A DNA stretch of 64,000 nucleotides from Polytrichum commune (taxonomy: Eukaryota; Streptophyta; Polytrichopsida; Polytrichales; Polytrichaceae). Under the pieces are notes generated by a model that did no database searches, had not been told where the DNA came from, and was given only the letters and a program-made list of their open reading frames with translations. The translations under genes were made by a program, and so were the position numbers. The stretch spans positions 26,534,001 through 26,598,000 of the forward strand of contig OX485804.1 of NCBI GenBank assembly GCA_950295325.1, written 5' to 3'. Shown piece after piece: positions 1 through 64,000 of the stretch (positions are counted from its first letter, which is position 1; each line of letters opens with the position of its first letter).

Positions 1-437
1 GTGGGTTCCAAGCTGCCACAACCACCAACAACAGAACTACAATTGAATTCGCTTCACAGGAACAGGGGAAGGAGGGAAGAGGAAGTACTTCGACTTTCAT
101 TTGGCATCAATACAAACTCTCTCCTTACTTCAGAAGTCTAATAAAATTCACTTTCAATGGCGGCAAGAAAACCATTCCATAAATTAGGGGAACAGAATTA
201 GGCAGTGGACCAACACACATGCGCGCTCACCGACAAAGTGACCAGAGAGGATTCTGCCTCCACGTTGCACAAACTTCGGAATTACCAGCATTAAATTTAG
301 GTTTCTTGATTGCACACATCCATGGAACAACACATCAAATATATTAGCCTGAATTCATCCTCCAAAGAGGTATTGTATAACACTCGGAACTATGCAATTT
401 ACACACATCTCAAATAAATTCACAAACTGAATCAGCC
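1..437. other. Non-coding stretch with a short duplicated segment
   Basis: No convincing gene is visible. A segment near 50-95 (containing 'cacaggaacaggggaagg') recurs in diverged form near 435-480 ('cacaggaccaggggaagc'), where it overlaps the 3' end of the minus-strand ORF 438-650. The left copy may therefore be a truncated duplicate of that ORF's end. I see no other structure here. Confidence 0.4.
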
Positions 438-650
438 TCACAGGACCAGGGGAAGCAGGTAAGAGAAATCTAAGTACTTGTGCTGGTCACGAAGACTGAC
501 GAGCTGAATTTTGTGCAGCTGAAAGTGGTATGTCTGGTCAAGCACTGCACCCTTCAAAGTTTGCAGCTCCTGAATCAGATCTTCCTTATCGGTGTGGCGG
601 AAGAACACTAACTTCCGTGACTTCACTTCAGCTGTGGGTCCCCTCGCCAT
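438..650 (-). CDS. Small unrecognised ORF, possibly an exon or gene fragment
   Basis: The minus strand is open for 70 codons from an ATG at 650 (first residues MARGPTAEVK) to a stop at 438. The frame stays open upstream to 728 without an ATG-supported reason to extend it. The composition looks protein-like, mixing charged and hydrophobic residues with few simple runs, and is predicted mostly helical and polar without a signal peptide or membrane segment. I do not recognise a family. Its 5' side abuts the tandem repeat that starts near 721. It could be a real short exon, a gene remnant or chance. Transcript evidence would decide. Confidence 0.22.
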   Translation of the reverse strand: MARGPTAEVKSRKLVFFRHTDKEDLIQELQTLKGAVLDQTYHFQLHKIQLVSLRDQHKYLDFSYLLPLVL

Positions 651-720
651 GGCAGCACATTGGGTCACTCTCTCCAATGCTTCTGTAGCTGGGTTCTGGC
701 CGTTCTTACAAGAAAGTTCT

Positions 721-1790
721 GCGATCAAGAATCACCCCAAGAGTCATATGCACATATTTGGCATTCATTAACCAAACTTACAGAGCCCGAATCCAAAAGC
801 TAGGGTCAAGTGGGTTTATATTTCTATGTTCTACAGAGAAAAGCAACATGCCTTGCCCCCCCCCCCCCCAAAGATCCTTTCTATGTGGACTAAAACAGAA
901 ATCAGAATATGAAAGTTGCAATGAAAACTTTGTAACCAAGAATCACCCCAAGAGTCTTGTGCATATGTTTGGCATTCATTTACCAAACTCACAGAGCTCG
1001 TATCCAAAAGTCAGGGTTAAGTGGGTTTTGCAATTTCTATGTTCTACAGAGAAAAGCAACATGTCTTGCCCCTCAAAAATCCTTTCTATATGGACAAGGA
1101 AAGAAAACAGAATATGAAAGTTGCACTGAAAATCCTGTGGCCAAGAATCACCCTAAGAGTTTTGTGCATATTTTTGGCATTCATTTACCAAACTCACAGA
1201 GCTCGTATCCAAAAGTCAGGGTTAAGTGCGTTTGGCACTTCTATATACAATACAGAGATAAGCAACATGTCTTGCCCCCCAACATCCTTGTATATGGACA
1301 AAGATGAGAACACAAATTCCCACTGTGACAGTTGCAATGAAAAATTTGCGACCAAGAATCACCCCAAGAGTCTTATGCACATGTTTGGCATTCATTGTCC
1401 GAACTCACAGAGCTCGTCTTTAAATGTCAGGGTTAAGTGGGTTTTGCAATTCTATATGGTAAATAAAGAAACCAACATGTCTTGCCCCCCCCCCCCCCAA
1501 AAAAAAAAAACATTCTTTCTATATGGACAAAGATAGAGAGCAGAATTTCTCAATGTGACAGTTGCAATGAACACTCTGCGACCAAGAATTACCTCAAGAG
1601 TCTTATGCACATGTTTTGGCATCCATACACCAACAGCTACAGAGCGCAAATCCAAATGCCAGGGTTAAGTGGCTTTTGCAATTCTGTGTTCTACAGAGAA
1701 AACCAACATGTCGTAACCCCCCGCATCCTTTCTAGATGGACGAAGAAAGAAAGCAGAAGTCACGAATATGGCAGTTGCAATGAAGGTTGG
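721..1790. repeat. Tandem repeat, about 5 copies of a ~206-232 bp unit
   Basis: The phrase 'accaagaatcaccccaagag' recurs, with small changes, at about 723, 934, 1141, 1350 and 1580. It is followed each time by related text about 'tttggcattcat', 'acagagctcg', 'tctacagagaaaagcaacatg' and a C-rich tract. The spacing is about 206-232 bp. Two copies carry 14-base C runs (856-869 and 1485-1498). Overlapping plus-strand frames such as 957-1307 and 1021-1536 only reflect the repeat and encode no recognisable protein. Confidence 0.85.
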
Positions 1791-3740
1791 AGGAAGGAAA
1801 CGAAGAGAATTATACTTGAGTTGATTTTTCCGGAGTTGCATGATGTCGGAGAACTTGGAATTGACCCCGAGCTATTTGAAGTAGCAGGTGAAGCTGCCCT
1901 GTCTGCCTTATTTCGTTCCTTCATATTTTTTCCTCCTTCCTCACGGTTGCTCGAACTTTTTTACAAGCTTCTTACGTCAACAATCATCCGACATGGGTTT
2001 CTGCGACATCTTTCAGCATTAGATGATTTGTCTTCCTCGATGTATATGACGAGTTCGAATTAGCTCGATTTGAGCTATCTACTAATTGCACATACAACAC
2101 CTTTTCCACATGCATTCAATCCAATCATCAATGTTGAACGACTGCAGCAACGACCATGGGATGGGATGGGATTGGATGGGTAATTTCTCGAAAAACATGA
2201 AATGATCCGCGATGCATGAAACACAATAAGGAATAGTGCTCGAGGATGAAGGAATGAATGCCCTGTTCATCTTTGATAATCTGCAAGCTACGCAGACATG
2301 ATGACAATCGATGGACGGGAAGCTCGTCGTACTTCACAGCCATAGCGAGCAGTCGGAGTATCTCAAGGTCCAATTGTGTTGAAGATTGTTGAAGATTGCC
2401 TCCTACCAGCTCCAGTGGTACTCAATGGAAATTAAATCTTGGCTAATCACTCTCAACTTATGTATAGCTCGGTATATCACATTCTGGTGGATGGCAATGT
2501 CAAAGAGTAAGATCATGCAGTTTGTTGTGGGGAGGATCGGCTGGACCGACCACCCATAGCCGTTGCTGCTTCTGCACAGTTATGTCAAGTTTGCTTTGAG
2601 TTCAAGGAACATGATGAGGATGCAGATGCACCGTGAAGGTTCAAGTTCAGCACATTTGCACACACCTTCAATTCGATCCCACTGTTTCTTGCGGATTCTT
2701 GGCAAGATTCTTACAGAAATCATCAAATCTTCATCAAGTCTGTGAGTCTACCCATGGTTGGAAAATCTTTTTGGTACTCAATCATGATGCATCTGCTTAT
2801 AGCCCTCGCATTGTTTGACATGCAATCTACGTCAGCCTTTGCTGCTGGCTCACACAATTAGCTCCGCTCTCAAATCCTTACCCTCGTTCAATGCAAACTT
2901 AATGAAATCAGCTGCAATAACTCCACTGGGATGTTTTTAGGCACGTGTTGACCCCATCAAGCGGTGTTGGAAACCTTTGATTCTGCAGGGCATTGATCCA
3001 CAGCTAAACTTGCTGTTGTCAGCATACATTTGTGAGCAAGATTTCGCATGCAATTTCATGTGTCTACACTCTTTCAGTGAGCGCATTGACAGATTTACCT
3101 CCATCATCAATTCCCCCAAAGTCCAAATGCTGATGATGAGTCATGAACCTCGACTCTTGATTGCGTTTTTGCACAACCCGATTGCGCAGATAAGCAGATC
3201 ATAAGTAGGTGATGTAATCCGATGGTTCATGCAATCCTCCTACCCCAGGCTAGGCTGTTTCTTTCTTTCCGAGGCTCCTGGCTCTTTTCCAGGCGGACGG
3301 TGGAGATTTGATCGCAAGGGCGCTGCAAAAGATGGATGAGGAGGTGAAAAGTTCCCCAACCAGAGGCGACCCTTCGCAGTTCGGCCTGCTTTGACGATTC
3401 ACAAGCCAACCACAAGGCCAAACCTTCTCTCATCCATCTCCACCTTCATCCATCCTGGAGGCTGGATGAATTCTTGCTCACATAAAGCGCTTCTAGTTTT
3501 ATTAAACCCCACGGCCTCCCCACCGCACTTCAGCTGACAAGGTTTTAGCTTAATTTTTTTACTGCAAACTTGACGAGTAAACACCAAAGTAAATACGATA
3601 GGTAACTCTGAGCTGAGGTGGCATCCTACGTGGATCCTACATGGCATAGCTGGATTATGCGATGAAATATGGCTGTTGAGGTAAGTTACTTGTGTAAGTT
3701 GCTCAAAGGTTTTGGCAATATGAAGTTGACACATCATAAA
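1791..3740. other. Unassigned region with coding-like fragments
   Basis: Directly after the tandem repeat the plus frame stays open to 2063 and reads like protein at first (residues such as ELIFPELHDVGELG), then becomes low quality. Other short frames occur on both strands around 2128-2373 and 2977-3204. None has a recognisable domain and no chain of splice sites could be traced. The region may hold a broken gene or exons of a gene I do not recognise. Confidence 0.25.
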
Positions 3741-4036
3741 GGGGAGTCTTAGTCACGGGGGGTGCACGTGGGTGCACAAAGAGGTACAAATTATACATGA
3801 AGTACGGGTGTTCTTTATTTTAACTTTGTAAATATACTAGGTGTATTATTCATATAATCCTTGTTGTATTTCTACTTTTAAGCTCATAATCAATTATAAT
3901 GAGGTGTGTAATTTACAAGGGGTTCAAATCAATATTTCATTCAATATGTGAATCACATTCATCCCTAAATTTTAGGTTTTAGGACGAGAGGGAAACAAAA
4001 GCTTATCTTGGTGTTCAAATTTCATGCCAGTATGTA

Positions 4037-5060
4037 GTGTTCCTCATTGAATTATTCAGGGATCGATTTTCTCATCTAGATGTACCACTAAGCATTGTAA
4101 GATCTGATGTTTGTGAAGTATTCTTCAGTAAAGTTGGAGGAATGATACAAACTGAGAGGACATATGATGGTTGTGTTCTAGTAGAAAGTGTTGGTACATT
4201 GGCTAGAATTGTAGAATTTGAGGTTGATCCTAAGAGTCAAAGTATTAATATAGCTCATGATAATTAAACAAACTTGCATTTGATCTATCCTTGACCTTGA
4301 TGGAAATGCCCCTCATACAAATTTGGGGATTACACGAGTATTTTGACAAATGAGTAATTTGTGGCAGCACTACATGAGGGTTTTGTTGATGCACAAACAA
4401 CATGTGCACAACTAGGGGTGAAGCCAATGCAGACCTTGCTTAGATGTCAGCAGTCAACTCCTTGGGAGCATGAGAGACACATAGAGGCACAATTTATAGA
4501 GACATGGGAGAGGAGGATGAATGTGATTCTACTCACATTCTTGGAAGTGCAAAACCATATGTGGTTGATGAACATGGTCCAAGTGCGGAAGGCACTGATG
4601 TCGAGCTTATAGTGTTTGATGACATTCGGTGACTAGTGTATTAGTGAATTAAGATATGCTTTGGATGAGCATGAAGGAAATCCATTACAACTCTCTATGT
4701 TGCTATTTGTTGAAGTGGATGGGTCCAAAATCTACAAGAGTACCTTGGTTAGTGAGTTGAATGGTAATCTCATGTTTTCAAAGATAGGCTCACCAAAATC
4801 AAGTATGGTTTGTTGTATATCAAACCTAAAGTTTGACTATCTAGAGCCAGAGATGATGATTACTTATTAAAATTGGGATGTGATGGTGCGGTATCGTTTG
4901 CCTTTCAAGTAATAGTTGAAGGAGTGGAGAAAAGAAGGGGAAAAAGCAAGTTGGCCAAAGCATTGACCACCAAGACTTCATATTTGGAAATGATCTATAG
5001 GACGCGCCGCAAAATCAGCAATAGGTGGATTGAGTATTGATAATCAGTTGACCTTTTGGA
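4037..5060 (+). pseudogene. Degenerate coding remnant, probably transposon-associated
   Basis: Several plus-strand frames follow one another: 4037-4267, 4361-4612, 4661-4870 and an interrupted frame to about 5060. Together they read like one decayed protein, starting near residues FRDRFSHLDVPLSIV and CEVFFSKVGGM and later DDDYLLKLGCDGAVSFAFQV. Stops and frame changes separate the pieces. The pattern resembles hypothetical proteins that are repeated in plant genomes, but I cannot name a catalytic domain. There are no clear splice sites at the breaks, so decay is more likely than introns. Confidence 0.4.
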
Positions 5061-6081
5061 TTGGCCTCCAAAGATGAATAGGAATATATTGGTATCAAAA
5101 TAAGAATGGGTCTATGTGGACCTATGATTTGTATTGTAGAATCAAATTTGTATGAGTTACATCCAATGAATGAATGATTGTCTAATAATATCATTAATGA
5201 TAATTAAATATGTTTTGCTAAGAGATAGATAGACATACAAACAAGATAGAAATTAGAGTAAGTGACATTGTCGCATGTAATAGGGGAACGGACATGAATA
5301 CGTAGAATTATATATGAGAAGTTTTGGCAAGAAAGACCAATGTTAAACACAGTGTGTGATTGTGACAATTTGTTTGTGGCATGGCAATCTGTATGAATTA
5401 ATATTTCATAAGATATACATTTTGATCTACTTATGAGTCCAAGGAGTGGAGAGAAGCAAAGTGAAGAGAAGATAGATAAAGGGTGTCCAAGCCAGATTGG
5501 ACAAATCGAACTATGAGAGGAGTCGTTTGAATAAGTAGGGAACTTGCATTAAAATTGTGTGATAAACAAAGTTGGAATAGGCTATATTCTTTCTTATGAA
5601 AAGAACATGGTGAAATTGAGCGTCAAAGGGTCACAACATGAATTAAGAATGAAAGGGAGACTTCAAGAGAGATATATTGACTATAGCTTAAATGGACTCG
5701 AAGGAACTAGTTTGAGAGACAATTACATCAGTGAAAATCACGGGGAGGTCACTTCATTGTCAAGTTGACACCACGTGCGGACAAAGTTTGCTACCCCTAT
5801 ATTACATGCCATATATAATTTTAAAATTTATGATATTTTTTCTACATATACATAACCATTGATAGTATTTTTTGTATACTTTTTTGAAATTTTTAGTCAT
5901 CTTTATTTTTTTTAGTAATTGTTTTAGTTCAATTATGTGTCATTCTAGTTAGAAATGGTATGTTTTATGAAAAAAACAAATCATCAAATTTAGTTACCAC
6001 TTTTGACTATGTCATAGGTGCTGTGTATATCTACTCATGAAAAAAAATTGATAAAATTTTGACCCATTTTGGTGGTGCAAC
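5061..6081. other. AT-rich intergenic DNA
   Basis: No supported gene. A 69-codon frame at 5559-5768 has no recognisable features. From about 5,800 to 6,060 the sequence is strongly AT-rich with T and A runs. It ends at the target site of the chromovirus (TTACC, 6082-6086). Confidence 0.5.
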
Positions 6082-6277
6082 TTACCTATTACGAACCTCT
6101 CACCGGTTGGCAATTTGTGTCTTGACCACAAAATCTCAAAGTAAAGAATTGAAACCAACACCAATTTTATTTCTTCCTCTAAGTACAAACCGCAACCAAA
6201 TAAAGTTTGGTCAACGAAGCTCTACCACCCGACCATAGGAGAGAGACAAAAAATATCCTCTCTCCTCCCCCGAGCTT

Positions 6278-6286
6278 CCTTTTATG
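6278..6286 (-). promoter_or_regulatory. TATA-like box in the 3' LTR
   Basis: The sense sequence CATAAAAGG precedes a GGAGGAGAGAGG-rich stretch about 25-30 bases downstream where transcription could start. The same box in the 5' LTR is at 11580-11588. This places the hairpin array in U3. Confidence 0.55.
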
Positions 6287-6426
6287 CCGAAGCACTACTT
6301 TTACTTTCTATATTTACATATAGTAAAAGTATTCTATTCATAGCTCTATCTCATAGTTCTACTATGAATCTTCTATCTATGGTTCTTCTAGAACCTTCTT
6401 TCATCTCTTGTCTCAATTCCATTCTT

Positions 6427-6822
6427 CCAATTGGAACTGTCTAATTCCAATTGGATTCATCCATTCTTCTTTCTAGTTGGAACTGTCTAATTCCAACTAA
6501 ATACATTCATCCTTCATTCCAGTTGGAACTGTCTAATTCCAACTTGGTTCATCCAACCTTTCTCTTAGTTGGAATTGTCTAATTCCAACTAGTCAATCTT
6601 CTAGTTGGAACTGTCTAATTCCAACTAGCTTTATCCATGGAGTGGTCTAACTCCTGTGCACCTCATCGAGAGTTGTCTAACTCATGTGCACTTGTTCTCA
6701 CTTGGAATGGTCTAGTTCCAATGCACTAAATGCGGAGCTGTCTAACTCCAGTGCACATGTTGTCAATCTGGAGTTGTCTTACTCCTTTCCATTCATCCTC
6801 AACCGAGAGTTGTCTAGCTCTC
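6427..6822. repeat. Array of 11 imperfect-palindrome (hairpin) modules in U3, 3' LTR copy
   Basis: Eleven modules share a core GTCT(A) between complementary arms that differ from module to module. Examples: AGTTGGAA / TTCCAACT around CTGTCTAA (6521-6544); 10-base arms at 6427-6454, 6566-6591 and 6601-6628; GGAGT / ACTCC around GGTCTA (6639-6654); GAGAG / CTCTC around TTGTCTAG (6805-6822). The other modules are at 6474-6499, 6670-6683, 6702-6721, 6734-6749 and 6770-6785. Arm sequence changes while pairing is kept. The copy in the 3' LTR would be transcribed near the 3' end of the element RNA. Confidence 0.9.
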
Positions 6823-6890
6823 ATCTTTTTCTGCTTACACACTGGCACATGTAGTTAGAATATTCCTTAATAATTCTAGTTACATTACAA

Positions 6891-6902
6891 TCTCCCCCTT
6901 CC
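6891..6902 (-). other. Polypurine tract
   Basis: The sense sequence GGAAGGGGGAGA lies one base upstream of the 3' LTR start (TGTAATG) and directly after the gag-pol stop codon. It is the expected primer for plus-strand DNA synthesis. Confidence 0.9.
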
Positions 6903-6903
6903 A

Positions 6904-9900
6904 TTAAAAGTCATTGTCCTCAATGACAAAATTAGGATAGTCCTTTCTGAAATCAACTTCTCTTTCCCAAGAAGCTTCTTCTTCAGGATAATCTTTCCAC
7001 TTCACATAAAATCTACGGAAAGTCTTATTCCTTAGATATTGATTTTCTATTTTCAAAATCTTCTCAGGTTCTGCAAGAAGTTCTCCCTCTGGAGCAACTT
7101 TGGGAAGGTCAGGCAAAATATGGTTAGGATCAGACACATATTTTCTTAATAAACCCACATGAAAAACATTATGGATCTTCCAATCCTCTGGTAATTTTAA
7201 CTCATAAGCTACTTTGCCTATCCGTTTCAAAATTTCAAATGGACCACAAAATCTAGGTGATAACTTTCTTGACTTGCCAAGCTTAAGTCCAGATCGATTA
7301 GGTGCTACCTTTAAAAACACCTTATCACCAACTTCAAATTCACGAAAAATTCTTTTGTTATCAGCATAATGCTTAGCTCTATCCTGAGCACTTTTCATAG
7401 CCAACTTTGCCGTTTCTCTAATTTCATTCATCTCCCTAATCATAGCATTAATGCTTTCAAATCTCGTATTAGGAGTAGAAAGTGTAATTGGGGTTCTACA
7501 TCCCTGACCATATAGAACATAAAATGGACTTACCCCAATACTACTATGAATATGATCATTATAAGCAAATTCAATCATATGCAACCACTTATCCCATGAT
7601 TGTTGTCTCTGGCCAACATACATCCTTAACATATCCTCAAGAGTTCTGTTTGTCCGTTCAGTTTGTCCATCCGTCTCAGGATGATATGCACTGCTTAACT
7701 TAATCTTAGTTCCACACAATTTAAATAGAGTAGTCCAAAACTCACTCACAAACTTACGATCTCTATCACTTATAATTTCTCGTGGAATTCCATGATGCTT
7801 AAAAATTTCTCTCATGAATAGTTCAGCAACTCCATAAGCAGTAACAGTAGTAACTGTGGGAATAAAATGAGCAATCTTTGTCAACCTATCCACAACTACC
7901 ATGATACTATCAAAATTTCTTTGAGTCTTTGGCAATCCTACAATGAAATCCATACTGACTGATTCAAACTTTAAGTTAGGCACACCAAGTGGTTGGAGCA
8001 ATCCAGGGTCCTTCACTTGTTCTGTTTTAGTGACTTGACATTTTAAACATCTCTCAACATATTTTTTAATATCTTTTTTCATTCCTGGCCAATAGTAATG
8101 ACGCTTAACCGCCATGTAAGTCTTTTGAAACCCTGGATGACCTGCTATTGGAATGTCATGAAGGTTATTTATAATGTTGAGTCTGTGTTCTCCAAACTTG
8201 GGAACACAAACTTTACCATTATAATATAAAATTTCATCTTTCACTTCAAAACATTTAAATTTTTCAATTTCATCTGCGGTTCTAGCTTCCTTAGACAAAC
8301 TTTCAAATGAAAGATTAAAGAAATCATCAGTAGCATAATGTCCTTTAATTTCATCCATTAAAGGATTTCTAATGCATGAGATGGCATTTGCTAACGGTCT
8401 TCTAGACAAAGCGTCAGCAACCACATTTTCTTTTCCTTTAATATACTCTATGTCAAAATCAAATTCTTGTAAAAATTCCATCCATCTACATTGTCTTCTA
8501 CTCAAATGAGGTTGAGTTGACAAATATTTTAAAGACTCATGGTCTGTTTGAATCTTAAACCTTACCCCTAATAAGTAATGTCTCCAAACCTTTAGCGAAT
8601 GGATTACTGCTAGTAATTCCTTTTCATGTACCGGATAATTCAACTCAGCAGAATTCAATTTACGAGATTCGTAAGCAATTATTTTCTTATCTTGCATCAA
8701 AACTGCACCAATAGCTAAATCGCTAGCGTCGGTACATAGTATTATGTTTCCTTTCAAAGGATCCATAATAGTTAAAACAGGAGTTTGGGTTAACAATGAT
8801 TTTAAAGTCTGAAAACTTGAATCACATTCCGGGGTCCAATCTATCGCATTACTTTTGCCTTTTAGCAAGTTGGTCATAGGCGCAGCTATTTTAGAAAATC
8901 CTTTTACAAATCTTCTATAATAGCTTGCAAGACCTAAAAAACTTCTAACCTCAGTCTTATCTTTTGGTATTGGCCACTCAGCAACGGCCGTAACCTTTCT
9001 AGGGTCAACGGAGACTCCCTCATCAGAGATAACGTGACCCAGAAACTCAACACGCGAAGTAAAGAAAACACATTTACTTAGTTTAGCGTATAACTTATGT
9101 TCTCTCAAAATTTCAAAAACTTGTTTAAGGTGTTGTTTGTGTTCTTCCTCACTTTTAGAATATATAAGGATATCATCAATAAACACAAGTACAAACTTAC
9201 CCAAATAATCACGAAATATTGAATTCATTAAAGTCATAAATGTAGCAGGAGCATTTGTAAGACCAAAAGGCATTACCACATACTCGTAATGACCCAAACA
9301 TGACCTAAATCCAGTTTTCGCAATATCAGATTCTTTTATTCGAATTTGGTGATATCCACTTCTCAAATCTATTTTGGAAAATATTTTTGATCCATATAGA
9401 TGATCAAAAATATCATCAACGCGGGGCAAAGGAAACTTGTTCTTTATAGTTAGTTTGTTGAGACCCCGATAATCTACACACAATCTTAAAGATCCATCCT
9501 TCTTCTTAGTAAAAAGAACAGGAGCTCCCCAAGGTGATTTACTTGGCCTAATATATCCTTTGTTTAACAAATCCTTTAATTGATTTTCAAGCTCAACATT
9601 TTGAGCTAAAGAATGACGATATGGTGCCTTAGCCACAGGAGCAGCATTGGCAACGAGGTCAATAGCATGATCAACCTCTCTAGTAGGTGGTAGCTCATTT
9701 AACTCTTCAGGAAACAAATCTTTAAAATCATCCAAGAATATCTTCACTCCGTTATTACTCAAAGCGTCATCTTTAGATTCATTCTCAACTTTGCTTATAT
9801 GTATCAAAAATACTTGATGACCTTTTCTACCACATCTTTTCATTTGTAGATGTGAAAGAGTAGGAGTGTTCGGCAAAGATCTCTTACCTTTGATAGAAAA

Positions 9901-11361
9901 AGATTTACCGTTCAGAAGCTTCCCGTGCACTTCTCCTTCTTTGCATGCGATCCATGCATCGACTTCTTTAAGCCACGCCATCCCTAGTATCACCTCATAT
10001 CGCGCTCCATCCCAAACCTCAAAATCCGCTTCAGTGTCCACTCCTTGGATGTTTACAGGCACTCTCAACACGCGGTGAGTAATAAAACTTGGTTGATTGT
10101 TCGGCAACCATACTGAACATGGTTTGATAGGAATTAAGGGAAGTCCTAACTTATGAGCAAATGAAACTGACATCATGTTATGAGTGCTGCCAGAGTCAAT
10201 CAAGATCATCGAAGAAAAGGTAGAATTTAGAAATCCCTTGATTTGTAGCACTGTTGGCTCTTGTTCCACCTCCATGTTCATGACTGCTGTTGAGATGCTC
10301 GGAACTCCTTCCTTGGTTGGCTCACCATCTGACTCATCACCGTCTTCGTGTTCTACTTCGATTGCTGCTATCTTCCTCTTGACTGTTGGGCATTCAAAAC
10401 TCCGGTGCCCAGGCTTGTGACATCTGAAGCATAAACCCTTCTTGACGTGCTCCTCTTGCTCTTCCTTGCTCAGCATCAACGTCTTGTTTCCTTGGTTGAA
10501 CTTTGAAAATTGAGATGGTTTAGAACTCTTGGAAAATTTCGCAAACTTGGAGCTTTGATTGGCAGGGTATTTAAATTCTGAAGTTCTTTTTCCCAATTGA
10601 CCTTTTGTCCTCTCCATCCTGCTATTGACTTCTCTCTCAAAGTTCATAGCCAACCCATAAGCTTCATCTAAAGTCCGTGGGTTATGAGCACTAACTTTGT
10701 ACCTTATTGAATCCTTTAAGTTGCGGACAAAGAATTCAATTCTATCACTCTCACCCCAATTGGGAAAGTAAACAATGTGTTCATCGAATTCTAACTTGAA
10801 CTGGGTTACAGAAAGATTTCCCTGTTTCAAGTCGTATAGCTTTTGGCGCATGTCTTCCCCGTAATTGCCAGGGAGAAATTGATGAAGAAAAAGTTCTTTG
10901 AACGTGTTCCACTCTGCAATAGGTCCCAGTCCCCTATTCTCTCGGTCCCTCTTCAGTGTGTCAAACCAAACCCGTGCCTTGTCCTTGAGGAAAATTACTG
11001 TGACTTTGATTTTATCTGCATCTGTGTATTTTGAAGGAAAGAAATCCTCCACTATTGAAATGAACGACATGACTTCTTCTGGTTTGCAGTTTCGGCCTCC
11101 AAAACTCGGCTTAATTGGATATTTTTTTACATCTTTCAAAATATCCACATCTCCATGAGATAGCCTCCTTGGAGATGATGTTGAACTAGACTCCTCCTCC
11201 CTCGAGACAAGTGGTGTAGCTACATGATCCTCTCTTGGAGGAGGTGGAGTATTGGGAGGAGGATCCCTAGGAAGAGGTGGGACCTCTTGTAATGGAACAC
11301 CTTGATTTTCTCTCAATGCTATCAACACCGCTCTCGTAACTCTTTCTTCCAAACTCTCCAT
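6904..11361 (-). CDS. Gag-pol polyprotein of a chromovirus (1485 aa)
   Basis: A single frame encodes capsid and all enzymes needed for retrotransposition. In order: Gag (about residues 90-230); CCHC zinc knuckle C311, C314, H319, C324; aspartic protease DSG at 389-391; reverse transcriptase with catalytic D665 and D729/D730 in FIDD; RNase H with D878, E913 and D940; integrase with zinc cysteines C1105 and C1108 and a D1138-D1199-E1235 triad (D,D35E); a GPF module near 1368; and a C-terminal chromodomain (about 1433-1480, aromatic cage-like YVKWKDYP). I chose the ATG at 11361, 13 bases after the primer-binding site; the frame is open upstream into the LTR but that part is outside the expected message. 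The chromodomain is known in this clade to steer integration to marked chromatin. No stop or frameshift is seen, so the copy could be active. The stop codon lies one base from the polypurine tract. Confidence 0.95.
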
Positions 11362-11373
11362 GGCATCCAACCT

Positions 11374-11385
11374 GCTCTGATACCA
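11374..11385 (-). other. Primer-binding site (tRNA-iMet)
   Basis: The sense sequence TGGTATCAGAGC is the classical complement of the 3' end of initiator tRNA-Met used by plant LTR retrotransposons. It starts three bases inside the 5' LTR boundary and defines where minus-strand DNA synthesis begins. Confidence 0.95.
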
Positions 11386-11579
11386 ATTTATTACGAACCT
11401 CTCACCGGTTGGCAATTTGTGTCTTGACCACAAAATCTCAAAGTAAAGAATTGAAACCAACACCAATTTTATTTCTTCCTCTAAGTACAAACCGCAACCA
11501 AATAAAGTTTGGTCAACGAAGCTCTACCACCCGACCATAGGAGAGAGACAAAAAATATCCTCTCTCCTCCCCCGAGCTT

Positions 11580-11588
11580 CCTTTTATG
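11580..11588 (-). promoter_or_regulatory. TATA-like box in the 5' LTR (likely element promoter)
   Basis: Same CATAAAAGG motif as in the 3' LTR, here positioned to drive the genomic RNA. The presumed start is near 11,550, leaving about 160 bases of R-U5 before the primer-binding site. Confidence 0.6.
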
Positions 11589-11728
11589 CCGAAGCACTAC
11601 TTTTACTTTCTATATTTACATATAGTAAAAGTATTCTATTCATAGCTCTATCTCATAGTTCTACTATGAATCTTCTATCTATGGTTCTTCTAGAACCTTC
11701 TTTCATCTCTTGTCTCAATTCCATTCTT

Positions 11729-12124
11729 CCAATTGGAACTGTCTAATTCCAATTGGATTCATCCATTCTTCTTTCTAGTTGGAACTGTCTAATTCCAACT
11801 AAATACATTCATCCTTCATTCCAGTTGGAACTGTCTAATTCCAACTTGGTTCATCCAACCTTTCTCTTAGTTGGAATTGTCTAATTCCAACTAGTCAATC
11901 TTCTAGTTGGAACTGTCTAATTCCAACTAGCTTTATCCATGGAGTGGTCTAACTCCTGTGCACCTCATCGAGAGTTGTCTAACTCATGTGCACTTGTTCT
12001 CACTTGGAATGGTCTAGTTCCAATGCACTAAATGCGGAGCTGTCTAACTCCAGTGCACATGTTGTCAATCTGGAGTTGTCTTACTCCTTTCCATTCATCC
12101 TCAACCGAGAGTTGTCTAGCTCTC
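11729..12124. repeat. Array of 11 hairpin modules in U3, 5' LTR copy
   Basis: Same array as 6427-6822, offset by 5302 bases and apparently identical. Here it lies upstream of the presumed transcription start, so it could act as a set of DNA sites in the promoter. Confidence 0.9.
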
Positions 12125-12196
12125 ATCTTTTTCTGCTTACACACTGGCACATGTAGTTAGAATATTCCTTAATAATTCTAGTTACATTACATTACC

Positions 12197-15100
12197 AAAA
12201 GAAGATTTTTTTTGGTCGCACGTGGTGTTCAACTTGACAATGGAGTGATCTACCCGTGGTGAAAATATATGAGAATGAAAGTTGAACATACATAGAAAGA
12301 ATGTACAATAACAACCAATAAGCACAAAAGTGAGGTTAGAAGTCGATAGCATGTGAGAGGTTGGCCTAAGAGAGGAGTGAGATAGAACACATCCAAAGAG
12401 CAGCAAGAGCAAACCAAGAGAGGAAGTAGACAGAGTGAAATAAGTAAACGAAGGACAACAAGGAAAATATTACCATTAATTTGTTAATGCAAATAAGCGT
12501 GTAACCAAAGTGAAGTGAATCATGTCTATGATAAGTTACAAAGTTACACGACAAAGAGTGGAGTAATAATCATGATGATTATTGGTCGGCAAGAAGTAGA
12601 ATCAAATAGGAACATAGCTTGATATGATTAAGAAGAAGAAAAAATTCTGATGATTTGTATTAGATTAGGCTAGGCATTAAAGCAAGTTAGCTTATGAGTA
12701 AATGACTATAGCCTATATATCTATATATCTATATGATTGCTTTGGAGATATTGCAGAAGTTGTGCAAGCTGTTGTGTGTTATGTGGCAATGAAGATTATG
12801 AGATAAGTGAATTCCCAATTAAACTTAATTGAAAATAAAGAAAAGGAAGGGACAATTTGATTTGTGTTTGGACTTGATTAAAGACCATTCTAATTAAGGA
12901 ACGTTTACTGAGCCCAAACAAAAATCATTTGGAAGACTATGGCCAACACCAAAGACAGTTGCCAATATAAAGACTATTGCCAAAGCTGGAAAAACATCAT
13001 GACTGATGTAAAAGCATGTTATTAAGTGTATAAGAGTCTTCAGATAGGCCAAACTTACACATGATTGAGAAATGCACAAATGAACCTTGATAATGAACCT
13101 TATAAAATGAAAATTTGGAGGAAAGAATCTCATATTGTTATAGAATTCCTTAAACCAATGTCACATTAATTCTTATAGACACTAAACCAATCTTCCTTGA
13201 GATTTAGAACCCTGGGTTGTTTGTTGTTTTGTTTTAACCCATAACAAGAATTGAACTACATGCCATGAAAGCAATAACTAATTCATTGTTTTTTAATTCA
13301 TTTCATAAAGTCATTTTAAGCTCAACTTCAACTAAGCACTCATCATCCGACATATCCAAAGTTTCACAAAGATCACCACTATGTTATAGGCATATCATAT
13401 AATAGACTCTTGAGATCTTCGATGTGGGCATGATTGATTGGCATAAGACTTGCCTCCCATAGGCACATGTTATTGGTTTTGAGTTTAGGTCACACAAATG
13501 TCACATCTCCATATATTTATGTGCCCTTTAAGGCAAGTACTCTACCTTTGTGAGATGATTTCTTCTTAGCCACAACTCGGGGGCTTTTTTCATGAAGGGA
13601 GGATTGGAAATCACAATTGAGGACAACAAGAATTGGGATGCCAAAGTCCTCAACATTACATGCTACCATCAGTGGAAAGCGTGTGGGCAGGTAGGTAGAT
13701 GGCTTATGTATTGTTAACCCAAGTTGTTGGTCACTTAAGAAATGAAGGTATGGAGATAGGTCCCAACCCCCCCCCCCCCTTAAAAAGGTGAAAAACCAAA
13801 AAACACGTCACAATGTGATGTGGCACCTTGAGGTGGGGAATCCCCCAAATATAATAACTATACCGAAATCTTCCCCAAATCTTCGATTGCACACTCTATT
13901 ATTTCTTTTACTTCAAATACAGGGCAAAGTGTGAAATCAAGGAGCTTGAGAAGGCAAATTCACGTCCTAACTCCAAGAAGTGAGGGAGGTTCCATCAAAT
14001 TACACATTGAAGAGCACTTTATCATAGAATGGTCATTGTGTTCAAACAAGTCACAATTTAAGAAATGCATTTGGTGTATGTAACTTGAGGAACTTCACAA
14101 GGAGTATTGCTTTGTCAAAAACGAGCAAGATAATTTTGAATTATATATCATCATTTAAAGTATTTGGAGGCGTTTCTTGAAAGTGAATGCACTTTGAGCT
14201 TTAGTGCATGTCAAGGAGGGAAAGTCAGTTGTCCAACCCCTTGAAATACATTACTAACCCTAGATTGACCCCTTAGTTCTCTTTCAATCGTGCATTTAAC
14301 CACCTCTCAAGGTGCCATAACATTTCCTTTCCCTAGGATCTTGCATAACATTCCCCTTTCCTACCCCTACAAACCTTCCTATTCCCTGTTGTTTATTATC
14401 CTTCCCCTCCACATTGACAAACCACTCCATTAGCCACATTACCTTGTGTAGCCAAGTGGAGGGCCCCCAAATAGACAACATGATCCCTGGTAGATTTTCT
14501 ATCCATCTAAGTGTTGGCTTGTGAGATTTGGCCAATACTAGGTTGTACCTTACTTTTGCATGGCCACGTTTGTCATGCAACATGGGTGGACAACAGATGT
14601 CCTAGTTATATCATTTCCTAGAAGAAAGTAAGTCACACCTTTGAACCTTTCTCACAACTTCACTCATGCACTTGACTTTTAGCTACACACATTCAAGGGT
14701 AGACACCAATGTTGGGCATTTTTATTGGTGTTTTGATTATAATTGGCGGTTATTAATCCAATTGTTTTTAGACTCATAATCATAACACTCATAACTAAGG
14801 TAAAGCAGTAACCCTGGACTATGTAATCACAAAGATATAATCATCCAACATTGGCAGACACATCGGGGCAATGCTCTAAACATGTGTAATGAACCAACCG
14901 CAACGTTTGGTTATGGGCATCATGAAAATTTCATTGCTCAACTTTTTGAATATATTGGCTTGATCTCTTTAATCAAGAATTGTAAATACCCTCTTAAATT
15001 GAGTGCAACTCAAGAAGCAACTTGTGGTGTGGTCGGTGGGCTAAGATAGGAGGTCTTCATGCCGGAACTAGGTAGAGACAATTCCAATTATCGTAGGGTC

Positions 15101-16416
15101 ATCAATTCCGGTGTCCAACACTTGCCCATAAGATTGTTTCTTAGCACTTACCATGGGAGGGTGTGGTAAGAACCAAGTCCCTAATAATAGGTTTGTGTTT
15201 TTTATTCATCTTCATTCAACCATTTCAAAATGCTTCAAGCCTTTGACCCTGTTTTAGGTGTTAATGTATCTAATAACATAAATACCCATGTTCTTCATAA
15301 ACATAGATTAAATTACCTCGCCCTTCACCCTTGCCAATGTATTCCTTTTTCTTATGGATATTTAGAGGGGATAAAGGGAATATTAGTAATTCTTTGACAT
15401 AATGGGAAATTGGTTGATGAGACTTCACGAGGAACATTAAATTTGATATGTAACGTAGAGTCAAGAACAATAGTTATTCACATGGAATTGAACTTAGCAT
15501 TTCAAATGATTTTGGAATTGAAATGTGGAGCCGAGAATAGCACAATGCATGCATCAACAATTAACAACAACTTAAGAACGTTGTCAAAATGACTTGGACT
15601 GAACTAATCGTGGTGTTTACAGCCAATTTGGTGTCAAAACATCCAAATATAGTAATCTCCGGGTTGCATATTATGTCCAAATTTATATGGTGGATGAATG
15701 CCCGGTGGATGAGAGGTATGTTCGTATGCTACAATTCCCTCTCCAATGGATTGGCATGCATGTCAGTGATATTCGGTGCATGACATGCATGTCGAAGATA
15801 CTCGGTGCATCCTCCTCATACAAGAGAATAAGCATGGTATAGTCCCAAATAATATCTGACTTATTCCCGACCCTACCCAGCCTACAATCGTAGCTGGATA
15901 ATGGCATGTCAACTGCAACGAATTAACAATAGCAAAGGGTGTGCAACAGCACGTGGCATTGTTTGCATCGAACAACCCAAGTTACCATTCAACATGAGAA
16001 TTGAATTCTATTTCAGCAGCAAAGCTAAGCCATTGATGACCAAGATACAAGCGACGCGCACAACCAAGTGTCACACGACTTGAAGTTTGGTTTGTGAAGT
16101 TTAATCCATGTAAAATTATTGCACACAAGGACGTTGAAACATCCTGGTCGTTACAAAAGCTGCCACTTTTTACAAAATCGCAAGAATGGGCATTATGAGT
16201 CTCCTCCTTCCGGCTTCAATGGACCTGCCTAAGCTGAGAGAAATTCTTTGTAATTAATTCTTGCTGTACATGAGTGTCCATCTATCTGTGGACGCCTCCT
16301 ATCATCCTTCCCATAGGCTGCTCCACTTCAGATTTCAACCGGATGAGAACCAATCAGAGGTACTCAACAAGCCAGCATCACTTGCGCCGCAACATCCTGC
16401 CATTGCAAGCTTGAAT
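12197..16416. other. Intergenic DNA without a supported gene
   Basis: Only short frames without recognisable domains occur (for example 14296-14583 minus and 15683-15907 minus). There is a TATATATC-type microsatellite near 12,713-12,736, a run of 13 C at 13767-13779, and a short direct duplication around 15,755-15,810 ('ggtgcatgacatgcatgtcg'). It is probably decayed repeat sequence. I see no clear element ends. Confidence 0.5.
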
Positions 16417-17014
16417 CTAACCAACGATCACCCAGATGGCATAAAGGATCCCAGGAATGTACCCCAAGATCGTTAGCAAGAGGCAGATCCAGAACTCCAT
16501 CTGCACAAGCCATGGCATCATACTGTATCAGCATACCCACTTGTATACCGGTGGAGACTCAACACTATTAAGTGATGACCAGAGGCGGAATAACACAAGC
16601 TTTTTTGAATTTCCGTGGTGACCCAGCATGGGAAATTACTTGCAAGGTTGCTTCAAACGGATGCTTGAAGAACAGTAGCCATATGGCAGGATGGGTCTCA
16701 CAAAGAGGGAGATTGCCGTCCGCCAAAAACTTGTGAACTCGAGAGAAAGGAATGGGGTCGTTACAAACGATTAGAAAATTCTCATACTGCTCGTATCATA
16801 TCTGTTAACTCTAGGCCCTCTTAAGTTACCCTGTCTTAGCATGAGTTTGTGAGTGCGTTGCACATGAGACGAGTTTAATTAGTTTGTGGGAGTTCAAACA
16901 GCATATTAGTAGATTTACCTGGCAGCCATACTTCAGGAAGACGCCAAGAGGCGGCAACAGGATGGCCAAGATGAGGTCCACAAAAGTGTACGCTCCCCGT
17001 GAACCGATCGGCAT
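16417..17014 (-). CDS. PMP3/RCI2: PMP3/RCI2 plasma-membrane proteolipid (2 exons, 59 aa)
   Basis: Exon 1 is 16919-17014 and exon 2 is 16417-16500, separated by a 418 bp intron with a GTAAAT donor and TGCAG acceptor. The joined product has two membrane spans: the first contains FVDLILAILLPPLGVFLKYG and the second EFWICLLLTILGYIPGILYA, which are hallmarks of the Pmp3 family. The usual length is about 54 aa; here a slightly longer N-terminus (MPIGSRGAY) is present. Family members sit in the plasma membrane and influence membrane potential and tolerance to cold, salt and ABA. The start is the first ATG in frame. The split of the two transmembrane halves by an intron at the C-Q junction is seen directly. 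A TATA box and G-box/ABRE-like sites lie upstream, fitting stress-inducible expression (inference). All conserved PPLG and GC positions are present, so the gene looks functional. Confidence 0.93.
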
Positions 17015-17207
17015 GATGTTGGGCCGGGTTTCTTCTTAGAATGCCACAATACGGCTCGAACAAACGACACCAATGTCACTCAATTGCAAACTTCTAGCTC
17101 ACACTGCGTAGTTCTTCACAGCCGACAAGTCTGTAACACCCAAAACTCTCACAACACTCATGAACAAGCTGATCAAAATATTTTGTACGAGGAGCTTAAA
17201 AAAACAA

Positions 17208-17215
17208 AATTTATA
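17208..17215 (-). promoter_or_regulatory. TATA box of the PMP3/RCI2 gene
   Basis: The minus-strand sequence TATAAATT lies about 195 bases upstream of the ATG at 17014. Transcription would start near 17,180, giving a leader of roughly 165 bases. Confidence 0.55.
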
Positions 17216-17339
17216 AGTACTTATGCTCCTCCAAACTCGTGGCTTCGAAGATGGATGTCTGTCGTCGTCGTCGTCTCTCTCTCTGCAACTCGGTATGGCT
17301 TGGAGGAGAGTTTTAAGAGCCTCGGCAGATGTGTTGGGT

Positions 17340-17530
17340 CATGGATTCATGTGCTTTGCCAGAAGCCTTTTCTGGGAATTTTGACACGTGTCCTCCTGTG
17401 CCAGATGGAGGGCTGCGATGATGCCACGTATGCTGCGTCCTGACCTTTCTGACTCATTCGGTGTGGGGCGGGAATAACACTTAAATATGTACAATGAAAG
17501 CAGCTGGCAGGAAGAGTCTTAATTTAATAC
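17340..17530 (+). repeat. Dispersed repeat, copy A (overlaps RCI2 promoter)
   Basis: It matches 20215-20430 in the same order: 'attcatgtgctttgcca', 'gacacgtgt', 'gccacgt', 'cactgacct' or equivalent, 'aggaata-acttaaat' and 'agcagctggc'. Similarity is moderate with small indels. Both copies are followed by 'taagaat(a/g)agat'. Ends and type of element are unclear. Confidence 0.65.
17383..17430. promoter_or_regulatory. G-box/ABRE-like sites upstream of PMP3/RCI2
   Basis: A perfect palindrome GACACGTGTC (17383-17392) and a second ACGT core in GCCACGTATG (17423-17432) lie about 170-220 bases upstream of the TATA box. Such ACGT-core sites bind bZIP factors of the ABA pathway. They sit within a dispersed repeat that has a second copy near 20.2-20.4 kb. 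Confidence 0.45.
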
Positions 17531-18057
17531 ACTATCACCTATCCTTATTTTAAGAATAAGATATAGCCCACCCAGGGAACGGGGGAGTTTATGGGTTGAC
17601 TCAGATTTTTACCCCTCTTTCCAAAGAAGAGAAGAAACGCTGACCATGTGATCAACGTGATTGGAATGCCCGTTCGACCCACCCTTGGCATTAAACCCTC
17701 AGGGCATAATACCAGTGGTCCCTCTTTCCACATATCATTCGGTGGTTGTCTATGCTCATCCGGTTGATGCCTAAGCTCATTAACTCAATTCGGTAAAAAA
17801 CCTAACGTTTTCTTGGCTTCCCAGTCATTTTCCCTAAGTTTTTATAAGCAATCGGTTACAAAACTGACAAATAAAATAAGAACACGGTTCACATACTAAA
17901 TTTAAGGCAATGTGCACACTAATTCAACATTGATTATTCAAGTATGAAAACATGAAACATCCTCAATAATACATGAAAACAATAACCAAATACATCAAAT
18001 AGGCCGTCAAAATATGATGTCATCACCCTTAAACACTGCAAAACTTTAAAACAATAC
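17531..18057. other. Intergenic DNA, nothing recognised
   Basis: Short frames only, with no domain. The sequence leads into the inverted-repeat element that starts at 18058. Confidence 0.4.
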
Positions 18058-18656
18058 TTAACCCCTAAAGGACCGGGGGTGTTTTAGCTTAGGTCATGTT
18101 TTCTTGATTAGCTCTTGTAGCAAGCTCAATTTCTTATTAGTGTGGGGTAATTTTCACGATCGGCACCGTTGAAACTAAAGAAGACTTACATAGCTTGTTT
18201 ATGAAAAAAAAGATCAACAAGATCGCACAATTTCTGAGAAATTGCCACCGTTGAGAAGATTGATGGAAATTGTTCGGGCAGGGGGTACTTTGTACTTATG
18301 CTGGAATCAGATTGCTTCGAAGTGCTTCAAAACATCTGAATTTTTTACCACATGTAAAGAACATTATGACCCTCATGTGGAATTGTTTTCGTCAAATTTT
18401 GAGGTGTGGAAAAAAAGATATGGGACTCTGAAGTCTCCAAGCAATGAGATTGGGCCCAAAAACTGAAAACTCAAAGAATTCGCCAAAAATCCAATCCTTC
18501 ATCATTTTCTGATCGGAAAAGACCATTGGATCCATCTCGCAAAACAGCTAGGGTCCTCTCCCCGCAAATTTGGGCTTCTTTGGAACAATCTCATCCAATT
18601 TGCACTTTTCTACAATCAAAAGCCCCCTGGGGGCCTTACGGTCCTTTAGGGGTTAA
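18058..18656. mobile_element. MITE with TTAA-flanked 14 bp inverted repeats
   Basis: TTAACCCCTAAAGGACCG at 18058-18075 is repeated in perfect inverted orientation at 18639-18656. If the TTAA at each end is the target duplication, the element is 18062-18652 (591 bp) with terminal repeats CCCCTAAAGGACCG, the signature of piggyBac-like elements. TA as target, with ends ACCCC, would fit a mariner-like MITE instead. A 74-codon plus frame (18242-18466) inside has no recognisable domain, so the element looks non-autonomous. Confidence 0.6.
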
Positions 18657-19034
18657 CAAAGGGATGGCGATGATAACTTTGGTGCAGTCTCGCCGCGGCA
18701 CCGTGCATGTAAACCCTTTAAAATAGAAAGAGATAGATGGAGGATTCAAGGTAAGGTGTGGGAGAACTAGTTATAATCAAAGATACCCTCAGCCTACCTA
18801 GCTAAGAACCGGTGGGAGATGGTGTGGGGCAGCTAATATCCGCCCACTCTTGAATGGGAAGGGATGAAAAACCGTTGTCAACTTTACAAAAGCGGTTGAT
18901 TTCCTATACACTTAATTATTCCTTCAATTATACAACCTAAATACTGAAATTAAACCGGTAATTTATCGATTTCACTTGGCCAATTTTACATTAAATGACA
19001 AATCTCCCCATTCATTGAGCCCACCACTATTAAT

Positions 19035-19445
19035 CAAGGAAGAAGGGTGTCTACCCTAAATGTTGTCACCGGTTCTAGGATTTGTCTTGCTCATCACTAA
19101 TTGCAAACCGCCCATGTAGTGTCACTAACACTAATTGTAAAGCTAATATTACTTGTTATTCCTTGTTAGAAAGAATTTGGGCATTATAGATTTACAATGT
19201 TGTAATTACTATCATAAACTCAGTGATTTGTCATCCAAATTTTAATCATCCATGACAATATCTTATGATATAAATGTTAGGGTGCAAAATATATCAAACT
19301 TTGTTTCAATGTTTGGGCAATGGATGAACTAGAATACAGTTGAGATGACAATACTTGTAAACTTATTCATAAGAAGTGTCATATGACACTAACCATATAA
19401 CACTAAATATGATGTTCAATGTAGTATAAACACGACCCACATAAG
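19035..19445 (+). mobile_element. Diverged MITE of the TACACTA family
   Basis: This stretch aligns with 59095-59460 in the same orientation: 'ttgtcacc', 'gcaaaccg', 'gtagtgtcac-aacacta', 'cttgttattccttgt', 'caatcatccatgacaatat', 'aatggatgaact', 'cataagaagtgtcat' and 'cactaaatat'. The left end is degraded; the right end retains 'cactaaatatgatg'. Many GTGTCA/TGACAC motifs extend beyond it to about 20,160, suggesting nested or related elements. Confidence 0.6.
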
Positions 19446-20214
19446 TTTGTGGTGTTTTAATCTCAAGTGGGTGTACCTTTAGACTAATTTGGAGCTTTTG
19501 ATATTAATTTCGGGGTCAAAAATTCTAATACTAATACTAATACTAATACATTATATCATTTATGGTGTTTAGTGTCACATGCATAATAGTGTCACTTACC
19601 CTATTTTGAGACGTATGCTAGGTAACATTCACGATTAACGACTTCACTATAAGTGTCACCTCGTGACACTTGGCACTCAAGTGCGCTTACGAATATCTTG
19701 GCACGAGTCTGTTCACTAGTGTTATGAGGTGCATGCCTATGTGACACAATGGTCTACAAGTTGATTAAAGTAGACAAAAATGACACTCGCCATTAGTAAT
19801 GCTGGAGAATATCTTTCTCTTGCATACTAAACTGTAAACACATGACACTTGCCATTAAAACACTCAAAAATATCCCCCCCTTGCATACTCAAACGCAAGA
19901 ATATCATCTAAAGTATCCCAATGTGCTACTATGAATGTCATAATGTAGATATGCGTTCACTTAAAGCAGTTACTTATGTTGATGATTGAAATCATATTAA
20001 CAATTGGCGGGTGTGACACTTTAAAACCTCTTGGCATCAACTTTAGCCCCTTTGCAAATAATGTACATGACACTAAATACCATAAAGAGTGGTAAAGCTA
20101 ATACTAACTATAAGAGAATTGCATGAGTTTTTATCTCGGGCAATAGTGGTGGGAGTCTAGCCTTGGCCGAATTCTATTCCCATGTTTTGAACACGATACT
20201 TATATTGCCACATG

Positions 20215-20430
20215 CATGGGGTTGGAATTCATGTGCTTTGCCAGGGAGCCTTTTGTTAAGGGGGATGTGACACGTGTACTCAAGTGCCAGGTGGCGGCAT
20301 GTGGTGAAGCCACGTGTGTCGTGCACTGACCTGTGAGGCTGTGGGGGCAGGAATATTACTTAAATGTGTACCAATAGTCACTGTAGAAGCAGCTGGCTAG
20401 TTGAAGGGTGTTAGTAATATCCCTTCTTTT
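20215..20430 (+). repeat. Dispersed repeat, copy B
   Basis: Partner of 17340-17530. It also carries G-box cores (GACACGTGTA and GCCACGTGTG). The copy is not near a recognised gene. Confidence 0.65.
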
Positions 20431-20484
20431 TTCTTTTTTCTTTTTAAGAATGAGATGAATAAAAGAATAAAGAGTTGGAGTAGA

Positions 20485-20570
20485 GTGTCTCGACTCTTGG
20501 CTCAAGTGGTTAAATTCTATCCGATGTTTGGGCCCGCTGCTCGATACTTAAAGTCCCCATGCATGGGGAT
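20485..20570 (+). repeat. Possible tRNA-derived SINE head
   Basis: TGGCTCAAGTGG (20498-20509) resembles a polymerase III A box. A weaker B-box-like GCTCGATACTT follows about 30-40 bases later. No target duplication or tail was found, so this is tentative. Confidence 0.25.
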
Positions 20571-20759
20571 TCTTTTGTAATATGTGTTTTGTCTTTGTCA
20601 TACACAATGCCCCCTTCTTAAGGTCGAGGCATCCATAGTCGACTGAATCCATTTAACCGCTCATTAGGGTCAGTGTAATCGGTGCCTGGGAAGTTTTTGG
20701 GCATAGTCAGTCGAGATCCTAGTGATTCTAAATCCAATTGCTTACATGTTGACATCTTT

Positions 20760-20880
20760 TGGTTTTGTTTTATTCACTTGAGGTATATTCCGTAGATTCC
20801 TCTCAAATGATCGGTAATTCTCTTCAAGTCTCGAACTTCAACCGGTTGTTTCTCAAACTCAACCGGTTTATGTGTAACTA
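20760..20880 (+). repeat. Three-copy dispersed repeat, copy 1
   Basis: Shared text: 'gattcctcta(g/a)aatg', 'caagtc t-gaac', 'aac(t/c)ggt-tttctcaaactcaac'. Copies are here, at 57,335-57,440 (same strand) and at 60,575-60,670 (inverted). A longer, weaker match may extend upstream in the first two. Confidence 0.55.
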
Positions 20881-22540
20881 GCCGCCGGTTCTCCCCGGAC
20901 AGTGCATGTAATGCCAATATAGCTGAGATCTATATTTTTTTTAGGCGAACGAATTTTAAGTTTATGTGGTGGCAGCTTGTGATTGATTATTTTCATGAGG
21001 GTTTCGAGAATTGTCGTAGTCGAGGAGTAGCATTGAGATGAACGGTTATGGGTTACCCTATAGATCGACTATGTGTAACCCTAAAATTTACACTTTGATA
21101 TTTGTAGCAGTTTCCATATTCATGTTTTTTTTAATATTACGAATATACATTTGCCTTTCAAGTGTATAATAATTTCATTTTGCTTGGAATATGTTTCTCT
21201 TCGCAAGAAAAAATGATTCCTTGCTATTACTCCTCCTAAACACATGCAAACTCTCTTATTTTATCGGTTATAGATGCCTCGACCTTTTAATGAAGTTGAA
21301 AATGAGGCACACTTTGTGTTGGAGTGTCCCTTATACAACCCCGTTAGAGTTAAGTGTCCATCATTGTTTGAGAATGGAGTACTAGGGAGCCTCAAGTCTT
21401 TCTTCTAATTGGACCAACAAGTTGACATTAGCCTTTATCTCATAGAATATATCGCACTTCGCCACTCTAGGCCATTAGCCAGTTTAAAACCATCGATGAT
21501 GTATTTTTAGTCCCATTAGCCTTTTGGCTCATTTTGACCTTGGTGTGAGATGGTTTTGTATTGGAAGACATGTACCCAAGTTTGTCCCCACCACTCTCAT
21601 TAATATTTATATATATATATTTTTTGTGTCAACTAGCAGTTGTGATAGGAGGAAGTTAATACATGTTTATTTCCATTGTTAGCACACATCAATTTGGGTA
21701 AAATCCTACAAACTCATAACCTTACGAATGTGTATGAATGGAAGCTAACAATCTAGAGCATACGAAAAAAGTTTCCTAGAATATTGAGTTAAGAAGTTAT
21801 ATATATATATATATAGTTTATATTTATACTTGCCAACTATCCTAGGCTCCCTTTTGTTTAATTTTTAGCCTCCCATAGTTCACAAAGGCAACATATTCCG
21901 TTGTTTTTGTTGAACATTGGAATTTAGAAAGGAGTGCATCCGTTATTTGGTTGTTTTGGTGTGCTCTTGATTTATCTTTCAGTTATGAAAACATTAAAAT
22001 GTTCACTTATATGAATGGTTTGAATTAAATTACTTTCTAACCTTAGTTTTAAGGTTATATAGCAAGTGAACAATGGTAGGTGGTATGTGAGAATGGCTTG
22101 AATCTCTTAATCTTTAAATGTCAAAGAGACTAAATTGGGGCCTCAAGATGTCCAACTAAGGGTTTCAAGATTTCAAGATTATATTCTTAGACTAAAACTA
22201 TCAACAAAGTGATTGTTTATGAAGTCAACCCATTTATCATGTGCAACACTCCAACTGGAATATACATACATGTAGAATGAACTATAGAAAGATTTGGGTT
22301 CATATAAATGATGTAGACTAAAACACATACCTCGTATATCTCTTATCACCGTTGTCATATATGAACTTGTTTTCACTTCCTCTTCAAATGATTATGTTAA
22401 ACATGGATTCACTACCAAATAAAACGTTATTTCAATCATTGTTGGGAGTTTCGTATAAGTCGTCATGTATCCCGTGTAAAGGAGCCTCGCTTCCAAGTGG
22501 AACAAGCATTTGAACTAGATTTGAGGTGTTGTACTATGTT
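20881..22540. other. Intergenic DNA, no gene recognised
   Basis: Contains short TA microsatellites (about 21,607-21,621 and 21,799-21,816) and only short frames without domains. Confidence 0.45.
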
Positions 22541-23175
22541 CGGGGAAAACCGACGGCTAGTTCATTATCAGCCGATGGATTTCCCCTCATGGCCGGTCCA
22601 AATTTCCAACCATCGGATGGCAATCCGACTGTAATTTCAATCCTCCGGCAATTAGCCGATGGACCATAAAATGTCCCGGAAATGTAGCCGGTTTTTCTTG
22701 TGAGTTACTGGATTTCATCCGGAAGCATCCAGAGCATTGTTTGTCTGGGGCATCTGATGATGCACTTGAGGAAGTACCCTAAACCTTAAACTTTTTGAAT
22801 TATGCAACCTTTCCATGACCAAATCCAATTGCTTCTATGAAGAATTGGGGGACCCTTGGCCTTCAAGCGGAGAAGGCATTGCTAGGTTCAATTCCTGCCA
22901 AGGATATTAACTCTTCAAATTTAAAGTTTTGAACATGCCTTTCTTTTCACTTATTCAAGATTTTGTACTAAGAAGTGATTTCTAATAACTTTTCATACGT
23001 TTTTTAAACAATTAGTGCCGATATGAATTCCATTGAATTGGATATTGGCCAATGAAAATATGAAAATATAGGCAATTGGCCGATTGATTTTACAAAAGAC
23101 CGGCTGTTGCCGATGTAAATTGGAAAAAATCCGACCCTTCGTAGCAACTACCGGCAATTAGCCACTAAGGCTTCA
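22541..23175. other. Region dense in short CCGAT/GCCGG motifs, possible transposon remnant
   Basis: Motifs such as 'gccgatgg', 'ccggcaattagcc', 'ggccgattg' and 'gccgatgtaaa' occur repeatedly in both orientations. The left edge has 'gttcggggaaaaccgacgg' and the right edge, inverted, 'gttcgggaag', a weak terminal inverted repeat. Motif clusters like these are typical of subterminal regions of DNA transposons. Confidence 0.35.
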
Positions 23176-23509
23176 AAAACTTCCCGAACTCTGGTGTTGT
23201 ATACAAGATATTCTCGAACCTCACAAGGATGGCACTTGGCCCAACAGTAAAGTAGTGGACGGTGAATTTGCAATCACAAAGCATATGCTTGTAACGCAGA
23301 AGATACCAAAGAAACAAAGGTGGAGTTTGAAAAGTGGTTGTTTCAATGCCATTTGTCGAATTGTTGCTCAAAGTTTTTATTGATGATTGCTTCCGTTCTT
23401 CTTATACCTTACGTTACACCCAGTCGTTGGCTAAAAGTGACTTAAAAAGTCATTCATACTAGTGGGAGCTGTTCATTGGCTATGCCCACTACACTCTAAG
23501 CTCCGTAGT

Positions 23510-23970
23510 ATCACACATGTGGCAACTAAAGTGCACGTGATATCACAAAGTTTTGTAGTGTTAACATGGATGCGTGATACTGTAGAATTAGTGTAGCATG
23601 TGACACTATGGAATAACACAAAGTGCAACATTTTGATGGTGTGGTGTGGTCCACGCCACTCGACCTTCGCAGGAGATGTGGCCTATGCATGCACTAACAT
23701 TCAACAAGTGGCATAAGGAGAAGAAGAAGTATAAGAATAAGATTGAGAAGGTGACACTGCACATATTGACACATGGTGCAATGCGAGGGTGTGGGTTGAC
23801 TTCTTTGGTGGTTTATATTAATGACAAAAAGTCGTGATATAAGGGAAATAAATGTGACAATAAGGAGTGAGATTTGAACTACGAATATCCGTTCCCTAGG
23901 GGTTCGGGAGATAAGAGAGTGAGTGACATTATGGAGGTTGATATCACGGAGTTCAGGGTGTAGTGTGTGT
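23510..23970 (+). repeat. Dispersed repeat pair, copy 1
   Basis: It matches 60707-61173 in the same orientation, with shared blocks such as 'gtgcacgtgatat', 'ttttgtagtgttaacatgg', 'cattcaacaagtggcat', 'catggtgcaatgcgagggtg' and 'gtgagatttgaactac'. The reading frames inside are not conserved between copies, so this is non-coding repeat. Confidence 0.8.
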
Positions 23971-24275
23971 TGGCAAGGCACAAGTCATAGGTATTGTATG
24001 TGGCCCTAATATCGGGGGCACTTCCAAATTCACAATACTATTCTGACCATTGGGTAAGATTGGGAAATGACTCATCCAATTAGTAATTGCAGTCAATGCA
24101 AAGGATCATTTCAATTTTTGTAATCGAACTCGAGGTGGAAAAGTTATAGAAGGTAAAATTATTAAATTGTGGCCTTCTAAAATAAGTTATACTTGTAGTG
24201 ACATTTGAATCTATAATGGTTAGTAATGGTTTTTTAAGCACTTAGTTCAATATTAACTAAAAACGTAAGTCTTTT

Positions 24276-24520
24276 GGTGTCCATTCTTAACTAGAAACCT
24301 TGTCAATTAATAATGAATATAGGTGTCCAAATCAAGAAGAGCGACCACATGTACATAAGAGCAAGGTCAAATATTCTTGGATTTATATCAATTATTCCCA
24401 AAATGCAAATATTTTAACAGTGTTGTTTATAAGATACGTGTATGTTATTTGGTTTCTACCTTATTTGGACACCTATATATAATTGGTGTGTGGTTAGGTG
24501 AAAATCGAAGAACAAACACC
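24276..24520. mobile_element. MITE with ~57 bp inverted repeats ending GGTGTCC
   Basis: The left arm begins GGTGTCCATTCTT and ends ATATAGGTGTCCAAAT (to about 24332). The right arm is its diverged inverse, ending AACAAACACC at 24520. The element is 245 bp and without coding capacity. A related arm is at 46,770-46,831, and a further trace near 58,020. Confidence 0.6.
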
Positions 24521-25224
24521 ATACATACACATGTTTAAACGGGATTGGATTACCTTTTGATATTTACAGAACACTCCACAATCTTTAGTGAACACACTCA
24601 AAAGGACCTATGTATTCAATTAAACAATCAACAAACATGCACTTCCAAAAATCATGGGAGGTTTGATTTTCAATATGATCTTTGTAGGTATTTCATTATA
24701 GATTTGCTAACGAAACACAAATGTGAAGATATCAATTTGATCAATGGACAATGGGGAGCAAGAGAACATGCATACCTTCTATTAATGATGCCAAAATGAA
24801 TATGCAAACCCAAGGATGATCGGCAATGGAGTTTGCACATAGGGTTGTGAGTGAGGTTATTTTTTTGAGTTATTTACACTGGAATTACATTCAAAACATT
24901 GAATTAACCTACTTGAGGTCATTTGATATGAATTGGCAAGAAGAAGAAGAAGAAGAACTTTGGCCTCCAAGGGAGACTGGAGTGAATAAAGTGTTTGTTT
25001 GTAAAACATCCATGGTCACCCTTTGTAGGATAATGGCATTAGATGTAGAAACTACTTCACCTTTTGTAGAGAGTAGACACTACCTCAATAGCAAGTAACC
25101 ATTGCAATAACCAACGGTCTATATCCATAGTTGATGGGTATTGTTCAAAACATAGTGTCAATAGAAAGGCATATATAAAGGTTGTATTTGGGTAATAATC
25201 GGACACCACATTCTTTTGCAAAAT
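24521..25224. other. Unassigned frames
   Basis: Plus-strand frames 24545-24799 and 24826-25098 are open for 84 and 90 codons. The second contains a glutamate run from a GAA repeat. No domain is recognised; these may be decayed transposon coding DNA. Confidence 0.25.
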
Positions 25225-25570
25225 TAGTGTTACAATGTTTCACGGGGTCCAATGTTTTGCCGCACATGGGCAATGGATGCATGTTTCATGCACCATGATC
25301 GACATCAGTCATGGTGCCCATCATGGATGTGATATCATGTATGGCACACCATGGGAGCTCTTGCCCAAGGAGTTTGTTGAATATGAGAGCACACTCCCAC
25401 CCATGAAATCTAATTTACACTTGTAACATTAAGATGTGATTAAGGTTAGGGTTTAGGGTCTACGGCTGGGATTAGGGTTAAGGAGTAGATTAGGTCATGA
25501 CTTATTGGAGGTTCATAGGTGATTACAAATTCGTATGGAATGTTAGATGTACACATCAAAACACTCCCTC
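25225..25570 (+). repeat. Long dispersed repeat, copy 1 (inverted partner at 44.3-44.7 kb)
   Basis: It matches the reverse complement of 44330-44665: 'gtttcac', 'gcaatggatgcatgtttcat', 'gatcgacatcagtcatggtg', 'ccatcatggatgtgatatca', 'gagagcaca' and 'ggaggttcat-ggt'. It contains TTTAGGG-like text near 25,445-25,490 that is too short to be telomeric. Confidence 0.75.
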
Positions 25571-27470
25571 CCACATGCAATTGTAACATGATTCAATCAT
25601 TGCTTCATGCCAATCGTGTGGAATGGAGCGTGGGGAACGGAGCAAAAGTCCTTGAATGTGAGTGCCACAACTATAGTATAGTGGCCTCGTGTGTATTTCC
25701 AACTTCCCAATGTACGAGTCCCCACTTTGAAGTGTATATTAGTTGTGGTCAAACTTTGAGATTTAATTATTAAGTGCCAAATTTTGAGTATTGAGTGTTA
25801 AAACGACGCTTCAGAACTATGATAATTCAAAGTTGAGCGCCAGATTGTGCCTATGAAGTGTTGAAACAGCAAGAGGACCATAGAAATATGAACAAACCCG
25901 TGTCAAAGCTTGAATGTTGAACCATGTGTGACCACAATATGTTATTTTGGTGCATCATTTCTAGGTGGGAAAGCTATGTATTCAAAGTACTTTATTTGAT
26001 GTGCCTATTTAGCTTTGAACCCATCAAACTTTGAATCCATTACAAACGAGTTTCTCCATTTTTCATCCATGAATCGCAAATAGTATCCATTCCAAACATG
26101 TTAGATGCATGTTGGAAATGGCAAAGTACTTTAATCCAAGATCAAATCCACAATTCAGTCTCTCTTTGAGGGACTTTACATATAACTTTATTTACATTTG
26201 AGGAAAATATCCAAAATGGCTAGGTTGTTGGTTCCAATGTCATATTGGCATTGTGGAGGAACACTAATTAGATTGCATACCAAAAACTCAAAACATATCT
26301 CCTTCGTGTAGCATCGCCATAACATGATCAGTGGCATTTGCACCACGCTCCAAGAAATATTTCTTCATTAGTGAGCTTATTCCACCTTCACATGTATTTG
26401 GAGTGAAACTTGGGACATCTTGGCTAGGGTGGACAATTCCTACCTCAATTTATGCAGCGAGACGCGCCTAACTCCCTTTAACATGATACATACCAACAAG
26501 GAGGTGGCCCATCATATTGACATTGCCAATCACCGCCTCTACAAGTGAAACACACAACATGCACATTTGGTCCTCAAGTTGCTCTGTTGACAACGTATCA
26601 CTTTGTTTCTTGCAAACACACGGTGACTAGTGCTTCGTGGTTTGGAGGGCACTTGTTTTCCAACCATTGGAGTCAACAAATTTTGTGAGTCACAAGTTAC
26701 AATAATCCCCCATACACCGTCACAATAATACCTTCTCCAAGCAAGGGGTCAAGTAGTTGGAGAATTTTGACACACTGTTTGCAAATATACCCTCGATGTG
26801 CATATACACAATTGGAGCTCAACTACTTTGTTAATGGCTTGTGCATGATGCATGTCACATATGGTTTCTTCGCAAATCACACAAATGTAGGGCATACACC
26901 AATCACAAACAAAATGACATTGTTAGGGGGGATAGTTTTGGCAGCCAATAATGCACCCACCACAATGGGTTGGCATTTCTTGTTTGTGATGAAAGCATGT
27001 CATCTCTCAACTTTTGGTACCAATAATATGTCAAGGCCTCTCCAGTGACCTCGTGAATTGTTTGTTCCACTCGATTGCCCATCATTTTACTCTTCCCATA
27101 TTTGAGTACCGCCTTCATAGTGCCATAGTAATTCTTGACTACAACATCAGTGTCTTGACTTGGGTAAGGGATGTTCCGGTATCCAATGACCTACATTTGA
27201 GCTCTAAATAACCACTAATAATCCTTAACATAATCCCAAAAGGCTGTTGCATGGGGCATGGATAGAACTAAGGTTATAAGCTGAACCATAGCCTAGGGCT
27301 TTGCATTGGGCTTGGTGGCCCCTCCATGTCATACACGATGTCTCCCATGTGCTTGAGCATAGTGGATGACAAGGTAGCACTGTAACACAAAGAACAAAAT
27401 CGAGGTGTCACTTAGAAAATCTAATTCGAGTGTGCTCAATGGACACCAACATGCAATATGATATCATAAT
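25571..27470. other. Unassigned region with possible minus-strand coding relic
   Basis: On the minus strand between about 27,240 and 26,640, broken frames contain protein-like strings (for example HEVTGEALTYYWYQKLRDDM, then CEETICDMHHAQAI in another frame). No family is recognised and no splice model can be drawn. Confidence 0.25.
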
Positions 27471-27479
27471 ATAACAACA

Positions 27480-28140
27480 ATGCTACACATAGAATTGTAC
27501 TACAATGTGGCAACATGTATGAAATTTATGTGCAACACAAAAATGAAGTTGTAATTTTGCACCAAAGTGAACTTATAACACTACATCAAACTAAGATTTT
27601 TTTAACAACCCTGAAATTCCAATTCTAGTCTTGTACATATAATTTAATTGCAATATGATTGCAAGAATCATATTGCATTGCTTTAGAAAAAAAAACTACA
27701 TTGCAATGTAACAACATGTAAAAGATTTATGTATAGCAATAAAATAAAGTTATAATGTTGCATCAAGCATAAAACTTCTTATGCTAAATAAAGCTATACG
27801 ACCTTGAAAACACAATGGCAGTGTATCACGCAAAATCAAATTCATTTAAAATTGCAAGAATAAGATTGCATTATCATTAAAATAATAATAATACAAAGTA
27901 ACAACACGTAGAACATTTATGTATAGCAAAAAGAAATAAGTTACCATGTTACATCAAGGAAAAACTTCTTGTGTTACATTAACCACAATATTAATGTGTG
28001 ACCTTGAAATTGTGCAGTTTTTCATGTAGAATAGTGCACTATGATTGTAAGAACGGAATTGTAATGCTTCTTAATACATTAAATTGTAGTGTGACACCGA
28101 ATTCCAAAATCTAAGTGTTGCATAAAAGACATAGTTGCAA
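27480..28140. repeat. Degenerate tandem repeat, period ~195-205 bp
   Basis: The phrase 'acaacatgta-aa-atttatgt-tagcaa' recurs near 27,505, 27,710 and 27,900, followed by 'aaagttataatgttgcatcaag' and related text, with a partial further unit to about 28,140. Divergence between units is high. Confidence 0.65.
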
Positions 28141-28800
28141 TGTACCATCAAGAGTGAAAAAACACCAAAAATAAAGATCAAAATTGATTATCATGCTTCT
28201 GAGGTATGGCAGACGACTTCTTAATGAAGTCATGACCGTGGATAATATGCCGGAGTGGGTTCTAGTCCCATAATATGTCCTCCAACCTTGGAACATTGTT
28301 CATATCTTAGTTAGCCATAGCCTTGGCAACCATGAGCTCCCTTCACCATTGGAGGTCTTCTTCGAACACAAAATCTTCCAAATTGAATGCTTGCATATAC
28401 TGCTTGAATTCCATGTACAAAAATTTGGGGAATGCCATCTAAGGTGTGGGCATGAGGTCCAACCTCGGTGAGCCTTTGGAATGTGTCCCCGATTTGTGCG
28501 CTTGCAAACTATAATAAACCTTATGCTAAAAATGCACAACATACAAAGAAGGAAATAAAAATGATGTTGGAGTACTTTGGAGTGGGAATTCCAAGACAAA
28601 TATACATAAAAACATACAACAAAATCATACACATGGTTGTATCTAGAGGGTTGTTGTATAAATAGCGATCGTGTGTCACTGCAGCTCGAGTACCAACCAC
28701 CACTAACAAACAACACTAAAACATAACAAACAACATAACAAACATAACAAACAACACTAAAACATAGCAAAGTCACACATAAACAACACATCTTGACATG

Positions 28801-28810
28801 CCCCCCCCTT
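28801..28810 (-). other. Possible polypurine tract
   Basis: The sense text AAGGGGGGGG is followed by CATGTCAAG and lies about 320 bases downstream of the PHD finger. It would mark the start of a 3' LTR at about 28,798. Without a recognised second LTR this is tentative. Confidence 0.35.
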
Positions 28811-29128
28811 AGTTGACTATGGAGTCCCGCCAAGTAGCTAGGACCAATGCCAATCCAAAGGGCATGGATAATGAAAGATTACACTGCAACTAACTAGTGT
28901 GATAAACGTCATTCCAAGGAACTGTAGGCTGGGTGCAATGTGAGCCCCATATTTAATCGCCTCTGATGGTTGGCCATCAGATTCCAAATAATTAATTCTA
29001 CTGCCTCATGTTGATTGCGTCTCTAAGCCATAACTCCTTGTTTTCCATTTGGGCAGGTACAAGATGATGAAAACCACACATGATCATTAAATACGATTGG
29101 TGGAAGCACCAAGTACCGAAGATCCTAG

Positions 29129-29263
29129 ATAGCGAGGACAACTCCACTGTCCAGATGGTAGAGAAGTCAAGGGTGGCTTCAAACATGCAATGTGCCAACC
29201 ACGTTGACAGTGATCACATAAGAACATAGTAGCCGCTCATTTCTTCTCTCCACACACAAAACA
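29129..29263 (-). pseudogene. PHD finger at the C-terminus of the gypsy polyprotein
   Basis: Translation gives CFVCGEKK, a TGA stop, then AATMFLCDHCQRGWHIACL and PSGQWSCPRY. The cysteine/histidine spacing CX2C...CX2C...HX2C...WXCX2(Y) is that of a C4HC3 PHD finger, with the final cysteine changed to Tyr (TGT to TAT) and one codon changed to a stop (probably CGA to TGA). PHD fingers read histone H3 tails. Here it would sit where chromoviruses carry a chromodomain, downstream of the integrase. Confidence 0.75.
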
Positions 29264-29781
29264 TGAAAGACCCTCTGGCACGAAGGCCAGTTCAGGATAA
29301 ATTGTACCCTCAATGGATAGATGACACGGGGCACAATTTTTGGAATGCTCGCGACATTCCCTGCCATCCTTGCCTTCCAACAACAACAAACCACTCGGCA
29401 ACACCTCCTTCACTGAAGGATAGTGTGCCCCGCCCTGACATCCAATGTCGTAGGCGCCTCACGTTGGAGATAAACATAATCCCCCTGCCGGAATCTCCGC
29501 AATTGAGGTCGGTAAGTACCACTGCAAATGCGTGCATAACGCAATGTGTCACAGTATTGAGCAATGAACAAATTCTTCATGGCCACAGGCATGGCCCTTT
29601 GAAAGAATTGAGCCCGCTCCTACAAACACTCTGCCCAAATGTTTGGGTCATCCAAGTCCACAATATGAGCTAGTTTTTCCCGGATAGAACTCGGGAGTAT
29701 AGACTCACGTCCATACAACAACTGATACGGGCTGTAGGACACCAAAGAGACCTGCCTACTAAATCGATAGCCCATAGCAAT

Positions 29782-30300
29782 TCAAGGCAATATAAGGTCC
29801 CAATCCTGATGGTTCCCCCGAAGTAATCCATACTTCCTCAAACCACGCTTGGTTGTTTGAACAACCCGTTCAGCCAAGCCATCCGCCTCCGGATGATCCT
29901 GAGAGGTGGTACGGTGATCTATGAGCGCCTTAGTGCACAACTCCTCAAAAGCACCGAGGAACTCCTTCCCTTGGTCCGTCAATACCTCAGCCGGTGCTCC
30001 AAAACGTGCCAACACACAATCCAAAAAGGCGGCCGCAACCAACTCTGCAAAGTTTTGGAGTAAAGCAACAAGCTCAATCCACTTGCTGAAATGCTCCACC
30101 ATCACCAACACGTATTTTGCTTCACGTGGCGTGACAACCAACGGTCCCGAAAAGTCCACCGACCAATGGTAGCCCAATCTCATGATAGGTAAAGGCTGTA
30201 ACTGAGGTGACAAGGTGTTAAAGCTAAACGTGACCCGGTCACAAACTTCACACCTCCCGATATAAGCAGCCACTTGCTGATACATGCCAGTCCACCACTA
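29782..30300 (-). pseudogene. Integrase of the methyltransferase element
   Basis: Frame 30285-29782 includes the end of the zinc domain (CEVC), then the catalytic triad: Asp in HWSVDFSG (30154-30156), Asp in VLTDQGKEF and Glu in HPEADGLAERVVQ (29869-29871), spaced as D,D34-35,E. Further C-terminal integrase sequence continues in broken frames to about 29,400 (for example LRRFRQGDYVYLQREAP). The core itself has no stop. Confidence 0.88.
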
Positions 30301-30570
30301 TTGGCCATGCAACATCGAATGTGTTCTGCGTATGCCAAAATGGCCAAGTTCCTCGTGCACTTGTCGCACCAAGGAGACCTTATGATCCGGTCCAGAGACA
30401 ATACACCTTGTTCCATCCGCCCACAATCGAAATAACAAACCGATCTCCCAACGAAACCTTGTTATTCGATGTCCAATCCTATTCCTTTCTATTGCTGGGG
30501 TAGACGAAGGAAAGGTCCCCTACTGAAGCTTATGCAATACGGAAAGATCCTCCCATATATCCGTAATAGC

Positions 30571-32230
30571 TTAAGGTTGATTAGTTTCATCATTCAAGCC
30601 CTCTATCGGAACCTCAACAGCCGCACCAGAAAATAAAGTGAGGTAAACAGCTGCGTGCCAACCTGGAACTGTCTCTTGATCACAATCTCCATGCCACCTG
30701 GCCCCGGTCAAGTCCTCATCCGAAGGGCTTGGATTGCGTGAGAGTCCATATGCATCCAGGTTGGTAATCCCAGCAAGGTGTATCACCTCAAAGTCATACT
30801 CCTGGAACAACAAAACCCACATGACAAACTTGCCAGTAAGCTTATTCGACTCTATGAGCCACCATAACGGTTGATGGTCAGTCACCAAAGTAAAACGCTG
30901 ACCATAAAGATATGGCCGGAAATGGGCAATAGCCCACACTGCCACCAATGTTTCTCCCTCGTAGGACAAATAATTTGCGTCCGCAGTGTTATTGCTTTGC
31001 AAAGCGTAAGCAACAACATACTCTGACCAAAATCACTCTTTTCAGTGAGAACTGCTCCCAAACCCAATGAAATCTAGTCCGTATGCAACTGGAAGGACTT
31101 GGAGACATCCGGACGTCGAAGCACTGGAGCTGCACCTAGTTTCTGCTTCAATGTTTCAAATGCCTGCTGCTGTTCACGACCCCAAGTCTAAAGTTGGTCC
31201 TTGCTCGTGAGAATGGTGAGAGGCTTGGCGATCAAGCTAAAATTCTTGACGTATCGACGATAGTAATTCGCCAAACCCAAGAAAGCACGAAGTCTCGGCA
31301 CATCGACCGGTGCCGGAATCTTCTGCAAGGCGTCCACCTTAGCTTGCTGCACTCCAAGACCTCTTGGAACAATCATATGACCTGGATATGCTAGTCGGTC
31401 ATGGAAAAACTTGCATTTGCCATGGTGCAAGCGCAATCCTCACTGCCACAACCGCTCAAAAACGGTTTGCAGTTGCCTTACATGCTCATGTGGTGCTTTG
31501 CTGAAAATAATAACGTCATCAATGTAATACTGAACAAAGGGCAAGCCAGAGAGAACTTGGTCCATCACTCTCTGAAACTCAACAGATGCATTTTTTAGGC
31601 CAAATGGAATAAACTTCCAATGATACAGTTGATCTTTCCCATCATGATCAACTTCCTAGAATGTGGTTTTCACTCGATCTCCCGCAAGTAATGGGAGCTA
31701 GTGATAGCCGGATCTCAAGTCTAGGGTGGTAAAGACCTGATAAAATCTGATGGCATCAAACAACTCCTCCGGGATTGACATGGGATACCGATCCGACTTG
31801 GTCTTCCGATTAACTAGACAATAATCCCCGTACATATGCTTCTCCGTCCAATTGCCAAAGATATCTTTCTTTGATGGCATAACCGTAGCACAAGCATACT
31901 CCCCGTTGGAAAGTTCGATTAACCTTGCTGCGAAGAGCTCTCAGCAACGAGCCTGAACGCCAATCTGCTCGGAAACATTGAGCTTATAAGGTCTTTGAAA
32001 AATGGGATGGTCGTCCTCCAACTGAATATAAATGGGTTTTCCTTTATAACCTTTAAGATCTTGAAGGCTTAAAACAAAACACCTACGGTGTAAGCGAATA
32101 AATGCTCGTACTTTCTGTGCCTCGGCACCAGTGAGATGAGGGCTTAATTCCAATGGCCAATCATCAAACTCTGTGGTCTCCCTCTCCACCAGAGGAGAGC
32201 CACCCGGTGCTGGCACGAACTCTAACTGCT
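30571..32230 (-). pseudogene. Reverse transcriptase and RNase H of the methyltransferase element
   Basis: Frame 32216-31941 holds the acidic spacer before RT (RPYKLNVSE near its end). Frame 31880-31698 has the RT palm start, ending TTLDLRSGYH with the first catalytic Asp. The YIDD active site is at 31515-31526 and the thumb (FLGLANYYRRYVKNF) at about 31,290-31,240. RNase H starts with HTD followed by a TAG-type break near 31,080 and continues 31002-30571 with TDHQPLWWLI. Stops and frame changes disrupt it at several points, but all catalytic motifs are still readable. Confidence 0.85.
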
Positions 32231-32519
32231 ACTGAGAGGAGGGGGCATTAACCATGCCCCTAACCTCTGTGCTAGCAATAGAGTCCATCCCTTTTTCATC
32301 ACCACCAATATGTGATGATGAAGCCACCACCAGAGGTGAAGAAACCAAAGCAGTATAAACCCGTTGAGCTTGGAGCTCCTCCATCACTTGTTGCCCAAAT
32401 CGAAAGATTTGTTCGGTTTTTCCAACCACGACTTCAATTCCGTCCTTCATGGATATGAACCCATGTGCCCTCTGACCAGCATCATCTGTCCCCAAAGACA
32501 ACAACTAGTCACCATGATG

Positions 32520-33480
32520 CCGTTGCAATGCAAGGCATAAACCAACAGTCCACACCATGGTATGAAGATCCATGGCTTGGCCCAACACGAAGCACCGTTG
32601 GCCCTAAAAAATGCCAGGAGCTGCGGTGGTACCAGTGCAGAATCCCATGGTACGCTCTTGTTCGTCAACCAATGATTCGGTGTGGGTTTTGGTGTGAGCA
32701 TCCCATACCATACCCGGCCCCCGATCACGAAATTAGAATAACTGTGAAAACGTTATAAAGGTGGGAAAGGCCCTCCGTGTGGTGCCCCCACTTTGTTGAC
32801 CAATGCCAACGGGGGTAAATCATCTCAAACAACAGGCAAAGAGGTCCGAGTTGGATCCAAGATGTCATCCACCTTCTGAGAAAAAGGTGGAGGTACTACA
32901 GAAAATGCTGCAGCTAAAGTAGATGACCGTGTGAGGTTGGTCCAAATCCACCAAGGCCAGTGGGCATAAGAACCAAGGCTCGCGACATCCACAAAAATGG
33001 GATTTCCAAGGTGTTGACGAATATAATGGTGGCCTTCCAACACCTTGTCCCGAAAGTATCCCAACAAAGGTCCATTCTCGAAGATATACCCTAGAGGGGA
33101 AGGTTGGTGGGAAAACCACCACTGCATGAGGCGGATGAGGTCCCAAAATAGACTAAACCTAGGATCCTCTAGACCTCGGCCTGCTCCAGTACGTGAATGG
33201 CCCTGGCATGGCCATCCCGCAATCATCATATCCACCAGACCCAAGTGTCGTAAGTCGACCTCACTTATGAGTGTGACATCACGAGGAAGACGTGAAAAAC
33301 ACCCACGAATGGCAGTCGGGTGTAACTGCTATGGGTACAACACCATCAACGGGTGGGCACTTGAGAGTTGTCCACATAGACATACCGTCTGACCGTGAGG
33401 CCAACCTCCAATACGGCCGCTAAGCCCGTGCCGATACCCCCAAACAGTTCTACCAAAGTGATCCCCACATCTGGCGGGCG
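32520..33480 (-). pseudogene. Cytosine-5 DNA methyltransferase domain inside the retrotransposon
   Basis: The domain has the order of C5-methyltransferase motifs. Motif I: LVELFGGIGTGLAAVLEVG (about 33,465-33,405), the SAM-binding loop. Motif II-like acidic residue in YVYVDNS. Motif IV: GWPCQGHS with the catalytic cysteine at 33206-33208. GRGLEDPRFSLFWDLIRLM follows, then motif VI FENGPLLG (catalytic Glu at 33077-33079; the usual ENV reads ENG). Motif VIII area: GSYAHWPWWIW, where arginines expected in the family seem replaced by Trp. Motif X: GQAMDLHTMVW (about 32,582-32,550) in another frame. A frameshift lies between motifs I and IV, a TAG at 33329-33331 and a TGA at the end of the frame at 32825. 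The chemistry would be transfer of methyl from SAM to DNA cytosine. This copy cannot be active. Its location between protease and RT implies it was part of the polyprotein. Confidence 0.88.
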
Positions 33481-34600
33481 CTACAAAATGGGGTGTACCA
33501 ACACCGATGGGCTATCCGGTATGACCGGTGTCGTTGAGGCGAGAGAGAGGATGATGTCCCCACCTCGTCGGAATAGCTCGGCGGAATCGCACCAAGGAGG
33601 ATGAGGATCTTGGGAATGACGCACCAATGTACTGTGAGGTGTCATCTCTCGCTGATCCTCAATACTCCCCATAAATGCCAACGATTCCTCCAATAATGCG
33701 GACCCATAGGACAATGTGTCAACAACAACACCACATCCAAAAACCATGGATAAGGATGCTATAGTAGCGGCCGCCGCGAACGCCACAAGACTAAGTTCCA
33801 TGCGGCCATCCCTAGCCGACCAACCTGGTCGGATCCATGCCTCTTCAGTCCAGTTGTCCAAACCAAAATCAAGAGGATAAAATGTTTGCAGACCAACTAA
33901 AATGTCATAGTTGGTCGAATCTGTAACCGTACACCTAAAAAGAAGAGGTGCGGGTGGATCATCATGTTTCACTCGGAAGCTAAGTTGTAATGGCTTCCGA
34001 GTATAACTTGTGGCATGCTCCACGTGGCCAACCGATGTGACAATGGTAAATGGGCAAGGAGCCAAGTCGTCAACCGTCAACCGCAATTCTTATTCAAACT
34101 TTTTGCCGATCATAACATGTTGTGCTCCCGAATCCATTATCACACACTGGGAAGCAACTCGAATAGGGTTGCCCCCAGCCCGACTCACCACCAAAATGCC
34201 ATAATCATTCACCATAAGTACAACGCCAGATCGAATGCCTCGACGCTCGCCAGCAGGTAGAACAACGACATTTGAGAGATAAGTTGCGCTCGCGGAGGCT
34301 GGTGAATCATAAGATGACGTGGGATCTTGGCCATCCGAGGCATGTGCGTCAAAAGACGCAATGGCCTCTGCTGCAAGCCTCGCTCGTCGTCTAGCCGCTT
34401 CCTCCGGGTCTTCCGTGGTAGGAAGGTCGGCGGTGGCTTGAGCCACAGTCAAATAAGACGAGGGTACCTTTTCTTCCAAAATCCTACCTGCTAGGTGAAA
34501 AACCTTAGCGGGTTGGAGGCCGAATGACGAGCACTCCATCGCTGTGAACAAAGGGGTGTGCAACACTTTGGATGCCTCCAAGCTCGAATTACGATCACTA
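33481..34600 (-). pseudogene. Aspartic protease region of the methyltransferase element
   Basis: The minus frame 34581-34090 ends shortly after the protease triad in VIMDSGAQHVM (DSG at 34126-34134). After one in-frame TAA (34090-34092) the same frame continues to 33481, including YDILVGLQTFYPL, typical of the C-terminal half of retropepsins. Only that one stop interrupts the domain. The region joins the methyltransferase domain after a frameshift near 33,480. Confidence 0.75.
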
Positions 34601-34739
34601 ACATATTGGACAACATCCGCCAGCCCAAAAGATAATGGCAGACGGACATAGCCAATCTAATCCAAGGGACCATTGTTCTGAGCTTGTAATGTCGCAACCC
34701 TTGCTAGTTTTCCTTCACTTAGCTTGACCGCCTTTCCAA

Positions 34740-35960
34740 CCTAGCAAGTGCCACGAGCGCTAACATGCACATCCCACGCACATGCATGGTTAGCTCCCAA
34801 AACCGCGGACCTTCAAGCTCATGGCTAGGTCACCAAACCCTCCTACACATGCATTCGGGATTCTCCCCTTAGTAGGTAGCCAATGGCTAAGGTGGACTTC
34901 CATTCATGGAAGTCCACTCTTGAGTTGATCATCGTGTTGCCAAAACAACACTACAACTACCCGGAGCACATTGCCAAGTATGCTCCGGGGGGGTCGGTCG
35001 GCTAAGCCGCCTCACCCATATAAGCCTCTAGGACTTTGGGCGGGGCCCCTACCCCACCTTCAAGTATCCTTTTGTCTCTCTCTACAAGGGTTGGGGCCAA
35101 GTGGACATTTTCCCTTAGCCGTTGGGGCTAGAACCTCCCAGCAGCTTCAGACCACCATAACTTCTACATATGATGTCTGATGCTCTCAAGCGACCACTCT
35201 ATCGTCATCTACTCTTTGCGTAGATGCCGATGGACCCCTCACTTGCCCCATTTGGGCAAGTATTGAGGAAGTTATGGCTCCTCAAACCTTGGCAGTCCCG
35301 GGCACCACTCCCAGGTCACTGCTGTCCCAGGGTGCTGTCCCAGGACAGCGCCCCACTCAAATGGCCATATCTCCTAGCTACACTAAATAGGTAGATTAGT
35401 GTTGGAAACACTAATAGTCGACGAAAACGCTAAATGTCAATTGTCTTCATAGTGTTAGAACACTAGATGTCAACTCTAACACTATTTGTACCAATTAGTA
35501 ACTTGGAATATTTACAAAAGCGCATTTAGTGTTAGATGACATTTTTTGTAGATCTTCAAATGAAGAATTGGAGGTAGAATATGTGAGCCTCATAGAAAAT
35601 GTAATATGCTAGGAATTTGATATTACAAAATTTAAACTTCATGGAACTCAACTTTGACAATGCAAAATAAAGACAAAGGAAATTGTAACACTAATTGTAC
35701 TTTCAAGTGACATTTAGTGTTTTGGGTAACTATTGGCTCTAACACTAATCTTCATCTAACACTAATCTACCTATTTAGTGTAGCACCTCCGATTGAGGTG
35801 TTCCTTAGCATTCTAGAATTCCACCGCCATAAGCTACTCATAACTTATGGCCTTACCCTCATGACTCTTAGTCCCCATGGGTGAGAGGCGTTCTCAACGC
35901 CCGGGGCCCTCACCCACACTAAGAGTACTTGGGCCCTCTCACCAATGGCGCCACAAGTCC
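34740..35960. other. Non-coding stretch between gag and protease, likely nested insertion
   Basis: The gypsy reading frame cannot be followed here. The stretch contains the MITE at 35379-35782 plus GC-rich text with short palindromes (for example 'ggacttcc-attcat-ggaagtcc' near 34,890-34,915). It may be a solo LTR or other insertion into the element; no ends were proven. Confidence 0.4.
35379..35782. mobile_element. MITE with perfect 25 bp inverted repeats (TACACTA family)
   Basis: The left end starts TACACTAAATAGGTAGATTA and its perfect inverse closes the element at 35782. The match extends outward by GC to 27 bp. The interior is rich in TAACACTA/TAGTGTTA motifs. If TA is the target duplication the core is CACTA...TAGTG (35381-35780). 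It has no coding capacity. It lies in the stretch between the gag and protease remnants of the gypsy element. Confidence 0.8.
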
Positions 35961-37642
35961 CGGGTGTCACTCCGGGGTCCCCCTTGTGCCCATGGTGTTG
36001 CGGGCACTCGTCATGGAGAGGTGCGCGACATGTAAGTTGTTTACAGATTCCACTGTGGTCGAAGGCGTGGCTTGTGATATGGATTGACCACGTGTCACCG
36101 TTGCGGAACTCACCACCTCCCCCGAGACTCTGAACATATAATAATCCGGAGTGGAAGAACTAGCCTTAGCTCCGGAAGAAGACGGTGAGTCCAACATTTG
36201 ACCGGATGACACCAAATTTTTGAACATCTCCTCCAAAGCTCCAATGTTCGCCTCCAAATCCTTTTCTGAATCGGAAGAATGACGTTTCTCTAAATGAAGA
36301 GCGAAACAGTTCTCTACAGCGTGATTGTTCCGCCCACAATGGGAACACTTTAACTTCTTGGGTAAATGTTTACCCGCCCCCTTCGTTGAATCCTTAGGGA
36401 GAACAATTGGTTTCCACTTCGGATTACTTATGGTCTGGACTTACCTTTGCCTCGAAGGACAATCCTTCTTAGCGTGGCCCGTCTGCTTACAAAACCAACA
36501 ATACAAGGTTTTGTCTACCTCTGCCTCCGCCAATCCCGCAGCCGCAACCGGAACCTTCCAGGATTTGCTAGAATCCACTAGCATGGACACCAAGTCAGTG
36601 ACATCGTACTGACAAAAGGCACGATCACACTGCTCAACAATGGAGAAAACCTCTACAAGTGTCGTCTGGCCACCATAATCCATGATGATTCTGGAGAGTG
36701 CTAAGTCAATGAGGCGTTTGTCAATCTTTGACAAAAGACCTTCACCAACTGACTCTCTGTGAAAACACCTCTAGATTCTCTGGCAAACATCGCCAACCTC
36801 GTGTACATGGTACGAGGTGTATCATCTTTCTCCCATCGAAAGTCTTGGATCCGCTGCATTTGATCTCGGCGGAAACCTCCATATTCCTCCTCCAAATGGA
36901 GTTGGAATTCCTGCAGAGGATCAAAATCAGGCGGAATCCCTAAAGAGGCTAATGCCGCATGAGTAGCCTGGGCATAGCGCGATAATAGAAAGTTTAGACT
37001 CGACGTACTCGCGGATGCGGAAACGATAACTTTCTCCTTAGGTTCACCATGGAATGTCCCCTCCACATCCACAACAAAGACGCCCTTCGCTTGTTCCGTC
37101 TTCACCACAGGAGCCGCCAATGAACTAGAAGTTGCGTCTTCCTTCAATGCGGAAACCAACTTCACCCGAGTCTTCCAATACCGCTCCACTTGGCGCAACT
37201 CCATCTAGTGAGCATCCCTTCATTAGTCATATGTTTGAAGTGCTTCGTTCTCCAAATGCTGAGGTAAAAATTCAAACGCATACCAATCATTAAAATTGGT
37301 ATTACGTTGATGTTTCACCCTCATCCACGTTTTAAACCGAATTTTCCAGTTTTGCAGAGAAATGATCCATGCTCGACCGAAAAACCGGTTTCGGACTCCA
37401 CATCGCGTCTCTTCCTTCATATCGTCAAAGGTCCCTATCCAAAGGTCGTGAGACCGAATGGCAGTCCCCCACGCCGAAATAGGCTGAAAAGCCTCGTCGG
37501 GTGCTACCACTGGTTCGACGTCTGAGAGGATTGATGGTCGACCTTCCAATGCTCCTGGAGATGGCGAACGATAATGTTGGCTCCGAGTTGTAATCATAAA
37601 CCCACAATGAATATGGTGACTGGAGCAAGAATGATTCTTCAT
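35960..37642 (-). pseudogene. Gag region of the methyltransferase element
   Basis: Frames 37642-37223, 37204-36701, 36734-36441 and 36350-35967 together give a Gag-like protein. Two retroviral-type zinc knuckles are visible: CWFCKQTGHAKKDC (36500-36459) and CSHCGRNNHAVENC (36347-36306), both CX2CX4HX4C, separated by about 37 codons including one in-frame stop. A stop near 37,223 and a frame change near 36,720 also break it. Two knuckles in tandem suggest RNA binding by nucleocapsid. Confidence 0.75.
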
Positions 37643-37865
37643 GCTTGATGGATGAAAACAACCTTGGCAAATACTTTCGACAATATATATTTTGATTATT
37701 CAAGAATGTTACCTCCAACCACTAAGATTGTGAATGTGTCCCCTTCTAAATGGATGTCAATTTATTTTTTTAATTTATTTTTGAACAACTGATTGTCACC
37801 AAATATCAAATTTTGTTAATAAACAAAATTTTGAAATTTTGAAAAAAAATTATTTTTTAATAAAA

Positions 37866-38035
37866 AAGACCCCCCACCCTGCCGGCTGCTGGCAGCGGGG
37901 CCCGGGGAGGGTGGAGCCGGGGGCGGGGAGCCCCCCTAGGCTAGGGGGTGGGGGGCAAGAGGGGGGGCCGGCTTGCTGCCGGCAGCTTGGAAGGCCAGGA
38001 GCTTCAAGAAGAGCTCCTCCGTTTTTTTTAAAAAA
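37866..38035. repeat. GC-rich island with internal palindromes
   Basis: About 165 bases of very high GC lie between AT-rich flanks with A/T runs ('aaaaaaaattattttttaataaaaaag' type at left and 'ttttttttaaaaaaatt' type at right). Palindromic pieces include GCTGCCGGCAGC near 37,975-37,987, partly inverted relative to TGCCGGCTGCTGGCAGC near 37,880. The composition is unlike all neighbours. Confidence 0.55.
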
Positions 38036-39440
38036 ATTGAATGAAGTGCTCCCTAAATTGGAATCAAGAATGATTCTTCATGGCTCAATGACGTGATTCA
38101 AGATTGCAAGCGGTCAATTGATACGAAATTCCGTGGACAATTTAATAATTCATCATCAAAATTCACCTTGATGTGGCGTTTACAAATGAGCATCCCTCAT
38201 CTTGTAATTCCGCAAATTTGCAGTGTCCTCCGTTCCGGTACTCCGCAACTTCGTTACTCCTTGTCCTCATGCCCTCCCTTGCGTGTTCTATCTTAAGAAT
38301 GAAGAAGAAAACATAAAAATGAAGCATTCTTGCCAAGTGAGAAAGAAGAGAGTCAAACCCTTGCAAGAGCTCTAATTCTCTCTTCAAATGCACACAATGA
38401 GTTAAACTATCTTTTACTCCACCACGGGAGAATCCAAGAATGTAAGAAAAGGAAGAAGAACTCAAGATTTATTGCAAAAACATGCAATCTTCACCTCATA
38501 CAAGCTCTCTCCACACACTCACTCATAAGACTTGACTTGGCAAGAATGCCAAGCCAAGGAGGAGGCTCCTCACTTAGGAGCCTTCCTCTCCACATCTAAG
38601 ATTCATTCATCCAAATCTAAATGGATAAAGTCCAACGGATAAGGTGTGGCCGCCGACGCCGCATACCGTGACAAGGTGAACTATGAGTGCAAAAGATAGA
38701 ACAATGAAACAAAACATTGGTGCTTAGGAATGTACCCGTCCCAAGGTTGACCAATACCAATAGTCTGTAGAAGTTTAGTGGGCCATGTGGAAGAAGAAAT
38801 ATACTTAAGAAATTTGTGCCTAAAATTTCTCAAGGTGTAGAATTTTCATTTCTAATCAACCAACCCCATTTCACTCATAAGAATATACCACAAACCTCGA
38901 GTCGTGTGGGCTTAGGGTTTTACAAACCTTTTGAAACTCCTATGGAGGTTGTCAATTGGGCCTCTTACTTTCCTTTGTGCAATAGAATGCTCTCTTTCAT
39001 ATGTACTGTGAGCCCAAAATGGTGCCCACATGTGGTGATTAACTCTTCGAAACCAATTTTAGTTTGACTTTGATGTGTTATGATTATTCACAAAACATAA
39101 AAAGAGTGAAGTGTGGTTTGGATTTAAGTTTAGGCTTTAGAATGTGTTGTGTGATTATTTCAAGGTTGAATTCAATAAGAGTATGCCTTGATCATGTGAG
39201 TAGGGGGTAAGGTGAAGCAAGGTGAGCTCCACGGGTTAAATGCCCACTTTTGGATCCACCTTGGTAGTTTAGGAAGAAGGAAGCTTGGTGGATGGGGATT
39301 AGTCCCTACTTTGGAGGAGAAGGTTAGAGGATTGTGATTGGGGGTGCTAATCCTCTCACCCTATCCTCACCTCTCTCTCCCTCTCTCCCTCTTCCCCTCT
39401 TTGCTACTTAAGGTGTTTTCTCTCTCATTTTTCTCTCTCT
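38036..39440. other. Intergenic DNA, nothing recognised
   Basis: Only short frames without domains. From about 39,355 to 39,450 the plus strand is pyrimidine-rich (CT repeats) with a 'gctacttaagg' box, which could be a promoter or LTR leader, but no gene or LTR pair could be linked. Confidence 0.4.
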
Positions 39441-39444
39441 CCAT

Positions 39445-39600
39445 CTAGTCCCCTCCAGGAGGTGAGCTCTTAGAGCTTGAGCCACGTGTGTGGGTTGATT
39501 AGTTTTTAGTGAAGTGAAGGAGTTAAGCTCTCTCTCTAGTCCTCTCAAGGAGGTGAGCTCTTAGAGCTTGGAACCACGTGTGTAGATTAGTTAATGTTGT
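39445..39600 (+). repeat. Direct duplication of ~90 bp
   Basis: 'ctctctccatctagtcccct' continues into 'ccaggaggtgagctcttaga' and 'gcttgagccacgtgtgtggg' (39,441-39,506). The block recurs at 39,531-39,594 as 'ctctctctagtcctctcaag', then 'gaggtgagctcttagagctt' and 'ggaaccacgtgtgtagatta'. Each copy carries a CACGTGTG core. Function unknown. Confidence 0.75.
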
Positions 39601-39772
39601 TAGTTTATTAGTTAGTTTATTAGTCAAAGAATAAAAGAGTTATTCATTGTCCGATTAAGCATCTTGAGAGGATTACATTTAGTGTGTAGTTGAAAGGCTC
39701 GCATGTGGGCCTTTGACTAATTAGGTGATTAGGTGGATTGTGGTAAATTTTAGTTCGGCTTGATTAAGCTTC

Positions 39773-40483
39773 TGGATCACCGAAGTCTGGGCTAAGCCCT
39801 TGCAGCACCAAGGTCTGGGCTAAGGCCCTGGATCACCGAAGTCTGGGCTAAGCCCTTGCAGCACCAAGGTCTGGGCTAAGGCCCTGGATCACCGAAGTCT
39901 GGGCTAAGCCCTTGCAGCACCAAGGTCTGGGCTAAGGCCCTGGATCACCGAAGTCTGGGCTAAGCCCTTGCAGCACCGAGACTGGGCTAGGCCCCTAGAT
40001 CACCGAAGTCTGGGCTAAGCCCTTGCAGCACCAAGGTCTGGGCTAAGGCCCTGGATCACCGAAGTCTGGGCTAAGCCCTTGCAGCACCGAGACTGGGCTA
40101 GGCCCCTGGATCACCGAAGTCTGGGCTAAGCCCTTGCAGCACCGAAGTCTGGGCTAAGGCCCTGGATCACCGAAGTCTGGGCTAAGCCCTTGCAGCACCG
40201 AGACTAGGCTAGGCCCCTGGATCACCGAAGTCTGGGCTAAGCCCTTGCAGCACCAAGGTCTAGGCTAAGGCCCTGGATCACCGAAGTCTGGGCTAAGCCC
40301 TTGCAGCACCGAGACTGGGCTAGGCCCCTGGATCACCGAAGTCTGGGCTAAGCCCTTGCAACACCAAGGTCTGGGCTAAGCCCTTGCAGCACCGAAGTCT
40401 GGGCTAAGCCCTTGCAGCACCAAAGTCTGGGCTAGGCCCTTGCAGCACCGAAGTCTGGTCTAAGGCCCTGGAGCGCCAAGGCT
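39773..40483 (+). repeat. Minisatellite, ~25 units of 28 bp in alternating types
   Basis: The basic unit is about 28 bp with the core 'gtctgggctaag'. Two types alternate: tcaccgaagtctgggctaag + cccttgca, and gcaccaaggtctgggctaag + gccctgga, forming a 56 bp dimer. A third, 26 bp variant contains 'gagactgggctagg'. The first type holds the dyad GGGCTAAGCCC. The unit length is not a multiple of three and stops appear in every frame, so it is not coding. Confidence 0.93.
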
Positions 40484-41985
40484 GTAAGCTATTTAAATTA
40501 AAAGGTTACCTGGTTGGGTAAACCATTTACATTTAATTAAGCTAAGAGGCCACTTGGAGTTGGAACTAATCAATTAGGCGCAAACATATTCTAGCATCTA
40601 TCACATTAGATTCTTTAAAACCTTAATTAGCCATGGGAAAGTAGTTAGGACTTTTAGTATAGTTAGAATTAAGGGTGGCCGCAAGGCAATTGTGTGGGGG
40701 CATATCTAACCATTAAGGGAGTGTTTTTCAACACTTACATCCTTTTTGGTAGAAAATCGATCACTTATAAAAAAATGGAGAAAGCGGAAGACTCTAGCAA
40801 TGGTCAAGTAACGAATAGAATAATCAAAGGCCAAAGGGGGATATCCTTGAGAGCTTGTGTTGCCAAGGCCACCAGTTGGACTCTTGAGAAGGCCAATTCG
40901 GTCACAAGTCAAGAGGTCACTACTAATAAACAAAGTGATTCAAAATGACATGTATGCCTCGGGATGCAAAGAGATCATTCTTTTGATACGAACAATACAT
41001 GTGATTCTCAACACCATCACCCGGACTAGGACGCCTAAGGGGGGTGGTTTTGGCCTCACACGTACACATCTATTTTCCATGTGATTGATTGACATGTGCG
41101 CACTGGTTGATACACTGGTGGCAATCTAGATCTCTGCCTCAAGGAGTTATGTAATGAAACACTTTGAAGCACTTCACAAATAGTGGCATCCACTAAAGAT
41201 GTCCTACCCAATGCGGGGAGGACAAGCTTCTTAAATGAAAAAAATAGAATTCTCTTTCAAAACAATTCCCGCATGTTTGGGACCAATTATTTGTGCGCAT
41301 GTAGTGACACTGCTTCAATAAACCTATCTTCTTGGTGTCAAACATAGTGTCTCATGGTGACCTCCCAATGTAGATCTCTACGATCAAATCGTCCACATGG
41401 GAGTATTTGGACCTTACTCTCTTGGGCCTAGAAGTTAATGGAATCCAAATTGCTAATACATGGGGTGTTTGGGATCTTTGTTTTCCTAGGATGTGATGTC
41501 ATGTGTGCTTGTGATTATGTGAAAGAATGTGGAACTGTTGGTCACAATCGGAACGGACTAGAAATCATTGCAACTGTGACTCAACGTTACCTATTTGGCG
41601 TTGTTCCAGACAAAAAACTCATGTGTTGCCGCCATGAGTTCAAACAACATCATAATCATGCATTTGTGTTGGGTAGCAATGTTTTGCAGTGTAGTATGAG
41701 AGCAATGAATTGCATGGTTTCTCATATGTTGGAAGGTCTAGCTATTAAGTCATCCATCTTGGGAGCACAACATTTCAAAGACAAATACTTCCAATGAAGG
41801 GACTTGAGAACAATAACATTCTTTGTGCTAGAGGGTGATGATGCATATTATACTAGATAGCACAAGATGTTCTAAACGTGCTATGCTGAGTGGTATAGTA
41901 CATGGAGCAAAACCCTAACTGAACATTGTTGTCACATCACACTTGAACACAATCTCTGTTCCACACGATTGGCATGAAGCAATGA
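40484..41985. other. Unassigned region with two plus-strand frames
   Basis: Frames 40694-40948 (84 codons) and 41438-41797 (119 codons) are open. The second is cysteine/histidine-containing (CRHEFKQHHNHAFVLG) and reads like real protein, but I do not recognise it and no splice partners were found. It may be transposon-derived. Confidence 0.3.
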
Positions 41986-41989
41986 TGGA

Positions 41990-44165
41990 GGCATGCTACA
42001 ATTGCATGTGGGAGAGATCCTCCCTAACAAGAAACCAAAAAAATACAACTTAAACAACAATCACCAAACACTACACCCTTCAACCTTACAAACCTTAATA
42101 GAAACCTACCACATTACACACTCGTATTACTCCTCACCCCTCACATGCCCAACAATACTCACACACTGCAACTCCCCACATAATCGAGACATGATTTTTG
42201 GATCAACAAGTATCGCACACTTGTCAAAATGGGAAGGCAACAACTTAACCCACAACAAGTTTGCCATGTCATCAATCCACTGGGCCCGGATGGCAACCCA
42301 AGAAAATCATAACGCCACAACCATTGTCATACTCAACTATAAAGAGACCCCCCCCCCTCCCCATCAACCCCACACACACACACACACACACACTATCCTA
42401 ACCATCCTACCTACCACCATACAATCCAACCCCACATTGGAATGGCCATAATACCTACACCATCTAGAAAACTAATATACCACCATAGTGTGTATCCATA
42501 ATCAAAGATTCCCACCGGGACAACAACATACACTCAACAAACTCACACCAAACATATTTGGATTATACGACGTCTATGTCAAAACCAACTTAATACAAGG
42601 TACCCCCCTTAAAAACAAAGTTAAATACTCCCATGCATGGCAAACTGCCCCAAAACACACCCACACATAAACCAATTATTCAACACAATCTCTACCCGCC
42701 AAACTATGTAATACCCACTCCCTTAAGTTTAATCCACAACAATGCATATATGTTGATGGCTCATTTATACCCCTTGACGATAAAGGTGTAGGCAACATAG
42801 CCGGCTCAGGTGTCTACAACCTAGCCAATAACATTTGAATTGTTGAGAGACTCCCAAGATTACAAAACATACTTAGGGCCGAATTAAACGCCTTACTAAT
42901 AGCAGTAAACACTACATGACACCACACACAAAACACCTACATCTTAACGAATAGCCTTAATAGTATATACCTAATAAATAACCACATACAATACCCATCA
43001 TCCCAACACAACCACCCCGATAAGCTACTCATAGCTACCATAGTCAAACAAATAATCATGTTCACACACAAAATCACAATACAAATAGTTAGAGCACACA
43101 CTCGCATAATAGGCAACGAAATCGTTGACTAACTAGCAAACGGTAGAACCCTCCTAAACAAACCCACCAACACACCCCGGATACATACAACTCACACCAC
43201 ACCATACTGGTTGAATGGGATCCCAACTGGCACACACATAAGCGCTATACACAACCTACAAGCATACATCAACAAAGACCACATGAGTAAAGATTTAAGA
43301 TTGGCTCAATCCAAATTCACATATATAGATAAATGGACATCCAACAACCAAATCAACGACAAACTCTCCAACCAATTTTGGAAAAACCCCATGATCACAT
43401 ATGCTCAAATCACACAAAAACTGAAATTCCGATACAACCAATACACGGGCAACTAGTACAAAAACAAAATTGGCCCACTCTACACCCAAACCCGAACTGC
43501 ACACTATGCTCCAATAATGCCATAGACACTTGGCCACACTTACTCTCTAAATGCTCAAATCCCCACATAAAAAGACTCCGTATAGCCCGCCATAATAACA
43601 TAGTACACCAAATAGCACACACGCTATAATCAAACAAACACACGAGATCCTACACACGCATCAACGCATGAAACCAAAACTCTAGACCTCAAAACATCAC
43701 AGTCCCACAATGGCTACTCCAATGCACATGCCCCATCCCCCCGTGTACACGCTTAGCCAAACTTAGGCCAAATATCTCATGTGTACTAGGTGCCCCATTG
43801 ATAGCGACCCCCCCCCCCCCCACACACACCAAATGCCATACAATTCATAGAATTCACCTACTACCATGACAAATTTCCCAACACCGCCCACAACAAAAAG
43901 GGCACTAAACACAATGCATTCACACAATCACTTAGAACAACGGGATGGCAAGTGAACCCCTCATCACTATCACAACCAGCGTTAGAGGAGCCATCCATGT
44001 ACAATCAACTCAAGAATTAAAATGACTCAAAATACCCAAAAAGGAAGTCATAACACTCATGAAACAAAGACATCAAATTGCCATTAATTACCTCACATAC
44101 CTGATATTATATTTTAAAAAAACTAGAAAACAAATAACCACCCCGTAGACCCCCCCCCCTTTGAC
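41990..44165 (+). mobile_element. AC-rich LINE fragment (ORF2 C-terminal part with RNase H), decayed
   Basis: The sense strand is very rich in A and C. Frames 41993-42451, about 42,730-43,456 and 43333-43629 give the C-terminal portion of a non-LTR retrotransposon protein. An RNase H-like domain shows YVDGSF (first Asp), RAELNAL (Glu), then TNSLNSIYL, where the expected catalytic Asp is Asn, and GNEIVD. A zinc-binding CTLC...DTWPHLLSKC motif lies at about 43,498-43,554. Stops interrupt it at many points. A related copy lies at 61,298-64,000 on the other strand. Reverse transcriptase is not seen, so it is 5'-truncated. Confidence 0.65.
42371..42393. repeat. (CA)n microsatellite within LINE coding DNA
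   Basis: About 11.5 CA units, read as His-Thr repeats in the LINE frame. It follows a run of 10 C (42348-42357). Confidence 0.95.
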
Positions 44166-44329
44166 GAAAGGCCCCGTATGTTTTAAACTAAGGGTGCCCA
44201 CCCTCCGAGAGGATGGAAGTACCCTTGCTGTGAAGCTTGGTTAAACATGACCACGGCATAGAAGATCAAGCTCCCATTCACGTCGGTGTATAAATTGACC
44301 CCCAATATTACTTTAATTTATTCTATTTA

Positions 44330-44665
44330 CTGGGAGGGATTGATGTGTACATATAACATTGCATACAAATAATTACTAACCTACGAACCTCCAGTGAGTC
44401 ATGCCCTAACCCACTCCTTAACCTTAAGCCCAACTGCCAACCTTAAACCCTAATCCTCATTTGGGCTCAGCATTACATCTATAAATCAAATTTCATGGGC
44501 GGGATTGTGCTCTCAAATTCAACAAAGTCCCAGGTGTGCCACACATGATATCACATCCATGATGGGCACCATGACTGATGTCGATCATGATGCTTGAAAC
44601 ATGCATCCATTGTCCATGCGCAACAAAGCATTGGACTTTGTGAAACACTGTAACATTGGATTTTG
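44330..44665 (-). repeat. Long dispersed repeat, copy 2 (inverted partner of 25.2 kb)
   Basis: Reverse-complement match of 25225-25570 over its whole length with moderate divergence. It starts right after the LINE fragment's 3' region. Confidence 0.75.
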
Positions 44666-44969
44666 TAAAAACACTGTGGCGACTCACGAATTAACCTCAA
44701 GTCAAAGTATCAAGTTCCAATGCATGTCCTCATGACTGGACCCATCCCTAGTGCCTCGAAAACCCGTCCCTTTTTTAAAGACATGCATGGTAAACTATGC
44801 TTGGATACTTCCCTCACTCCGGGATTGTCATTTCATCGAATCACGTCACCCTTTTGCTATTGAGCACTTTGAAATGTCGAATCTCTACTCTTGGATTGAT
44901 CGATTCATCAAGGTGGGGACCTCAATCAATCGACCTAGAATGCACGAATCGATGTTTTGCAATCAAACA

Positions 44970-45335
44970 GATAGATAGATAGAAACTCCGGTCCCTTTTA
45001 AGGGGCCGGCGTGAATAAAGTGTCCGTTCGTAATGCCAATGACCCGATGCCCACCGGACAAGGCGACATTGGGACAATACTACTCTCCCCTTTCGAGGAT
45101 GGGCACTGTAGTGACACGCTATACTAGTTCCTAGCAAGCCACTAGTGCCTTGAAGATACCGGACATGGTATCCCCCCAAAGGGCTTTGAGGTACCCATAC
45201 AACAAGGTCCAAGGACCCCCCACCATAGTTGGGTGGACTAAGGTGGTGAGCACCACGCCGGCATGGGGAATAGAACCCACAACCTCCTCATTGGGGGCCA
45301 TGAGCCCTAACCACCAAGCCAAGGCCCGTGGTGCC
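44970..45335 (-). mobile_element. tRNA-derived SINE (366 bp) with 13 bp target duplication
   Basis: On the minus strand an A box TGGCTTGGTGG (45311-45321) and a B box GGTTCTATTCC (45267-45277) form a tRNA-like polymerase III promoter at the 5' end. The 3' end is a short (TCTA)n tail (GATA on the plus strand, 44970-44982). The element is bounded by a perfect direct repeat TTGCAATCAAACA (44957-44969 and 45336-45348), the mark of target-primed insertion. The body is unrelated to tRNA. No coding capacity. Confidence 0.85.
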
Positions 45336-45348
45336 TTGCAATCAAACA

Positions 45349-46559
45349 CTGCTACGTTGTAGTTGATTGTTCATTCATGAAAGTTGATATTTTGTGACCA
45401 AAGATCGCAACCGCAATAGTGATTGTTGTTCATAATTAATGAATCAAAAGAATTAAAACGATGAATCTGTACAAAATCTTGGACTTGTGATGGTAAATTC
45501 TGATACTTGCAACTTATGAGCCACATGTGAAAGGGAAATGTATTTATACAAGCATGCTTCTCACCTTTGCATGTTAGCAACTTAGCCTTGCCGTGTTATG
45601 TGGTTGATTCATTTCAAATGTGGCTTTCTACATCAATTCCGGAACTTTGAAACAATATCTTGCTTCAAATAATCCTTATTCGTTTCCTTCAATATGTGTA
45701 CTATTTTAGGCGTGTTTCATGAATGAAGGAGTTGCACACTTGTCTGCAGTAGTTTTCTCTCTCCTAAACAACAAACTAAATGTCATGGCCATGGTTCTTG
45801 GTGAAGGGCCTGTATCAAGACACAAAAAAAATAAAAAAATCATAAAGGTATTGTTTTGGTTGCTTTAAGCAGTGTGAAGTGAAAAGAGGCCATGCAAGTG
45901 GCTATGGTGTTCTTTTGACATGTTTGTGCAATTTGATCATGAAAAAAGAAATTCCAATTTTTTTGATAAGCATTTTAGATCAAATCAAGCAATCCTTATT
46001 TCTAGTTTGATAAGCTCACCTTTAAACTAATGTGTTAAAACCCGTTTAGGTCCTCTAGATGTAAAATCTGAAACATTATTCATTTATAGACACAAATATG
46101 TGCTTGAATTGGATGAAAGCCATATATTTTACATCCAAACTCCGTAATCATCTACTGCAATGAATGTGGCTACCTAAATGGTCCAGCAATCATCCTAACA
46201 TACCACCGTTGTTTTTGTTGTTTAATAACATTCATAAATCCACACTATACGATCCAAAAGAAGACCAATCATGGATGGTTTTCACCACAAAATTGTACAT
46301 CTCACAATAAAATATATGTGTGCTCTATTCCCATTCATCAAGTGGGGTTGGTCATAGCTGCAACTACCTTAGTTTGTACTTAGTAGTTTTCGCTTGCTGT
46401 CCATGCACACGATGCACCACCAACAATTAGAAAAGGAACATGGGTTGCAAAAATGTGGAACAAGAGGTTGAGTTTTTGCATCAATTATCCAAAAAACTAA
46501 ATCCTTAATGGCCTCCAAGAAAATCTCATAAATAGTTAAGAAAAATTTGGAGCATGTCC
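45349..46559. other. Intergenic DNA, nothing recognised
   Basis: Short frames only; no domain, RNA gene or repeat identified. Confidence 0.45.
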
Positions 46560-46831
46560 AAATTTGGATGAAATTGACACCGATATCCATGAAAACAAAA
46601 AAATTTATATATATACACTCAAATATGGAAGTCCAAAACTTATTATTGCTTCAAAACTCAAAACTGACCCACATTTCATATTGTTGACCTTCATAATCAA
46701 ATCATCTTGACACACCAATTGTGAAATTGACTTGTAGGGTAAGTTGAACATGCTTAATTTGGTTGTTTTTCTTAAATGGACACCTATATTTGAGTGGTAG
46801 GTGGTTAAGTGCAAATCCAAGAATGGACACC
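46560..46831. mobile_element. Probable diverged MITE related to 24.28 kb
   Basis: The right arm (about 46,775-46,831) reads 'ggacacctatatttgagtgg' and ends 'gaatggacacc', matching in inverse the arm consensus of 24276-24520. The left arm is weak; only 'actcaaatatggaagtcca' near 46,616-46,636 matches. Confidence 0.4.
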
Positions 46832-47121
46832 AAAAAAATATATTGTACTACTTGCCTAGCATTTGTCAACCATTCTAAATTCAATTGACAATATTAATGG
46901 GGAAACCAATTGACTTTCTTATAGGGAACTTTGATAGAATATAAAAATTTAAGACTAAGCTCCCAAACTTTCATAACTTACATTTGCAAGCATAGAAAAA
47001 TTTCAACCTCAAAATTCAATTAGTATAAGGTAGAAAACAACAAAAAGTGGCCAAATAAGGCCCATTGACCTTATTAGTACGGTATGTGACAAATAGAAAG
47101 ATGACATGAAAGCCTAGACGG

Positions 47122-47285
47122 ATGATAATCATCAGACTTAGAACTCCGTCACCGAACTTTCATCCTATCCGGTCCAGTGCCCGGCTTCTTCCCGCAGGAG
47201 CTCCGGATTACACATCTCAATCAACTCGTATCGTCAGATGCTCGAGGTTACGCCCGACATTCGATGCTCGGAAGCACAATGAAGA
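47122..47285 (+). CDS. Candidate first exon (transit peptide) of the rRNA methyltransferase gene
   Basis: An ATG-initiated frame begins MIIIRLRTPSPNFHPIRSSA and continues with Ser, Arg and Pro rich text and few acidic residues, as expected for a chloroplast transit peptide. The base composition is GC-richer than its surroundings. Possible donors include GTAATT after 47285 and GTTACG near 47,247. The phase of the simplest splice to 48854 does not fit, so the link to the downstream gene is unproven. Confidence 0.35.
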
Positions 47286-47504
47286 AGAAGTAATTCTCAT
47301 TCTCACACCAAATTCGCTCCCGAAAACAAAGTACATGGAGTTATAGCTTGCCCGTGGGAGAATTCCTCGCTTCAAAATGGGGAGCTTGGGGTGGGTAAAG
47401 CAACAGCTGCTGGGAAGCCCATCATCCTCATCATCGCCTGCTTGCATTTCCACTTGCATTTCAGATGACCGCATTTTTGGAGGTACCTACAAGTTTTCAG
47501 GTCT

Positions 47505-48785
47505 CTAGAAATGTTTTGGTGGAGTCTTACTACTGCAATCGCAATTTTGTTGGACTGCATTGCTGGTAGCTTACAAGCGAAGAAATCTGAATGACAAATT
47601 GCGCGAGTCGAGTTTCGTTGAGTTCTTCCGCGAGTTGCATTTCCGGTGTTCCACTGGACATGTGGTTGTACATCCAACCGTGAGCTTGTCTCTGGAGGTT
47701 CAAGAGTTTATATGACGAATGGAAATGGACTGTAACGCAATGAAAATTCTTATTGCAGGTATCAGGGTTTAAGTAGGGTTTAAGAGCAAGAATTTAATAG
47801 ATTCTCTGTCATTTTCTGGAAATTTTGTGGTGGAGTCTGACTGCTGCAATTGCAATTTTTGTGGATTGTATTGCTGGTTATATATATAAGTAAAGAAATC
47901 TGAATGAGAAATTGTGCGAGTTGAGTTTCGTTGAGTTTCTTAACTCGCCGAGTTCGATTTCCGGTATCCCAAGCTGGACATGTGGTTTTAAATCCGACCA
48001 CGGGCTTGTCTCTGGAGGTTTAAGAGTGTATACGACGAAAGGAAATTGATTGTGAAATTCTCAGTGTGGGGAGCGGGATTTAAGTAGGGTTAAAGCAATG
48101 AAATGCATCAGATGCTCTGTCTTCCGCTGGAAATGTTGTGGTGGAGTCTTATTATTGCAATTTTTTGGATTGCATTACTGGTAACATATAAGCGAGGACT
48201 TCTGAATGAGAAATTGTACGAGTTGAGTTTCATTGAGTTTTTCTTGAAGTTGCATTTCCGGTGTTCGAAGCTGGACATGTGGATGTGCATCCAACCATGG
48301 GACTTGCTCCGGAGGTTTAAGAGTGTATGTGGCGAAACGAAAATGATTGCGTAATTCTCAGTGCAGGGAGCAGGGTGTAAGTAGGGTTTCAGTAGGGTTT
48401 AAGCAATGAAATGCAACAGATGGTCCGTCTTCTGCTGGAAATTTTGTAGTGGAGTCTTACTTGCTGCAATTGCAATTTGCTGTTAGTTTATTGGCGTCTA
48501 CCATTACGTAAGCGAAGAAATCCTCATCAGAAAATTCTAGGTCTGCAAGTTGAGTTTTGTTGAGTTTCTTAACTCGAGTTGGGAAAGGGTTTTCCCAGAG
48601 AAATTTCAGTGTTCCAAGCTGGACATGTGTTTGTATATGCAACCATGAGTTTGTCTCTTAAGGCTAGAGAGTGTATATGACGAAAGGAAACTGATTGTAG
48701 CGCACTGAGATTCTCAGTGCAGGGAGCAGGATTTAAGTAGGGTTCAATTAGCAAGAATGCGATAGGTGCTCTGTCTTCCGCCCAT
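47505..48785 (+). repeat. Tandem repeat, 4 copies of ~310 bp, in or next to intron 1
   Basis: 'tggtggagtcttactactgc' and its variants start units at about 47,512, 47,825, 48,134 and 48,443. Each continues with 'gcgaagaaatctgaatga', 'gagtttcgttgagtt', 'tggacatgtgg', 'gcttgtctctgga' and 'agtagggtttaag'. Small frames inside (for example 48103-48354) do not stay open in all copies. The array separates the candidate first exon from the supported second exon. Confidence 0.9.
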
Positions 48786-48853
48786 TCATAATACCAAGAT
48801 CACGTCTCCTTAAGGACTCTTTTCATTTGATGTTTGTGGGTGTATCTCTACAG

Positions 48854-51800
48854 GTCATCAAAGAGTTATCTGTATAGCAGGGAGGTCGAGCCAAGGACGA
48901 GACCGATTTCAAAGAGAGAAAGCATCAGGAGAAGGAGAATTGAATGGGCAGAGTGCGGGAAATGCCCAGATGTGGAAAAAAGGTGACGACCGGGTGCGGG
49001 AGGGAGCAGGCGGGAGAGAAATTAGGGATAACAAAAAGGAGCAGAGACGGACATACATACCTAGGTTTGAGCCTAATGTATCATCTCATCGTGCAGGTAA
49101 GATGCATTTTGAGCTCAGCAAGCTTTTGATTCTGTCACTGTTTGTACGAGCTCCTAAAATTGCTAAATTCGCCGATGTTTTGCATTGCAGTGGCAGTTGT
49201 CCGCCTCATGAGGATCGAAGAAGGTGGGGCGTTTGTGGATGTCTTGAGTGGTGAAGGGGATGATTCATGGAAAGATGAAATGGCTTATGTGGGCCGAACA
49301 CTAGGGTTTCGAGTGACTGAGCTGGAGCTCCGGGGCCGGAGATTGGTGCGCAAATTCACTATACATTGCGAATTACTTTTAAGCAGTCTGTGTTGAACGT
49401 CTCACATGCTGGGGAAATAGGGGTCTGGTGCACAATTAACTGATTACATGCCAATATGTATGTGCCCAGGTCAGTATACTTTTTGATGTTTCTAGAAATC
49501 AGTCTGTTGATGGTCTTGTAAATATGATCTCTACAACTGCTCAAAGGGGGCAATGTTGATTGTATTATAAATCAAAATTGAGAGATTGAGATTCAGGGTT
49601 GATGTGCAATTAATTGTGTGCACCCCGTTATGTATGTGCCCAGGTCACAGATGAAGTGGCGGGAGTCATCCGGTGGAAGAGATACTTAGATTTTTTGATA
49701 TTTTCATTCTTTAAACAAGATGTTCGTGATTATGATCGTATGGAGCCACTTTTGCGCCAGGTTTGAATCTTTTTCCTTATTTAGAATGGGCGAAAGCAAT
49801 GTTTCTCATGCTATGCCTCTGATGCAAGTCTCCTTTCAACAGTTGATTTGCAACTGTGCCAGAGAGCAGTAATGGGGAATTGACTCCTTGAGAGAAAATA
49901 TTAGGTAGATTTTTTACCATGTTTGCTCCTCAACAAATTCTTAAGCTGTAGGTACTGAAGTATAGACTTATGCCCCAGCACAGATCCTTCGGGTTGGGAT
50001 ATATGAGCTTGTAAAGCTGGAGATGCCCCCACATGCTGTTTTGAATGAGGTATGCACTTACTTCACCCAAGTCCAAACATAAAAGAGTTCTGGTATCTTC
50101 TCTGCAGTCTAACATTAGGAAACTCAATCTCTACGTACCAGTAGCTATACAGTTGTGAAATGATCAGGGAGACTTTACTGATTTGTGGAACTTTTGTAGA
50201 CAGTGCAGCTTGCCAAAGTGGCTCTTAGAGCTGGTGCAGGCAACATGGTAAATGGGCTCCTGCGAGCTGTGGTAAATTACCAGGTTAGTCAGTAATCAAG
50301 CAAAATTCAAGCAAAATTTAACCAAATGTAGAATTGAGGGGTTATCCTGAATCTGGATCATATTTTAAGAACGTACCCTACTAGAAGCATGTTGCACTTC
50401 AAAATATGTTCATGTGGCCTATTTGAGAAGGGTAGTGCTTTTTTCTGTGATTGACAATCCCTACATGGACACATAAACCTTGCAGGATGCAGGAAAGCTC
50501 CCATATCCTGTATTGGAAGGTGATGAGCGCTCACGGGCCAGAGCTCTTGCAACGATACATTCCCATCCTGTGGTAAGTCACGAAGAGCCCTACCATTGCG
50601 CATACCCCTTTGCTTGCACATACACCCTATTACCATACTTCACATCTATACATTGATATCACCTGTTAGTGTGGTTAGAAAATGCCATGGCCCACTGTAT
50701 TTTATGTGTGCAGTGGAAATTAGGGTGGCCCACTATAATTCTGAACTTAGGTTTATGAGACTTTAGGGTTCTGTGTCCTCTCTTTGAAACAATGTCACAT
50801 TGTATCCAATGAGTGTGCTATCCTATTCATATATTATTACTTCAATATGGTCCACTAAACAGATGTGTTGTTTCAATCTACTATTACGTTAAAGTGTGGT
50901 GGCAATCTCTTTGCCACAATAATAGGTGATATCAGTGTACCTTCTGTACACAAATTGTATTTCATGTGCCATACATCAGAAACAACTTCTATATACATAT
51001 AATTTTGTACAGCATTCTTTTATGCATATGCATTTCTTGCACTTTGTAGGTAATAGGGGTGAAATGACTGGTAAGGGTGTAAGTGTGCAATAGGATGCAC
51101 AGTGATAGGGTCTAAGTGCTCAATGATGGGGGCATTAGGGGCACAATTGTGACAAAATGAAGTAACAGAAATACAGGTTAACTACTATATGTAATCTGGA
51201 GCATCAAATTGATCCATATATCTTTCATTCTACATATATGTGCTCTTAGGCCTCCTTCATACTAGAGGTTGAGTTGAGAGCTTCACCAATCTTCAAGCTC
51301 TCAATAGTTTGAGAAAATGTAAAATGGCCATGCTCAAGGTGACATATCAAGGAGCGCAGGACACTAAACAAAGAGGATTTAATGACAAAACCAAAGAATG
51401 CTCGAATGCCCATTGGCTTGGGGCCCACATAATGAGAGCTCAAGCTCCTTGACAATACTAAAGTAGCTCATGGAGGTAGCTTAGAATTTTGGTTGAACAC
51501 TTGTCAAAAATGACTGAGAGGTTGTTTTAGTCGTTCCACTGGGGATCCATCAAGGCACCATCTAAGCGTTGTAGCCTGGTAAAAGTCTCTAGTTCTCAAG
51601 CTAAGAGCTCATGTGTGAAGTGGATTTGAGTGAACAAGCATGCTAAGAGGCTCACCGCCAATGAGAAGGCTCCTTTTTCCAAGAGCTCTAGTGTAAAGGG
51701 GGCTTTGAAGTCGTCCAGAACATTGTTTGCGCAAGGATAGGGCCCCCTACCCTAGTTGTTGGGATTGAGCTGGAGATTTTCCTGTCATACATGGCTTCTC

Positions 51801-54800
51801 ATACACTGGGTGCACAGTGGATGGTGCGGCAGTGGCTCACACAATTTGGAGAAGAGGAAACCATTTGCCTGATGGAATGCAACAATCGGCGTCCCACTTT
51901 TTCTCTCAGGTTCAGACCCTATCTTGAGTCTTACACGATGCTGGTTCTGTAGCAGTTGAGCTGTTCAGGACTGACTTGCATTGCTGAATTGTTCACCCAA
52001 TTAGCAGCTCTTTTTCAACTCATCTCTTTGCTTCCTTGTGTTCACAGGGCAAACAGTGCTCGAGGGGTTTCAAGAACGGATCTTGTTGAAGAACTAGACA
52101 AGCTTGAGGTTTGCGTCATCACCTCTATACTTTGATTGCAGTTGAATATGTAATTATACACAAATGCGTTAGTTGCCAAGAACCCGATTTTAGACCACAT
52201 TTACTCTCGCTAGTAGTCACTCATGAACTGGACACTCAAGTACTAGACACATATGCTGCATATACTTTGTGTTTTAAGAAATGGTTTGCATTCTGATCAC
52301 ATGCCAGCAGTGGAATTTTCTTTACCAATGGCGTGACAATATAGCAAGGAATGTGGGAAGTAAATAAAATCTTGCAATACGAATTGCTACTCTTTGAGGA
52401 ATTAGAATCATGTCAAACTGATCTCCATTGGCAGGTTGCCCACATCGAATCACCATATCTGCCAGACTTTGTGAGGCTCTCCATAGGTATGCAGGTAGGA
52501 GCTTCATAGAACAATTGTCAAAAGCTTTTATTTTCTTCTGCTGCCAAAGTTCTTAATTTTTAGATGAATATGGTCTCTATCTCCTCGTGGTTGAACTAGG
52601 TGAGAGTTCTTTGTCCACAGGATGTTCTGCGATCTGGACTTCTTCAGAATGGGAGCATTGCTGTCCAGGATGAAAGTGCTGGTATAGTCTCATTCTCAAA
52701 CAATCACAAAGCAAAGCTTATAGAGTTGTGTTGTAGAGATTGCACATTTCAAGCCTTGGATTAGTGTTGCAATTGTTCTCTTGTTGATAATGAGGTTACA
52801 TGATATTATTGAAAACTGAAGCACTACTTTTGTAGTATTTATGGAATGTACATACAGCAATCGACCAGCATTTTGCAATGCGATCGCGGTAATTGCCTGA
52901 GTATCTGCTGTAAGATGTTTTGGAAGGTTCGGGAATTGTGTTGGACTTTGAGAGCTAAATATGTAAAATTTCCTGTCAAGCAGGGCTTGTAGTTGCTGTT
53001 GTGGACGCACAGCCTGGGGATATCATTATTGACTGCTGTGCAGCACCCGGTGGGAAAGCCCTCAATCTTGCATCACGGCTTAAAGGTCAAGGTATGTGCA
53101 ACATCTTAAAGAAGGAACCAAACATGACAACCTTAATGTGGCATAGCTTGAGCAATTGTGAGGATGTTGTCTGGTAAAGGTATGACAAGTGAATAATTCT
53201 GTGCAGAAAATGGAGGGGATGAAATTTTTGTGTTGTGTGAGGTTGCACAGGTCAGGTGGTGGCTGTTGATGTGAATGAAGGACGGCTTCGTATACTCACT
53301 GAGGCTGCTCAACAGCAGGGTGTTGGGGATGTGGTCATGCCATGTCACTATGATCTTCGTGATTATGCTGTATGTACTGCTTCCAGAACATCTACTTTGA
53401 ATTTTTATTCAAGTAGCCACCCCTCTTCTGTGTGTTCTTATGTGATTTCAGATCTAAATTATTTCTTTGTCTTTGGAGCACCCTTAATGGCTGCACTTCA
53501 TTCAGCCACTTCCTGGATTTAAAGACATTAAAAGCCAATTTGCAACCGAGGCGTTTGAAAATCCTGCAATTTTTTCATATTTGTTGCAAGACTTTGGTAT
53601 GCACATAAGGAGATGAATTTGCATTTTGGCAATAGCATCATCCTAGCCAATGTAGTGTGTATATCTCTCTTTTAAGCACCAGTGCTTATATTATTATCTG
53701 GTAGTAATGTCTGGATCCTAGTAATAACCAGTTCTTTAGATCATGTGCCCGGATTTAACATGCTGGTGATGCTGTTTTATTGACAACATAGTCAAAAAAT
53801 AAATAAAATACTAACTACATGCAATGCATCGGTGCAGGCAAAGGCAGCAGGAACTGCTGATCGTGTGCTGCTGGATGCTCCCTGCAGTGGTCTTGGTGTG
53901 TTGTCAAAGGTATCCATTATTCCTCTTACCGGGCTATAATTTATAAGGTGATATATTCTCTCCCCAGCAGGAGAAATATATCCTACCTGACTTGATGCTG
54001 CATCGCTTAGTGCATTTTGTTCAATGTGGATGTTGAATATCATTCTAGCCATATAAGTTTATTGAGCTCTGGTAGTTCCTTGCTTGGTGAATATCTGGTG
54101 ACATCTGGGTCTTGATTTTGGTGTCAAGGTTTTTTTGAAAAAACAAATTCTCATGAAATGATGTTTTTCGAGAGGAAACTACTTCAACAGTGGTTTATGT
54201 TTTATCTCAGAGGGCAGATTTGCGGTGGAGAAGGTCGATGGAGGACATGCGTGAATTGGCTGACCTGCAAGACTCACTTCTGGATGCTGCAGCATTGTAT
54301 GGTTTCTTACATTTCTGAAACATTTGAATGTTGGAGTATAGAAAGGTCTCTGAAAGAAATGAGAAAGCCCCTAAAAAACTTTCCTTGCTGCAATTTACTA
54401 TCATTTTCATCGACGTGATTAGAGTGGCTCTAGATAGTCTAAGACGTTGTTTTCATTTTCTATCAGATTGGTAAAACCTGGCGGTGTGCTAGTATACAGC
54501 ACATGTTCTATCGAGCCCAGTGAAAATTCTGAACGTATAGCTGCCTTCCTTTCTAAGCATCCGGTATGGTTCTTTCAACCCTATACCCTAAACCCATTTG
54601 AGGTCTGCAAATGCAAGGATTGTGGAAGTATGGATATTTTAATCATCAACGACCATGTGTAACGCGAATTCACCTTTATTTGCTCATGCTGCTAACTTTA
54701 GTTACAATTTTCTTTTGTGCAGGAATTCTCAACTGAGACAGTGGACAGATTTGTACCATCAGGGATGGTGTCATCAGAGGGTTTCTTTGTCTCCTTTCCA

Positions 54801-54872
54801 CATAGACATGAAATAGATGGTGCTTTTGCGGCTCGATTGCGTCGAAGAGTTGAAGCATCAGCTGAGCTCTAA
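48854..54872 (+). CDS. rsmB-like: RsmB/NSUN-type rRNA (cytosine-5) methyltransferase, NusB domain, spliced
   Basis: Exons traced by frame and GT-AG sites: 48854-49096 (start uncertain), 49191-49345, 49644-49760, 49984-50049, 50200-50283, 50486-50572, 51818-51909, 52048-52108, 52435-52494, 52621-52681, 52984-53091, 53251-53369, 53838-53909, 54211-54296, 54467-54563, 54723-54872. Phases agree at every junction and give about 551 residues without the first exon. Exons 3-7 encode a NusB-type RNA-binding domain ([30 protein letters not shown]). The rest is a SAM methyltransferase: motif [10 protein letters not shown], motif [10 protein letters not shown] (Cys that releases product) and motif VI STCS (nucleophilic Cys). 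The C-terminus is [18 protein letters not shown]. The family methylates small-subunit rRNA at a cytosine equivalent to bacterial C967; the plant member resembles Arabidopsis At3g13180 and is probably organellar (inference). All catalytic residues are present. Confidence 0.93.
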
Positions 54873-56361
54873 CTTCCATGCTTGATTGCATCTCTGTCAT
54901 TAATTGTTGTGGAGCAGGAGCTTAGAGGGAGGGTTCTTTTTGAACTGCCACAATAGGTCAGGGTCTGAAGGGACAAATTAGTCCAATGGCGACAAGCCAC
55001 AGGATATTATCAATTCGGTGCGATGACACGATCCAAGTCATTGTGGGTCTTTTTGTGGACTAAAGTTTTTCCTCCTCTTAGAAGAAAATCAGAAGCCGCC
55101 GCCTCTCATCGAACAAATTATATTACGATTGTGTGGGATGTTGTATTTGCGCCTGAAGTCATGGGGATGGGATTTGAAGGGACGTCACAACTCATGACAA
55201 AAATGAAGTATTTCTTGGCCACATGACTCAATTGCAAATCTTTGATTGCCTATCACTGATTTTGGTAAATAGTGTTGGCAGATGTATATTGTTACATATC
55301 ACGGGCAACGCAATAGGGTGGCCCACAATATACACCAGCACGCATGAAGATAACGTGCAACTGGAGTTGCCTCCTTCCTCACCCCTGTTTACATAATGCT
55401 TAAATTAAATTACCATACTTAAAAGGCGGTGGCGGCTTGTAAAAATCAAGCTTTCTAGTGTGTCCTACTAGGGATGGGTGGACTAAGCTAGCCTTGCATA
55501 GGTTGATATGGGATTTATGATGGCATGTCCCAAAAGCATACCCTATTTTAGATCTTAAAGTCCTCATAGTTTTTGGAATGGCAAGAGGAGGTCCCAAATG
55601 TTTCACCCAACTTTCAAAATGAGCTCTGAAACATGATGAGCTAACAAGCTCTTCATAGAAAGTTTTCTCAAAGAAGGATCAAACCCACGGTTTCGTCCCT
55701 CTTTGAGAGCCTTTATGGATAAGTCCATTCTTTGTGATTCTTATTCTCTAACAAGACGAGAGAATTCACCATTTGATCCAATTGTCATGAGTATGCGGCA
55801 TACCTTAGGGTCCACTTGCACTTCCCAGTTGAGGCTTCGGTTAGAGTGAGTAACCACTCATTAGTTATATTGTGCTTGTATTGGCTGGTTAGGAGAATTA
55901 GCCAACATGTGAGGTACCTAACTTGTATGAGAGCTAATCAATCTCATGCCCGCACCACCTAGTTAAAATTAAGAGCAAATACAAGTTATCAAACTAGAAG
56001 TAAGCTAATTTTTTGGACCTTGTTTTTGTGAAAATTTTTTAACTTTTGTATACCCCTAATGCTAACCAACTATAAACCAATGATTAGCCCAATGATTTCT
56101 TGGGACTGCTTGCGTCTCATTTTCCCCATCTCTTCTATGTTTTGTTATAAGATGGACAACACTATTTCTTGCATCAATGTACATTAAACTATAATTAATA
56201 CTATAATGATATTAGGAAAAATATAATGTCACTTCCAATGTTCATATTGAGATCATTTATAATAATTTAGAAACTCAATCGGTTCCTCTATAACTAGGGG
56301 CTGGCTCTCCCCGTTCATCGAACTAGCATTTGAGCCAATCTTCACCAACTTGTAAGTTAAC
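54873..56361. other. 3' flank of the methyltransferase gene and intergenic DNA
   Basis: The first few hundred bases presumably hold the 3' UTR. No strong polyadenylation signal stands out. No further gene or clear repeat is seen. Confidence 0.4.
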
Positions 56362-56584
56362 TACACTAAATCTGCAATTTAGCATCACTTACTATTCGGA
56401 ACCACACAACACTATAACCAATTATTGTACATCTCAAATTTTTGCCAACAAAGCTCGAATTGATCGATTAAACATTATAGAACATTGACATCTTTACTTG
56501 GTAAAACATGACATTACGAGTAAAAAGCTATAGGAGTGTGTAACTCCCAATAGCAAGTAACACTAAATATCATATTTAGGTGTA
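56362..56584. mobile_element. Short MITE of the TACACTA family (223 bp)
   Basis: Left end TACACTAAATCTGCAATTTA and right end, read inverted, TACACCTAAATATGATATTT. The terminal repeat contains its own dyad (CTAAATAT/ATATTTAG). No coding capacity. Confidence 0.55.
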
Positions 56585-57334
56585 CTTCTCGTAACTAGGT
56601 GAACATGCGGGTGGACCCTTAGAAGGTTAAAGAGTCGGGTGCTTGTGAGGAAGTCAAAGAAGGAAATGGGACTTGGGACGGACACCAAACCGGTTGCCAA
56701 TGTACCTTCTCATCCAACAAACCGCAATTTAATGCCAACTCCTCCGGTCGCGTTGGTGGGGACATGTAAGTAGAAATAAAGGCACCGAGTGGGGTACAAG
56801 CCTCCGAGATTTTGCCCAAGAATGAATTAGGGTACAAAGCTTTGATGCCTCGGGGAGGGTAGTCATTGGTTGGAGTAGCAATATACGTGCGAACAAACGA
56901 TAGGGTATTTTAAAAACATGGGGGCAAAAAATTATAATTGGACTTAAGAGTAATATAGGGTATCAAAAATGGCACTGGACATCTTTAAAGTACTATAGGG
57001 TATGGAATAATAGGTAATTTGGAATTACTAGTAATGCAAGCCATTTTTCTATTAACCCACAATAGAAAATTATATAATGATAGCATGTGAAAAAAAAATT
57101 GAAAGTAATACCCCCCTATAAAATAATGGTTGGTCGCACCTATATCCTTAACTTTTTAACACACTGCCCTCCCCGGGTTTGATGCTCAATGTATAGGAGT
57201 CGTCGACATCTTCCTTTTTTGCATGATAGAAATTGCCACGTCAATGTCCGGGGAGATTTTTCAACACCGTCGTTCAAAACCCTAGTGTTTCCGAGTCCAA
57301 CCAGTTGCATGGTGTGATCTTTTGGTTTTTCTTC

Positions 57335-57440
57335 ATGAATGTGAGGAAGATTCCACACATTCCTCTAGAATGATGGGTGATTTCCCCAAAGTCTTGAACT
57401 CCAACTGGTGATTTCTCAAACTCAACTAGCTCCTCTATAA
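57335..57440 (+). repeat. Three-copy dispersed repeat, copy 2
   Basis: It aligns with 20760-20880: 'gattcc-cacattcctctaga', 'gtcttgaactccaactggtg' and 'atttctcaaactcaact'. Unknown element type. Confidence 0.55.
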
Positions 57441-59094
57441 ATAGTCCCATTACAGTGGGCCACAATATTTCTTTGGAACCCATGTTAGTTTCCTAATGAG
57501 AATTGATGTAGGCCACATTAATTTCTAACCCATGCTAAAGTTTTAGTAGAAAATTGGGTATGGGCTAAAGCAAAGTTTTTAAATAGAAAAGTAGTGTGAG
57601 TGATTATTTTATTTTGTGCTACTTTTGTCTTATAACTAATATTTAATGTGTTGGTTGGAAGTCTTCATGAAGACTTGGGAGAAGACCCGGGGTCTTGGAC
57701 CCACGTTCATTCCACCTTGACTACAAAATTAGTGCGTGTCGCACTAATTATTTCCATGCTAGTTTTTTACCCACACTAATAGGATTATTAATGTAGCGGT
57801 TAGTTCTTCCTGCTCATTGTGCCACATGTAGGTAAACTTGTAGTAAAGGCTTGACCTAAGTTAGGTTGTATGATAAGACTTATTAAGTATCACTACCAGG
57901 AAAAAAATTGAGTGTGAGTTGGCTAGCATGGCTCTTGATATTCAGCAGGGTTGGTGTCGACTAACCAACCTTGAAGATTTTGATATGGTACATGGGCCTC
58001 ATGTGGTCAATCTTCTTAATCCAACACCTATATTTAAGTGGTATATGTTAAGGTTTGTAGTTAAGAATTTACACTTAATAAAAAATAAAAAAATAAAAAC
58101 ATTTGTTATGATGAGGTTAGAATATGTGCTCAAATATATTAACCATTCTAGGTATAAAACTGAACACAATGGGTAAGTCCAATTTGATCACTTTAAGACA
58201 AATAGAATGATCACCTTGATTTCTTATCAGGTTTGCATCTCAACTCCGATTATGAAACTTGAACTGATGATATGTGTGATCACGAATTGCTAATTAGACA
58301 AGTTGTTCCTGAGCCGATTCACTGGCCAAAATCGGTTTGTGGAGTTGGGATTATTGCCCACAATAAGGCCACACACCTTAATTGGAACCCGACATAAGAG
58401 TATTTCATAATAGCGTATTACTTAGAAACAACATCGTGACTCCTTTGTCACCCCACACACACCAACTAGCTAGTATGGGTCAAGCTTCATGGTCACTAGC
58501 TAGGCTACCATCATAGAGGGTGGAAAAACAAAGTAACATATGTCCATCCCGGGACATTTTCATATTAGTAAATTGGCCGGAAATCGGATCAAGAGACTTG
58601 ACTTAGTCTAGTGGGGCCCAATAGGCAAGAATTGACCCAACTTGAGAGGGGGCAAGTTTTGCGTTGCAAATCCCCCTCCCCCCACGGTGGTTGCCGTGGA
58701 GCAAAATGTGTACATATTATAAGCACCTTCTCAAGTTATCGAACTCATTTTGAAGACGATTGCAAATAAACTTACAAAAACATGAATTCCTTGTAGAGAA
58801 GATATCATGGTCACGCAAGTGTTGGAGTTTGTATTGACTTTGACCCTTATATTGATGGACCCTAGCCTACACTACATGAAGTGCAATTCCTTACCAATGA
58901 ACCTATCCCACTAGACATGTTTCAATCCTAAGAATATGGATTGGAGAGCTACTATTACAGTAGATCATAGAACCACCCAATAGCGAAAGCGAACCAGTGG
59001 TAAGGAACCACGATTCCAAATTCACGTGGTGCTAGCTTGAAAATGGAACCGCATAACATGTTACAATAAGGACATTGTTGAAGAAAGGAATAGG
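57441..59094. other. Intergenic DNA with isolated motifs
   Basis: It contains CACTACCAGGAAAAAAATT at 57891-57909, resembling an end of a plant CACTA transposon (partner end not found), a 16 bp palindrome AGTCTTCATGAAGACT near 57,660, and near 58,020 a trace of the GGTGTCC-type MITE arm. No gene. Confidence 0.35.
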
Positions 59095-59460
59095 TACACT
59101 AGATATGATATTTATTGTCACCAACTCTATTTTATTTGTCGTGCTCAATACTAGTTGTAAACCGCGGTGTAGTGTCACCAACACTAAATGCTAACCCAAC
59201 ATTATTTGTCATTCCTTGTAATGTTTTTTTGGGGGGATTATACGTTTTACAGTGTTGCAACTACTGTCACGTACCAAGTGATTCTTCATCCAACTTTCAA
59301 TCATCCATGACAATATTTCATCACAAGTTGCTGACAAGACAAGGTAAGGTGTTGGCCAATGGATGAACTCATCCATCATCCATGACAATATTTGTTCACT
59401 CGTTCATAAGAAGTGTCATCCAAAAGCTTACCATAGGACACTAAATATCATATTAGTGTA
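59095..59460. mobile_element. MITE of the TACACTA family (366 bp)
   Basis: The left end TACACTAGATATGATATTTA and the inverse of the right end, TACACTAATATGATATTTAG, form an imperfect terminal inverted repeat flanked by or including TA. The interior has repeated GTGTCA-type motifs. A diverged copy is at 19035-19445. The neighbouring pogo-like element begins only 28 bases further right. Confidence 0.7.
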
Positions 59461-59486
59461 GTAGGGCTCCACCTCAAGTTCAAAAT

Positions 59487-60343
59487 TACAATAGTCTCCG
59501 TTTAAGTACGCACCTGTTTAAACTGTTAAATGCGGGTTTAAAAAATTGCGCAATTTTTTTTGAAGAAAATTAGGGTTCATACTTTATTGTTTGAACATCT
59601 CATGCAAAGTCATTTGCCGTGAATGCATGATTTTTTTACGCTTGACATTCAATGTCAGTTTGTTAGCATTTTGTTGAAACATCTCAAACGATTGTTGCAA
59701 TTCATCATACATCTGTCCAGCTTCCATTTGAACACCGGAGCAAAGCAATTGGTTGTTGATGTCGAGGACAATGTTGTGTAGAACTTCAAAGCCTTTGAAG
59801 TCGGTGGTACTTTCAAATTCAACAAATTTCTCGATAGGCTGGATTTCAGTCAAACGGGTTGCCTCAGGTTTCATTCATTGCGATTCATTGCGTTTCGTTG
59901 AAACATCTCAAACAATTAGCGCTATTAATTATACATTTGTCCAGCTTCTGTTTGAACATCGGAGCAAAGCAATCGGTCGTCGACGTCGAGGACAGTGTTG
60001 TGTAGAGCTTCAAAGCCTTTGAAGTCGGTAGCACTTTCACATTCAATAAATGTCTTGATAAGTTGGATTCATTGCAGTATGTTCTTCCGATTGTCTCAAA
60101 TTTTCCAGAGGGCACCTTCACTGACTTCATACTCCCGCCCTAGTGCTTGCTTGCTCAACTTTGCAACGATTTCACATCATTGGGCTTCGGTCAAGCGGGT
60201 TTCCTGAAGTTTCATCCGTTTCCCATTGCGAATCATCAAATCATAAGGTCAAGAAAACAATATGAGTAAAGTACGCACATACCAACTAAATGCGCACCAA
60301 CGGCTCCAGTTCAAAGTGCATACTTAAGCGGGAGATTATTGTA
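59487..60343 (-). mobile_element. Pogo/Tigger-like DNA transposon remnant with TA target duplication
   Basis: The ends, read inward, are TACAATAGTCTCCGTTTAAG (from 59487) and the inverse of the right end, TACAATAATCTCCCGCTTAA (from 60343), so terminal repeats of about 25-30 bp with TA duplications. Near the right end the minus strand encodes text like a CENP-B/pogo helix-turn-helix start (LTEAQ, stop, CEIVAKLSK, then ALGREYEVSEGALWKI) broken by stops. Downstream in the sense direction a ~215 bp segment is tandemly duplicated (about 59,728 and 59,943; shared 'caaagcctttgaagtcggt'). At ~855 bp it is an internally deleted, inactive copy. Confidence 0.65.
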
Positions 60344-60574
60344 CCTCTTCCGACAATTCCGGAAGAATTTTCACATGTTGCAAGGGTAACATTGATGAGA
60401 ATGACGTACTTGCAAGGGACCGACCTTGAATGCACGCCCTTTTAAAATGGCCATGAGTCATGTACATTATGAAGCCTCCTAGATCTTAGCTCATTTAATA
60501 AGCCTGACATATCAATGTGTCACCAGTGTTCAGATGCAATGAACGAGCAGATCCGGCCGCTAAGTTGCAGATGA

Positions 60575-60670
60575 GCCGATCGAGTTTGAGAAAAATAACC
60601 GGTTGAGCGTTCAAGGCTTCAGGAAACTTACTGACCATTCTAGAGGAATCTAGGGAATATGTTTCAATTC
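60575..60670 (-). repeat. Three-copy dispersed repeat, copy 3 (inverted)
   Basis: The reverse complement reads 'tagattcctctagaatggtc' and 'gctcaaccggttatttttct', then 'caaactcg', matching 20760-20880 and 57335-57440. Confidence 0.5.
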
Positions 60671-60706
60671 AATTAGAAACATAAGAATAAACATAAGTCA
60701 CTTTAA

Positions 60707-61173
60707 ACTCCGTACTAACACACCTGTGGCAACAAAGTGCACGTGATATTACGGAGTTTTGTAGTGTTAACATGGATGCGTGATGCTATAGAGTTACTCT
60801 ACCATGTGACATTATGGAACAACACATGAGATGTGAGTACAATTCAAATTCATTCTCCTGTCACCTAGTACGCTAGTGTGGTCCACTCCACTTGGCCTTC
60901 CCGGGCGATGTGGCAGATGCATGCACTGACATTCAACAAGTGGCATCAAAAGAAGAAGAAGAAGAAGACACTCCACATGTTGACACATGGTGCAATGCGA
61001 GGGTGTGGGTTGACATCTTGGGTAATTTGCATTAATGACAAATTTTGTGATATAAGGGAGAGAATTGTGATAATAAGCAGTGAGATTTGAACTACAAACA
61101 TCCGTTCTCTAGGGTTTTGGGTTATTAGAGAGCATGTGACATTATGGGGGTTGAAATTACGAAGTTCAGGGTG
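60707..61173 (+). repeat. Dispersed repeat pair, copy 2
   Basis: Partner of 23510-23970, moderately diverged, with an expanded GAA run ('aagaagaagaagaagaag') where the other copy has mixed purines. No coding frame is conserved. Confidence 0.8.
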
Positions 61174-61330
61174 TACTTATATTGATGTGAATTTGAGCCC
61201 GTTGGCCCTACCTTGTTCAAGAATACCCTTGATATAAGGAAGGGTTTACTACCTTGCCTTGTGGTAGGTGGGCTTTAGTTTGGTAACAAAATTTCGGCTA
61301 TAGTTTGATAAGTCGAGTTATCTTTGAAGA

Positions 61331-61345
61331 GGGGGGGGGGGGGGG
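61331..61345. repeat. Run of 15 G
   Basis: A homopolymer run that encodes the proline run near the LINE protein's C-terminus on the minus strand. Similar C runs occur in several other places in the window. Confidence 0.97.
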
Positions 61346-62006
61346 TAGGACAAGTGTTTGTTTGCTGTCTAGTTTCTGTTTGTTTAGTACTAAGTACATG
61401 AGGTATTTTCTCGCTATTTGATGGATGGATTTGATGGATTTTTTAATTGAAGTTTTGGAAATGTGAAGACTTTCTAGTGCGTCAATGGTGTTCTTGTGAA
61501 CGGTGTCTCTTACTCCTACAATTATTACTACAAGGGGATTTATTTTCCATAGTTGTGTCCGGATTGTATCTGTCATTAAGTTGTATTTGTCTTGTTTGCT
61601 TTTGATGACTTGGTCGGTATATCTGTCATGTGTGAACTTGAATTCTTGAGTTGTATGGTGAGGTCCAATGCTAGGATTAATGGCTTGATTTGGGTGATGG
61701 TTGCGTCTTGTATGTATAAGATGTTGGGATGTAATTGTGCTAGGCACGTGCATTTTGTGTTGTGGCACATGCAGTTGAGGATCCATGGTGGTAAGGTGTT
61801 GTCTTGTGGTGCATGATTTTTGTGCTTGCATTGATGTGTGTATTGTCTTGTGTTTGTGCATGATTTGAGTAGATTAGCCAATTGGTGGTTGGCAGCATTG
61901 TGTCATCCAATCTAGAGTCCTTCGAGAATTTGTTTTTACACATGGATAGTAAATGTGGCCATGTGTCTATGTCATTTCTTTGACATAATGTGCAGTTGGG
62001 GCTAGA

Positions 62007-62010
<4 letters not shown>

Positions 62011-62041
<31 letters not shown>
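62011..62041. repeat. (GT)n microsatellite
   Basis: 15 GT units on the plus strand, His-Thr codons on the LINE sense strand. Confidence 0.97.
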
Positions 62042-62042
<1 letters not shown>

Positions 62043-62731
62043 CCTCCCAATGGTTTCCCATGTATTGAGCAATTCTAAATTTTAGTGTTTATGTAATTTG
62101 AGCATCGGAGGTATATGAGGTTTCCAAAATTGGTGTGATAGTTTTTGGTCAAGTTGTTTGTTGTTTAGCCATTTCTCTGCATATTGGAGTTTTGGGTTGC
62201 TTTAATTGTGAGTCTAGTGTGTTTTGAGTGGATAAAAGATTGTAGGTTCTGATTATGCATGTGAGATTCATTGATGATGGGGGTTTAACCGGCCTAAAAG
62301 GTATTGTATGTGGGTGACATGTATGTGTGGTGTGGGGGTGATGGGGCCTTTGAGGGCGCCATTGTGTGCGAGAGTATATGTTGTTTTGTTACCTATTATA
62401 CCAGTGTGTGCTTGGACTTTTTGTATGGTGATTTTGTGAGGAAACCATGTGATGTAGTGTATTATGGAAGCAATGAGAAGTTTGTTTGGGTGGTTGTGTT
62501 GGGTTGATGGACAACAAATGTGATTGTTTTGAGAGGCTATTCAAGTTGTTAATGACTATGTGGATGTTATGTGGGGTCTTCTAGTTGTTGGCATAGAGTT
62601 CAACATACAATATGTTTTGGTAACTAGGAGTTTTTTTTTTGCAATAATTTTTATGTTGTTGATTAGGTTGTATACATCAAGAGCATCCTACGTCTCCATT
62701 GCCTTCTCGTCTAGTGGTATAAAATATCCAC

Positions 62732-62734
<3 letters not shown>

Positions 62735-62772
<38 letters not shown>
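62735..62772. repeat. (TA)n microsatellite
   Basis: About 19 TA units, inside the LINE fragment. Confidence 0.97.
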
Positions 62773-62777
<5 letters not shown>

Positions 62778-64000
62778 TATGTTGGGGATTGTATTTGAGG
62801 AGGTTATTGTGTGTTGGTGTGGTGAGTGGGAATGTTATAAGTGGCGAGTGTGACCATTTTTTTGGAGATGTTGACTTTGTACGGTGTTATGGTAGTGGTG
62901 GGATTGTGCATTGGTGTTGTTAGGTTACGGCCCTCTTGTATGGTGTGTTGTAATTGTGATGTGAATGTGTAATGGGTGGGTAGGGTGTGTTCGTTGTGTA
63001 CGCATGCGATTGTGGTGAGGGTTGTTTCAGGTTGGCTATAATACGTGGGCCATTATGGAGCAAGTGGGTAGAGGAGGGTGTTTGGGGGGATTATGGCCAT
63101 GATGTGTATATGGTGAGATTGTGGGGGTTTTCCTTTGATGTTATCCTGGCCCAATGTATAGTATTTGTTGTGGTTTGGTAGTATGTGGAGTGTGCTTATC
63201 CCGCTCCATTCCATTTTGAGGTCATTGCTATTCCTTGTGAGCCAAATATTTTGTCATGTTTGTGGGGTGTGTTGTACCTAGCAAGTAGGGTTGAGCATGT
63301 GATGGGGGAGGAGAAGCATGAGTGAATGAGTTGGAAGGGTGTGATAAGGAGTTTGGTTAATGTGGGGGTGTAGACATTAGTGTTGGTTTATGGGGAAGAT
63401 GTGTTTGGCTTTTCTTTTTTGGTAGGATGGTGTTGTATCGATGGAGGAGTTAGTTTGGTTTCAAAGTTTTTTTAGGGTGGGTGTAACACGGTGAGGGTTG
63501 AGTTGCTTGTGTTTTCCTTATACCTATTCCAAAGTCATTGTAGTCTTTCCGTAGTTATAGTGTTGGTGTAATTTCTAGCATGGCCGAAGATTAAGGCATT
63601 TTGGAGGTGTATTTGTATGGTGGGTTGTGTGGCTAAGATATCTTTGTCAGGGTTGCATTCTTGGATGATAAGGGTGAGTTGGGGCACTTTGATGGGTGGA
63701 CATATAAATCTTGTGTTGGTGGTTTGTGTGATGTTGAAGTTGTTTGGGTATTTGTTTAGTTGGTGGTGTTAACTTTATTGCGGAGATATTTGTGTGCTAA
63801 TGAGAGGTTGTGTTCATAAGTTAGGTTGTCTTTGTTAAGGGTGTGTTGTTTGACGACTCATTTGACCGTGTTTCCAATTGGGGTGGGCCACAATGCATCA
63901 TAATTGTTGGTGCACAATATGTGCTCCCTATTTATGTATTCTTATCATGGTTCGTCCTTCCATAATTGCCTATATGATTATTTTGTTTGTTGTAGGTGTG

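What the first reader, a model, noticed from the sequence alone, without database searches (positions are those of the whole stretch)
32520..33480. Cytosine-5 DNA methyltransferase domain carried by a plant Ty3/gypsy retrotransposon
Seen: motifs I (LFGGIGTG), IV (PCQ), VI (FEN) and X (GQAMD) in order on the same strand as Gag, protease, RT, RNase H and integrase, and located between protease and RT. Known: methyltransferase-bearing retrotransposons have, as I recall, been reported from the alga Klebsormidium and from dinoflagellates (de Mendoza et al. 2018). Inference: a land-plant relative would extend this, and such an element could write CpG marks on its own or on host DNA, changing its own silencing.
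Basis: partly seen in the sequence, partly recalled or inferred. Interest (0 to 1): 0.92.

Follow-up and report, generated by a model that had tools for sequence, protein, structure and literature searches.

The report
Retrotransposon carrying its own DNA methyltransferase
A mobile element in a plant genome carries a gene for an enzyme that probably puts methyl marks on DNA, together with a probable chromatin-reading module, which matters because methyl marks are what plants use to silence such elements.

Summary
The methyltransferase is real. It lies on the minus strand at 33462-32508, broken by frameshifts and stops, inside a Ty3/gypsy-type element (38673-28652). It is a regular part of a family: the host genome (408 Mb) gives 123 scored matches, and 20 of 20 fetched copies keep the order Gag-protease-methyltransferase-RT-RNaseH-integrase-PHD. 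The enzyme is DNMT3-like, unrearranged, and under purifying selection between subfamilies (dN/dS about 0.11, synonymous changes saturated). Klebsormidium KnitGypsy-Dnmt3 (de Mendoza 2018) is the known precedent, with DIRS-like repeats too. Beyond that paper's text: (1) the methyltransferase ends the Gag-side ORF, and a UAG in the TMV-type context UAG-CAR-YYA precedes RT in 28 of 28 loci and in the window copy; (2) a PHD finger follows the integrase; (3) ends are split direct repeats (11 of 13 copies examined), yet 9 of 9 copies with both ends read have perfect 4-bp target duplications; (4) 10 of 20 fetched copies (chosen for long frames) have both ORFs open, and those dated are young. Best reading: the enzyme is made along with Gag and marks the element's own new DNA, while the PHD finger helps aim integration. 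That function is inferred, untested.

The parts
38339..38673 (-). Left terminal repeat A1, beginning TGTCACGG
   Evidence: 89.6% over 335 bases to repeat A of copy L018; flank ACCT
36441..37640 (-). Gag region with first zinc knuckle, broken
   Evidence: zf-CCHC PF00098 21.3 bits in ORF 36770-36441; the Gag piece 37204-36701 matches 20 of 20 copies, the CCHC piece 19 of 20
34690..36030 (-). Later insertion into the element: probable solo LTR, TGTCGC...GCGACA with 5-bp duplication TTACA
   Evidence: ends read
33760..34656 (-). Aspartic protease (DSGAQ motif) and upstream stretch
   Evidence: the piece matches 20 of 20 copies; PF13650/PF13975 below cut-off in intact copies
32508..33462 (-). DNMT3-like cytosine-5 methyltransferase domain, motif order I-IV-VI-VIII-IX/X, frameshifted and with stops in this copy
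   Evidence: profiles of relatives best match DNMT3A
32229..32507 (-). Fast-evolving tail of ORF1 ending in the UAG (32231-32229) of context UAG CAG UUA
31100..32228 (-). Start of ORF2 and reverse transcriptase, split into several frames in this copy
   Evidence: PF00078 in 31655-31440; ORFs
30571..31032 (-). RNase H
   Evidence: PF17917 7.2e-18
29400..30440 (-). Integrase: H2C2 zinc finger (below cut-off in this copy), DDE core and C-terminal part
   Evidence: PF00665 9e-14; frames
29132..29263 (-). PHD finger at the C-terminus of integrase (one stop inside in this copy)
   Evidence: PF00628 3e-10, 40.4 bits, cut-off 24, stop read as X; 20 of 20 copies
28652..28798 (-). Right terminal repeat B, single (no A2 found after it), preceded by a G run; flank ACCC
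   Evidence: 95% over 43 and 91% over 96 bases to repeat B of L018; G run at 28808

Best explanation
This is a decayed copy of a multicopy, recently mobile Ty3/gypsy-type retrotransposon family that carries a DNMT3-like methyltransferase as a regular part. Shown by sequence: two same-frame ORFs, Gag-protease-methyltransferase and RT-RNaseH-integrase-PHD, parted by one UAG in a TMV-type leaky context; split direct repeats at the ends; 4-bp target duplications. Inferred: most ribosomes stop at the UAG, so the methyltransferase is made in step with Gag and enters the particle, while a minority read on and make the polymerase part. The methyltransferase then marks the element's own new DNA (or its insertion site) so that it arrives already methylated, and the PHD finger, sitting where chromoviruses carry a chromodomain, binds an H3 tail and helps choose the insertion site. 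My separate estimates: identity and architecture 0.97; readthrough 0.85; PHD as H3-tail reader 0.6; methylation of own DNA as the selected function 0.35.
For: Domain order in 20 of 20 copies. 58 of 123 methyltransferase matches have an integrase-PHD match downstream within 12 kb on the same strand, 55 of the 58 at 3563-4001 bases, against a mean of 0.27 in 200 shuffles. Methyltransferase found in 10 of 12 copies picked through the other end of the element. UAG-CAR-YYA in 28 of 28 loci plus the window; type I contexts (UAG CAA UYA) and about 10% TMV readthrough in vivo are described in PMC2754532 (passages). Purifying selection: dN/dS 0.11 between subfamilies, 0.24 within B. Catalytic Cys kept in 108 of 111 aligned relatives, Glu in 90 of 106. 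Profile closest to DNMT3A, 7.2e-21. PHD finger over the Pfam cut-off in the window and in both copies scanned. Perfect 4-bp duplications in 9 of 9 copies with both ends read, of 13 examined.
Against: No enzyme, binding or readthrough assay. KnitGypsy-Dnmt3 showed no activity in yeast (inconclusive). Within the young subfamily A the methyltransferase ratio is 0.58 on few changes; selection on it is weaker than on RT (0.03-0.09) and about like protease (0.32-0.34 within subfamilies). Two of the 12 copies picked by integrase-PHD show no methyltransferase in the stretch read. The PHD finger's histone mark is unknown. C-to-T decay of the window copy is not CG-specific (CG 0.132, CHG 0.144, CHH 0.107, A/T transitions 0.047), so it does not point to a CG-writing enzyme acting on this copy.
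Confidence: 0.6

Rival explanations
1. The methyltransferase restrains the element or marks host chromatin: it methylates genome DNA around it, lowering transposition and harm to the host, so that mild copies persist.
For: De Mendoza et al. offer a similar idea in their discussion. The element is multicopy with young copies, so it coexists with the host.
Against: Expression coupled to Gag (inferred) suits a particle role better than a self-brake; nothing here shows a genome-wide target.
Confidence: 0.2
2. The domain acts on RNA or as a nucleic-acid-binding part of the particle, and DNA methylation is not its function.
For: The authors raise RNA methylation for the LINE enzymes. The domain sits on the Gag side, where RNA is packaged (the packaging role is recalled).
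Against: Catalytic and cofactor motifs are kept across relatives and profiles favour DNMT3 over DNMT2 (77.6 against about 29 bits).
Confidence: 0.15
3. A host methyltransferase gene was hit by gypsy pieces, or a chance transduction in one copy.
For: None beyond the broken frames of the window copy.
Against: Same place in 20 of 20 and 10 of 12 copies; fused ORFs in public proteins; bounded by one pair of ends with target duplication.
Confidence: 0.01
4. The split direct repeats mean a DIRS-type element integrated by a tyrosine recombinase.
For: A and B repeat pairs in 11 of 13 copies examined.
Against: Integrase piece matched in 20 of 20 copies, rve over cut-off in both copies scanned, and 4-bp target duplications in 9 of 9. 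On the coding strand no ORF of 350 aa or more beyond ORF1 and ORF2 or their pieces was listed in the 20 stretches.
Confidence: 0.03

Closest known systems
KnitGypsy-Dnmt3 of Klebsormidium nitens (de Mendoza et al. 2018, PMC5890265; abstract, sections 9, 10 and 11 and passages seen; figures not seen)
   Same: Gypsy domain set, unrearranged Dnmt3-type enzyme in the polyprotein, DIRS-like repeat structure, purifying selection (Ka/Ks below 0.2 there, about 0.11 between subfamilies here).
   Different: Other host, with 123 scored matches. The main text holds no occurrence of PHD, protease or readthrough. Whether it shares the UAG context, PHD finger and 4-bp duplications could not be checked. No sequence of it was at hand, so common descent is not tested.
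SymbioDIRS-Dnmt3 and SymbioLINE-Dnmt of Symbiodinium (same paper)
   Same: Retrotransposons with captured methyltransferases; SymbioDIRS enzymes methylate CG in yeast.
   Different: DIRS or LINE backbones; SymbioDIRS uses a tyrosine recombinase.
Chromoviruses (Ty3/gypsy with a chromodomain after integrase)
   Same: Gypsy backbone with a chromatin-reader module at the integrase C-terminus; an intact one lies in this window.
   Different: PHD finger instead of chromodomain, plus a methyltransferase, split repeats and a leaky UAG context.
Ginger1 DNA transposons (PMC2836005; passages)
   Same: Gypsy-like integrase with extra C-terminal domains, including a PHD finger in Ginger1-9_HM.
   Different: DNA transposons of animals, with Ulp1 or OTU domains; no RT (recalled).
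RIRE2 rice gypsy element with candidate readthrough (cited in PMC2754532; original not read)
   Same: Stop-codon readthrough proposed in a plant gypsy element.
   Different: Details not seen; I recall no methyltransferase there.

Membership tests
Methyltransferase-bearing gypsy retrotransposons (KnitGypsy-Dnmt3 kind) | Gypsy domain set with a DNMT domain in the polyprotein in many copies | tested here: met
   20 of 20 copies, 10 of 12
Methyltransferase-bearing gypsy retrotransposons (KnitGypsy-Dnmt3 kind) | DIRS-like repeat structure | tested here: met
   A and B repeat pairs in 11 of 13 copies examined; L026 A only; L019 none found
Methyltransferase-bearing gypsy retrotransposons (KnitGypsy-Dnmt3 kind) | Sequence descent shared with the Klebsormidium element | not testable with these tools
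   No Klebsormidium sequence was identified among the hits seen
Ty3/gypsy | Order PR-RT-RNaseH-IN with DDE integrase | tested here: met
Ty3/gypsy | Ends TG...CA with 4-6 bp target duplication (definition recalled) | tested here: met
   TGTC...GACA, 4-bp duplications in 9 of 9 copies with both ends read
Ty3/gypsy | Two ordinary full LTRs | tested here: not met
   Split direct repeats instead
DNMT3 | Best profile match to DNMT3 with unrearranged motif order | tested here: met
   DNMT3A 7.2e-21 over motifs I-VIII, with a second, weak collinear stretch for IX/X; one intact copy alone also DNMT3A first
DNMT3 | Groups with DNMT3 in a tree that includes plant host enzymes | not tested
   No host plant DNMT3 sequence was obtained; motif IV is PCQ as in DNMT1 and bacterial enzymes (recalled), where DNMT3A has PCN
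DRM | Rearranged motif order | tested here: not met
   Motifs in the order I-IV-VI-VIII-X; DRM matches stop at profile position 165 of 437
DIRS order | Tyrosine recombinase, no target duplication (recalled) | tested here: not met
   rve integrase and 4-bp duplications
Chromovirus | Chromodomain after integrase | tested here: not met
   PHD finger and no chromodomain at E up to 0.01 in Pfam scans of ORF2 of L011 and L018
PHD finger family | C4HC3 zinc-binding finger over Pfam cut-off | tested here: met
   40.4, 40.9 and 41.5 bits, cut-off 24

The most novel reading that the evidence does not exclude
A retrotransposon that carries its own epigenetic writer and reader: a DNMT3-type methyltransferase made at Gag level through a leaky UAG and packed into particles, and a PHD finger on the integrase. 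New copies would be methylated before or as they land, in chromatin chosen by an H3 mark. It uses an unusual replication form, split direct repeats with a DDE integrase.
Probability: 0.35. Interest if true: 0.9.

Novelty: new variant of a known kind. Interest (0 to 1): 0.72.

Why it matters
Plants silence transposons by DNA methylation, so an element that keeps a methyltransferase under purifying selection is a puzzle. The precedent that I could find was one alga and dinoflagellates. Here a plant genome, by its LEAFY genes a land plant, holds young copies with open frames, so the question why a transposon would make the mark that silences its kind can be put to methylome and binding experiments. 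The pairing with a PHD finger, the leaky UAG context that would link enzyme dose to Gag, and split repeats combined with target duplications each give a testable statement.

Tried and rejected
Separate host gene or chance transduction: rejected by copy comparison. DRM-type enzyme: rejected by motif order and profiles. Ordinary LTRs: the repeat finder over 26000-42000 gave no direct repeat pairing the two ends of the window copy, and an early guess that TGTCAAGATG at 28798 starts a 3' LTR was wrong; it is the start of repeat B. Prokaryotic or viral home: no relative found by the search for related loci in IMG/VR with P0001, P0130 or P0152 nor in GTDB genomes with P0130 or P0150; these searches reach close relatives only. 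Structure: the 12-sequence model was poor (mean pLDDT 35.3) and was not used; the second job was never accepted. Two searches of the own genome did not complete: the DNMT3 ADD domain (PF17980), meant to find the host's own DNMT3, and the methyltransferase of L011 as a protein. Two of the 70 protease-side proteins (P0108, P0125) appear by eye to have lost most or all of the methyltransferase by deletion.

Literature: apart from the Klebsormidium paper no methyltransferase-bearing retrotransposon of plants showed in the listings; one search was too broad (54,344 papers) to tell. For a PHD finger in gypsy elements the listings gave only the Ginger1 paper as relevant. The library lacks most subscription papers and bioRxiv, and listings were capped, so this is no proof of absence.

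Full report
What is there. On the minus strand of the window an element runs from 38673 to 28652: repeat A1, Gag with zinc knuckle, protease, methyltransferase, RT, RNase H, integrase, PHD finger, repeat B. The methyltransferase has motifs I, IV, VI, VIII and X in that order; the open piece 33328-32825 matches PF00145 at 3.1e-9. The copy is dead: the methyltransferase changes frame and has several stops, RT is split into several ORFs and the PHD part has a stop. A 1341-base insertion with TGTCGC...GCGACA ends and a 5-bp duplication TTACA, probably a solo LTR, sits between Gag and protease. The flanks of the element, ACCT and ACCC, look like a decayed 4-bp duplication. Only one B repeat was found and no A2, as a B1-B2 recombination would leave it (inference).

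It belongs to the element. A search with the 167-residue piece gave 60 proteins at E up to 0.01 of 107 candidates. A search with the protease-side ORF gave 70 of 390 candidates. Of these 70, 25 run at least 12 residues past the end of the query; 17 of the 25 match the methyltransferase by BLASTP, and the other 8 reach its first residues by eye, some only briefly or in another frame. A profile search gave 270 proteins of 8000 scored candidates, 120 listed. Two listed proteins come from named bryophyte genomes: Calypogeia fissa (48% identity) and Sphagnum troendelagicum (49%). Whether those two lie in elements was not tested. One relative is labelled as a bacterial MAG protein (P0130), probably plant contamination (inference).

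The host genome. The window is G000:C2:26534001-26598000 of a 407.8-Mb assembly with 64 contigs. The seven contigs whose lengths I saw sum to about 406 Mb. PF00145 gave 123 scored matches of 353 candidates, all 123 over the cut-off; 19 of 123 lie in open frames of at least 1325 aa. I fetched 20 copies, 18 of those 19 plus two with frames of 1296 and 1241 aa, so they are biased towards intact ones. All 20 match the Gag, protease, methyltransferase, RT, RNase H, integrase and PHD pieces in this order; the zinc-knuckle piece matched in 19 of 20. As a check from the other end, 150 integrase-PHD matches of 561 candidates were listed; 58 of the 123 methyltransferase matches have one downstream within 12 kb on the same strand, against a mean of 0.27 in 200 shuffles. 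Both lists are capped, so the share is a lower bound. Of the 92 integrase-PHD matches without a listed partner I looked at 12: 10 have the methyltransferase at the expected place and 2 (L051, L055) do not in the 800 bases read.

Two ORFs and a leaky UAG. In 17 of the 20 copies ORF1 is 1356-1386 aa and in 11 of 20 ORF2 is 1045-1048 aa; 10 of 20 have both at that length with the UAG as the only stop between them (L009, L011, L012, L013, L015, L017, L018, L020, L022, L025). ORF2 follows ORF1 in the same frame after one stop. That stop is UAG followed by CAR YYA. The context is present in 28 of 28 loci L001-L028 (27 by pattern, L026 read separately): at the ORF junction where ORFs were listed, and in the short loci L001-L008 at the matching distance after the methyltransferase, where the frames themselves were not checked. 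The window copy has UAG CAG UUA at 32231-32229. In L023 ORF1 stops slightly earlier by a frameshift, but the UAG context is still there. This is the type I leaky context of TMV and BNYVV as described in PMC2754532 (passages), which also gives about 10% readthrough for TMV in vivo; the wider form CAR YYA is recalled. So the methyltransferase should be made with Gag and in excess over RT and integrase. This is inference from sequence.

The PHD finger. It lies directly after the integrase C-terminal region: window 29263-29132, PF00628 3e-10 with one stop read as X, and intact in L011 and L018 (40.9 and 41.5 bits). PDB relatives include PHF12, CHD4, KDM5 and ATXR5 fingers. These are H3-tail readers by recall. 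The main text of de Mendoza 2018 has no occurrence of PHD; its figures were not seen.

Ends. In L011 and L018 the terminal repeats are split: A1 at the left, and B1-A2-B2 at the right. Of 13 copies examined, 11 have both repeat pairs, L026 has A only, and L019 showed none in the stretch read. The ends are TGTC...GACA. Nine copies had both ends within the stretches read, and 9 of 9 have perfect 4-bp duplications (GAAG, GATG, TAGC, CATC, ACTT, TTAT, TCTT, GAAG, GAGA). A1 and A2 differ by 0 to 2 substitutions in these nine (334 to 567 aligned bases), besides gaps; L014 falls to 94.6% because of gaps, the other eight are at 99.3% or more. So most of these insertions are young. De Mendoza et al. 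state that the Klebsormidium element has DIRS-like repeats with gypsy domains; the target duplications here argue for integration by the DDE integrase.

What the enzyme is. A profile of 50 relatives finds DNMT3A first (7.2e-21, 77.6 bits, with a second, weak collinear stretch for motifs IX/X), DNMT3C and 3B next, DRM at 2.5e-11 and only up to profile position 165, HaeIII and HhaI near 2e-6 and DNMT2 near 5e-6. One intact copy alone also finds DNMT3A first (2.1e-8). Motif IV reads WPCQG, unlike DNMT3A's SPCND, and the single window piece found HaeIII and HhaI before DNMT3A, so it is a divergent DNMT3-like enzyme. In 161 relatives aligned of 209 proteins held, the catalytic Cys is kept in 108 of 111, the ENV Glu in 90 of 106 and the two motif VIII Arg in 79 of 104 and 84 of 101. 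A tree of 81 domains shows several deep clades. Non-flowering streptophytes keep true DNMT3 genes and angiosperms lost them (PMC6453930, passages), so a host donor is conceivable; this was not tested.

Selection and decay. Nei-Gojobori ratios pooled over pairs, using 16 of 20 copies for ORF1 and 12 of 20 for ORF2, those with open frames: methyltransferase 0.11 between subfamilies A and B (dS 2.4, saturated), 0.24 within B, 0.58 within A (few changes). Protease is 0.34 within B and 0.32 within A; RT is 0.03 between, 0.07 within B and 0.09 within A; PHD 0.07 between, 0.44 and 0.64 within on about one change per pair; the ORF1 tail 0.62 between. Gag, protease and integrase could not be computed between subfamilies because synonymous sites are saturated. 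So the domain is kept, less strictly than RT. The window copy, compared at sites where L018, L020 and L022 agree, shows C/G transitions of 0.132 (CG), 0.144 (CHG) and 0.107 (CHH) against 0.047 at A/T: cytosine decay in all contexts, without a CG peak.

Host identity. LEAFY matches lie at three places (PF17538, six matches, none in 14 control genomes), so this is a land plant or close kin. One copy has His at the position that I recall as 312, the type of vascular plants and liverworts (recall). I do not name the species.

Verdict. The kind is known from Klebsormidium. New as far as I could see are the plant home with young open copies, the PHD finger, the leaky UAG context after the methyltransferase and the 4-bp duplications around split repeats. 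What the enzyme does for the element is unproven; Klebsormidium's own enzyme showed no activity in yeast, a result its authors call inconclusive.

Noticed in passing
6087-12191: Complete chromovirus with identical 803-base LTRs and one 1539-aa ORF (gag, PR, RT, RNase H, IN, chromodomain); a very recent insertion; no methyltransferase in its Pfam scan.
   Followed up: partly
34690-36030: Probable solo LTR (TGTCGC...GCGACA, duplication TTACA) inside the methyltransferase element; translated pieces that look like the same repeat end the ORFs of P0025, P0033 and P0102 (by eye).
   Followed up: partly
39704-40481: Minisatellite with a unit of about 28 bases, about 1 kb beyond the left end of the element.
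   Followed up: no
726-1784 and 47504-48781: Two arrays of longer tandem repeats, units of roughly 210 and 310 bases.
   Followed up: no
42001-44000 and 62001-64000: Strong strand asymmetry of opposite sign (GC skew -0.48 and +0.52); parts are reverse-complement relatives (66% identity).
   Followed up: no
L005: Its stop context reads CAA TAG CAA TTA, which I recall as the exact TMV 12-mer.
   Followed up: no
P0130: Methyltransferase filed under a Candidatus Obscuribacterales MAG; probably plant retrotransposon DNA binned with bacteria.
   Followed up: partly
G000 C4: C4 holds 32 of 123 methyltransferase matches, 0.54 per Mb against 0.20-0.33 on the six other large contigs.
   Followed up: no
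L026: A third, more distant subfamily (39% in the methyltransferase piece, 62-67% in RT, RNase H and IN) with the same domains, except no match to the zinc-knuckle piece, and UAG CAG CCA.
   Followed up: partly
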